DNA from: an uncultured Clostridia bacterium
GTDB taxonomy: Bacteria > Bacillota > Clostridia > Oscillospirales > Ruminococcaceae
Length of the DNA: 42,433 nt
Direction of reading: 5' to 3'
NCBI GenBank assembly: GCA_947627045.1
Contig: CANQUM010000016.1
Location: forward strand, 1 to 42,433
Part shown: piece after piece, positions 1 through 42,433 of the stretch
How positions within the stretch are numbered: position 1 is the stretch's first letter
Layout of the letters: each line of letters starts with the position of its first letter
Made by a program: the position numbers and the translations under genes
Notes under the pieces: generated by a model
The model's database searches: none
What the model saw: the letters and a program-made list of their open reading frames with translations, nothing else
What the model was told of the DNA's origin: nothing

Positions 1-130
1 GCATTTTATTCAATTGTTATTACATCTATTTCTATGATGTAAATATATAATACATGAAAAAGAAAAAATTGTCAAGTGTTTTATGGATAAAATTTATTAG
101 GATAGGGAATACTAATATTTTGTATGTATA

Positions 131-165
131 AAATAATAAGCAAGTCCAGCAATGGGCTTGCTTAT
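131..165 (-). terminator. Rho-independent terminator of the BREX operon
   Basis: Positions 136-147 and 154-165 form a 12-bp stem (one G-T pair) around a 6-nt loop. Read on the minus strand the stem is followed by a T-rich stretch. It lies just past the last small ORF of the minus-strand operon, so it is the natural end of that transcript. Positions 1-130 are AT-rich and show no gene. Confidence 0.75.
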
Positions 166-201
166 CCTTTGTATACTGCGGTGCAATTTTTAATCATCTA
201 T

Positions 202-450
202 TTATGGGATTTGCATTGTGTTCATGACATTAACCATAATCTTCACTGCCAGACAGAAGCCTTCGGGAAATGTCTTTCGTTCCAGCAGATTAGTTAGTTC
301 ATCCTGACAATTATGTAACTTTTCATACTGTTCTTTCCGGGTGTCAAACAGCATTGCTTGCATCATATCGTCATTTTTCACGACAAGAGACAATGCTCGC
401 TTTGATAGTCCTTTTATGGGGATCAATGTTACCGTATCACAGATCTTCAA
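202..450 (-). CDS. Small unknown protein, possibly DUF6809-like (82 aa)
   Basis: A short ORF starting at TTG and overlapping the end of the upstream 93-aa ORF by 14 bases, which suggests translational coupling. The C-terminal half has a charged helix followed by FPEGFCLAVKIMVNVM. This resembles the 'F..GFklG..lm' ending of DUF6809 proteins found in clostridial mobile elements. That family call is tentative. It could instead be the frameshifted second half of the ORF at 437-718. No ribosome site decides the start. It is the last ORF before the operon terminator. Confidence 0.4.
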   Translation of the reverse strand: MKICDTVTLIPIKGLSKRALSLVVKNDDMMQAMLFDTRKEQYEKLHNCQDELTNLLERKTFPEGFCLAVKIMVNVMNTMQIP

Positions 451-718
451 AAATTTTCTTTTCGCACATCCACATAGTAAGAGGGCGGCTCTGTCCGGTT
501 ATACCCGATACAAAGTCGCCCTCATTTTTCATTTGTTCTGCTACCGCCAGCGTATGCTTGACAATCAACATTTCTTCATCTTTGACCCGGGTATAATCTT
601 TTTTTACTTTATGTTTCACAAATGCTCCAATAGTTACTGCACCAGTTAAATCGATGAGAGTATTAAATGGTTCTGGGCATTTGGATGATTTCTTATAGGT
701 TCTTCGTTTCTTTGCCAT
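437..718 (-). CDS. Small basic hypothetical protein (93 aa)
   Basis: An ATG-started ORF 15 bases after the cysteine desulfurase stop, preceded on the minus strand by an AGGAGTG-like ribosome site. The N terminus is strongly basic (MAKKRRTYKKSSK), and a PEPFNTLIDLTGAVTIGAFVKHKVKKDY segment lies across residues 15-42. I recognise this only as a kind of small hypothetical protein common in clostridia. Its function is unknown. Its place at the end of the BREX operon makes it a passenger or accessory gene of the island. Confidence 0.55.
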   Translation of the reverse strand: MAKKRRTYKKSSKCPEPFNTLIDLTGAVTIGAFVKHKVKKDYTRVKDEEMLIVKHTLAVAEQMKNEGDFVSGITGQSRPLTMWMCEKKIFEDL

Positions 719-733
719 TTATACATCACTCCT

Positions 734-1849
734 TTATGACGAAAGCACCTTAATAAGTGCTAAGGAAATTTCATGTGCATCTTGGATGGTGTTATTCCGA
801 CCAAGAGAAATTCGGATAGTTCCTTTGGCAGATTCATTATCAAGGTTGATGGCACGCAAAACATGAGATATTTCTGTATTATGACTGTCACAAGCTGACC
901 CTGTTGATACTGAAACGCCTAAAAGGTCAAGTCGGTGCATAATAGCTTCTCCATCTTTTCCAGGAAAAGAGAGGCTTATTAATCCTGGAAGGTTATTCGT
1001 TCCCCCATTACGAGAATATCGTATTTTAGCTGTTGTCAAATCAGCCAGAAGAGTATCTTCTAACGATTCTATGTGTGCGGTAAACTGGCTGATTCCGTCA
1101 CTGCTTTTCTTTAATGCAGCTGCCATACCCACAATAGCGGGTACATTTTCAGTACCTGCTCTATACCCGTATTCCTGGCTTCCACCATCCATAAAAGGCG
1201 ATACATATATTCCGTTACGAATGTAAAGAAATCCTATACCTTTGGGTCCATGAAATTTATGCGCTGAAGCCGAAAGCATATCTATACCAAGTTTATCCAC
1301 ATTAATTGGTATGCGTCCAACAGCTTGAACTGCATCTGTGTGAAAAGGAATTCCATGCTTGTGAGAGATATGAGACAGTTCTTTTATTGGCTGTATCGTT
1401 CCCAACTCATTATTGACGAACATGATAGATACAAGTCCGACATTCTCTGTAATGGCCATCTCTAAGCTTTGTGGTGTGACGATACCATGTTCCGTTGGGT
1501 TGATGTATTTTACGTTGCCACCAATATGTTCAAATGTTGCACAAGAGTTTAGGATTGCATGATGTTCAAAAGTGGATGTAATAATAAACTTTTCTGTGTT
1601 CCTACTCTTTATTGCCCAATTATCGCTTTCAGTACCGCCAGATGTAAAAAATATTTCTTCTGGTTGTGCACCGATACAATCTGCTATAGTTGTACGAGCT
1701 TCTTGAATAGCTTTTTGTGATGAACGCGAAAAGGCATATTTTTGAGAAGGATTGCCAAATTCATGAATCAAATATGGTTTCATCACCTCAAATACATCCA
1801 TATCAAGTTGTGTGGTTGCTGCATTATCCGCATAAATAGATCTTTTCAC
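734..1849 (-). CDS. Cysteine desulfurase, NifS/IscS/DndA family
   Basis: A PLP-dependent class V aminotransferase fold enzyme that takes sulfur from L-cysteine as a protein persulfide and passes it to an acceptor. At 371 aa it has the usual length. The N terminus reads IYADNAATTQ, the PLP lysine lies in SASAHKFHGPKG (about residue 200), and the persulfide cysteine lies in STGSACDSH (about residue 319). It is encoded in the BREX operon downstream of brxL, ten bases after the zinc-ribbon ORF. In Dnd phosphorothioation systems the same kind of enzyme (DndA) feeds sulfur to DndC, and this operon also encodes the DndC-like BrxP. I infer that it supplies sulfur for DNA modification. An ordinary Fe-S cluster assembly role, including loading the BrxP clusters, is the main alternative. 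Confidence 0.9.
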   Translation of the reverse strand: MKRSIYADNAATTQLDMDVFEVMKPYLIHEFGNPSQKYAFSRSSQKAIQEARTTIADCIGAQPEEIFFTSGGTESDNWAIKSRNTEKFIITSTFEHHAILNSCATFEHIGGNVKYINPTEHGIVTPQSLEMAITENVGLVSIMFVNNELGTIQPIKELSHISHKHGIPFHTDAVQAVGRIPINVDKLGIDMLSASAHKFHGPKGIGFLYIRNGIYVSPFMDGGSQEYGYRAGTENVPAIVGMAAALKKSSDGISQFTAHIESLEDTLLADLTTAKIRYSRNGGTNNLPGLISLSFPGKDGEAIMHRLDLLGVSVSTGSACDSHNTEISHVLRAINLDNESAKGTIRISLGRNNTIQDAHEISLALIKVLSS

Positions 1850-1858
1850 TCTATCACC

Positions 1859-2059
1859 TCACTTAAATAGTTTACAACCTTCTTCTTTAAAATCCTCAAT
1901 TTTGTCAAGCAGTTCATCAACAGTGCATTCAAGATACTCAGCAAGACAATCCAAACAATAATAATTTGAGATATTCTCACCAAGTAGTTTCTTGTTAATT
2001 CCTATTGTATCATTGTTTAAATCTGACTTACCGCATATTACACAGTTAACCATCGACAT
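1859..2059 (-). CDS. Small zinc-ribbon protein (66 aa)
   Basis: The protein has two CxxC pairs, CVIC near residue 6 and CLDC near residue 35, spaced as in a treble-clef or zinc-ribbon fold. An acidic helix (ECTVDELLDKIEDFKEEG) follows. The start overlaps the brxL stop by 14 bases and no independent ribosome site is obvious, so translation is probably coupled to brxL. A second ATG lies two codons downstream. I do not recognise a named family. Its position between brxL and the cysteine desulfurase suggests a structural, regulatory or sulfur-relay accessory of the BREX system. Confidence 0.65.
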   Translation of the reverse strand: MSMVNCVICGKSDLNNDTIGINKKLLGENISNYYCLDCLAEYLECTVDELLDKIEDFKEEGCKLFK

Positions 2060-3512
2060 TCAACTCACTAATGCCATAAGTAGGCACATCTTTTCCTTTA
2101 AACTCAGTATCAAGGATACCCATCTGCCTTTTTATGATTTGACGCATTTTGCGTGCAGGGCGCAAACAGTAACGCAGAAAACGCTTTGGATTGACATCTT
2201 CGGCAGTTCTAACATTCGGAAACAGTAATTTTAGGTATGCTGTAGCAATTCTCTTTATAGCTTCAGTATCACGCGTATCTGCCTTTTCTGGCACCTCTAC
2301 TAACTTATCAACAATTGCTCTGTAGCTCGCATCGTCTCTCAAAAGATGCAGAATAGAACAGAAATACTCAGAGTTTAGTGCCCACCCAGAAATCTTCAAA
2401 TCATCGTTCATTCTGGGAATATCCCACCCTTTTATGAATCCGTGGATACGATCGACAAGAGCGCTTTCCTGGAACAGAGAAGGTAATTCGGTAAACATAT
2501 TGCTATACTCGTCCATGTTCTCTTGTGAAATATTTCCGAGAAACACCACTCCAGCGTCGGACTTTCCTTCATAGCCGCCAATATTAAATGTTCCCTTTTC
2601 CATGTAACCCTGCATAATAGAACGCATCTCGTTTACATCATTAAATGTTACGAGCTTAACTTCATCAATAGCAACATAGTCATTGCCACAAATAAAACCG
2701 GGAGTTCTTCGTCCTGTATCGTAGAACATTTTTGCTCGTGTGATTTTTCCGCCATCGGTCAACATACCATACTTACTCACATTTCCGAATACATATGATT
2801 TTCCGGTCCCCTTGGGAGCAAGCTCAAGCAAATTTATTCGTTTTTCGACAAAAGGTAGAAGCCTAGTGATCATGATGAGCTTTTCTTCTTCATTTTGGTA
2901 TCCTGCAGCATTATAGTCAATTGAACCTAAAATCACATCAATCCACTCAGATACAGTAAACTCTTCTCTGGCATCTTTATAATAATCCAAGTCGACAGAG
3001 TATGGACAAAATTTGGTAAACCCAGTCATCTTAATTTTTCCGGGTATTTTCGGCTTAACAGAATCATCCGGGAAACGATACCCAAGTTCAATTACACCCC
3101 AGGTTTCCTGACCATTTACAAGTTCGCTTTTATATTCTTCCCATATATGAGGTTCAATGATTGTTTCTTTTGATGTTAATCCAAAATTTGGAATAGAGAA
3201 TGAGATTTCACTGGTTTTTATGTCAATATCAATAGCTACTTTTGTCAGTATCTGAACACGCTCATTTTCGTAAACAATACGATTCTTGATACTAATCCAT
3301 TCTTCTTTTCTAGGAAGATAGGTATGAACAAAATCTGCAACTTCTTCTACATCAAAATTACCCTCATCATCACTAAACTTTTTTAGAAGCCAGTCTCGAA
3401 GAAAAGAAGGCAAACTTAAGGAAGCAAAGAAATTGCTTTTCTTCAGATCCTTAAAGACGACCATCTCGCTAAAACACTCGCGAAGTTTTTCTTCCATGTG
3501 TTGTACCTCCAC
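2046..3512 (-). CDS. brxL: BrxL, Lon-like AAA+ protein of BREX (short form)
   Basis: An AAA+ ATPase related to Lon. The N-terminal part (residues about 1-140) includes LRDWLLKKFSDDEG and a PRKEEW motif typical of BrxL. Walker A is APKGTGKS at about residues 232-239, and a Walker B-like AIDEVK is at about residue 280. The protein is 488 aa, whereas type 1 BrxL proteins are nearer 650-700 aa with a C-terminal Lon-type domain. Here the C terminus ends soon after the ATPase lid and I see no Lon Ser-Lys region. The next ORF overlaps the stop, so no broken remainder follows. In type 4 BREX, brxL is one of the four defining genes with brxP, brxC and pglZ. It starts 3 bases after the pglZ stop. Confidence 0.85.
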   Translation of the reverse strand: MEVQHMEEKLRECFSEMVVFKDLKKSNFFASLSLPSFLRDWLLKKFSDDEGNFDVEEVADFVHTYLPRKEEWISIKNRIVYENERVQILTKVAIDIDIKTSEISFSIPNFGLTSKETIIEPHIWEEYKSELVNGQETWGVIELGYRFPDDSVKPKIPGKIKMTGFTKFCPYSVDLDYYKDAREEFTVSEWIDVILGSIDYNAAGYQNEEEKLIMITRLLPFVEKRINLLELAPKGTGKSYVFGNVSKYGMLTDGGKITRAKMFYDTGRRTPGFICGNDYVAIDEVKLVTFNDVNEMRSIMQGYMEKGTFNIGGYEGKSDAGVVFLGNISQENMDEYSNMFTELPSLFQESALVDRIHGFIKGWDIPRMNDDLKISGWALNSEYFCSILHLLRDDASYRAIVDKLVEVPEKADTRDTEAIKRIATAYLKLLFPNVRTAEDVNPKRFLRYCLRPARKMRQIIKRQMGILDTEFKGKDVPTYGISELNVDG

Positions 3513-3514
3513 CT

Positions 3515-5821
3515 TTACAGAATACCTTTGTTATTGCTATCCATACCTTCGTTTCTAACTTTGAGAGGAAGTTTCATTTTAATAGCATTGTCATCAGAAT
3601 AAACATCTACATAATATATTCTCGGACGTTTGATATCGGGCATATCGACCATATAATAATTGCTGTCTATTGGTTTTGAGTCATAATACTTGCCATCAAT
3701 TTGGATATTGATATTCGGTAGCATTTCAGATATATAAATCTTTATAACAGCCTTTTTTCTGAAGCTTACTGTTATTTCAGGCACATCATTAAGATCATAC
3801 GTTGATACATCCACAGGCATAATTAGAACTTCAATTTCACCAGGATGGTAAGAGAGCTCAATAATCGGAACTGTTACCTCCTCCAGTGTGGCACCCCCGT
3901 GAACTTCAACACTTGCTTTTCTACCACCTTTGAAACGGTCATAATTAGCAAGAGCCCAAAAATCACCTGCATCAGTAGCATAGCAGGGTTGTTCGTCAAC
4001 TTCGCTTTTCAGGCAACAACGCCCAGAGTGTTTACCTTTTTCTTTCATTTCCCATATGCCTTCGGTTTCATGAATTACTGCGAGCCGACTTGCCCCGTGG
4101 TCGGAAATCATAATTGCTTTTTTTATTGAACCAGATGCTAGTTTTTCCTTAATTTTAGTCAATACCTCTCGAATGATATCAAGCTCTTTCGACAAATGGA
4201 ATGGTAGCTTCGTTTGTTGATAGTCATAATTATCCTTACCGTGATGTTTAATCTCATCAATATCTTTAACAGAAATAACCGGATATTCGCTGTCTGCAAA
4301 TATCTCCAAAAATTCTTTGTTTTTAGATGTGATAGACGGAAGTTCACTACGACAAATAGAAATCTTTGCCATTAGATTGAGTTCTTTGCACACAGTCATA
4401 ATAAATCCAAGATATTCTACTCCCATTGCATCCATGAAATAAAGTTGGGCACCAACTTTATTAATTTTCTCAATTAAAGAAGAGCGAGGAGGCAGAAGAA
4501 GGTTATACTCACGTTTTTCGGCCTGATCCATGACAAAAGTTTCGAACTCAGGAAGAATCCTGTTTATTATTTTTTGGTATTTATATAACTCGAAATACTG
4601 GTTAAAAATATCATGTTTGAAGTGATATGCTGATAAGTAAGCAGCTAAATCAGAGTAGATAAGCTGAAGAATAGTAATAAGATCTTCCTTTGCGAATTCA
4701 TATCCATACTTGTCTAATATGAAGAAAATCTGCTCTTTCTCTTTTGTTGTGCTATCCGTTAGGTAGTATATAGCATTTTTGCCCTTGCTTAATATGACTT
4801 TGCAATAATCGACCACCTCGTCAAGCGGATTACCAAGCCAATTTAGTAACTGTTTCCTTTGCTTATAGTATCGCATAAACCTTTTGTTTTTTGGCTCTAG
4901 ATTCAATATTGACCGATATAACTGCCTAATAAGATCATTTTTTTGTTCAGCTGATATTGCCGCTTTATTTAAACACCAGTTGTTAGGAGCCCCGAAGATT
5001 TTAAGTGCAGTGAAATAGAGCCATTGTTGATCACTATCAAAGGTAGGATAATTTTGAATAACAAGATCAAGCGTATTATAATTACCGTAAAGCGAATTAA
5101 CAACATCTGCCCATGAGTTCTTGTTAGCGAATTGTTGCAACGCATACGCCCATTGGTTTTCTGTCCCAAGAGTTTCGTTTATATTTGATGTAGTTTTGTC
5201 AATAGTACAAAGAATATCATAAGCTTTGTTGAGATTTGTTATAGCGATCAAGGATGAAGGAAAATAATCACGTTTCTTGCTCGTTATGACATATGCTGTT
5301 TCCACAGTTTCTTTTTCGAGATCCGCTAAATGATCGATTCCGTATATTATTTTATCCTCTTTCTTAAATACAAACTTATCAGTTGTAAAAATAAGCGAAG
5401 GTTTGGTATCCTTTGAATCGTCTATTACGACAATCCTATTTTTGAACCGTGGATCATTGAATGAAAGATACTTTTTGCACTGGTAAGTTAACAAAATAAT
5501 ATGTCCAGTGGGACACATTGACAAAACACTCTTCAAATTATCCTTAAGATACTGTTCGCCCTTGAGCTTCAGATAAATACTAAGTTCAGTCACAAAAAGG
5601 GTGCCTGTATTTTCTGACAACTCATTAAATAGTACATCCATCTGAGGAAGCTCATCTTTGGAGCAATATTTATTTGCTGAAATAAATATTGAACTTCCCA
5701 CATTGTAGTGCGTCTTAATAGCCTGCAAATCCTCAATGTTTTGTACGTCTACTATTAATGGCTGAACATTACCTTTAGAGAGGTGGCTATTTATTTTTTT
5801 GATTGCATTATCAATACTCAT
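3515..5821 (-). CDS. pglZ: PglZ-domain protein of BREX
   Basis: A 768-aa protein of the PglZ family, the signature gene of BREX, related to the alkaline phosphatase superfamily. The PglZ core is in the second half. A likely first metal site is in YFMDAMGVEY (about residue 462), and a second metal-binding cluster is in ISDHGASRLAV (about residue 570), followed by a Cys/His-rich segment (GKHSGRCC). A C-terminal beta-rich tail follows ELSYHPGE. The N-terminal 400 residues have no motif that I recognise. The gene sits 12 bases after brxC and 3 bases before brxL, so all are co-transcribed. PglZ is required for BREX activity in characterised systems, but its biochemical role here is not visible from sequence. 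Confidence 0.88.
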   Translation of the reverse strand: MSIDNAIKKINSHLSKGNVQPLIVDVQNIEDLQAIKTHYNVGSSIFISANKYCSKDELPQMDVLFNELSENTGTLFVTELSIYLKLKGEQYLKDNLKSVLSMCPTGHIILLTYQCKKYLSFNDPRFKNRIVVIDDSKDTKPSLIFTTDKFVFKKEDKIIYGIDHLADLEKETVETAYVITSKKRDYFPSSLIAITNLNKAYDILCTIDKTTSNINETLGTENQWAYALQQFANKNSWADVVNSLYGNYNTLDLVIQNYPTFDSDQQWLYFTALKIFGAPNNWCLNKAAISAEQKNDLIRQLYRSILNLEPKNKRFMRYYKQRKQLLNWLGNPLDEVVDYCKVILSKGKNAIYYLTDSTTKEKEQIFFILDKYGYEFAKEDLITILQLIYSDLAAYLSAYHFKHDIFNQYFELYKYQKIINRILPEFETFVMDQAEKREYNLLLPPRSSLIEKINKVGAQLYFMDAMGVEYLGFIMTVCKELNLMAKISICRSELPSITSKNKEFLEIFADSEYPVISVKDIDEIKHHGKDNYDYQQTKLPFHLSKELDIIREVLTKIKEKLASGSIKKAIMISDHGASRLAVIHETEGIWEMKEKGKHSGRCCLKSEVDEQPCYATDAGDFWALANYDRFKGGRKASVEVHGGATLEEVTVPIIELSYHPGEIEVLIMPVDVSTYDLNDVPEITVSFRKKAVIKIYISEMLPNINIQIDGKYYDSKPIDSNYYMVDMPDIKRPRIYYVDVYSDDNAIKMKLPLKVRNEGMDSNNKGIL

Positions 5822-5832
5822 ACACTACTTCC

Positions 5833-8800
5833 TCATTCTTCCTTTATAATCTCCATACCAACAATCATATTCTCCTTGATGAGTTCTTTAAGATATCTCT
5901 TCACCTTGGAAACATCCATTTTATCAATTTTTTCTAAAGCTCGATCGCAACCAGACTGCACATATTTTGCTTCGGCCATCTGTCTGAGCTTTTTATCAAC
6001 TTCCGGCAAAGCAAACCACTCATAAGGTTCTGCTGTAATATGACCGTCAAGGTAGTTCTTGACTTCTTCAATATCTGAAAGCATGGTGGAATATCCCTTG
6101 ATGATGTTTGTGCTAAAAATACGATCCAGCACTTCAGGATCGTTCATTTTATCAAAGAAGGTTGCATTCTCTATAAATTGAATAGCCTTGTCAATTGAAA
6201 GAGCATCAGGATGTGCTTGATTTATAGTACCAAATGCGGATCGAGCCTTTTGCAATTCATCATCGCTGATGAGGCAGAGAATAGGCATCAAATTCTTTTT
6301 TGACCACTCTCTAGGAGAACTGGTTCCTGTTTTATCGCGCCACAGTTTCTTGAGACGTTCATTACCGAGATTATTCCTATATGCCTGCGATTTCTGATTA
6401 ACAAGGTTAATATATTCGGATTTCTCAGCAGTAAATGTACCAGCAGGAATTGTATGGTACAGCTCTAGGATCTCTTCATCACTAAATCCATCAAGATAGT
6501 AGGAACATACCCTCTTAAAAGTCTCGACTTGGTTATTGCGGAATGCGATAAATGCGGTTCCATGAATACGTAATAAGTCAAGGAACTTTTGCTTTTGTGA
6601 ATCTAAAATCTGCCCAGACTTCTTTATAGAAAGAAGCAATTCAAGAAATGGTCCCAAATCATCAAAATAGTTTTTTGCAGCTGCATATGAAATGCGGATA
6701 TACTGGCATTTATCACACCATTCCGCAACTACTTCATCAAAGGAGACGGTGCGGTCTACGACCTTGTTGCTTTCGTTTATGATTTCGTATTCGAGAATTA
6801 CTTCAAGGATTTTCTGCTGCGCAGTCTCGACATTCCATACCCAGTTCGCTGCATCGGCATCAAATTTACGGCGAAGAACATTAATATACTGCCCGTTATC
6901 CCCAATCTCTGCAGCAAGTGCAGGTAACCGACCATCCTCAAACTGAGAGAGATAGATGCGCATACCTTCTGTGCAATTTTCTTTAGATAGAATAGACTTT
7001 AAATCCTCAGAAGCTTTTTCATTTGCAATGCAAATGCGACCGATTTCTATAGCAATATCACTTTCTGTCTTTGAACCACCTAAATTATAGCTATTTGCAA
7101 TGCCACAGAAGTTATCAATTAGCATATCAAGGACTTCTTTATTTACACTGATTTCACAGGAATCAAGAACATATTTCAACGTCCAAACAGGAAAAGAAAG
7201 CTCTTTCATCTTGCTACGAATACGCTCTCTTGTTTGTTCTACAGATGTACAGAGATTTTGAGGAATGCCAAATGCTACGGAGGTAGCCTCATTAAAAGCT
7301 TTTTCTTCGTCAGTCATAGCTACGATATATTTTTCTTTATATCGTGGGTTCGGTGTAATTTGCAGATTGATAATTTCCGCTACCATTTCCTTGAGTTTGT
7401 TTACATCAAGGGCATCGTTGGTTAGGCCGTCACTCCAGCTATATGAACCATTTGCATACTCTTTAAGCAGAAAGCCCATTATAAAGGCAGTCAAGTTGCA
7501 TGGCATAAAGCCATAAGGAGCGACTTTTAAAGAATCATAAATCGTTTTAATGGAAATACGATTGCCATCCTTAAAAGCTTTACTAATCATAGTATCAACT
7601 TTGATTTTAATTCTGGAAATAAGTGTATTGGGATGATCTATCCAATACTTTTCTACGAGCCATGCATCTTTCAACGCATTTTCAAGTTTGGTTGCTGGGC
7701 TTCCAGATAGGAATGTGCCCGTTGTCTTTTGGTTTGCTCCACAGCCAACACCCTGCTTTAAGCTGCTGGGAGTAAACATATTTGCAATAACATTGTAAGC
7801 TGATTCCAAACATTCCGGGAATTTTGTTTTATTGATTTCTGCCAAAACACCGTAAAGGGCTTCCATAGAGGTTACACGTTCACCATCAGATTTCTCTGCG
7901 GTATACACGATAAACTCACCGTCACCAATTCGTATCTTCCACTTTTTGAGAGAGTCTTTGGCATTATTTGCGTATTGTGTAGCGAGTGCGTTATCTTTAC
8001 CCTGTTGGTACATGGACTGTGCCATATCGTCTCGGTATTGGTTATAACCATCCTTGCCAAAAGGCGTAGTAGTGGCATCAACGAAAATCATATGATAGCT
8101 GCCATCTTTGAGGGCAGCTCGAATTTTCTTACCGACAGCTACACTCTCATTATCGTCTTTAGCAAAGCAGACAACAGCAATTATTTTATTCTCAAAGTTC
8201 GTTTCTTGATTGCGCAGCTGTTTGATTTGCATATCAAAGTCCGCAGCAGAAGCATAGCGAAGCTCATAACGTAGTTTTAAAGCACCACCAAGTGTAACTG
8301 CATCAGTGACGGAGGTTTTGTCTATTAATTGTTCCGTAATAAGAGAAGTAGTTGTCTTTCTGTCGATTTCATCTTTGAACTTATCAAGTTCTGCACCGCT
8401 GACTTCATTCACATATGCGTTATACTGGAATTTGCCTCCACCTAGCTGCTTCTTGAAAAGCACTTTATCACGAACCAATTTTTCTGCGCAACGTCCTGCA
8501 GCGCCATCCATGTCAGAGCCTTCAAATGCGTTATTTACATTTTTCTCATTAGGAATGAAAAGTTCAACAGAATCGCCAGCGTGTTGGGAAATTGCTTGCA
8601 GTAGCAGAACGGTCTGTAGAACTCGTTTCTCATCGTTAGCTAGCCTTTGATTTGCTCCAAGAGTAAAATAGTCAAGGACAGAGCGAATGTCATGTGCAAG
8701 AAAATCTTTTCCCTTATCATAAAAGAACATCCACAACATATCAATTGTGAGGAGAGGATTCTCATCCTCAGGACCGTAATTATCAATGAACCACTGGAAT

Positions 8801-10038
8801 CCCTTAATTTCGTCACCACGGTCATTTTTGATAAAGTCAAACATACTCCGCTGATTTGAATCAAAGGCTGAGGAGATATGCTTCAATAACAACGCTGTAT
8901 ATGGATGTATCGGAAGGATATCCTTTAGTTCTTTATCATCAATATGTGCAATGCTCTTCACAAGTTTTCTAGACTCCCGTGTGCGGTCCTGCAGATCATC
9001 TGTGATTATTTCCCAATCCTGTAGCACTTCCGGGTCAGTATTCTTTTCCATTGCGGCACCCATCAACTGGAAGGCAATATTCTCCGGCAGGCTGATCTGA
9101 CTATGTGGATTTACAAAACGTCCGTTCAGCTTGATAAAATCCTGATCACGGTCAGAAAATAACCCTGTACTGACATGAGTTACTAGAATGAAATAGAAGG
9201 GATCTGTTTCGCTGATTTCAATCAGCTCCTGGAATCCAGTAAGATTACGGGTGTTGTTATAGAAATATTCCGTAAATTCATCCCAGATGAAAACAATCGC
9301 CTTTAACTCATTGATCTTAATTGTTTCTTTGATCCAGTTTGTCAGATCTCGGGGAGTCATAGTAAATGCTTTAATCTGACGTTCCCGTGCAACCTTAAAA
9401 ATCTTTTCCATTAAGGTGTGGAGGGCAACATCTGAATATGTATTTAGTTTTTCAATAATATTGTCAACAGTGTCACCACCGAAGAGATTTGAATAGCTGC
9501 CTTCAACATAGATACCAAAGCTCTTTTTATTTTCGGAATCAGAAAGATAACGGATCACAGACTCTTTCAAAGAATCTGATCCCTTGTTTTCTATTCCAGA
9601 GGCAGTAAAAGCGTGCTCAATACTTTCCTGAATTGCAAGGACAAGATCTTGGTCTCCATGAATACTTGAAGAACCATAACGATGTACAGTGAGAACTTTA
9701 CCGCTGTTTTTTATTCGTTGAAGATTATTGCAAAGATCATTGTCAAGATTATATTTTTCAAAGTATGTTTTGGTATCTTCTTCAGACGCGTCAAGCAATT
9801 TCTTTAGAGTCAGAACAGCATGGGATTTACCTGTACCATAGGCACCTTCCACCCAGATAGAGAGTTTCTGTTTACGGTCAAGTACGCTAACAGTATTTTT
9901 GATAAGCTTCACAAAGGTTTTGTGAGGAAAGAACTTCTTCCACATATCTGGGTTAGCGTTAATAACAGCTTCATTTACTGCAGAATAATAATCTGGATCA
10001 ATATTAAAATAATGTCTGTATTTCTCAAGTATCGGCAT
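5833..10038 (-). CDS. brxC: BrxC/PglY-like large ATPase of BREX
   Basis: A 1401-aa P-loop ATPase. The N terminus (EKYRHYFNIDPDYY) leads to Walker A GAYGTGKS at residues 65-72 and a Walker B-like IVFIWDEF at about residue 250. A very long, mostly helical remainder follows, as in BrxC/PglY proteins (about 1100-1400 aa). The start ATG at 10038 is preceded by GAGGAAAAA. The gene lies 16 bases after brxP and 11 bases before pglZ. In BREX this ATPase is part of the modification and restriction machinery. There is no internal stop or frameshift, so it appears intact. Confidence 0.88.
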   Translation of the reverse strand: MPILEKYRHYFNIDPDYYSAVNEAVINANPDMWKKFFPHKTFVKLIKNTVSVLDRKQKLSIWVEGAYGTGKSHAVLTLKKLLDASEEDTKTYFEKYNLDNDLCNNLQRIKNSGKVLTVHRYGSSSIHGDQDLVLAIQESIEHAFTASGIENKGSDSLKESVIRYLSDSENKKSFGIYVEGSYSNLFGGDTVDNIIEKLNTYSDVALHTLMEKIFKVARERQIKAFTMTPRDLTNWIKETIKINELKAIVFIWDEFTEYFYNNTRNLTGFQELIEISETDPFYFILVTHVSTGLFSDRDQDFIKLNGRFVNPHSQISLPENIAFQLMGAAMEKNTDPEVLQDWEIITDDLQDRTRESRKLVKSIAHIDDKELKDILPIHPYTALLLKHISSAFDSNQRSMFDFIKNDRGDEIKGFQWFIDNYGPEDENPLLTIDMLWMFFYDKGKDFLAHDIRSVLDYFTLGANQRLANDEKRVLQTVLLLQAISQHAGDSVELFIPNEKNVNNAFEGSDMDGAAGRCAEKLVRDKVLFKKQLGGGKFQYNAYVNEVSGAELDKFKDEIDRKTTTSLITEQLIDKTSVTDAVTLGGALKLRYELRYASAADFDMQIKQLRNQETNFENKIIAVVCFAKDDNESVAVGKKIRAALKDGSYHMIFVDATTTPFGKDGYNQYRDDMAQSMYQQGKDNALATQYANNAKDSLKKWKIRIGDGEFIVYTAEKSDGERVTSMEALYGVLAEINKTKFPECLESAYNVIANMFTPSSLKQGVGCGANQKTTGTFLSGSPATKLENALKDAWLVEKYWIDHPNTLISRIKIKVDTMISKAFKDGNRISIKTIYDSLKVAPYGFMPCNLTAFIMGFLLKEYANGSYSWSDGLTNDALDVNKLKEMVAEIINLQITPNPRYKEKYIVAMTDEEKAFNEATSVAFGIPQNLCTSVEQTRERIRSKMKELSFPVWTLKYVLDSCEISVNKEVLDMLIDNFCGIANSYNLGGSKTESDIAIEIGRICIANEKASEDLKSILSKENCTEGMRIYLSQFEDGRLPALAAEIGDNGQYINVLRRKFDADAANWVWNVETAQQKILEVILEYEIINESNKVVDRTVSFDEVVAEWCDKCQYIRISYAAAKNYFDDLGPFLELLLSIKKSGQILDSQKQKFLDLLRIHGTAFIAFRNNQVETFKRVCSYYLDGFSDEEILELYHTIPAGTFTAEKSEYINLVNQKSQAYRNNLGNERLKKLWRDKTGTSSPREWSKKNLMPILCLISDDELQKARSAFGTINQAHPDALSIDKAIQFIENATFFDKMNDPEVLDRIFSTNIIKGYSTMLSDIEEVKNYLDGHITAEPYEWFALPEVDKKLRQMAEAKYVQSGCDRALEKIDKMDVSKVKRYLKELIKENMIVGMEIIKEE

Positions 10039-10054
10039 AGGTAGTTTTTCCTCC

Positions 10055-12406
10055 TTATAGTAATGTCAGGACATCGGAAGATGTCTTCTCGGAATTCAAA
10101 GTGATACTATCTAAATCGAGATTAAAGCTTGTTGTGATGAACTCAGGATAATTGATGGATAGACCGTTCAGAAGCTTTGTCATTGTATCACGATCCAATC
10201 CAAATATCTCAGTAGGGCTGATTCCATCGCTATCCACAGTGTGATCCAGCAGACGAGAGAGGGTGAACTGATAATAATCACCGCAAGCTTCTGCGAATTT
10301 GTAAAGAGAATAAAGGATAACAATAGGTTCAGGTTGACGCCAAGGCGTACGTGTAATTGAAATCATACTTTTTTTGATTTCACCGTTTCTGTTTTGTTTT
10401 TCATTTATTTCAGGAATGCCAAATCCAATTTCTTTGAGAGAGGCATTTGTGTCAAGAATAACTTTAAATCCATTCCAAAATTCACCTCTAGCTTTTTTTC
10501 CTCCATCCTTTTTCGTTGGATCTTCGCCCATATCTAACAAAAGCTGCGCCTCGATATAGTGTTCGTAGAAAGGAATGTTTTTGATATACCAATTAAAAGC
10601 AGGTGAATAGGCTAGATTACAGAGAATGAGCGCCCAAGAAGTTACAGAGCTAACTCCTTGACCTTGAATGAAGGAACCAAATTCGGTTAATTTTTTCTTA
10701 GATGTTATACCTGCATCATTCATTAAAACAAACATTGTATCTGTTTTTCGGTTGCCAGGTTCAAAAGATTGATCCTTAAGAAATTTCTTAATCCAATTGG
10801 CGTCAACTCCAACACTCAGATAACGATTCAGTCCTTTTAGTGATTTCATACTAGTACTTCCTTTCACTGAGTTATAATATAAACATCCGCTAATTATTTT
10901 AAGGCAAGCATGACAACGTATACACCTATCGGATATTGTTAACCCACCACTATTCATAGTGATGTTTCTACTAGGACATTCTGCTTCACATGTTTTGCAA
11001 TTAATACAATATAGGGTTTTTGCAAGAATGTTCTTAAAATAAAAGATAAATTGGATTGCATTTTTTGTTTTTCCAAGGTTTTCTATTTTAAATACGGTTT
11101 TATCATCATAGTTAAATAAAGTACATTTACGTATTGCACCATTATACTCCAATAAATATTCCGTGTCGGAATTCTCATAAAGCGATCCTATTGTTTTATA
11201 CCAGGTTTTCCATTCTTGGCGAAGTTTTATTACGGTGAAAATGTGGTAATCCTTATTTTCTTCATACTCAAAACGTTCCGGTTCTGTAAAACGCAATTCA
11301 CGACCGCTTAATCTTGTTTTCCAACCACCTGTTTCAAGAAAGATACGAGCATTATCTCCTGACAAATCTTTACTACTGTTTTCAACTATCTTTTTACAAT
11401 ACATATCCACTACTTCCGGAAAACATTGGTGCTTTATAAATTCATGTTTATCAGAAGAATTTGGGCACATTATGCATCCCACACGGTTAAAACCAAATTT
11501 ATAAGCTTTGTTTAGTAGTAAATTGTGTGCATAGATAAGCAAAAAAACTTCCGCAGATGACCACTCCAGTATAGGGTGATAACTGTATTGTCCAGGGAGT
11601 TTTTTTCCTAAACTAAGTTCGTCATAATCTGCACGAGCAGTACTTTCGTCTCCTCGAACACCAGTAATCATCATAGAATGAATTTTATTCATTTTATGTA
11701 TTTCGCATAATTTATTAATTACAGGAGCTGTTTTATGCACAGTACAACACCATCTTACTTTGCGTGCTGGGGCACCAAACAAATCCCATGAATCTGTCGC
11801 CTTCATGTTAGATGTTGCTGAATAGAAAGAAATATTATGCTCTTTACAGTAGGTTTCTGTTTTTTCTACAACTGCATCTGTTGTTGGAAATTCCATATCC
11901 GTATTACTAAAGAGGACTTCGAAAGCATTGTGTGGAAGTGCTCGTTGAACTAGGTCAAGAGTAACAATGCTGTCCTTGCCACCACTAAATGCTACATAGA
12001 AAACATCGACCTTGTCCTTGTAGCTTATATAAGTGTTGTAAATCTTCTTTATCGTATCTTGCGATAGCTTTTCAAGTAAATCACGATTCTTTTCTACCAT
12101 TGCCGGAACATCAACAAAGCGAAGAGCTCCACCATTTGGCTCGGGATCATCTGTGATAATAATCTCTGGAGCGGTATATAAAGAGCCGCCTTTCGTTTTG
12201 GCAACAAGTCGACCTCTATAAAAATAATTATTTGCCTCTGCCCACATATATGGGTAGGTATCATTCTTGGCATAATTCCAATACTTATCAAACCTAAGAA
12301 TGTCTAGTTCTTTATAATACACGGGACGAGGTTCTTTGCTAAATGACAGCGGAGAGCTGTTTAGCAAGAGCCCTCCAGTAGTTGGATCCCAGCTATATGA
12401 ATACAT
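10055..12406 (-). CDS. brxP: BrxP: PAPS-reductase/DndC-like protein with ferredoxin domain
   Basis: This 783-aa protein is the hallmark of type 4 BREX. It contains a PP-loop ATP pyrophosphatase motif, FSGGKDSIV (about residues 139-147), and a cysteine pair in RWCCTVHK (about 217). A further cysteine pair is in GCIMCPNSS (about 313), as in DndC and PAPS reductases. A two-cluster ferredoxin insert at about residues 463-505 has CxxCxxCxxxCP followed by CxxCxxC. The N-terminal 100 residues and the C-terminal 270 residues do not match anything I can name. In Dnd systems DndC is the PP-loop Fe-S enzyme for sulfur insertion into the DNA backbone. I infer a similar role, with electrons passing through the ferredoxin clusters. 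The gene begins 3 bases after the stop of the upstream 643-aa ORF. Confidence 0.88.
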   Translation of the reverse strand: MYSYSWDPTTGGLLLNSSPLSFSKEPRPVYYKELDILRFDKYWNYAKNDTYPYMWAEANNYFYRGRLVAKTKGGSLYTAPEIIITDDPEPNGGALRFVDVPAMVEKNRDLLEKLSQDTIKKIYNTYISYKDKVDVFYVAFSGGKDSIVTLDLVQRALPHNAFEVLFSNTDMEFPTTDAVVEKTETYCKEHNISFYSATSNMKATDSWDLFGAPARKVRWCCTVHKTAPVINKLCEIHKMNKIHSMMITGVRGDESTARADYDELSLGKKLPGQYSYHPILEWSSAEVFLLIYAHNLLLNKAYKFGFNRVGCIMCPNSSDKHEFIKHQCFPEVVDMYCKKIVENSSKDLSGDNARIFLETGGWKTRLSGRELRFTEPERFEYEENKDYHIFTVIKLRQEWKTWYKTIGSLYENSDTEYLLEYNGAIRKCTLFNYDDKTVFKIENLGKTKNAIQFIFYFKNILAKTLYCINCKTCEAECPSRNITMNSGGLTISDRCIRCHACLKIISGCLYYNSVKGSTSMKSLKGLNRYLSVGVDANWIKKFLKDQSFEPGNRKTDTMFVLMNDAGITSKKKLTEFGSFIQGQGVSSVTSWALILCNLAYSPAFNWYIKNIPFYEHYIEAQLLLDMGEDPTKKDGGKKARGEFWNGFKVILDTNASLKEIGFGIPEINEKQNRNGEIKKSMISITRTPWRQPEPIVILYSLYKFAEACGDYYQFTLSRLLDHTVDSDGISPTEIFGLDRDTMTKLLNGLSINYPEFITTSFNLDLDSITLNSEKTSSDVLTLL

Positions 12407-12408
12407 AG

Positions 12409-14340
12409 TTATTTTGTTCCTTTCCTATTTCTATAGGTGTTCGCCTGGATCAGAATTTTTTCAATATTTGAGTACTTCCTACGTGCAAGGTATCCTTGCT
12501 CGACTAAGAATGCTAAAGCCTGGTCTCTTTTGAGAGTAACATCGTTCTCAGCTAAAACGGTAGAAAGAAGATCATCAAAAGTCTGGATGTCAGATTCAAT
12601 TTTTACAATCGCCCCGACACAACAGTTACGGTTAAAGCCTGAATGAAATAGACGATACCTTTTACTGTAAGCGTACACATAATGTTCTAAGAGATAAATG
12701 TTCCACGGAAATCCAGCATCGGGAAATGAGCCAAAGCCATTAACTTTTCCAATAGCTAGATAATCACTATTGCAGAATCGATCAATAGCTCTGTCAGTTT
12801 CTTCAATGCGGAATTGTGCCATATTTTTAGTGACAAATTGCTCTCGACTTATTCTTAGCGAATTGTCGTACACCGCCTCAAAGTAGATTATAGAGTTCAT
12901 CTCCGACGCAAGGGTCGTAAGTTCAGCCACTGTGAATCCCTGACGGCTTTTTGCATAGTTACCAAACACATCGGTCATAGAAATTACATGATCAAGACTG
13001 CTAATGATATTACCTTTGAAAGAAAAACGCTCTTTCAAATGGTATTTCAAGACACCACGCATTCCCATTGCGGAAATAGGTAGATTGTTCTCTATGATAA
13101 AAGGATATCGAGCGTGGATTATTTCTATTAGCTCATTTCCGCTCAAAAACAGTTTGTCGCTAATGCTCTCTCTTATAAGATTAGCAATGTTCTCGATTTC
13201 TTCCTCAGAGAGATGTACAACATTTACATGAAAATAATGACTTTTTCCGTTATTTACGAACTCGCCACTCATTCCCAAGATCTGCATAACTTTATTTTGT
13301 GGAATGTGTGATAGAGTTTTGCATATCTCGGAGCATTCCACAGGAACTCCTGTAATTATCAGGTAGTTTTTGACTTCCTGTAGTGGATTCACTTGAGTCA
13401 AGGTGTCCTTGCAAATGTATTGGCTCTCAAGGTGGAATTCCCCGTCATTATAAAATGCAATATACGCCTTTAGCATACTTGCATCATAAATGTAATAGTC
13501 CAAAAAGATCTCAGAGAAAGATCGAAACAGAGCTTCGTAATAAACAGCTTGTTTACCTTCGTTTAAACTTGCTCGTATAAATGAGAAGAGCTTGTTCCGC
13601 ATTTCAGCAGGAAGCATAGCAGCGGGGGCAAAGATTTTTTTATCATAACGAATGCCGCAAGCGAGGAGCATAGCTTCAATATCTGCATCCGAAATTTTCG
13701 GGGTTTCGTTATTTATTGCTTTATAATATCGGCGGAATTTTTTCATGTCAAGTGGTGAACCTATACGGAAACCACGCACAAACTTCTCTGCCAACACTTT
13801 TTCAAATAGTACGGTGTTCACACGGGTCTTTGGCAATGCAATCATAGTTGATTTTGATACAGGTGTTCCTGTCTTGAAATCGTAATTGATTTCGTAATAT
13901 TCAAGTAATTTTGAAATGGCCGCCGAAAGGCGGTTGTGCTGACGTTTATTAAGCGCAACAAACTCTTTGTTTCGGAATAATGCTGCTACTGCTTTAGTGC
14001 AAAGATCGTAATCATCAGTAATGAGCATTTGGGATTCGAGATTATGTTCTTTTGCAAAAGTTTCTGCGCATCTGATCGCCGATGTATAATTTCGTATTGT
14101 CGAAGAGGCAAACCCATTCTGTAATAACCATTGTGAAAATTCATCGCGGTTATGATTACTATTGTGTATTGTAATATTTTTTGATCGTTCTTCCATTGTT
14201 GACTTACCTGTCATCCTCATTTTTATTGCATTCCCGGATATTGGTCTTATATATTTATATATGTTGATTGCTTCGGCAAATAAACGCGTTGTAGGCTTCA
14301 TTATGGTTTTTACAAAACATGCAGACTCCATACTTGCCAC
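12409..14340 (-). CDS. Unrecognised 643-aa protein, first gene of the BREX operon
   Basis: The first ORF downstream of the operon promoter. Near its start (about residues 65-160) is a helical region, FSQWLLQNGFASSTIRNYTS followed by an AISKLLEYYEI helix. It looks like the SAM-like core-binding domain of tyrosine recombinases, but I see no R..H-R-Y catalytic domain. The rest is helical with several segments that could be winged helices (for example around FTVAELTTLASEM and DQALAFLVEQGYLARRKYS at the C terminus). I infer a DNA-binding role, perhaps target recognition or regulation. The full frame opens at a GTG (14340) with no clear ribosome site. ATG codons at 14220 and 14196 are alternatives, and MEERSKN from 14196 may be the real start. 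Its stop is 3 bases before brxP. Confidence 0.7.
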   Translation of the reverse strand: MASMESACFVKTIMKPTTRLFAEAINIYKYIRPISGNAIKMRMTGKSTMEERSKNITIHNSNHNRDEFSQWLLQNGFASSTIRNYTSAIRCAETFAKEHNLESQMLITDDYDLCTKAVAALFRNKEFVALNKRQHNRLSAAISKLLEYYEINYDFKTGTPVSKSTMIALPKTRVNTVLFEKVLAEKFVRGFRIGSPLDMKKFRRYYKAINNETPKISDADIEAMLLACGIRYDKKIFAPAAMLPAEMRNKLFSFIRASLNEGKQAVYYEALFRSFSEIFLDYYIYDASMLKAYIAFYNDGEFHLESQYICKDTLTQVNPLQEVKNYLIITGVPVECSEICKTLSHIPQNKVMQILGMSGEFVNNGKSHYFHVNVVHLSEEEIENIANLIRESISDKLFLSGNELIEIIHARYPFIIENNLPISAMGMRGVLKYHLKERFSFKGNIISSLDHVISMTDVFGNYAKSRQGFTVAELTTLASEMNSIIYFEAVYDNSLRISREQFVTKNMAQFRIEETDRAIDRFCNSDYLAIGKVNGFGSFPDAGFPWNIYLLEHYVYAYSKRYRLFHSGFNRNCCVGAIVKIESDIQTFDDLLSTVLAENDVTLKRDQALAFLVEQGYLARRKYSNIEKILIQANTYRNRKGTK

Positions 14341-14497
14341 TTGAAAGGTAATGCCATTTGTATTTAGATAAGCATTATCAGTTGTAGATCCATTGTTTTT
14401 GGCACATTTTTAGTTAGTTAACATATATTAATTATTTTAGCAATATTCATACTAGTTTCTATATTATAAAACTTATTGTAATTGCCCGCTTTGTTAC

Positions 14498-14659
14498 TCA
14501 CAATACATTGCCGAACTTACAATTTAGCACTTTACATATCTGTGCCAGTTTTTAGTGACAAGTTCATTTTTAATGAGTTTTGTAAAGGTAGCTGGAGATA
14601 TACTCACTGCCTTTAGAAGTTGAAGACTTAGTCATTTTCCTTCCAATTAGCAATGACAT
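14498..14659 (-). pseudogene. Decayed Cro/C1-type (HTH_26) regulator in the BREX leader
   Basis: Reading the minus strand in three successive frames recovers one small XRE-type regulator. ATG at 14659 gives MSLLIGRKMTK. One frame shift later the text is LQLLKAVSISPATFTKLIKN, continuing ELVTKN. A second shift gives LAQICKVLNCKFGNVL and a stop at 14498. The order and motifs (ISPAT-TKL-KNE-VT-ICK-LNC) match the helix-turn-helix proteins of the HTH_26 group. At least two single-base shifts and a missing N terminus make it a pseudogene. It sits between the operon promoter and the first intact gene, so it was probably the operon's own regulator. Confidence 0.7.
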
Positions 14660-14671
14660 ATTTTTTTAATT

Positions 14672-14690
14672 TGATGCAATATTAGCATCA
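14672..14690. promoter_or_regulatory. Dyad symmetry, candidate operator
   Basis: A perfect 6-bp inverted repeat (TGATGC / GCATCA, 7-nt spacer) lies about 15-33 bases downstream of the predicted transcription start of the BREX operon. It lies just upstream of the decayed regulator. Position and symmetry fit an autoregulatory operator. This is an inference. Confidence 0.35.
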
Positions 14691-14711
14691 TATCATTCGA
14701 TTTTTTAATCT

Positions 14712-14740
14712 AGTATAGCATATTTCGACGAATTTTGCAA
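14712..14740 (-). promoter_or_regulatory. Sigma-A promoter of the BREX operon
   Basis: On the minus strand, -35 TTGCAA (14735-14740) and -10 TATACT (14712-14717) are separated by exactly 17 bases. Transcription would start near 14705, leaving a leader of about 365 bases before the first long ORF (or about 509 if that ORF starts at 14196). The leader carries the decayed regulator. Confidence 0.7.
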
Positions 14741-15462
14741 GCTAAATTGTTTGTTTTCAGTAAAATTTTAGAAGTTTTTAGAAAAGTGCAACGATGTAGT
14801 AGAAGTTTGAAAATCCGTTTTAATGTAGCGGTATAAAATTCAAAATAGACAAAGACATGTTATGATTATAACGAGGTTACCACGATACTGTATTATTTGT
14901 CTGTTGTTATTCTTAAGTACATGAATATACTCAGCTTCATGATTAATTATTAGCAATAAAGACATTCATACAAGTAGCGGTTGGGGTCATTTTTACAGTA
15001 ACAATGTTATGATCACATTAAAGACCATAGTGCGGTGCGAGCACGTAGAAATAGTAAGAAATGCGAAAACAGCTATTTTTCAGTCAAAAATATTTTAGTT
15101 GAGTTTAGGATCAGTTAAAACACAAGTTCAAGTAGGTTTTCGCAGTTGTGTTTGTATAATTATTGATGTAAATATCTATTTCCTTTTTCTTTGTTTACAG
15201 CATTTCAAATTTTGATTTGTAAAACCATTTGACAAACATCTTTAAGTTATGGTACTATACAGTGCAATAAGGCTAATGCCCTAAACTAGAGCATTAGCCT
15301 TGAGATTTTTATATCATCAAAATAGCAGTAGGTTAAAATAATGAAGTAAAAGAAAGTCATAGCATCAATAAAGCATCAAATTACATACAGTTTTGTATTA
15401 GGGTTTGCACAAAAGGCTAAAACTCGATGACTATTTTACAGGTTTACAATTTCCAACAGTCG
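14741..15462. other. Non-coding stretch between the BREX promoter and the tRNA fragment
   Basis: About 720 bases of AT-rich DNA without a convincing ORF on either strand. Apart from the promoter-hairpin unit at 15229-15310 (listed separately), I see no conserved RNA or repeat. In an integrated element this is where recombinase and excisionase binding sites next to the attachment site would be expected. I cannot identify individual sites. Confidence 0.5.
15229..15310 (+). ncRNA. Promoter directly followed by a terminator-like hairpin (possible short RNA)
   Basis: A consensus TTGACA (15229-15234) and TACTAT (15253-15258), spaced 18 bases apart, form a plausible promoter. Ten bases after the -10 a perfect 11-bp stem (15269-15279 / 15291-15301, arms AAGGCTAATGC and GCATTAGCCTT, 11-nt loop) begins. 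It is followed by GAGATTTTT. A transcript of only about 45 nt would result. It could be a small RNA, an attenuated leader whose gene was lost, or a terminator with a chance promoter. Confidence 0.4.
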
Positions 15463-15507
15463 CTCCAAAACCGAGTGCCGAGGGTTCAAATCCTTCTGCC
15501 CCTGCCA
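15463..15507 (+). other. 3' fragment of tRNA-Trp(CCA), probable attachment-site scar
   Basis: The anticodon loop CTCCAAA (anticodon CCA at 15465-15467) is followed by the ACCGA half-stem. A perfect T arm follows (GAGGG 15480-15484, loop TTCAAAT, CCTTC 15492-15496). Then come the 3' acceptor strand TGCCCCT, discriminator G and encoded CCA (15505-15507). The 5' half is absent: upstream bases do not pair with the anticodon 3' half-stem and no AGGGGCA acceptor strand or D arm exists. A tRNA 3' end without its 5' part is the usual mark left at the far end of an element integrated into a tRNA gene. The element would lie to the left, that is, the BREX side. Confidence 0.7.
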
Positions 15508-15536
15508 TAAAAGGCAAACAAAAAAGATGCAAAGCT

Positions 15537-15562
15537 GGAAGCCCCGAGAATCGGGACTTCCA
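15537..15562 (+). other. Stem-loop downstream of the tRNA-Trp fragment
   Basis: GGAAG / CTTCC and CCCGA / TCGGG arms with a GAA loop form a strong hairpin about 30 bases after the encoded CCA. It may be the original terminator or 3' processing signal of the tRNA gene, although the T run (15579-15583) is 17 bases away. Low confidence as a terminator. Confidence 0.35.
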
Positions 15563-15670
15563 AGCGTTATCGAGCAACTTTTTATAAAGAGTGTTTTATA
15601 GATGCATTTTGATAGTTTTACAGTTGTAGAAGGATTGAACTAATACAAAACCAAATATTTAAAAAAGTAT

Positions 15671-15700
15671 GCACATAGAAAAAATTTATGTGTTTTTTTA
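15671..15700 (+). terminator. Terminator-like hairpin before the Rhs locus
   Basis: The short stem CACATA / TATGTG is followed by seven T residues. The arm and loop sequence is nearly the same as the hairpin at 26964-26998 on the other side of the Rhs locus. Confidence 0.55.
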
Positions 15701-15730
15701 TTTTAATGCTAATTGGCAAAAAATAAATAT

Positions 15731-15759
15731 TTGACAACTTTTAGATATATTGATACAAT
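15731..15759 (+). promoter_or_regulatory. Promoter of the Rhs gene
   Basis: TTGACA (15731-15736) and TACAAT (15754-15759) are spaced by 17 bases. The AGGAGG ribosome site at 15813-15818 precedes the ATG at 15827. Confidence 0.7.
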
Positions 15760-15826
15760 AAAAATGCAAATGTTAGAAGTTTGTAATAATAAGGGGATTT
15801 ATTGTTTAAATTAGGAGGAAAGAAGT

Positions 15827-18800
15827 ATGAAAAACTTAAAATCAAGAATCATAAGCATAATGATAGTAATGTCTATGATTGCAACAGGTACAGCACCAAA
15901 AGTGTTCGCCGAGGTTATTAATGAAAGTCCTGTTTCAGAGACAAGCTCTTCTTCACAGAGTGATGAGCAAACATCTTCTGATGAACCTGAATATATAACA
16001 GGTGAGATTGAAGAACTTAGAACAGAAAATAGCAAAACTTACGAAAAGTCAGACGGAAGCCGTGTGGCAGTTGTTACAGAAGAACCGGTACATTTTTATG
16101 ATGAGAAAAATGAAGAATGGCAGGAATACGATAACCGTCTATCATATGATGAAAATAAAGAAAAATATGAAAGTAATGAAACAGGTTCTGATATGAAAGT
16201 GTCATTGCCAAAGAATTTTGACGGGCAAAGTAATATTGAAGTTGAGTTAGATGGATATAAAGTATCAATTATACCGATTGATATAAAATCTTCTGCGTCA
16301 AAAAAGGTAAATAATAAGAAAAATATAAAAAGTAATAAGGTAAAAGAACTTAAAAAATATGATTTGGAGGATTATGTATCAGATTCAGTACTTGGCGGGA
16401 AAGTGGAATATAGTCAAGATGATAATACAAGTATAGAATATATATTCAGCGGAAGTAAACTGAAGGAGAATATTGTTCTTTCCAAAATACCCGAAAAAAA
16501 GCAAAAGTATTCATTCAGAATTAACTCTGACGGGTTAACGGCAAAGCTTAATAAAGATAATTCAATTAAATTGCTGGATAAAGACAAAAAAGAAGTGTTT
16601 ACTATTCCGGCACCTTATATGTATGATGAGTGTTTTGAATTTTCTGATAATATAAAAACAAATCTAAAGAAAGATGGTTCAGAGTATATTTTGACATATA
16701 CTCCGAACTATAAGTGGTTGTCAGATGAAAACAGAACATATCCTGTGACTATTGATCCAACAATAACTTCAGCACTATATGCTGATAAAATAGTCGACAC
16801 ATCAGTATTTAGTGCTACACCATATAATTATGATACATTTACTACCCTATATGTAGGTGCTCTATCTAACAGAGATTGCATAATGGATGCGTATATAAAT
16901 TTTAAGGGCTTGCCTGTTATGGATAGATTTTGGACAATTTCAAACGCTAAACTTAACCTCAAGACCGCTACAAATGTAAGTAATGAAATCAATGCGTATA
17001 AAATAACTTCTGACTGGGAGGCAAGCAATATTAAATCTAATCTTCCATCAGTGAGCAACACAATACTTGATGTATGTTATATACCTGCTATCACAAATGC
17101 AAAAGTAAATTGGGATATAACAAACGCTGTAAGTGATTGGTATTATGAAGGAAATAACTATGGAATTAAGCTCTCATCACCGTATGCTCAAAATAGTCAA
17201 TCAATGTTTTATTCTGCGGAAACAGCAAATGCTGCTGATAAACCATATTTGTCAATAGAGTATAAGACAATATCGGCAGCACAGATTGAAAACAGCAGAA
17301 CTATTGATATTGGCAGAGCAGGAACAGCAACAATAAATGACTTTTCCGGAAATGTTGTATTAACAAGAGAAGATATAGGTGTTGACGGGAATGTTATGCC
17401 TGTAAATATCTCTATGATATATAACTTAAATTATTTTAACAGTGCAGAATTCGGATTTGGGTTTAAAACAAATTATTCACAGTCAATAAGTTTTAGAAGT
17501 GATATAGGTCTAAATAAGTTTTATGAATATTATTGCGGTGACGGAAGTGTTGTATACTTTGACTATGATGCTGAGGCCGGAGAGTATATAGACCGAAGTG
17601 GAAGAGGGTATAGCTTTAAATATAAGGATACTACTACAACAGGATATGACGATATAATTGTTACCGATCCAAATGGAGATGAACATTATTTTGATCAGTA
17701 CGGAAGACTTTCACAAATAGTTGGTACTCAAGGTACTGCAAACCCAGCAATTACAGTTGCATATACAGGTGACTATACCAAGATTTTTGAAATAGACTAT
17801 ATAATAGACGGTTCAGGTAGAAAATATGATTTCAACTACTCAAACGGAAGACTGACGGATATTTCATATTATGGAAAGTCATCTTCAGTTTTGAAAAAAG
17901 TTTCATATGAATACGACAGCATTTCTAACCTCAAAAAGGTTACATATCCTGACGGGAAATCTGTAAGCTATAGCTGGAATTCACATAATTTGATTTCTGT
18001 GAACAATACTGATGGTTATCATGTGAACTTTTCTTATACCAGTTATGATTTAAACAAGCAAAGAAGAATAAGCTCTATAAAAGAATACGGAAGTAGCGGA
18101 ACAAAGGGTGCAGATATAAGTGTAACTTATTCTCATTATCAAACAAAGTATACAAATAATAATACAGGTGATACAGAAACATTAGTGTTCAGCAATGAAG
18201 GGGATTTAATATCAACATATAATTCAGAGGGTCAGGTTACTGCTAATGAGTATGCAAAAGGCTCTGGAACGCATGGGGTAAACAGTCTTGTAAATACTTT
18301 TGAACACAAGAAAAGTGAAACTAATTTAATTAAAAACGGGGAATTTGAAAATAATTTGTCTGGCTGGACTCAAGTTAATGGAGCAAATCATCTATGGAGC
18401 AGTTATGGTCATCCAGGAAACGGCGGTTCTATAGAATTAAAATTTCCAGATGCGATTGTTTTTCAGAAAATAGATGTATCAGGAACAAAAGGCGATACTT
18501 ACGATATAGGGGGTTGGGTAAATGCAAATGCTTCACCTCGTTATCCGATTAATATAACAGTTTCATTCTATAATGCAACAAATTCTGTAGGTTCGCATAT
18601 TATTAGCTTTAATCCATACTGCACTGATTGGCAGTATGTAATGAAAAATGTCGAGGCTGACGAAGATTATACTCATTTCTTTGTTACTATAAATTATTCA
18701 GATCAGATTAATTGTGCTTACTTTGACGGTGTTGTTGTTTACAAAGCCGAAAGTGCAGTCAATGAGAATGATGATTCAGAATCAGATACTGATGCGGATA

Positions 18801-21292
18801 CTGATGAAGAAATTCCTGAACCTACAACATATAAAGGTTCTGACGGAAGTATTACTACAGTTGATGAAAAGGACGGTGTTAATACTATTACTGTTGAAGA
18901 TAAGTACGGCAATAATCTGTCAAATGCTACTGTAGTTGACGGCGTTACAATGTCTGACAGCAATGAGTATTCTTCAAGCGGAAATTATCTCAAATCTTCA
19001 ACCGATTCTTCAGGTGTTAAAACATCATATAACTATAACGAGAATACCGGTAACCTTAGTAGCATAAATGTTAATAATAATACTGTTAATTACGGATATG
19101 ATTCAATGGGGAATATAACTAGCGCATCGCAGAATGTTTCTGGTTTGAGCAACGGAACATCTATTACAAATTCGTATGATTATGACAGCGGAGACAGATT
19201 AAGCAGAATTACCCATAACGGATTTAATTACTACTTTGGTTATACTGAGTTCGGTTTGCTTGAATCAATTACATCAGATAGTAACAACCTGATAAATTAT
19301 GGTTATGACAGCGAAGGAGCTTTAACATCTGCCAGCTACGGTAACGGTCAGACAATAGATTATGAGTATAACGATGACGGAAACAGTTCAGCAGTCAGTC
19401 AGGACGGCAAAATACTTTATGGTTATAATTATGACGAGGACGGCGTGCTGACCTCTGTTGATGATAATACTACAGGTAGGGTTATAAATTATTTGACAAA
19501 CTCTGACGGTCAGGATATAATAGAAGAAACAGGAAGCGGTATATATCATAAATACTACGAAACAGAGAATAAAAAAGTAGAGACAATAGACAACAAGACA
19601 AGGACAACGGAAACAATAACAGATGATGATTATACAACTAAGACTAGATATTTAGTAAATAATTATTACTCAACTTTCTTAAAAAACACAGATAAGTTTG
19701 GCAGAATAACAAGTGAAAGAGTTTGCAGAAACAATAACACTTCTGGTTATGATGTATACAAAAAAGAATACAGCTATGAAACAAGCGGAAGCGGAAAAAC
19801 CTCTGAAAGGGTATCGCAATTAAAATACGCAGGCGGATATAACAGAACAATAAAATACGGGTATGATGCAAGCGGAAACATATCAGAAATAGACGGAACA
19901 AAGTATGTATATGATGAAGCAGGGCAGTTAATAAGTGAAACAAATGAAATAGGCATGTTAAACAGAAAATATGTCTATGACAAAGGCGGAAATATAACAG
20001 AACTAAAGAATTTTATTAACGGCAAGCTGACCAAAACAAATACATATACATATGGGAATTCCGATTGGAAGGATTTGCTAACATCATACAACGGAAATAA
20101 AATCACATATGATGAAATAGGCAACCCATTGACCTATTATAACGGAATGGAATTTAAGTGGACAATGGGAAGACGGTTGAAGTCAGTAAAAAAAGGAAAT
20201 GCAAATATAAGCTACGCATATAATGCAGAGGGACTGCGAACACGAAAAATCATAAGCGGAATACAATTTAATTACTATTGGAATGGCGACAAGCTGACAG
20301 GACAGACATGTCAAGGAAGTACGCTGTATTTCTACTATGATAAAGACGGCAATCCGATAGGGTTTGATTACAATAATAACCATTATTACTATATCACCAA
20401 TCTGCAGGGAGATATAATAGCAATACTTGATATTAACGGCAATTTAATGGCAGAGTATAAATATGACTCATGGGGAAACTGCACTATACTACAAAATTTA
20501 GATAATATAGCAAATACAAATCCTTTGAGGTATAGAGGATATTATTACGATAGTGATACAAATTTATATTATCTGCAGTCGAGATATTATGATGCTAATA
20601 TCGGTAGGTTTATTAATGCGGATGAGGTAGAGATGGTTCAGCATGATGATGAAAATTTGTTTTCATATACTTCCAATAATTATATAATGTATAATGATCC
20701 TTATGGAACCGGCTCTCAAAAGATAATGGCAGCACCTACAGCAAAAGATTTAGATATTATTACTTGGTCCATAAAGAATAGTGGATTGAATAAAAAACGG
20801 TATGCTACTTTAAATTATTTTTCTGGTTCAAGAAAAAGTGGTAATTCAACTATTTATACGTTTACCTCAACTAAAAAAACTCACTTCTATAAAACAGAAT
20901 ATTATGTAATTAAAAAAACAAGAAAACAATGGTATAAGTATATAAAGGATAAATATGGAAAATTGCAATCCGTAAATAAGTTTTTTAAACAACTTGAACT
21001 TGAACTGGGTGATCCAGTATGGGATGCAGAACCTTCTGTTTCTAAATTAGCTAGTGCATTAAGTAAAATTGCAAAAATCATAAATTTGGCGACTATGCCT
21101 CGTGAAGCAAACTATATTATAGATATGATGAGAAAATATGATAACTCTAAGAATAAAAAAATTAGAAATACAAAGAATATATATATACCTAATTCTGCTC
21201 ATATTTATGACTGTTATTGGGGGAAGAAATATATATTTTTCGGTAAGAAGGTATTGAAATATAGTTATAATAAATGGGCATACCCATATTAA
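15827..21292 (+). CDS. Secreted Rhs/WapA-type polymorphic toxin protein
   Basis: A 1821-aa protein with a Sec signal peptide (MKNLKSRIISIMIVMSMIAT, cleavage likely after VFA at about residue 28). A DNRLRE-like module lies at about residues 320-470 (WDITNAVSDWYY). A jelly-roll carbohydrate-binding-like domain lies at about 830-965 (NLIKNGEFENNLSGW). Many YD/RHS repeats follow at about 540-820 and 1020-1560. The Rhs core ends with LRYRGYYYDSDTNLYYLQSR and GRFINADE at about 1565-1600. The last 220 residues are lysine-rich, change composition and match nothing that I know. This is where a toxin tip is expected. A DPYG motif (about 1625) marks the usual tip boundary. By analogy with WapA it acts in contact-dependent competition. 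The next gene starts 10 bases downstream. Confidence 0.88.
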   Translation: MKNLKSRIISIMIVMSMIATGTAPKVFAEVINESPVSETSSSSQSDEQTSSDEPEYITGEIEELRTENSKTYEKSDGSRVAVVTEEPVHFYDEKNEEWQEYDNRLSYDENKEKYESNETGSDMKVSLPKNFDGQSNIEVELDGYKVSIIPIDIKSSASKKVNNKKNIKSNKVKELKKYDLEDYVSDSVLGGKVEYSQDDNTSIEYIFSGSKLKENIVLSKIPEKKQKYSFRINSDGLTAKLNKDNSIKLLDKDKKEVFTIPAPYMYDECFEFSDNIKTNLKKDGSEYILTYTPNYKWLSDENRTYPVTIDPTITSALYADKIVDTSVFSATPYNYDTFTTLYVGALSNRDCIMDAYINFKGLPVMDRFWTISNAKLNLKTATNVSNEINAYKITSDWEASNIKSNLPSVSNTILDVCYIPAITNAKVNWDITNAVSDWYYEGNNYGIKLSSPYAQNSQSMFYSAETANAADKPYLSIEYKTISAAQIENSRTIDIGRAGTATINDFSGNVVLTREDIGVDGNVMPVNISMIYNLNYFNSAEFGFGFKTNYSQSISFRSDIGLNKFYEYYCGDGSVVYFDYDAEAGEYIDRSGRGYSFKYKDTTTTGYDDIIVTDPNGDEHYFDQYGRLSQIVGTQGTANPAITVAYTGDYTKIFEIDYIIDGSGRKYDFNYSNGRLTDISYYGKSSSVLKKVSYEYDSISNLKKVTYPDGKSVSYSWNSHNLISVNNTDGYHVNFSYTSYDLNKQRRISSIKEYGSSGTKGADISVTYSHYQTKYTNNNTGDTETLVFSNEGDLISTYNSEGQVTANEYAKGSGTHGVNSLVNTFEHKKSETNLIKNGEFENNLSGWTQVNGANHLWSSYGHPGNGGSIELKFPDAIVFQKIDVSGTKGDTYDIGGWVNANASPRYPINITVSFYNATNSVGSHIISFNPYCTDWQYVMKNVEADEDYTHFFVTINYSDQINCAYFDGVVVYKAESAVNENDDSESDTDADTDEEIPEPTTYKGSDGSITTVDEKDGVNTITVEDKYGNNLSNATVVDGVTMSDSNEYSSSGNYLKSSTDSSGVKTSYNYNENTGNLSSINVNNNTVNYGYDSMGNITSASQNVSGLSNGTSITNSYDYDSGDRLSRITHNGFNYYFGYTEFGLLESITSDSNNLINYGYDSEGALTSASYGNGQTIDYEYNDDGNSSAVSQDGKILYGYNYDEDGVLTSVDDNTTGRVINYLTNSDGQDIIEETGSGIYHKYYETENKKVETIDNKTRTTETITDDDYTTKTRYLVNNYYSTFLKNTDKFGRITSERVCRNNNTSGYDVYKKEYSYETSGSGKTSERVSQLKYAGGYNRTIKYGYDASGNISEIDGTKYVYDEAGQLISETNEIGMLNRKYVYDKGGNITELKNFINGKLTKTNTYTYGNSDWKDLLTSYNGNKITYDEIGNPLTYYNGMEFKWTMGRRLKSVKKGNANISYAYNAEGLRTRKIISGIQFNYYWNGDKLTGQTCQGSTLYFYYDKDGNPIGFDYNNNHYYYITNLQGDIIAILDINGNLMAEYKYDSWGNCTILQNLDNIANTNPLRYRGYYYDSDTNLYYLQSRYYDANIGRFINADEVEMVQHDDENLFSYTSNNYIMYNDPYGTGSQKIMAAPTAKDLDIITWSIKNSGLNKKRYATLNYFSGSRKSGNSTIYTFTSTKKTHFYKTEYYVIKKTRKQWYKYIKDKYGKLQSVNKFFKQLELELGDPVWDAEPSVSKLASALSKIAKIINLATMPREANYIIDMMRKYDNSKNKKIRNTKNIYIPNSAHIYDCYWGKKYIFFGKKVLKYSYNKWAYPY

Positions 21293-21302
21293 GGAGTAAG
21301 AG

Positions 21303-22727
21303 ATGAAAAAAATTTTTTTAATAGTTTCAACAATCGTTAGTGTATGTGTACTATCAAACTGTACAAATAATAAAAACATATCGCCATTTGTTTACGTCGA
21401 TTATAAAAACGGAGTTGAGCTTTATAGATATATTTCAGATGAAAAATATATTGAAAGTATTGATATACCTGATGAATATAATGGAAAAAAAGTAATAAGA
21501 ATTGAAGACGCTGCTTTTAATGATGTTTATTCAATTGAGAAATTAAAGCTCCCAGAATGTTTAGAGGAAATCGGTGATGATGTATTTACTGGTCAAAATG
21601 AAATACATATAAAAAATGTTCCTAATACTATTAAAATTGTAGGTCAAAGTAATTTGGCATCGAAAGAAGTAAGTCGATATAATCTACTGAAAAACAATCC
21701 TGATTTTAAGGTAACCGACAATGCAGTGTTTTCAAGTGATGGAAAAATTTTAATAAGTTATGACTCATCAAGGAAAAGTGAAGATTACATAATTCCAAAC
21801 GGAGTAAAAACAATTGCAGAAAATGCTTTCTTTAATGCTGAAAATCTAAAAAAGGTAGTTATTCCTGAAGGTGTAGAAACATTAGAACATAATGCTTTTT
21901 TTAATTGTGACAAACTAACAGATATTAGATTTCCACAATCTTTAAAACATATGGAAGCCGATTCTGTTTCACAAACAAAGTGGTATGAAGAACAAAAAGG
22001 AGAGGTTATAATAAACGGAAAATTTTTGGTAAAAGAAACAGAAAATGTGGGACAGCAATATAAAATCCCAGATGGAATAACTCATTTGCTTTGTGATTTT
22101 TACGATTATGATGAAGATGAAGAAAATGTGCCTTATCTTTCAGTTTTAACATTACCGAAGAGCCTTGAGTATATTTCACCCGATATTGATCTGACTAATG
22201 TTTCAATATATCAAATTGAAAACGGAAATTATAATTTTATTATTGATAATAATGGAACAATTTTATATAACAAAGATAAAACAAAACTTGTAAAATACAG
22301 TAAAGGAAATGTTCAAAGATTAGTTTTAGAAGATAACATAAAGACAATAGGAGAAAATGCTTTTAACTTTTCAACTATCAGTAATTTAATATTGCCTGAT
22401 AGTCTGGAAAAAATAGAAAAGTATGCTTTTATAAGTTCCAATCTAAAAGAAATCAACATACCTAAGAAAATTAAAACAATAGAAGAGGGAACATTTGCTG
22501 AATGTTATGAGATTAAAGAGTGCAAAATACCAAACTCTGTAGAAAGAATAGAAAGGTATGCATTCAGCGATATTGACGATTTGGAAATAACAATTCCCGA
22601 CTCTGTAAAGTATATTCACCCTCAAGCATTCGATAATAGTGAAAACCTTAAAATTGTTGGTAAAAAAAATTCTTTTGCAGAAAAATATGCAGAAATATTC
22701 GATATTGATTTTAAAGAAATTGATTAA
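21303..22727 (+). CDS. Leucine-rich-repeat lipoprotein (BspA-like LRR_5)
   Basis: A 474-aa protein with a lipoprotein signal peptide: a hydrophobic run, then lipobox LSNC with cysteine at about residue 20. BspA-type LRR repeats follow (IEDAAFNDVYSIEKLKLP, IAENAFFNAENLKKVVIP and similar) through most of the length. AAGGAG lies 5 bases before the ATG. It directly follows the Rhs gene with a 10-base gap, the position normally held by an immunity gene. LRR_5 lipoproteins are usually surface-binding proteins in clostridia. Whether this one neutralises the Rhs tip or is an unrelated surface protein cannot be told from sequence. Confidence 0.8.
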   Translation: MKKIFLIVSTIVSVCVLSNCTNNKNISPFVYVDYKNGVELYRYISDEKYIESIDIPDEYNGKKVIRIEDAAFNDVYSIEKLKLPECLEEIGDDVFTGQNEIHIKNVPNTIKIVGQSNLASKEVSRYNLLKNNPDFKVTDNAVFSSDGKILISYDSSRKSEDYIIPNGVKTIAENAFFNAENLKKVVIPEGVETLEHNAFFNCDKLTDIRFPQSLKHMEADSVSQTKWYEEQKGEVIINGKFLVKETENVGQQYKIPDGITHLLCDFYDYDEDEENVPYLSVLTLPKSLEYISPDIDLTNVSIYQIENGNYNFIIDNNGTILYNKDKTKLVKYSKGNVQRLVLEDNIKTIGENAFNFSTISNLILPDSLEKIEKYAFISSNLKEINIPKKIKTIEEGTFAECYEIKECKIPNSVERIERYAFSDIDDLEITIPDSVKYIHPQAFDNSENLKIVGKKNSFAEKYAEIFDIDFKEID

Positions 22728-22762
22728 AACATTTTTAATACTACAATAAATAGTATTTTATA

Positions 22763-22997
22763 ACCAACCTGCAGGGGGATATAATAGCAATACTTGATAT
22801 GGACTGTAATTTAGTGGCAGAGTATGAATACGACTCATGGGGCAACTGCACTATATTAAAAAACACAGATAATATAGCTAATACAAATCCTCTTAGGTAT
22901 AGGGGTTATTATTACGATAGTGATACAAATTTATATTATCTGCAGTCGAGATATTATGATGCTAATATCGGTAGGTTTATTAATGCGGATGAGGTAG
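22763..22997 (+). repeat. Displaced copy of the Rhs core (copy of 20396-20630)
   Basis: A gap-free 235-base duplicate of the end of the Rhs core. The first part carries scattered substitutions, while the last 90 or so bases are identical to the main gene. It encodes the segment TNLQGD through GRFINADEV and leads into a different C-terminal tip. An in-frame stop (TAG) lies just upstream, so the fragment is cut off from any Rhs N terminus. Confidence 0.9.
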
Positions 22998-23623
22998 TTT
23001 TCTTAGGAGCAAACGGCGGAGTAGTTTCAAATAATTTGTTTGCTTATTGTGATAATAATCCAGTAAATAATGTTGATTCAACTGGACATATTGCGGCAAA
23101 TATTGTAGGTGCAGTTATAGGAGCAATTGTAGGAGCTGTAGGTGGGTACTTTTTGACTAATTGGATAGCTAATAAACTTGGTCTAAAGAGTTGGAAGAGA
23201 AAACTTTTTGTATGGGGATTAACGGCAGTAATTAGTGCAGCAGCAACAACTGTTGGATATTTTATAGGTCCATATATTGCAAAAATCAGTAACAAATTGA
23301 TTAGTGCTATTCGTTATTCATTTAAGCCCAAATTCGGAACTAAGATTGGTCGTTTAGGTACATTAGTTAAAAATACAAAACCTACAATAAAAGGATTAAC
23401 TAATCATGGATTGAATCGAATGGCAGAACGTGGTATTTCTAAGAAGCTTGCGCAGCAGATTGTCAAAAATGGATATGCGATTTCTCAATCAGGTGGTAAA
23501 GTTTTATACTTTACTAAAGCAGGAGTCGTTGTTTTGAATCAATCTGGTCAAGTTGTAACAGCATATTCTGCTAAGTATTTTGATATAGCTATGCAAGGAA
23601 TAATAAAATTATTTTTTGGGTGA
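22799..23623 (+). CDS. Orphan Rhs tip: core remnant plus alternative toxin domain
   Basis: This 274-aa frame starts inside the displaced Rhs core copy at an ATG without a ribosome site. It is probably silent or poorly expressed unless recombined onto the main gene. Residues 1-65 are Rhs core. NPVNNVDSTGH is the usual boundary motif. A glycine/alanine-rich hydrophobic segment (about 100-165) follows. The C terminus (about 200-274) has HGLNRMAERGISKKLAQQI and GGKVLYFTKAGVVVLN, which resembles DUF4258 / BECR-fold ribonuclease toxins. That family call is by motif only. The gene overlaps the next ORF if that one starts at GTG 23620, and lies 5 bases before its ATG at 23629. Confidence 0.7.
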   Translation: MDCNLVAEYEYDSWGNCTILKNTDNIANTNPLRYRGYYYDSDTNLYYLQSRYYDANIGRFINADEVVFLGANGGVVSNNLFAYCDNNPVNNVDSTGHIAANIVGAVIGAIVGAVGGYFLTNWIANKLGLKSWKRKLFVWGLTAVISAAATTVGYFIGPYIAKISNKLISAIRYSFKPKFGTKIGRLGTLVKNTKPTIKGLTNHGLNRMAERGISKKLAQQIVKNGYAISQSGGKVLYFTKAGVVVLNQSGQVVTAYSAKYFDIAMQGIIKLFFG

Positions 23624-23628
23624 TAAGT

Positions 23629-23880
23629 ATGGTTGAAAAAATTAATAAAATATTGTATGATTGGGATCCAATAAATCTTAAAGAATCTTATGTTCCTAAA
23701 GATGAGTATCTACCAGAAGCACAAATGATTAAAGATTTAATTTTGAATAGTATAGATTTAAATTCTCTTGGTGATAAAATTTTTAATATATTTTATGAAC
23801 AGTTTGGAAAAGATTTAATTAATTTTAATTACAGTGATTGTAAGATTATTGCTGATAAGATTTTAACAGTTATCAAGTAG
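23629..23880 (+). CDS. Probable immunity protein, DUF1871-like (83 aa)
   Basis: A small acidic cytoplasmic protein. The motif LYDWDPINL followed by PKDEYLPEA near residues 9-28 matches the WDPI...DEY signature of DUF1871 proteins, several of which sit beside polymorphic toxins. GGGTGAT lies 4 bases before the ATG at 23629, making this a better start than GTG at 23620. Its position immediately after the DUF4258-like tip makes it the likely cognate antitoxin. The in-frame text after the stop is discussed in the findings. Confidence 0.65.
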   Translation: MVEKINKILYDWDPINLKESYVPKDEYLPEAQMIKDLILNSIDLNSLGDKIFNIFYEQFGKDLINFNYSDCKIIADKILTVIK

Positions 23881-23995
23881 TTAAGAACGAAGTTAAAAAG
23901 AGCTAATAGCGGTTCTGAAAAGAATAATGTTGCTTATATGTTTTCAAAAAAAGCAAATGATAAGCCAGTTTTATCTTGTACTGGAGGGGTATCAT

Positions 23996-24451
23996 ATGGA
24001 AAAAACGAAAATTAAAAGAATTATTCTAATATGTGTTATAAATATAATTATAATAATAGTTTTTATACTTTTAGGAACAAAAATCTATATAAAATCAGAG
24101 ATGCTTTATGAGAAATATGTAAACGATGGTGATAAGTGGATATGCAAAAGTCCGATAATTGAATTAACTTATTATTCAAGTAAAAAAATTGGTTTAAATA
24201 CTTATAGTGATTTAACTATGGCTGAAATTGAAGATGTAGAATCTGAAGTAATAATAGCTAGTACTGGAGGTCATTCAAAAAATTGGGATTTTATTTATTT
24301 AGATGATAATTCCGCGCCTCCTATTTTAACAGGTGAGTATGAAATTAAAGATGAAAATACACTTATATTTCATGTGTCAAAAAATAGTCCGTCAGGTATT
24401 GCAAAACCTGACAGTGATTTAGTATTTAAAAAAACTACTCATAAAAGATAA
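23996..24451 (+). CDS. Small membrane-anchored protein (151 aa), unknown
   Basis: The start is set by GGAGGGG 8-13 bases before the ATG at 23996. An upstream ATG in the same frame (23927) lacks a ribosome site. One N-terminal membrane segment lies at residues about 8-26 (IILICVINIIIIIVFILLG). An extracytoplasmic domain of about 120 residues follows, rich in beta-forming stretches (KWICKSPIIELTYYS, EYEIKDENTLIFHVS). This pattern resembles lipocalin-like or DUF-type extracellular immunity proteins, but I recognise no family. It lies between Rhs fragments. Confidence 0.6.
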   Translation: MEKTKIKRIILICVINIIIIIVFILLGTKIYIKSEMLYEKYVNDGDKWICKSPIIELTYYSSKKIGLNTYSDLTMAEIEDVESEVIIASTGGHSKNWDFIYLDDNSAPPILTGEYEIKDENTLIFHVSKNSPSGIAKPDSDLVFKKTTHKR

Positions 24452-24469
24452 TCATATTTTTTGCGATTT

Positions 24470-24650
24470 ACTGGAACGGCGACAAGCTGACAGGACAGAC
24501 ATGTCAAGGAAGTACGCTGTATTTCTACTATGATAAAGATGGCAATCCGATAGGGTTTGATTACAATAATAACCATTATTACTATATCACCAATCTGCAG
24601 GGAGATATAATAGCAATATTAACAGTTTGATTAATGCGGATAATGAGGAA
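24470..24650 (+). repeat. Rhs core fragment with internal deletion (copy of 20277-20427 plus about 20606-20628)
   Basis: A near-identical copy of 151 bases of the main Rhs gene is joined directly to a copy of the GRFINADE-encoding stretch. About 180 bases in between are missing and the reading frame is lost. It is a degenerate scar of a former Rhs tip insertion. Confidence 0.85.
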
Positions 24651-24655
24651 ATGAT

Positions 24656-24706
24656 ATATTTTGCAGTAAAAAGGATATTCACGAAAAAGTAGGTGTAATT
24701 ATGAAA
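24656..24706 (+). repeat. 51-base repeat leading into a start codon (first copy)
   Basis: The stretch from ATATTTTGCAGTAAAAAGG to the first codons of the 24701 gene is nearly identical to 25582-25631 before the next gene. It includes the AGGTG ribosome site and ATGAAA. Confidence 0.75.
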
Positions 24707-25480
24707 AGAATTATTTTATTAGTAATTTGTTGCTTAGTGTGTGTTTTTTATATAACAGGTTGTAGAGAAAAAGTTGATAAAACTGATAGTACTTTAACAA
24801 CGACAATAGATACAAAAGCTGTTAAAAAAGAGGTTCAAAAAGAAGAAGATGGCTCTTTAGGTAGTATATCAAAAAGCAAAAAAGAAATAAAAGAAATAAC
24901 GGATAAAAATATTGAGCTAAAGTATATAACTTTAATGGAAAATGATAAGAATGAACTTATTAAAACGTTTTTAGAAAAAAGAATTATTTTTACTACAGAT
25001 GATGATATAAATTTTGGTATACCTTCGGAAATAAGAATAATTAAAAAATGGGATAAATATGATGCACTATGTTATAGTGTTTATAAATGTAAAAATGAAA
25101 ATATCTATGTTTTTATGATAAGGGAAAAATATAATCCCCAAAAATCAGTTCTTTATTCACCAAACACGGTATATGAAGGATTATTTATTATGCCTGTTGA
25201 TAAATTATATTCCATTGAAAATTTTAAAGATATTGTTGTAAACAAGTCGGATTTATCAGATGTAAAAAAGATTTACAAATATGCAGATGTCTTAATTGAG
25301 CAAGAATTAAGATTAAGTAATTCAAAGAAAAAATGTTCCATTGACATATTATCTAAAGATTCCTGTATATCGATATCATTTAAAAAATCAGGAAATAAGT
25401 ATATAGTTACTAATATAAAAAATAATGCACATGGTTGGTTAGCTTCAAAGATAGCTTATTTAGATAAGAATTTCAATTAA
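24701..25480 (+). CDS. Lipoprotein of unknown function (259 aa)
   Basis: An N-terminal lipoprotein signal with lipobox ITGC (cysteine at about residue 21). A charged linker rich in Thr, Lys and Glu (about 22-70) follows, then a mixed alpha/beta domain of about 190 residues with no motif that I recognise. The ribosome site AGGTG lies 7 bases upstream of ATG. The upstream repeat contains only Rhs debris and no promoter stands out. A candidate extracytoplasmic immunity protein by position, not proven. Confidence 0.65.
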   Translation: MKRIILLVICCLVCVFYITGCREKVDKTDSTLTTTIDTKAVKKEVQKEEDGSLGSISKSKKEIKEITDKNIELKYITLMENDKNELIKTFLEKRIIFTTDDDINFGIPSEIRIIKKWDKYDALCYSVYKCKNENIYVFMIREKYNPQKSVLYSPNTVYEGLFIMPVDKLYSIENFKDIVVNKSDLSDVKKIYKYADVLIEQELRLSNSKKKCSIDILSKDSCISISFKKSGNKYIVTNIKNNAHGWLASKIAYLDKNFN

Positions 25481-25498
25481 ATTTAAAAATCTATATGA

Positions 25499-25581
25499 TA
25501 TGATGCAAGCGGAAACATATCAGAAATAGACGGTATAAAGTATGGATATGATGAAGCAGGACAGTTAATAAGTGAAACAAA
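25499..25581 (+). repeat. Rhs YD-repeat fragment (copy of 19862-19944)
   Basis: 83 bases nearly identical to the YD-repeat part of the main Rhs gene, ending where the second copy of the 51-base repeat begins. Not part of an ORF. Confidence 0.85.
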
Positions 25582-25631
25582 ATATTTTGCAGTAAAAAGG
25601 AATTTAAGAAAAAGTAGGTGTAATTATGAAA
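25582..25631 (+). repeat. 51-base repeat leading into a start codon (second copy)
   Basis: The partner of 24656-24706. It supplies the same AGGTG ribosome site and ATGAAA start to the 25626 gene. Confidence 0.75.
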
Positions 25632-26090
25632 TTATTATCTAAAGTTCTTATCATCATATCAGTTATCTTATTTTATATTTTTATTTTACTTTTTGTGATT
25701 TTGACAATTGCAGCTTTTTGGTTGGAGTATAGTATTAGCGATAATAAACCAGAAAACTATATTGCAGAAAATAGTTTGTCAGAGATAGCGTTTAATCGAG
25801 ACGGATATTTATATAAAATTAATAATGAGCTTTTTATATCTGTCAATTATGGTGAAAATTTTGAAGTTAAAAAAGCAAACAAAAAATATTCTAGTAACTA
25901 TTCTGATTTGGATAATTATTCGAATACTTTGTTTGAGGGTAAAGATCCATTAAATAGTTACTATCTAATAAAAGATGATAAGTTGTATATAAAGAACAAT
26001 GAGTTAAAAAAATGTATTGATTTAGAAACATCGCAAATAAGCGACTTTGACAATGAAAAAATAGAAGGGAAATGGGATTCGTTACAATAA
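25626..26090 (+). CDS. Small membrane-anchored protein (154 aa), unknown
   Basis: One long N-terminal membrane segment (about residues 8-35, IISVILFYIFILLFVILTIA) is followed by an extracytoplasmic domain of about 115 residues rich in Asn, Asp, Tyr and Lys. Sequence composition and layout match the neighbouring small genes. No family recognised. It lies after an Rhs fragment and the second copy of the 51-base repeat. Confidence 0.6.
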   Translation: MKLLSKVLIIISVILFYIFILLFVILTIAAFWLEYSISDNKPENYIAENSLSEIAFNRDGYLYKINNELFISVNYGENFEVKKANKKYSSNYSDLDNYSNTLFEGKDPLNSYYLIKDDKLYIKNNELKKCIDLETSQISDFDNEKIEGKWDSLQ

Positions 26091-26165
26091 ATAGTTATAA
26101 TTTTTCATTTGCCGAAGCGGAATAAAATGTTAATATCATTGCAACAAACAAAAAGGAGAATTTTA

Positions 26166-26918
26166 ATGAAGATATCAAAGAAATTTTTAATTTTATTATT
26201 AATACTAATAATGCTGTTATTAGTAGGCTGTATAAATCCAGTAAAAGAGATTAAGAATTTAAGAGAAATGAATCAGGCTATGGAAGAAGGATTGGGGCTA
26301 ATTGATGAAAAAAAGACACTGAATTTTTATAAAAAATCATGTAGTTTTATTAAAGATAATGGACTATCTGACAGTTTTTCTATGGAATATCTAAAGAATA
26401 ATGACAAATCAGTTAATGTAGAATTTAATTCAATATGTAAAGGCGTTTTAATTGAATACATATATGGTAGTGATTCATATGGTGATGCATTATTGTTTAA
26501 AGAAGGATTGACATTATCATATTCAGATAAAACAAAAAAAGTCAGTGAAATAGAAACCACTTGGGACGATTACAGCGAATATTTTGAAAAATTTAGAGAA
26601 ATCAAATCTGGTATTATAAAAATATTAGAAAGTATAGAGCCGGATGAATACGCAGGTTATGAAAGTGATGAAGGACTTCCATATGATGTTGAAATATCTT
26701 ATAAAAAAAAGGATATAAAAAAATTAAATGTTTTTGATTTTGATATTGAAAGTCTTGACTTTTATTTTGCTTGTGACGAAGAAGGCGAAAAATTCAGTGA
26801 TTTCTCATTATCTGTATATATAAATAAATCCGAAAGATGGAAAATTTGGTTTGGAGATAGCCCTATTACCGCAATGAGTTATGAGGAAATGAAGGAAAGG
26901 TTTAATTTGAAGTTATAA
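26166..26918 (+). CDS. Lipoprotein of unknown function (250 aa)
   Basis: The start at 26166 is fixed by AAGGAG 8 bases upstream. The same frame extends to 26109 without a ribosome site. Lipoprotein signal MKISKKFLILLLILIMLLLV with lipobox VGC. The mature part is acidic and probably alpha/beta, with an EEMKERF tail and a tryptophan-containing KWKIWFG motif. No family recognised. It is the last gene of the Rhs locus and another candidate extracytoplasmic immunity protein. Confidence 0.65.
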   Translation: MKISKKFLILLLILIMLLLVGCINPVKEIKNLREMNQAMEEGLGLIDEKKTLNFYKKSCSFIKDNGLSDSFSMEYLKNNDKSVNVEFNSICKGVLIEYIYGSDSYGDALLFKEGLTLSYSDKTKKVSEIETTWDDYSEYFEKFREIKSGIIKILESIEPDEYAGYESDEGLPYDVEISYKKKDIKKLNVFDFDIESLDFYFACDEEGEKFSDFSLSVYINKSERWKIWFGDSPITAMSYEEMKERFNLKL

Positions 26919-26963
26919 AGATGAACTTCTAATAAATGGTTCATGCAGAGGTTTCAGAAACAT

Positions 26964-26998
26964 AGGCACATAGAAATAAAAATCTATGTGTCTTTTTC
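26964..26998 (+). terminator. Terminator closing the Rhs locus (shared with the convergent gene)
   Basis: The 10-bp stem GGCACATAGA / TCTATGTGTC with an 8-nt loop is followed by TTTTT. It sits between the last lipoprotein gene and the convergent acyltransferase stop. It is nearly the same sequence as the hairpin at 15671-15700. Confidence 0.75.
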
Positions 26999-28128
26999 TA
27001 TTGTTCGTTTTTACTGGACTTGTTCATAAAATTAAGCGGTGTTTCTTTTTTTGATATTATAACTTTTATTATAGTACTGACGAATTTGAAAAGCCATACT
27101 CTTATCTTTTCGATGATTCCGCAGGCTGTGAACACAGTCAAGCAAATAAGAAGTATTTTAAACGGGTATGTATTTGACTTGTAGAAAGATTTGTCGCTTA
27201 GAAAACTAAAAAAGTCGTGCCATAGTTTGTTTCTAACTAAAAAGTGTTCGTGTATCATATAAACTCCGAGATTTACTGCGGCGATATAGTTTATTGCTTT
27301 TGACTTGAATTTTAAATCTCTGAAAAACAATAAAAGGCAAGCGCTCTGAATAACAACGAACGGATTGTTATTATTGCTTGATATATTTGAATAACTGTCA
27401 ATGAAATAGCAAAGCGCAGCGTTTACAAGGGTAAGAAAGGCAAAGACAAACAAATATATGTATCGGGCATTCTTTCGGCAGGGAATATGAAGTCTTATAT
27501 AACCGCCGAGAATATACATATAAATAAATCCGTATAGACATTTGCCGTCGGAATCGAATATTTTATCAAGTCTTATAACTTTGCTTGTTTGGTCAAGCTG
27601 AGCAAAAAGCGTCCAAACTGAGAACATCAAAAACAGTATAATAATCAGTCTTGTATACTCTTTTTTTGAAAGAGCAGTCAGTGTTTTATTAAGAAACGGA
27701 CTTAAAATAAGTACAAGCAGATAGAGCGTCATAAAGTACCATATTCTTGAGGTAAACGGAAAAAACGCTCTGGCTTTTTCGATACTGTTAAGCTGCCAAA
27801 GACCGAAAATCTGACCGATAAAGGGAATAGATAAAGAGTAAAAAAGCATAGGCAGATATATTTTGGCAATTTTACCTTTAATGCTGGCTAATGTTTTGTT
27901 TGACAAAACCGAAAAATACCCGAAAATCAAGATGAAAACATAAACAGGGCATCTTGATGATAAAAAAATCAGATAGAACACAGCTTTGTGCAGACCTGAC
28001 AAATTATGTTTAGCAACAGAGCTGTAGCCACCGTATAGGCATATGTGCAGAAATATCACCTGAAGCATCATAAGTATCCGCAATAATTCTATACCTGACT
28101 GTCTTACTTTAGTTCTTTCTATATTCAC
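26998..28128 (-). CDS. Acyltransferase family 3 membrane protein
   Basis: A 376-aa protein with about ten hydrophobic segments. Near the N terminus is the family signature region RQSGIELLRILMMLQVIFLH, in which the histidine corresponds to the conserved catalytic-region residue. These enzymes transfer acetyl or succinyl groups to cell-envelope polysaccharides at the membrane. The gene stands alone, divergent from the small XRE regulator at 28325. The substrate is unknown. Confidence 0.8.
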   Translation of the reverse strand: MNIERTKVRQSGIELLRILMMLQVIFLHICLYGGYSSVAKHNLSGLHKAVFYLIFLSSRCPVYVFILIFGYFSVLSNKTLASIKGKIAKIYLPMLFYSLSIPFIGQIFGLWQLNSIEKARAFFPFTSRIWYFMTLYLLVLILSPFLNKTLTALSKKEYTRLIIILFLMFSVWTLFAQLDQTSKVIRLDKIFDSDGKCLYGFIYMYILGGYIRLHIPCRKNARYIYLFVFAFLTLVNAALCYFIDSYSNISSNNNNPFVVIQSACLLLFFRDLKFKSKAINYIAAVNLGVYMIHEHFLVRNKLWHDFFSFLSDKSFYKSNTYPFKILLICLTVFTACGIIEKIRVWLFKFVSTIIKVIISKKETPLNFMNKSSKNEQ

Positions 28129-28245
28129 CTATTCATCAACCCTTTTTGCGATTATATAGCAATATATGCAAAGGTTGTACAAATTATTATTTGCCCTAAG
28201 CATATAATTCAAAATATAGTCTATATATTAACCATATAAGCAATT

Positions 28246-28265
28246 ATACTCAATAAATTGAGTAT
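28246..28265. promoter_or_regulatory. Perfect 20-bp palindrome upstream of the XRE regulator
   Basis: The arms ATACTCAAT and ATTGAGTAT with a 2-base centre lie in the divergent intergenic region. They end exactly where a TTGTCA -35-like box (28265-28270) begins, and a TATAAT lies at 28286-28291. Candidate operator for the adjacent regulator. Confidence 0.45.
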
Positions 28266-28324
28266 TGTCAACAGGTTAAGTACAATATAATAATAATTGT
28301 AAAAAATAAACGCGGGGTGGTTTT

Positions 28325-28525
28325 ATGATAAGCTATAAGCCGTTTTATGAAACTCTGGCAAAAAAAGGTATAACCGAATATTATTTGATATACAAACAAG
28401 GCTTTTCTGCAAATACTATTCATCGAATTAAGCACGGCAAAGCAATAAGTACAAAAACTCTTGACGAAATATGCTTTGTACTTGACTGTAAGGTTGAAGA
28501 GGTTCTAAAATACGAAAAAACATAA
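28325..28525 (+). CDS. Small XRE/Cro-type transcriptional regulator (66 aa)
   Basis: A single helix-turn-helix domain of the HTH_26 type: FYETLAKKGITEYYLIYKQG, then FSANTIHRIKHGKAISTKTL, then DEICFVLDCKVEEVLKY. GGGGTGG lies upstream of the ATG. A 20-bp palindrome 60 bases upstream may be its operator. Its relative in the BREX leader (14498-14659) is broken. Confidence 0.8.
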   Translation: MISYKPFYETLAKKGITEYYLIYKQGFSANTIHRIKHGKAISTKTLDEICFVLDCKVEEVLKYEKT

Positions 28526-28526
28526 A

Positions 28527-28566
28527 AGCTGTACATTTTCAATTAAAAATTGTACAGCTTGATTTT
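28527..28566 (+). terminator. Terminator after the XRE gene
   Basis: The 10-bp arms AAGCTGTACA / TGTACAGCTT, extended by A-T pairs, are followed by GATTTT immediately after the stop codon. Confidence 0.65.
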
Positions 28567-28593
28567 AATTATAGTAAACTCATTTTACCGTAC

Positions 28594-28622
28594 TTGACTT
28601 AATCTATCAGATGTTGTATAAT
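28594..28622 (+). promoter_or_regulatory. Promoter of the ilv operon
   Basis: TTGACT (28594-28599), a 17-base spacer and TATAAT (28617-28622) give a start near 28629 and a leader of only about 53 bases. No T-box or leader peptide fits in that space. Confidence 0.75.
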
Positions 28623-28681
28623 TTTTTTATATATTTTATGGAAAGATATATAAATCTATTTAGAATTGGGGGCGGCTTGAT

Positions 28682-30292
28682 ATGAGAGTAAGCAAAGCAA
28701 TGGTAAAATGCTTGGAAGCGGAGCAGGTCAAAGTCGTCTTTGGTTATCCGGGAGCGGCAATTTGCCCGTTCTATGACGCTTTATATGAGAGCGAAATAAG
28801 ACACATACTTGTTCGTCACGAAGCAAACGCAGGTCATGCGGCAAGCGGTTACGCAAGAATAACAGGAAGACCGGGCGTATGTATTGCGACTTCAGGACCG
28901 GGTGCTACAAATCTGATAACTGCTATTGCAACTGCGTATGCGGATTCTATACCGCTTGTAATAATAACAGGTCAGGTCAACAACGAACAGATAGGCTCTG
29001 ATGCTTTTCAGGAAGCAGACATAACTGGTGCTGCCGAACCGTTTGTAAAGCACAGCTATTTAATCAAGAACAAGAATGAGCTTCCGAGAGCATTTAAGGA
29101 GGCGTTTTATATAGCAGGTACGGGACGTCCCGGACCTGTGCTTATTGACGTTCCTATGGACGTTCAGACTCAGGATATAGATTTCAAATATCCCAAGACT
29201 GTAGACATAAGAAGTTATAAGCCGACTACAAAAGGGAATATGCTTCAGGTAAAGCGAGTTCTGAAGGCGTTGAACGAGGCAAAGAGACCCATTATCTGCA
29301 TAGGCGGAGGAGTTTTCTCGTCAAATGCAGTAAGCGAAATAACAGAACTGTCTAAGGTCATGCAGATACCTGTTGTTACTACAATGATGGGCATATCGGC
29401 ATTTTCTGCCGATAACGAGCTGTTTTTCGGTATGATAGGAATGCACGGAAAAAGGATCGCAAACAAGGCGGTAGAGCTTTGCGACGTTATTTTTCTGGTA
29501 GGTGCAAGGGTAGGAGACAGGGCGATAGGAAATCCCAATGCAGTCAAAAAAACGACAAAGGTTATTCATATAGATATTGACCCTGCTGAAATCGGCAAGA
29601 ATTTAGGCGTAGATATTCCGCTTGTAGGAGACGCAAAGCAGGTATTAGGGCAGATGCTGGAGCATATAGAGCCTAAAGAGCATACCGAATGGCTTAAAGA
29701 ACTTGACAGTTTTAAATCTGAGGAGATTTTAAAGCCTGTTAAGCAGGGAAAGGTAAACCCGAGAAAGTTTATAAGCGATTTGTCTGACAAAATGCCTAAG
29801 AACACAACGGTCGTTGCAGATGTAGGGCAGAATCAGATTTGGAGCGCTACCAGTTATAAGATCCGTGACGGACGCTTTTTAACGTCAGGCGGTATGGGAA
29901 CAATGGGGTATTCGGTTCCTGCGGCGATAGGAGCAAAGCTGGCAGACGAAAACCACCCTGTTATTGCAATTTGCGGCGACGGTGCTTTTCAGATGTCTTT
30001 TATGGAGCTTGCAACTGCGGTTCAGCACAATGTTGACATTAAGATTGTGGTTATGAAAAACAACTTCTTGGGAATGGTAAGAGAAGTTCAGACAAATGTG
30101 TATAAAAATCATCTGACGGCGGTCTCGCTTGACGGTTCGCCTGATTTTATTACTCTTGCAGAGGCTTACGGAATACCTGCAATGAGAGTCGACAGCGAGG
30201 AAACGGCACAAAAGGCGATAAATAAGCTTGCGTCGCACAAGGGCTGTTATCTGGTGGAATGTGTTGTGGATGATTTTGAAAGCACACTATAA
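28682..30292 (+). CDS. ilvB: Acetolactate synthase, large catalytic subunit
   Basis: A thiamine-diphosphate enzyme that condenses two pyruvates to acetolactate, or pyruvate with 2-oxobutyrate, the first common step to valine, leucine and isoleucine. At 536 aa it is slightly shorter than the usual 560-590. The N-terminal domain has the catalytic glutamate in RHEANAGHAASGYAR and the GPGATN motif. The central FAD/regulatory domain follows. The C-terminal TPP motif is GDGAF through MKNN. The gene is followed after 31 bases by the small subunit. Confidence 0.95.
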   Translation: MRVSKAMVKCLEAEQVKVVFGYPGAAICPFYDALYESEIRHILVRHEANAGHAASGYARITGRPGVCIATSGPGATNLITAIATAYADSIPLVIITGQVNNEQIGSDAFQEADITGAAEPFVKHSYLIKNKNELPRAFKEAFYIAGTGRPGPVLIDVPMDVQTQDIDFKYPKTVDIRSYKPTTKGNMLQVKRVLKALNEAKRPIICIGGGVFSSNAVSEITELSKVMQIPVVTTMMGISAFSADNELFFGMIGMHGKRIANKAVELCDVIFLVGARVGDRAIGNPNAVKKTTKVIHIDIDPAEIGKNLGVDIPLVGDAKQVLGQMLEHIEPKEHTEWLKELDSFKSEEILKPVKQGKVNPRKFISDLSDKMPKNTTVVADVGQNQIWSATSYKIRDGRFLTSGGMGTMGYSVPAAIGAKLADENHPVIAICGDGAFQMSFMELATAVQHNVDIKIVVMKNNFLGMVREVQTNVYKNHLTAVSLDGSPDFITLAEAYGIPAMRVDSEETAQKAINKLASHKGCYLVECVVDDFESTL

Positions 30293-30323
30293 TATTACGA
30301 TTACGAAGGGAATGTTATATATA

Positions 30324-30821
30324 ATGAAGTATACTATTTCAGTTTTAGTTGAAAATCATGCTGGAGCTCTGTCGAGAATCTCGGGATTGTTTTCGAGAAG
30401 AGGATTTAATATTGAGAGCCTTGCTGTGGGTATAACAGACGACCCTGCGGTTTCGAGGGTTACGATTATAGTAGACGGAGACGAGTATATAGTCGAGCAG
30501 GTTGAAAAGCAGCTTAATAAGCTGATTGACGTTATCAAGGTCAAAACTCTGACAAAGGACGAAAAGCTGGAGAGGGAGCTTATACTGATAAAGCTTAGGG
30601 TTCCTGCTGAAAAGCGAAGCGAGATCATGACTATTGCTGACATCACAGGAGCAAAGGTCATTGATATTTCGCTGACAACTATGACTATTCTGCTGGCTGA
30701 CACATACGCTCATATTTGCAGGCTGGAGGAGATAACAAAGCCTTATGATGTTCTTGAGGTCGTAAGAACAGGAACGATTGCTATACAAAAAGGTCAGGAT
30801 GTTATGACTTTTAAAAAATAA
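30324..30821 (+). CDS. ilvN: Acetolactate synthase, small regulatory subunit
   Basis: A 165-aa ACT-domain protein that binds the feedback inhibitor valine and activates IlvB. The N-terminal ACT domain begins KYTISVLVENHAGALSRISG and continues FSRRGFNIESLAVG. A C-terminal ALS_ss domain ends VVRTGTIAIQKG. I place the start at 30324 because the family begins at this methionine. GAAGGGA lies 12 bases upstream. The open frame also extends back into the end of ilvB. Confidence 0.93.
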   Translation: MKYTISVLVENHAGALSRISGLFSRRGFNIESLAVGITDDPAVSRVTIIVDGDEYIVEQVEKQLNKLIDVIKVKTLTKDEKLERELILIKLRVPAEKRSEIMTIADITGAKVIDISLTTMTILLADTYAHICRLEEITKPYDVLEVVRTGTIAIQKGQDVMTFKK

Positions 30822-31016
30822 ACAATTAATTAAAACATTTATGTAACATTTTAAATTCATAATAGAATGTACGAACAAATAAATTACTTAAACATAAAAA
30901 TAAGGGGATTTATTTCCTTATTATAAAAACAATATTAAACTGCATATATTTGCAAATTTTACATATAAAATCTAGGAGTATTGCAGTCGGCAAGACAATT
31001 TCTTGCCTCTTGTTTC

Positions 31017-31057
31017 TTGCTTCTGATTTTCTAATTTGCATATACATATGCAAATTA
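31017..31057 (+). promoter_or_regulatory. Possible ilvC promoter overlapped by a 26-bp perfect palindrome
   Basis: TTGCTT (31017-31022) and TATACA (31041-31046), 18 bases apart, could drive ilvC separately. The -10 is centred in a perfect inverted repeat with 12-bp arms (TAATTTGCATAT / ATATGCAAATTA, 31032-31057), just before the AGGAGG of ilvC. As DNA it could be an operator. As RNA it is a hairpin next to the ribosome site. Confidence 0.45.
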
Positions 31058-31060
31058 TAG

Positions 31061-32104
<1,044 letters not shown>

Positions 32105-32341
32105 CAACGATGACGTTGGCGGCGAGCCGCCGCTGGCTCTATGCCTTTGAAAAGTTTGATAAACGTAGTAGTTTGATCAACGGCGGGCTTGCACTTAGAT
32201 ACAAGAACAGATGAAAAAGATAAGAATAACGGTAACGTTGGCGGCGTGCTGCCGTTGGTCTACGCCCGTGAAAAGTATGATAAGCAAAGCAATTTGATTA
32301 ACGGCGGGCTAGCAAAAAGATATAAGAAAAGATAAAAAGAT
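32105..32341 (+). repeat. Two imperfect tandem repeats of about 121 bp after ilvC
   Basis: Units start near 32105 and 32227. Each begins with a small AACG-loop-CGTT stem, then a GC-rich hairpin (GGCGGC / GCCGCC in unit 1, GGCGGC / GCTGCC in unit 2). Next come AAAAGT.TGATAA, TTGAT.AACGGCGGGCT and an A-rich AGATAAGA end. The start of a third unit is merged into the terminator at 32342. No ORF spans it. Confidence 0.75.
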
Positions 32342-32372
32342 AAGAGCAACGGTGATGTTGCTCTTTTTCTTT
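32342..32372 (+). terminator. Terminator of the ilv operon
   Basis: Perfect 9-bp arms AAGAGCAAC / GTTGCTCTT with a 6-nt loop are followed by TTTCTTTT. It lies between ilvC and the convergent trmB stop and could serve both. Confidence 0.8.
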
Positions 32373-32374
32373 TA

Positions 32375-33049
32375 TTATTCGATTATATATGCTTCAAGTC
32401 GGTAAATAGGAAATCCCTCATTTGAGAAACGCTTTTCATATTCGGTCATTATATTTCCCTCAAAATTGGAGTTGTGCAAGTCAAATGTAACATTTTTAAG
32501 TGCAAATCCGTTTTGTGAAAATTGCTCTATTGAAAATTCAAAGAAGTTAGCATTGTCGGTCTTTTGCCAGATTTCTGCGCCATCGTTCAAAATAGACTTA
32601 TATATTTTAAGAAAATTGTGATGTGTGAGCCTGTGGCTTGCGTATTTTTTCTTGGGGAACGGACAGCTGAAATTCAAATATATCCTGTCGATTGATTTGT
32701 TGGGAATATAACACTCCAAATATTCGGCGCTTCCACGCATAAAATATAGGTTTTTAAGTTGTGCGGCTTTTGCGTCCTCGGCGGCTTTCACAATTACGTT
32801 GCTTGCCTTTTCAACGGCAAGAAAATTCACTTCAGGGTTTTGTTTTGCAATTTCACATGCAAAGCCTCCCTTTCCGCAGCCTATTTCCAAATGAACAGGA
32901 TTTTCGTTTTTGAAAATCTTTTTGAGATCAATATACTCTTTTTTAAAAACGGCGGTTTGAAAATTTCTATCTTCACGCTCCATAAAGAATATGTAGTCGC
33001 TGCATTCCCGAAGACGTTCTTCAAGATGCTTTTTTCTTCTCATTCGCAT
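32375..33049 (-). CDS. trmB: tRNA (guanine-N7-)-methyltransferase
   Basis: A 224-aa SAM-dependent enzyme that makes m7G46 in tRNA. It has the SAM-binding motif LEIGCGKGGFACE (about residues 55-68), an acidic FLAVEK strand, and a YLNFSCPFPKKKYASHRLTH segment. That segment corresponds to the family's N-F-x-D-P-W-P-K-x-x-H-x-x-R-R motif, here with NFSCPFPK in place of DPWPK. Length matches the family. It is monocistronic or downstream of galK on the same strand (42-base gap). Confidence 0.85.
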   Translation of the reverse strand: MRMRRKKHLEERLRECSDYIFFMEREDRNFQTAVFKKEYIDLKKIFKNENPVHLEIGCGKGGFACEIAKQNPEVNFLAVEKASNVIVKAAEDAKAAQLKNLYFMRGSAEYLECYIPNKSIDRIYLNFSCPFPKKKYASHRLTHHNFLKIYKSILNDGAEIWQKTDNANFFEFSIEQFSQNGFALKNVTFDLHNSNFEGNIMTEYEKRFSNEGFPIYRLEAYIIE

Positions 33050-33091
33050 AGATTTTTCTCCGTTGCATAAAAAGTTTCCTGTAGATAATCG

Positions 33092-34345
33092 TCATATATT
33101 ATCTTCTACTTCAATTCCTCCCACCGGGCGGATTGAAATAATATGACAGCTTCCTTCACCGAAGCAACCATTTAATGTCTCTTTGAATTTATCCAGCTTA
33201 TCATTTGGAACAAATGCCTGAATAGTTCCTGCAAAGCCTCCTCCGTGTACCCGGCAGGCACCTTTCCCGTCAAGAACCATTTCTGCAAGATTTAAGCCGA
33301 TTGAAAGTCCTTGTTCCTGTGGATTTTTGTTGGCATAAATATTTTGAAGATATTTGTATGAGCTGTTGCCCGACCTTGTTACCTCTTTCAAAAATGCCTT
33401 GAAATCGCCGTTTTTGAGCGCATTTGCCTCTCGCTCAACTGTTTCGTTTTCGTCCAAAAAGTGAAGTGAACGAAGTACAGCACGGTCGCCTAGCTTTTTT
33501 CTTAGGGTATTTATGTTTTCAAGAACATCGGAAATTGTTATTTCACGAAGAACCTTTTTTCCGAAAAATTTCGCTACAGATTTCATTTCATCTGGAATAG
33601 CAGCATATTCGGGAGTTAGATCTTCGTGGCTTCCCTTTGTATCGACTATGCAAAGACTGTATCCGCACTTTGCAAAATCAAAATCGATCTTTTCAATAAC
33701 GGGGCTTTCAGCGTCTTTGAAATCAATAGTTATAAAGCTGCCTATGCTTGAAGCCATCTGATCCATAAGTCCCGAAGGCTTGCCAAAATATTCATTTTCT
33801 GCAAATTGAGCAATTTGTGCTATTTCTACATTTGTAGCTTTAAGGTCATTATAAAGATAGTTTAAAATCGTTCCTATCAAAACTTCAAAAGCGGCAGAGG
33901 AGGAAAGCCCCGAGCCCTTCAGGACATTTGAAGTTGTATACGCTTTAAATCCTCCAATACCGTAATTTTTGTTTTTAAAGCCTGCGGCAACTCCTCTTAT
34001 AAGCGCAGATGAATTTCCTTTTTCGTCGTCTATAACGGAAAGGTCGCTTAAATCGACAATATCTTTGGGAAATCCCTCAGACTTCACCTCGATAACATTG
34101 TCGTCAGTTTTTCTAACTATTGCTATAACGTCTAGGGAAACACCTGCGGCAAGCACTTTTCCTAGATTGTGGTCGGTGTGGTTTCCGCCTACCTCTGTTC
34201 TTCCTGATGCTGAGAAAATGCGGTACTCACTGTCGCCGTAAAGCTCTTTAAACTTATCAATAGCCTTTTTGTACCTTTCAGTTTGTGCATTTTCATTTTC
34301 TTTGCCGTAAAGTTTTTTTATTGTTATTTTTGTTTTTTCAGACAT
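33092..34345 (-). CDS. galK: Galactokinase
   Basis: A 417-aa GHMP kinase that phosphorylates galactose at C1 (Leloir pathway). The galactokinase signature near the N terminus reads GRTEVGGNHTDHN, a variant of the common GEHTDYN. The GHMP ATP-binding motif is LKGSGLSSSAAFEVLIG (about residue 145). The C-terminal CRVHGGGFAGTIQAF is conserved. The ribosome site is GGAGG before the ATG. No other galactose genes are adjacent. The promoter at 34379-34407 fits. Confidence 0.92.
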   Translation of the reverse strand: MSEKTKITIKKLYGKENENAQTERYKKAIDKFKELYGDSEYRIFSASGRTEVGGNHTDHNLGKVLAAGVSLDVIAIVRKTDDNVIEVKSEGFPKDIVDLSDLSVIDDEKGNSSALIRGVAAGFKNKNYGIGGFKAYTTSNVLKGSGLSSSAAFEVLIGTILNYLYNDLKATNVEIAQIAQFAENEYFGKPSGLMDQMASSIGSFITIDFKDAESPVIEKIDFDFAKCGYSLCIVDTKGSHEDLTPEYAAIPDEMKSVAKFFGKKVLREITISDVLENINTLRKKLGDRAVLRSLHFLDENETVEREANALKNGDFKAFLKEVTRSGNSSYKYLQNIYANKNPQEQGLSIGLNLAEMVLDGKGACRVHGGGFAGTIQAFVPNDKLDKFKETLNGCFGEGSCHIISIRPVGGIEVEDNI

Positions 34346-34378
34346 ATATATCCTCCGAATTTACTCATTTTTAAAATT

Positions 34379-34407
34379 ATTATACACTACCTGTCTTAAA
34401 TTAGCAA
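34379..34407 (-). promoter_or_regulatory. Promoter of galK
   Basis: On the minus strand TTGCTA (34402-34407), 17 bases, then TATAAT (34379-34384), about 33 bases before the galK ATG. Confidence 0.65.
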
Positions 34408-34536
34408 GTTGATTTAAGTACGATATTTATAATAGATGATAAATATTTAAAATTGTGTTATAATTAAATAACACTAAAATTTAAAGTCAATAAATAAAGT
34501 ATAATATAAAGGGGGCTTGCTCTTTCTGAGGAGCAG

Positions 34537-35034
34537 ATGGATATGAATATTCAAAATAAAATATTTAGCAAAATGGTTGAATATTATGCAGGGGATCCAA
34601 AACGTATTCAGCATTTTGCAAAGGTATATACATTTGCAAAAATGATAGGTGAGCGTGAGTGTCTTAGCGATGAAACATTGGAAACCTTACTTATTGCTGC
34701 AATTGTTCACGACATAGGAATAAAGACCTCTGAAGAAAAATATAATTCTTCAAACGGCAAATATCAGGAGATCGAGGGGGAAAAGATAGTAATAGAGTTT
34801 TTATCCGAATTTGATTTGGATAAAAGCATATCAGAGCGAGTAGCATTTTTGGTCGGGCATCATCATACATATAATTTGAAGGAGGGCATTGATTATCAGA
34901 TACTTATTGAAGCAGATTTCTTAGTAAATGCTTATGAAGACAATTTGAGCAAAGCTGCGATAGAAAAAGTGATGGAAAAGATTTTTTCAACAAAATCGGG
35001 AACTGACCTTCTTAAAACTATGTTTGGCATATGA
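34537..35034 (+). CDS. HD-domain phosphohydrolase family protein
   Basis: A 165-aa protein with HD-superfamily metal ligands: a first histidine in RIQHFAKVYTFAK (about residue 26), the HD pair in IVHDIGIK (about 58-59), and a later GHHHTYN (about 108) plus an aspartate in EADFLVNA. HD proteins of this size often hydrolyse nucleotides or are signalling phosphatases. The substrate is unknown. GAGGAG is 3 bases before the ATG at 34537 and 9 bases before a second ATG at 34543, and the latter may be the true start. Confidence 0.75.
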   Translation: MDMNIQNKIFSKMVEYYAGDPKRIQHFAKVYTFAKMIGERECLSDETLETLLIAAIVHDIGIKTSEEKYNSSNGKYQEIEGEKIVIEFLSEFDLDKSISERVAFLVGHHHTYNLKEGIDYQILIEADFLVNAYEDNLSKAAIEKVMEKIFSTKSGTDLLKTMFGI

Positions 35035-35130
35035 GAATCAGTTGTGGAAATAAAATACTGGTTATTTTGTCAGCGTAGAAAGGATTTTGCGAATAAGGAA
35101 ATAATTTATTATATATTTTTAATAAAAGAC

Positions 35131-35158
35131 TTGCAATTTTTTAATTATGTGTTATCAT
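35131..35158 (+). promoter_or_regulatory. Possible ferredoxin promoter
   Basis: TTGCAA (35131-35136), 16 bases, TATCAT (35153-35158), about 50 bases before the ferredoxin ATG. Confidence 0.4.
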
Positions 35159-35209
35159 ATATTTATAAATGTTTTTACATTTATTAATTATTGAAGGAGG
35201 TATGTTATT

Positions 35210-35380
35210 ATGGCATATAAAATTTCTGATGATTGCATCAGCTGCGGCGCTTGTGCTGCTGAATGTCCTGTAGGGGCAATTACAGAGGGCGACGGAAAAT
35301 ATGTAATTGATGCTGATACTTGTATTGATTGCGGTGCTTGTGCAGGCACCTGTCCTGTTGACGCTCCGTCAGGCGAGTAA
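35210..35380 (+). CDS. 2[4Fe-4S] ferredoxin (56 aa)
   Basis: A short gene with GAAGGAGG 9 bases before the ATG. The protein is a classical clostridial-type ferredoxin: CISCGACAAECPVGAI and CIDCGACAGTCPVDA form two CxxCxxCxxxCP motifs about 30 residues apart, and the chain is acidic. It acts as a low-potential electron carrier in the cytoplasm. It is monocistronic, with its own terminator at 35398. Confidence 0.93.
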   Translation: MAYKISDDCISCGACAAECPVGAITEGDGKYVIDADTCIDCGACAGTCPVDAPSGE

Positions 35381-35397
35381 TAAAATTGTTACATAAG

Positions 35398-35430
35398 ATC
35401 ACATACCGATTATTCGGTGTGTGATTTTTA
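35398..35430 (+). terminator. Terminator of the ferredoxin gene
   Basis: A 12-bp stem (35398-35409 / 35414-35425, one mismatch or G-T pair) with a 4-nt loop is followed by TTTTACTTTT. Confidence 0.8.
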
Positions 35431-35456
35431 CTTTTAATTTAAAAATAAACTAAAAT

Positions 35457-35482
35457 GGCTCTTGCAAATTCAAGCAAGAGCC
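35457..35482 (-). terminator. Terminator of the L,D-transpeptidase gene
   Basis: Perfect 9-bp arms GGCTCTTGC / GCAAGAGCC lie 9 bases past the transpeptidase stop. T-rich sequence follows on the minus strand and also on the plus strand, so it may work both ways. Confidence 0.75.
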
Positions 35483-35491
35483 TTATTTTTA

Positions 35492-37321
35492 TTAATAGAA
35501 CATTATAACAACAGTACCTATAGGTACATTTTCATATATATACTGTGCGTCGCTTAGTGAAATACCCACACAGCCGTGAGAACCGAAGTATTTATATCTG
35601 TCTCCTCCGAATGAGGATTGCCATGTAGCGTCGTGAATACCCACACTGTTTTGGCTTATATAGTTCCAATAAGAGCATTTAGATTCATATGAACCCTCAG
35701 ATGTTCTGCCCTTCATTGTTTTGTTTCTTTCTTTCATCCAGAGCTGATAAATTCCGGGGTAGGTCATTCTTTCTTTGGTGGGCTTTCCGGAAACGACTCC
35801 GCATTTAAGCTTTACCTTGCCGTTTTTGTAATACCAAAGCGTTTGATTTGTAAGGTCGACTTCTATATATGTATTAAGCTGTGAAATGTCGTTTATAACC
35901 TTCTTTTCGTCATTTGCAGAACGCTTAACTTTTCCCTGAGTATCATATGTATATCCGCCGTTTGTCCAGTAAACAGGTTCAATAGTCGTATTTTCGCCCT
36001 TTTTAAGAGCCTTGCATATTGCTTCAGCCGTTTTGTCTGCGTCAAGAAAATACCCGAAAATACCGTCAAACTTTCCATCGGCACCCCTTTGGGCTTTGAT
36101 TTTTACAGTACCCTGAAGAGTAGACTTGAATTTTCTTGTTTTGTTAAGCGTATCATATTTACTTCTTATTGAATTTACCCATTCCCAGACGGACTCCTGA
36201 TCTATTGTATAGCTGCCGTCTTTTTTTATCGTTACCCAGTTTTTGAATACGTCATAGGTCAAATTTTCTGTTGTATAATCAAAATCTAATTTGACCTCTA
36301 AATTAAAAACCTTGTTAAGATCCTCCAGCTTTTCCTCAAGATCGCTTGAAACTACGGTTGGCTTTTTATAACAGCCCGTATCAAGTAAATTGATTTTTTC
36401 GGTTCCGTTATTTACTGCCTCTTTTGCAGCTTCAAAGACCTTTTCTGTATCAACAATATCTCCCTGAACTTCAGGTTCTATAACAAAACTGTCATCCTTC
36501 AATACGATTTTAGCGTTTTTTGACGGAGTAACGCCGAAACTCGCATTTTCTATAACGTCTTTGAGCTTATCCTCTGAATATGAGCCTTTCATTGAAATCG
36601 TATAATTGGATTTTTTTATAAGATTTGTAAACCAAAGCGCTTTGTTTTCCTGATTTATAATTTTGTTAAGCTCATCTTCAGTAGAGTATGTATAATCGAT
36701 TTTTGAATAATCAATGGTAATAGTTTCACCGTTTAACTTTTCTAAAATAAGTTTGTCAATAGCTTTATCGTTGTGAACAGCCTCTGTTGCTTCGTTTACG
36801 TTCATTCCGCCTATTGATGTTCCGTTTACAAATGTGTTTGGCAGAAAACTGTCCTTTGTCATCATATAGCCGATGATATAAGCTCCAATCAAAAGAATTA
36901 TCACAAGCCCGAACACAAATAAAATTGCGTTTCTGCCCTTATGGCTGTGAACTTTCATGTTTTTGAGCTCGTTATATCTTGTACCGCGTTCGATTTCTCT
37001 TTGCAAACCGGCAGCTTCATTACTCGAAAAGCTGTTCTTTTTGCTGTTGTTTTGATATGAATAATTTTTTTCTTTATTGCTTTTATCAAAATCATCTTCA
37101 CTGTTTCCAAGACTTTTATTGATCTGGTTTATAATGTCAGTCTTTGATTTGCGGTCAGAGCTATATGATGATTCATTTTGTGAAGCGTTTGCGGTTTTTA
37201 ATGCCGTTTGATAAGCTTCTTTATTTTGCTTTGCAGTTTTGTTTACTTCGGCAATTATTTTTTCAACATCATAATCCGAGGATATTTTGCTGTTATCATC
37301 TCTATCAAAATCTTTGCTCAT
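35492..37321 (-). CDS. L,D-transpeptidase (YkuD) with peptidoglycan-binding domains
   Basis: A 609-aa membrane-anchored cell-wall enzyme. The cytoplasmic N terminus (about 130 residues) is Lys, Asn and Ser rich. One membrane helix follows (ILFVFGLVIILLIGAYIIG, about 131-150). Then come two PG_binding_4-like domains (about 190-440). The C-terminal YkuD catalytic domain (about 485-609) has the active-site motif SHGCVGIS (histidine and cysteine near residue 583). It forms 3-3 peptidoglycan cross-links or attaches proteins to the wall. It stands alone and is convergent with the ferredoxin gene. Confidence 0.88.
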   Translation of the reverse strand: MSKDFDRDDNSKISSDYDVEKIIAEVNKTAKQNKEAYQTALKTANASQNESSYSSDRKSKTDIINQINKSLGNSEDDFDKSNKEKNYSYQNNSKKNSFSSNEAAGLQREIERGTRYNELKNMKVHSHKGRNAILFVFGLVIILLIGAYIIGYMMTKDSFLPNTFVNGTSIGGMNVNEATEAVHNDKAIDKLILEKLNGETITIDYSKIDYTYSTEDELNKIINQENKALWFTNLIKKSNYTISMKGSYSEDKLKDVIENASFGVTPSKNAKIVLKDDSFVIEPEVQGDIVDTEKVFEAAKEAVNNGTEKINLLDTGCYKKPTVVSSDLEEKLEDLNKVFNLEVKLDFDYTTENLTYDVFKNWVTIKKDGSYTIDQESVWEWVNSIRSKYDTLNKTRKFKSTLQGTVKIKAQRGADGKFDGIFGYFLDADKTAEAICKALKKGENTTIEPVYWTNGGYTYDTQGKVKRSANDEKKVINDISQLNTYIEVDLTNQTLWYYKNGKVKLKCGVVSGKPTKERMTYPGIYQLWMKERNKTMKGRTSEGSYESKCSYWNYISQNSVGIHDATWQSSFGGDRYKYFGSHGCVGISLSDAQYIYENVPIGTVVIMFY

Positions 37322-37506
37322 CTGTATTTTCCTTTCTTAAAATTTATATCTGCTTTTTATCTGTAATTCTACACGGATAGTTTAAATATATTATACCTCA
37401 ACTTTAAATTAATTACAATACAAAAAAGCAAATTTAATTCTGTTTTTTTACTTTTTAAATCTAGCTGATTTTGAAAAATACAAACCTTTTACAAGTGATT
37501 AAATAT

Positions 37507-38016
37507 TTAGACATTCAGATATGCTTTCACAATTTCTCCCACATAAGCTGTGTGAAAGTCTTTTTCAGGATACCACCTGTCAATAAGCGTTTTATCGAGA
37601 AAACACTCAGGGTCAATATCCTGTGCGAATACTTTTCTGCAAATTAGAATCATCTCTGCCTGTTCAAATGTTGTGGTGCTGTCGATAAATATTGGAGTGA
37701 GTCCTGTTCCCTTTGCTTTATCAAAATCTCTTCCGCTTTTTGTGCCGCAGAAATTCAGCTTGTCTTTATTGCCGTCTTTTAAAAAAGATATAGAAAAATA
37801 GTCGTTTTTATCAACAAATTCTTTGGTATACCTTTGCGGTCGGATAACCGTAACAGCAACGCTTTTTCCCCACATAGTTCCGACGCTTCCCCATGAAGCG
37901 GTCATCATATTGTATCCGTTTTCATCTCCTGCTGTAACCAAGAACCAGTCATCCGCAATCTTTGAAAAAGGATTGATGCTTTCCAATGATTTGATGTCGA
38001 TTTCTTTAAGTGCCAT
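37507..38016 (-). CDS. Flavin reductase-like FMN-binding protein
   Basis: A 169-aa protein of the flavin-reductase/FMN-binding split-barrel family. NMMTASWGSVGTMWGKSVAVTV and RPQRYTKEFVDKND are the typical flavin-binding segments (about residues 34-72), followed by FSISFL. Probably a flavoprotein oxidoreductase of unknown partner. A ribosome site GGGGGAAA precedes the ATG. Confidence 0.75.
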   Translation of the reverse strand: MALKEIDIKSLESINPFSKIADDWFLVTAGDENGYNMMTASWGSVGTMWGKSVAVTVIRPQRYTKEFVDKNDYFSISFLKDGNKDKLNFCGTKSGRDFDKAKGTGLTPIFIDSTTTFEQAEMILICRKVFAQDIDPECFLDKTLIDRWYPEKDFHTAYVGEIVKAYLNV

Positions 38017-38111
38017 AATTTTTCCCCCTACCAGATAAAAAATATAAGAAGCAAGATACGAAATTTTTCTTTATCTAACCTCTAATATTATATATCATTA
38101 AGATATGATTT

Positions 38112-38134
38112 TCAAGGTATAAATATCACCTTGA
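38112..38134. promoter_or_regulatory. Inverted repeat between the flavoprotein and the small membrane protein
   Basis: A TCAAGGT / ACCTTGA 7-bp dyad with a 9-base spacer in the divergent intergenic region (38017-38223). It could be an operator. No factor can be named. Confidence 0.3.
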
Positions 38135-38223
38135 TGATTATATTATAAAACTATTATATATAGACAAAGTGATGAAAATATGATAAAATATCCATTAATT
38201 AAAAACTTTAACGGAGATTTATT

Positions 38224-38421
38224 ATGAAAAAATTTTTAATTCAGAACAAGCTGGCACTAACAGCGATTTTATTTGATATTATTACTATTATTGCTATCAT
38301 AGCGTCATTCAAATATGACTATATTACATGGGGAGCTGTTATTCTGGGGGTTATTGCGGTAGTTCTGAATATCAAAGCAAAAAGAAAGCAAAAGGAAAAA
38401 TTCAAAAGGAATAATGAATAA
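38224..38421 (+). CDS. Small membrane protein (65 aa)
   Basis: Two predicted membrane segments (LALTAILFDIITIIAIIASF and WGAVILGVIAVVLNI) are followed by a very basic tail (KAKRKQKEKFKRNNE). ACGGAG lies 9 bases before the ATG. Function unknown. A long AT-rich imperfect hairpin covers the stop codon (38412-38456). Confidence 0.6.
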   Translation: MKKFLIQNKLALTAILFDIITIIAIIASFKYDYITWGAVILGVIAVVLNIKAKRKQKEKFKRNNE

Positions 38422-38508
38422 ATATACATAATATTCGTGTATATATTCATTATTTATACATTTAACTGATAAATATGCAAAAAATCATAAAAAATTTGCA
38501 TAAAACCC

Positions 38509-38536
38509 TTGACATTATCAAACTTTTGTGTATAAT
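38509..38536 (+). promoter_or_regulatory. Promoter of the arg genes
   Basis: Consensus TTGACA (38509-38514) and TATAAT (38531-38536), 16 bases apart. Just upstream is a TATGCAAA / TTTGCATA inverted repeat at about 38473-38502. It could bind an arginine regulator, but it is not a clear ARG box. Confidence 0.7.
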
Positions 38537-38572
38537 TAACACAAACATAAAAATTTATTGGAGGATAATATT

Positions 38573-39799
38573 ATGGCAAAAGAAATTAAAAAGGTAGTTT
38601 TAGCTTATTCAGGCGGACTTGACACATCTATAATTATTGCGTGGTTAAAGGAAAATTACAACAACTGCGAGGTAATTGCAGTATCCGGCGACGTCGGACA
38701 GGGAACTGAGCTTGACGGTCTTGAGGAAAAAGCTATAAAGACGGGTGCTTCTAAGCTTTATATTGAGGATCTGAACGATGAATTTGTAGAGGATTATGTA
38801 TTCCCGACTGTTCAGGCAGGTGCTGTTTATGAAAACAGATACTTGCTGGGAACTTCATTTGCAAGACCTATTATTGCAAAGAGAATTGCAGAAATTGCAA
38901 TAAAAGAGGGCGCTGACGCTATCTGTCACGGCTGTACAGGCAAGGGCAACGACCAGGTCAGATTTGAGCTTGCGATAAAGGCTTTTGCACCTGATATGGA
39001 GATTATTGCTCCTTGGAGGATTTGGGATCTGAAATCCCGTGAGCAGGAGATAGAATATGCAGAAGCACATAATATTCCTCTTAAAATAAACAGAGAGACA
39101 AACTATTCAAAGGATAAGAACCTGTGGCATCTTTCACACGAAGGTCTTGACCTTGAGGACCCTGCAAACGAGCCTCAGTATGAAAAGGAAGGCTTCTTAG
39201 AGATGGGAGTTTCACCGATTCAAGCACCTGACAAGCCTACTTATGTAACGATTCACTTTGAGAAGGGTATTCCTACCGCTATTGACGGCAAAGAAATGAA
39301 GGGCGTTGATATTGTCAAAACACTAAACAAGCTGGGCGGGGAAAACGGTATCGGTCTTGCCGATTTAGTTGAAAACCGTTTGGTCGGAATGAAGTCGAGG
39401 GGTGTATATGAAACTCCGGGCGGAACGATTCTTTACCACGCTCACGATGTTCTTGAGACTATTACTATCGACAAAGAAACTGCAAGAATGAAGCAGTATA
39501 TCGGTATAAAATTCGCTGACATTGTTTATAACGGTCAGTGGTACACACCTCTTAGAGAGGCACTTTCAGCATTTGTTACCGAGACGCAGAAAACCGTAAC
39601 AGGAGATGTTAAGCTAAAGCTTTACAAGGGTAATATCATCAACGCAGGAGTTACTTCACCCTACACATTGTATGACGAAGAGGTCGCAACCTTCGACGAG
39701 GACAATGTTTACAATCAGGCTGACAGCGCTGGCTTTATCAATCTGTTCGGACTTCCTATTAAGGTTAAGGCTAAGCTGGACCAAAAAAGAAAGAAGTAA
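38573..39799 (+). CDS. argG: Argininosuccinate synthase
   Basis: A 408-aa enzyme that ligates citrulline and aspartate with ATP. The PP-loop motif is [16 protein letters not shown] near the N terminus. [15 protein letters not shown] is the citrulline/aspartate binding region. [17 protein letters not shown] comes later. The start ATG at 38573 follows TTGGAGG by 8 bases. An upstream TTG in frame (38558) overlaps that ribosome site and is not the start. First gene of argG-argH-argC. Confidence 0.95.
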
Positions 39800-39815
39800 T
39801 TGGTGTTAAGTTAGT

Positions 39816-39865
39816 TATAAAAAACTATCGGGGTGGCATTTTTGCTGCCCTTATAGGTTTTTATA
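39816..39865 (+). other. Long imperfect hairpin between argG and argH
   Basis: About 22 bases on each side (39816-39838 and 39843-39865) pair with few mismatches around a 4-T loop, GC-rich in the middle (GGGGTGGCA / TGCTGCCC). There is no T run after it, so it is not a plain terminator. It may act in RNA processing or partial termination. Confidence 0.5.
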
Positions 39866-39908
39866 GGGAGTTTAAACTCGAGAAACATTTCTAAAGGAGA
39901 GATTTATT

Positions 39909-41282
39909 ATGCCAATGTGGGCAGGACGTTTTTCAAAAGATATTGACGAGCGGGTAAACGATTTCAATTCGTCTATAAAATTTGACGCAAGAATGTACCG
40001 TCACGATATAAAGGGATCTATTGCTCACGCAACAATGTTGGGCGAGTGCGGAATAATTGACAAAAGCGAGAGCGAGGTCATTATAGACGGGCTGAAAGGT
40101 ATTTTATCAGATATTGATAACGGTGTTTTGGAATTCGACCCGAATGCTGAGGATATTCATATGTTTGTCGAGGCGGAGTTGACTAAGCGTGTAGGCGATG
40201 CAGGAAAAAGACTTCATACTGCACGTTCAAGGAACGATCAGGTCGCACTTGATATAAGAATGTACCTTTTAGATGAGATAAAGGAGATAAGGAAAATAAC
40301 AGTCAAGTTGATAAGAGCCATAACCGATATGGCAAAAGAACATATTGAAACGGTTATGCCCGGATATACTCATCTTCAGAGAGCACAGCCGATAACCTTT
40401 GCTCATCATCTTATGGCATATGCAAATATGCTCCTGCGTGACATAGGAAGGCTTGATGATACCTATAAGAGAATGAACCAAATGCCTTTGGGAAGCGGCG
40501 CTTTAGCTGGTACTACCTACAATATAGACAGGCAGAGAGTTTGCGAGCTTTTAGGTTTTGACGGAATTACTCAAAACTCTCTTGACGGAGTTTCGGACAG
40601 GGATTTCTGCATAGAACTTGCGAGTGCAATATCGATACTTATGATGCATCTCTCACGCTTTTCGGAGGAGATTATTCTATGGTGTTCGTGGGAGTTTAAG
40701 TTTGTAGAGCTTGACGACGCTTACGCAACAGGCTCGTCAATAATGCCGCAGAAGAAAAACCCCGACGTTACCGAGCTCTTAAGAGGAAAAACCGCCCGTG
40801 TTTACGGAAATTTGAACACTTTGCTTTCTATGATGAAAAACCTGTCGCTTGCTTATGATAAGGATATGCAGGAAGATAAGGAGGCAATATTCGATGCTGT
40901 AGATACGGTCAAGCTGTGCATAAACACATTTATACCAATGCTGTCGACAATGACGGTTATAAAAGAGAATATGAGAAACGCGGCGGCTAAGGGATTCATA
41001 AACGCAACCGACTGTGCAGACTATCTTGTTAAAAAGGGTATGCCGTTCAGAGACGCTTATAAAATAACGGGTACTTTAGTTGCAAGATGTATAGAGTTGG
41101 GCGTTACCCTTGAAACACTGCCGATAAACGAGTATAAAAAGCTGAGCGATAGCTTTGATGAAGATGTCTATAAAGCTATTTCTTTGGATACCTGTGTGAT
41201 GCAGAGAAAGTCGGCAGGAGGACCTGCACCCGAAAGCGTCAAAGCGCAGATAGAGTATGTTTTGAGAGAACTTGATAAGTAA
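39909..41282 (+). CDS. argH: Argininosuccinate lyase
   Basis: A 457-aa enzyme of the fumarase/aspartase superfamily that splits argininosuccinate into arginine and fumarate. It has HTARSRNDQVALDIRMYL, the TVMPGYTHLQRAQP segment with the catalytic histidine, and the signature GSSIMPQKKNPD (about residue 277). AAAGGAGAG lies upstream of the ATG. It is 18 bases before argC. Confidence 0.95.
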   Translation: MPMWAGRFSKDIDERVNDFNSSIKFDARMYRHDIKGSIAHATMLGECGIIDKSESEVIIDGLKGILSDIDNGVLEFDPNAEDIHMFVEAELTKRVGDAGKRLHTARSRNDQVALDIRMYLLDEIKEIRKITVKLIRAITDMAKEHIETVMPGYTHLQRAQPITFAHHLMAYANMLLRDIGRLDDTYKRMNQMPLGSGALAGTTYNIDRQRVCELLGFDGITQNSLDGVSDRDFCIELASAISILMMHLSRFSEEIILWCSWEFKFVELDDAYATGSSIMPQKKNPDVTELLRGKTARVYGNLNTLLSMMKNLSLAYDKDMQEDKEAIFDAVDTVKLCINTFIPMLSTMTVIKENMRNAAAKGFINATDCADYLVKKGMPFRDAYKITGTLVARCIELGVTLETLPINEYKKLSDSFDEDVYKAISLDTCVMQRKSAGGPAPESVKAQIEYVLRELDK

Positions 41283-41300
41283 AAGCGAAAGGCAATATAT

Positions 41301-42254
41301 ATGAAAACAAAAATCTTTATTGACGGAAAAGAAGGTACGACAGGTCTTAAAATCTTTGATAGGTTCAAAAACCGTAACGACCTTGAAATTTTGCTCATAG
41401 ATGAAGACAAGCGCAAGGACAAAGATGAGCGTTCTAAATTTATAAACAAGTCGGATATTACTTTTCTGTGTCTGCCTGATAAAGCGGCGATAGAATCTGT
41501 ATCGCTGATTGACAAAAATAACGACCACACAAAGATAATAGACGCATCTACTGCTCACAGGACAAATCCCGACTGGGCATATGGTTTTCCTGAGTTGTCT
41601 TCAGCACACAGAGAGAAGATAAAAAACTCAAGCAGAATTGCTGTTCCAGGCTGTTATGCAAGCGGATTTATAAGTCTGGTTTATCCTCTTATCAAAGCGG
41701 GTATTCTGCCTAAGGACTATCCTGTAACCTGCCATGCAGTATCGGGATATTCAGGAGCAGGTAAGAAAATGATAGCAGTCTATGAGGGTGATGAAATCCC
41801 TTATGAATACAATTCGCCGAGACAGTATGCTCTTACGCAGAATCACAAGCATTTGCCCGAAATGCAGAAAATCTGCGGTCTTGACTATCCGCCTGTTTTT
41901 AATCCGATAGTTGATAATTACTATGCAGGAATGGTGGTTACTGTGCCGGTAATAACAAGGCTTTTAAACGGCAATTACACAGCGTCTGACATACACAAAT
42001 CATTAAGCGAGCATTATAAAAACGAGCATTTTGTTAAGGTAATGGAACCGAGCGGAACAGAAACTTTGCCTGACGGCTTTTTGGCTGCCAATACACTAGA
42101 GGGAACAAACGATATGCAGATTTTTGTCTGCGGAAACGACGAGCGTGTTTTGCTATGCTCACGGCTTGATAATCTGGGAAAAGGAGCAAGCGGTGCGGCA
42201 GTTCAGTGTATGAATATAGTGCTTGGAATTGATGAGAGAACAGGGCTTGAATAG
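41301..42254 (+). CDS. argC: N-acetyl-gamma-glutamyl-phosphate reductase, type 2
   Basis: A 317-aa NAD(P)H enzyme of the ornithine branch of arginine synthesis. It begins IFIDGKEGTTGLKIFDR, the short form of the N-terminal nucleotide-binding loop typical of type-2 ArgC. The catalytic cysteine is in AVPGCYASGF (about residue 117), followed by HAVSGYSGAGKKM. It lies 18 bases after argH. argJ, argB and argD are not in the window. Confidence 0.92.
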   Translation: MKTKIFIDGKEGTTGLKIFDRFKNRNDLEILLIDEDKRKDKDERSKFINKSDITFLCLPDKAAIESVSLIDKNNDHTKIIDASTAHRTNPDWAYGFPELSSAHREKIKNSSRIAVPGCYASGFISLVYPLIKAGILPKDYPVTCHAVSGYSGAGKKMIAVYEGDEIPYEYNSPRQYALTQNHKHLPEMQKICGLDYPPVFNPIVDNYYAGMVVTVPVITRLLNGNYTASDIHKSLSEHYKNEHFVKVMEPSGTETLPDGFLAANTLEGTNDMQIFVCGNDERVLLCSRLDNLGKGASGAAVQCMNIVLGIDERTGLE

Positions 42255-42290
42255 AGTTTTAATTGTATAAATAACGAAATGAGGACAAAA

Positions 42291-42433
42291 ATGACAAAAG
42301 TTTATTTTGTACGTCATGCAGAGCCTGACAGGAACATTCATAATGACAGAACAAGACCGCTGACTGATGAAGGACTTCGGGATTCTTTAGAGGTTACGAA
42401 TGTTTTAAAGAACAAGGGTATTGATTTTATGAT
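42291..42433 (+). CDS. Histidine phosphatase family protein (5' part, cut by window end)
   Basis: GAGGA lies 6 bases before the ATG. The first 47 residues show the RHx phosphohistidine motif (VYFVRHAEPD) and the following RPLTDEGLRDS, as in phosphoglycerate-mutase-like phosphatases. It lies 36 bases after argC, so it may be co-transcribed. The remainder is outside the window. Confidence 0.85.
   Translation, partial: MTKVYFVRHAEPDRNIHNDRTRPLTDEGLRDSLEVTNVLKNKGIDFM

Follow-up and report, generated by a model that had tools for sequence, protein, structure and literature searches.

Type 4 BREX is presented as a phosphorothioation-based system in the available text of PMC12839542, where a cysteine desulfurase is named as a possible sixth core component (255/457 taxa). 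In addition, the accessible part of PMC11931770 counts brxPCZL, along with dnd and ssp, among the genes for phosphorothioate synthesis and cites Yuan et al. (Nat Commun 2026;17:1717, as cited in the available text of PMC13326643). The operon examined here lies in a window of 42,433 nucleotides (the whole stretch of DNA that was analysed) and is one more example of this published kind. All the defining genes, namely brxP, brxC, a BREX-4-type pglZ and brxL, occur in one operon, each full-length and matched by type-4-specific models, and the accompanying desulfurase and small zinc-finger gene agree with the portion of PMC12839542 available to us. The locus differs by an additional conserved first gene, orfX, which is absent from the components named in the accessible text of PMC12839542 and PMC11931770, and by a BrxP that is mosaic.

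Judged by homology, this is very likely a type 4 BREX operon that defends by marking DNA with sulfur. It probably sits on a tRNA-Trp island, and we propose a BrxP specificity cassette, an orfX core subunit and a zinc-finger partner of BrxP. Sulfur marking in place of methylation, as the initial annotation had proposed, is well supported by homology and probably right, but it is not new, having already appeared in the two papers above. BrxP mosaicism, a role for orfX and a zinc-finger partnership were not found described in the available text of PMC11931770 or PMC12839542, the primary report by Yuan et al. (2026) lying outside this comparison. The comparison of relatives matters more here than the operon itself.

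Gene content and setting of the operon

The named genes are all present with open frames and form a single intact operon on the minus strand (positions 734-14340; Table 1). The intergenic gaps from orfX through brxP, brxC, pglZ, brxL and the zinc-finger ORF to the desulfurase measure 2, 16, 11, 2, -14 and 9 bp, respectively. A partial tRNA copy beyond the operon indicates that it probably sits on an island at tRNA-Trp. The stem-loop downstream was listed for the plus strand, and its minus-strand tail is T-rich by eye. A 93-aa ORF at 437-718 was considered as a partner and rejected, with no tblastn match in the 80 related loci.

Table 1. Features of the operon and its surroundings (window positions)
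Feature	Position	Strand	Basis or remark
Stem-loop, possible terminator, downstream of operon	136..165		13-pair stem, T-rich tail; consensus match only
Cysteine desulfurase (NifS/DndA/SspA class) with intact Lys and Cys sites	734..1849	-	PADLOC SspA 426, DndA 422 bits; motifs
Zinc-finger protein CxxC...CxxC, 66 aa	1859..2059	-	14-bp overlap with brxL end
brxL, short form (N-terminal and ATPase domains)	2046..3512	-	Pfam BrxL_N, BrxL_ATPase; PADLOC 708.5 bits; TIGR02688
pglZ, BREX-4 type	3515..5821	-	NCBIfam NF033445 (BREX_PglZ_4) 399.6 bits, cut-off 140
brxC, pglY-type AAA+ ATPase, Walker A intact	5833..10038	-	PADLOC BrxC 948.7 bits
brxP, PAPS-reductase-like PP-loop sulfurtransferase (predicted), two ferredoxin-type cysteine sets, putative DUF4007-like C-terminal part	10055..12406	-	PADLOC BrxP 731.8 bits; PAPS_reduct 2.2e-30
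brxP codons 161-680, exchanged cassette with a proposed role in target recognition	10367..11926	-	Sliding identity, AU-tested trees, BrxC tree, identity correlations over 51 rows
brxP two ferredoxin-type cysteine sets, Cys 467-508	10883..11008	-	Cysteine alignment; Fer4_9 466-503
brxP PP-loop motif SGGKDS, codons 141-146	11969..11986	-	Motif scan
orfX, first gene, 643 aa (start codon uncertain)	12409..14340	-	Conserved C-terminal core residues 182-637 and variable N-terminal part
45-bp copy of tRNA-Trp 3' end, likely island attachment site	15463..15507	+	44/45 positions shared with the intact tRNA-Trp of this genome (contig C54)

The initial annotation had placed BrxP, BrxC, PglZ, BrxL and a cysteine desulfurase in one operon, which intact frames and family models bear out. 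Motif inspection likewise recovered SGGKDS, WCC, CxxCP and two ferredoxin-type cysteine sets in BrxP. Its range spanned orfX without naming it, and the zinc-finger ORF was missed. The absence of a PglX-type methyltransferase also held, since no methyltransferase family of Pfam, PADLOC or NCBIfam matched any of the seven operon-region proteins scanned (the zinc-finger ORF being outside the scan).

The motifs are intact and conserved across the relatives. SGGKDS is kept in 78 of 80 BrxP rows (the window and 79 loci, with L088 and L093 as exceptions), and the eight ferredoxin-set cysteines are invariant in 34/34 rows, the Fer4_9 match itself falling just under the Pfam cut-off; the PADLOC match of BrxP spans residues 1-782. 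The Walker A motif G..G.GKS is found in the window BrxC and in 61 of 68 rows, and the DHG motif of PglZ is kept in all 59 rows. BrxL scores 412.3 bits with TIGR02688 (cut-off 329.3) and covers positions 3-479 of the 482-position PADLOC model, as a short form without the Lon-protease domain.

The operon was also compared with the other sulfur-based systems. According to the available portion of PMC12839542, Ssp (SspABCD) has counterparts of the desulfurase, of the PAPS-reductase-like enzyme, of the DUF4007 part and of the BrxC/SspC-type ATPase. However, here the putative DUF4007-like part belongs to BrxP itself as a fusion, the operon contains PglZ and BrxL, no SspE or SspFGH match was obtained among the seven proteins scanned, and BrxC reaches 70.3 bits with the SspC model against 948.7 with the BrxC model. 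Similarly, the operon shares its sulfur source and PP-loop enzyme class with Dnd (DndABCDE), but BrxP scores 40 bits with the DndC model versus 732 with the BrxP model. The brxP locus is the sole DndC match in the whole genome (40.6 bits), and neither DndD nor DndE was matched by the seven proteins.

Mosaic structure of BrxP

Residues 1-160 and 681-783 of BrxP follow the operon lineage, represented by BrxC as the second gene, whereas residues 161-680 follow another. Of 33 matching genomes, 13 were kept as carrying brxP (E <= 1e-90) and the remainder taken as other PAPS reductases; 24 rows were chosen by hand from 80 for the BrxP tree, and 21 of these 24 for the BrxC tree. In the tree of residues 161-680 the window groups with L017, L018 and L044 (support 100/100), a group rejected by the BrxP flanks (delta lnL 156, p-AU 2e-64) and by BrxC (delta lnL 2427, p-AU 1.4e-6), the tested clades, BrxC included, having been chosen after identities were known. 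BrxC instead joins the window with L046, L022, L026 and L027 (SH-aLRT 98), and this grouping is rejected by the middle of BrxP (delta lnL 867, p-AU 5.7e-6). The flank tree is poorly resolved (7/21 inner branches starred), and the latter group is unrecovered there (delta lnL 22.7, p-AU 0.08).

Pairwise identities give a similar picture over 51 rows (the window and 50 of 80 loci with near full-length genes, L020 being omitted as a near copy of L019). Correlation with BrxC reaches 0.89 for the BrxP flanks, 0.88 for both the orfX core and PglZ, and 0.73 for BrxL; for the BrxP middle it is 0.57 (0.43 at 321-460 and 0.41 at 521-680). Other stretches discordant with BrxC are BrxL 241-320 (0.27), PglZ 161-240 (0.47) and the first 160 residues of the orfX core (0.51-0.55).

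A segment exchanged between lineages in this way fits a swapped target-recognition cassette, and we infer that BrxP 161-680 is an exchangeable unit that would set the marked motif, although such segments can instead reflect escape from phage inhibitors. The available text of PMC7464106 (2020) states that target-recognition domains for phosphorothioation enzymes had not been demonstrated. With a clearly bordered cassette that has been swapped from lineage to lineage, the target-recognition question becomes directly testable; if the proposal is true, the marked DNA motif should be predictable from, and changeable by, the BrxP cassette.

orfX, the first gene of the operon

Of the 80 loci, 75 carry an orfX homologue upstream of brxP, and four of the other five have less than 600 bp of upstream sequence. 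The two genes are on the same strand in most loci, separated by at most 20 bp in 61/75 (median gap 6 bp). The orfX core (182-637) is internally repetitive by profile self-comparison, and the protein matched no family at the Pfam cut-off or in PADLOC or NCBIfam. As candidate identities, a DUF4007/SspB protein was rejected (no such match; for the orfX core and the BrxP C-terminus, hhalign returned a probability of 1.5%), as was a PIN nuclease (E 0.006, 17.3 bits against a Pfam cut-off of 21.9); a plasmid relative was also sought, with none at E 1e-3.

Taken together with its lineage correlation, orfX is probably a DNA-binding core subunit whose evolution goes along with that of the BrxC lineage. 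The DNA-binding reading is based on the internal repeat and on N-terminal family matches in a minority of members. Tentatively, and with a little less than even credence, we propose that orfX is an unrecognised core subunit of type 4 BREX, that BrxP 161-680 is a target-recognition cassette shuffled between operon lineages, whose motif could be predicted and altered through it, and that phages have captured a shortened BrxP-zinc finger fusion, perhaps as a way of marking their own DNA or shielding it from sulfur-based defences. As a near-constant neighbour of brxP, orfX is worth including in any cloning or deletion of such systems.

An unlikely alternative, though one of some weight, retains sulfur marking but makes orfX the specificity subunit, with the middle of BrxP swapped to evade phage inhibitors of BrxP. 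Among the proteins of the operon, orfX indeed varies most in length (343-1488 aa in 68 members with their start inside the contig), some homologues match Sigma70_r4, RNA_pol_A_CTD, HARE-HTH or integrase SAM-like domains, and bounded swaps can arise from arms races. The orfX core nevertheless tracks the BrxC lineage (0.88), and the swapped part of BrxP spans much of its catalytic and putative DUF4007-like region. The DUF4007 counterpart in Ssp, SspB, is a predicted recognition component in the accessible part of PMC10853773. DUF4007 itself is matched in 7/34 aligned full-length BrxP rows (best 4.7e-5); the window BrxP is without a match but can be aligned with these rows to the C-terminus.

It is rather improbable that orfX regulates the operon's transcription and is not a working subunit. 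Its first position and the Sigma70_r4 and RNA polymerase alpha-CTD-like domains of some homologues would suit such a role, as would the existence of homologues without BREX neighbours. On the other hand, orfX is large and lies a few base pairs from brxP in most loci. In the four members that showed their position, the additional domains are N-terminal to the core, and members of about 460 aa hardly exceed the core, so that the core, and not the sigma-like domains, is the part that is kept. No BREX, Dnd or Pbe match accompanies this core in 18 of 24 regions, and it is thus not specific to sulfur marking. A core homologue also heads the Dnd-Pbe islands of L154 and L204, and adjoins Pbe-type genes in L155, where the contig ends.

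Proposed sulfur chemistry and its protein partners

By homology and in line with the literature, the operon would act in defence through sulfur chemistry. A desulfurase, either encoded here or housekeeping, would take sulfur from cysteine and pass it to BrxP, the predicted iron-sulfur PP-loop enzyme. BrxP, with the BrxC ATPase on DNA, would then swap a backbone oxygen for sulfur at a short motif, and PglZ and BrxL would act on unmarked phage DNA. RNA and small molecules are further substrates of PP-loop enzymes that carry iron-sulfur clusters, and BrxP might by analogy sulfurate a base or tRNA, the mark then not being a phosphorothioate. This is very improbable, given the attribution of phosphorothioates to brxPCZL (available text of PMC11931770) and the gene correspondence with Ssp (available text of PMC12839542). 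Decay or inactivity of the operon is hardly credible: the left edge of the window coincides with a contig end and the window BrxP reads NTDMEFPTT where most relatives carry DTxMEFPDT or a near form, but every frame is open, and the TDMEFPTT form is common to L017, L018 and L044 and hence goes with the cassette type, so BrxP decay was rejected.

The desulfurase retains its lysine (HKFHGPKG) and cysteine (GSAC) motifs, as the initial annotation had noted. Its label "DndA-type", however, can stand as a class name only, since the SspA and DndA scores are nearly equal and those for NifS and DndA fall under the NCBIfam equivalog cut-offs. The further claim that this enzyme makes the system self-sufficient is not supported, because the same genome contains four more desulfurase-family matches (best 61% identity). 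Moreover, a desulfurase within 1.2 kb is missing in 13 of the 53 type-4 loci having at least 1.5 kb past brxL (about 2 kb covered).

In all 59 loci with enough sequence, the gene next after brxL is the one for the 66-aa zinc-finger protein (56/59 under a strict rule, the three misses overlapping brxL by up to 8 bp). The small zinc-finger protein is likened to HTH-type transcriptional regulators in the available text of PMC12839542; its constant placement and the phage fusions suggest instead a working partner of BrxP. Among viral loci, 23 of 36 were kept and 13 weak partial matches dropped. A fusion of the zinc finger to a shortened BrxP occurs in 11 of 13 phage loci that lack DUF4007.

Type 4 BREX operon and its desulfurase

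The genes that the initial annotation assigned to a type 4 BREX operon are real: their reading frames are open, and the BrxP, BrxC, BrxL and PglZ models are matched over their full length. The operon probably lies on an island integrated at tRNA-Trp, as suggested by a 45-bp copy of the 3' end of this tRNA gene at 15463-15507, identical at 44 of 45 positions to the intact gene carried elsewhere in the genome, on contig C54 (5266-5341). The left edge of the window is the start of the contig. Positions 1-210 of C54, which also carries the intact tRNA-Trp, read like a tyrosine-integrase C-terminus. Judged by eye, 15827-21292, immediately beyond the island edge, encodes a large secreted protein of 1821 aa with YD repeats (RHS-like), and a further short YD-repeat C-terminus is encoded at 22799-23623.

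Features of the type 4 BREX operon in the window and BrxP fusions on phage contigs
Feature	Position	Strand	Remarks
orfX	12409-14340	-	643 aa; first in transcription order
BrxP	10055-12406	-	model match 731.8 bits, full length
BrxC	5833-10038	-	model match 948.7 bits, full length
PglZ	3515-5821	-	BREX-4 PglZ model 399.6 bits (cut-off 140)
BrxL	2046-3512	-	708.5 bits; second model 412.3 (cut-off 329.3)
66-aa zinc-finger ORF	1859-2059	-	after brxL in transcription order
Desulfurase	734-1849	-	NifS/DndA/SspA class, passing no equivalog cut-off; last in transcription order
Phage BrxP-zinc finger fusions	e.g. L111:10001-13535		IMG/VR contigs L103-L105, L107-L113, L117

The proposal that this operon marks DNA with sulfur is mostly right but already published; in the excerpt of PMC11931770 consulted, for example, brxPCZL, dnd and ssp are presented, after Yuan et al., as families of phosphorothioate synthesis. 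The further proposal that the encoded desulfurase makes the system self-sufficient was not borne out. The same genome holds four further desulfurase-family matches (61, 47, 34 and 27% identity), the DndC model matches nothing in it but brxP, and a desulfurase lies within 1.2 kb of brxL in 40 of the 53 loci whose sequence extends 1.5 kb or more past brxL. The desulfurase is therefore a usual companion of type 4 BREX, probably a replaceable one, and no proof of self-sufficiency. With the observation confirmed and its interpretation largely known, the additions made here are comparative. The excerpts consulted of PMC11931770, PMC12839542, PMC12707154, PMC10853773, PMC7464106 and PMC13326643 make no mention of orfX, BrxP recombination or phage BrxP; judged by these excerpts, the three points are possibly new.

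Exchange of the BrxP middle segment

BrxP, a PP-loop PAPS-reductase-like enzyme with ferredoxin cysteine sets and a C-terminal DUF4007-like part, differs in ancestry along its length. Compared in 20-residue steps with a first set of loci (L046, L022, L026, L027), the window's protein shows 76-94% mean identity up to residue 160, except for 61% at residues 81-100, then 2-61% through residue 680 and 70-96% at residues 681-780. Against L017, L018 and L044, the left flank is 57-90% identical, the middle 30-92% and the right flank 60-83%. The window's BrxC, PglZ, BrxL and orfX are nearest to the first set, and its desulfurase shows no special closeness to either group.

The groups compared in trees were chosen after the identities had been seen. 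In the middle-segment tree, the window is joined with L017, L018 and L044 (support 100/100) and grouping with the first set is rejected (delta lnL 867, p-AU 5.7e-6). The flank tree, itself weakly resolved, rejects the former group (delta lnL 156, p-AU 2e-64) and neither recovers nor rejects the latter (delta lnL 22.7, p-AU 0.08). A BrxC tree, obtained from 21 rows by a quick search under a simpler model, rejects the former (delta lnL 2427, p-AU 1.4e-6) and recovers the latter (SH-aLRT 98).

Across 51 rows, identity matrices correlated with that of BrxC at 0.89 for the BrxP flanks, 0.88 for both the orfX core (its conserved C-terminal part) and PglZ, 0.73 for BrxL and 0.57 for the BrxP middle. 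Low conservation alone does not account for the latter, because the orfX core, although more diverged (mean identity 0.24 vs 0.39), still follows BrxC. In shorter steps, the correlation was 0.30-0.44 for BrxP 321-640, 0.47 for PglZ 161-240 and 0.51-0.55 for orfX core 1-160. BrxL residues 241-320 gave 0.27 over the 51 rows, below every BrxP step. Other loci show such an exchange as well: between L037 and L063, BrxP identity is 90% for the flanks and 51% for the middle, and between L022 and L046 84% and 43%. At the sequence level the incongruence is firm; its functional meaning is speculative.

The exchanged cassette (residues 161-680) starts just past the PP-loop and takes in the half of the catalytic domain that bears CxxC, the ferredoxin with the domain preceding it, and the beginning of the DUF4007-like region. 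We infer that it may be a swapped target-recognition part. This would fit the consulted excerpts of PMC10853773, where SspB, the DUF4007 counterpart, is predicted to be the recognition component of Ssp, and of PMC7464106, according to which target-recognition domains for phosphorothioation had not been demonstrated. The main alternative is that the exchange reflects an arms race over inhibitors.

Conservation and architecture of orfX

No family scored above cut-off for orfX in profile searches. Its presence was followed in 80 brxP loci of named genomes; these are the 80 best among at least 335 relatives and hence biased to window-like BrxP. The candidate taken was the longest same-strand ORF ending between 800 bp before and 60 bp after the brxP start. 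A candidate of at least 300 aa was present in 75 loci, ending within 20 bp of brxP in 61. All 75 were matched by a profile built up from the orfX core of the window, and 70 of the 76 rows, counting the window, were recovered already in the first round, which used the window sequence alone. A single stretch spans at least 400 of the 456 profile positions in 70 of the 76 rows; in six the match is partial. By tblastn, the window's orfX protein found a match in 70 of the 80 loci. Among the five loci lacking orfX, four (L047, L070, L089, L096) have less than 600 bp upstream, and L064 has no orfX-like gene despite 10 kb upstream of brxP. Within the window's order, brxP was detected (E <= 1e-90) in 13 of 394 genomes, with orfX at most 0.8 kb away in 12; in the thirteenth (G295), an unassigned ORF of 299 aa overlaps brxP and adjoins what we read as a transposase-like ORF. 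Six of nine viral contigs with full-length-type BrxP (one of the nine split) also carry orfX. Conservation beside brxP is firm in sequence terms, and any functional reading speculative.

Lengths of the 68 members with a start inside the contig lie between 343 and 1488 aa. In an alignment of 73 rows, with the window present twice, the Pfam families matched include Sigma70_r4 (7 rows), RNA_pol_A_CTD (5), phage-integrase SAM-like (4) and HARE-HTH (3), located N-terminal of the core in the four members with positions seen, of nine scanned. Compared with itself, the core shows an out-of-register alignment of 268 columns (score 75.5, P 6e-9), compared with a maximum of 20.7 for 20 column-shuffled profiles and 21.8 for the reversed profile, and would appear to be a tandem array of HTH-like units. 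Polar residues R496, D516, N547, E552 and E381 are conserved, with no catalytic motif recognised among them; orfX might still be an enzyme.

The core also occurs outside BREX. It is present in 24 of 391 genomes of the window's class, and 24 regions were examined from 22 of these (all but the window's genome and G638): four contain brxP, one a Dnd-Pbe island (L204) and one no matching ORF (L209), and the other 18 gave, over the 9-20 kb covered, no match to BREX, Dnd or Pbe genes. Four of these 18 (L194, L205, L206, L207) share a three-gene neighbourhood, possibly another defence operon; its 623-640-aa member resembles, by eye, a GHKL-type ATPase. Homologues of 788-917 aa with no BREX, Dnd or Pbe match nearby were seen in L193, L195, L196 and L198-L203. 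In the order sample, the core lies beside Pbe-type genes in two genomes, L154 (plus Dnd genes) and L155 (at a contig end). The homologue heads the Dnd-Pbe island in L154 and L204, and only Pbe-type genes precede the contig end in L155; that of L154 carries alpha-CTD-like and sigma region 4 domains ahead of the core.

Zinc-finger gene and phage BrxP

The 66-aa zinc-finger gene follows brxL in all 59 loci with at least 350 bp to spare (56 under a strict rule, the other three overlapping brxL by up to 8 bp), and is kept in all 13 loci without an adjacent desulfurase. Among 23 viral BrxP loci examined, of 36 found, BrxP-like similarity stops near residue 515 in 13, where the DUF4007-like part is absent. 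Eleven of these shortened proteins, about 39-40% identical to the window's BrxP, end in a zinc-finger domain. This fusion argues that the 66-aa protein may work with BrxP. In eight of the 13 loci there is also a shortened copy of another kind, with a zinc-finger coding stretch after it; in L109-L113 and L117 it stands in tandem with the fusion. BrxP motifs are intact in all shortened copies save the interrupted second copy of L117. Identity among the fused proteins is 58-100%, so the contigs represent two or three types of phage, with near copies among them.

The surroundings of the 13 shortened-BrxP loci, seven of which span only 4-7 kb, yielded no BrxC, PglZ or BrxL. In L111 and L105, eight of ten scanned neighbours have matches in PHROG families of assigned role (endolysin, tail, helicase, exonuclease, ssDNA-binding, DNA methyltransferase), and these contigs are therefore phages. 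One guess is that the fusion marks the phage's own DNA. Endolysin and DNA methyltransferase genes adjoin the fusion in L111. On viral contig L099 (4100-12010), the brxP of a type 4 BREX lies in two pieces (6656-7096 and 10076-12010), with about 3 kb of other sequence between them. Two scaffolds from human faeces deposited as phage, L221 and L222 (MT835493.1, MT835506.1), carry an Ssp-like set of a PAPS-reductase-like protein, a DUF4007-like ORF (by eye), a BrxC-like ATPase, a desulfurase and a PbeA-like start.
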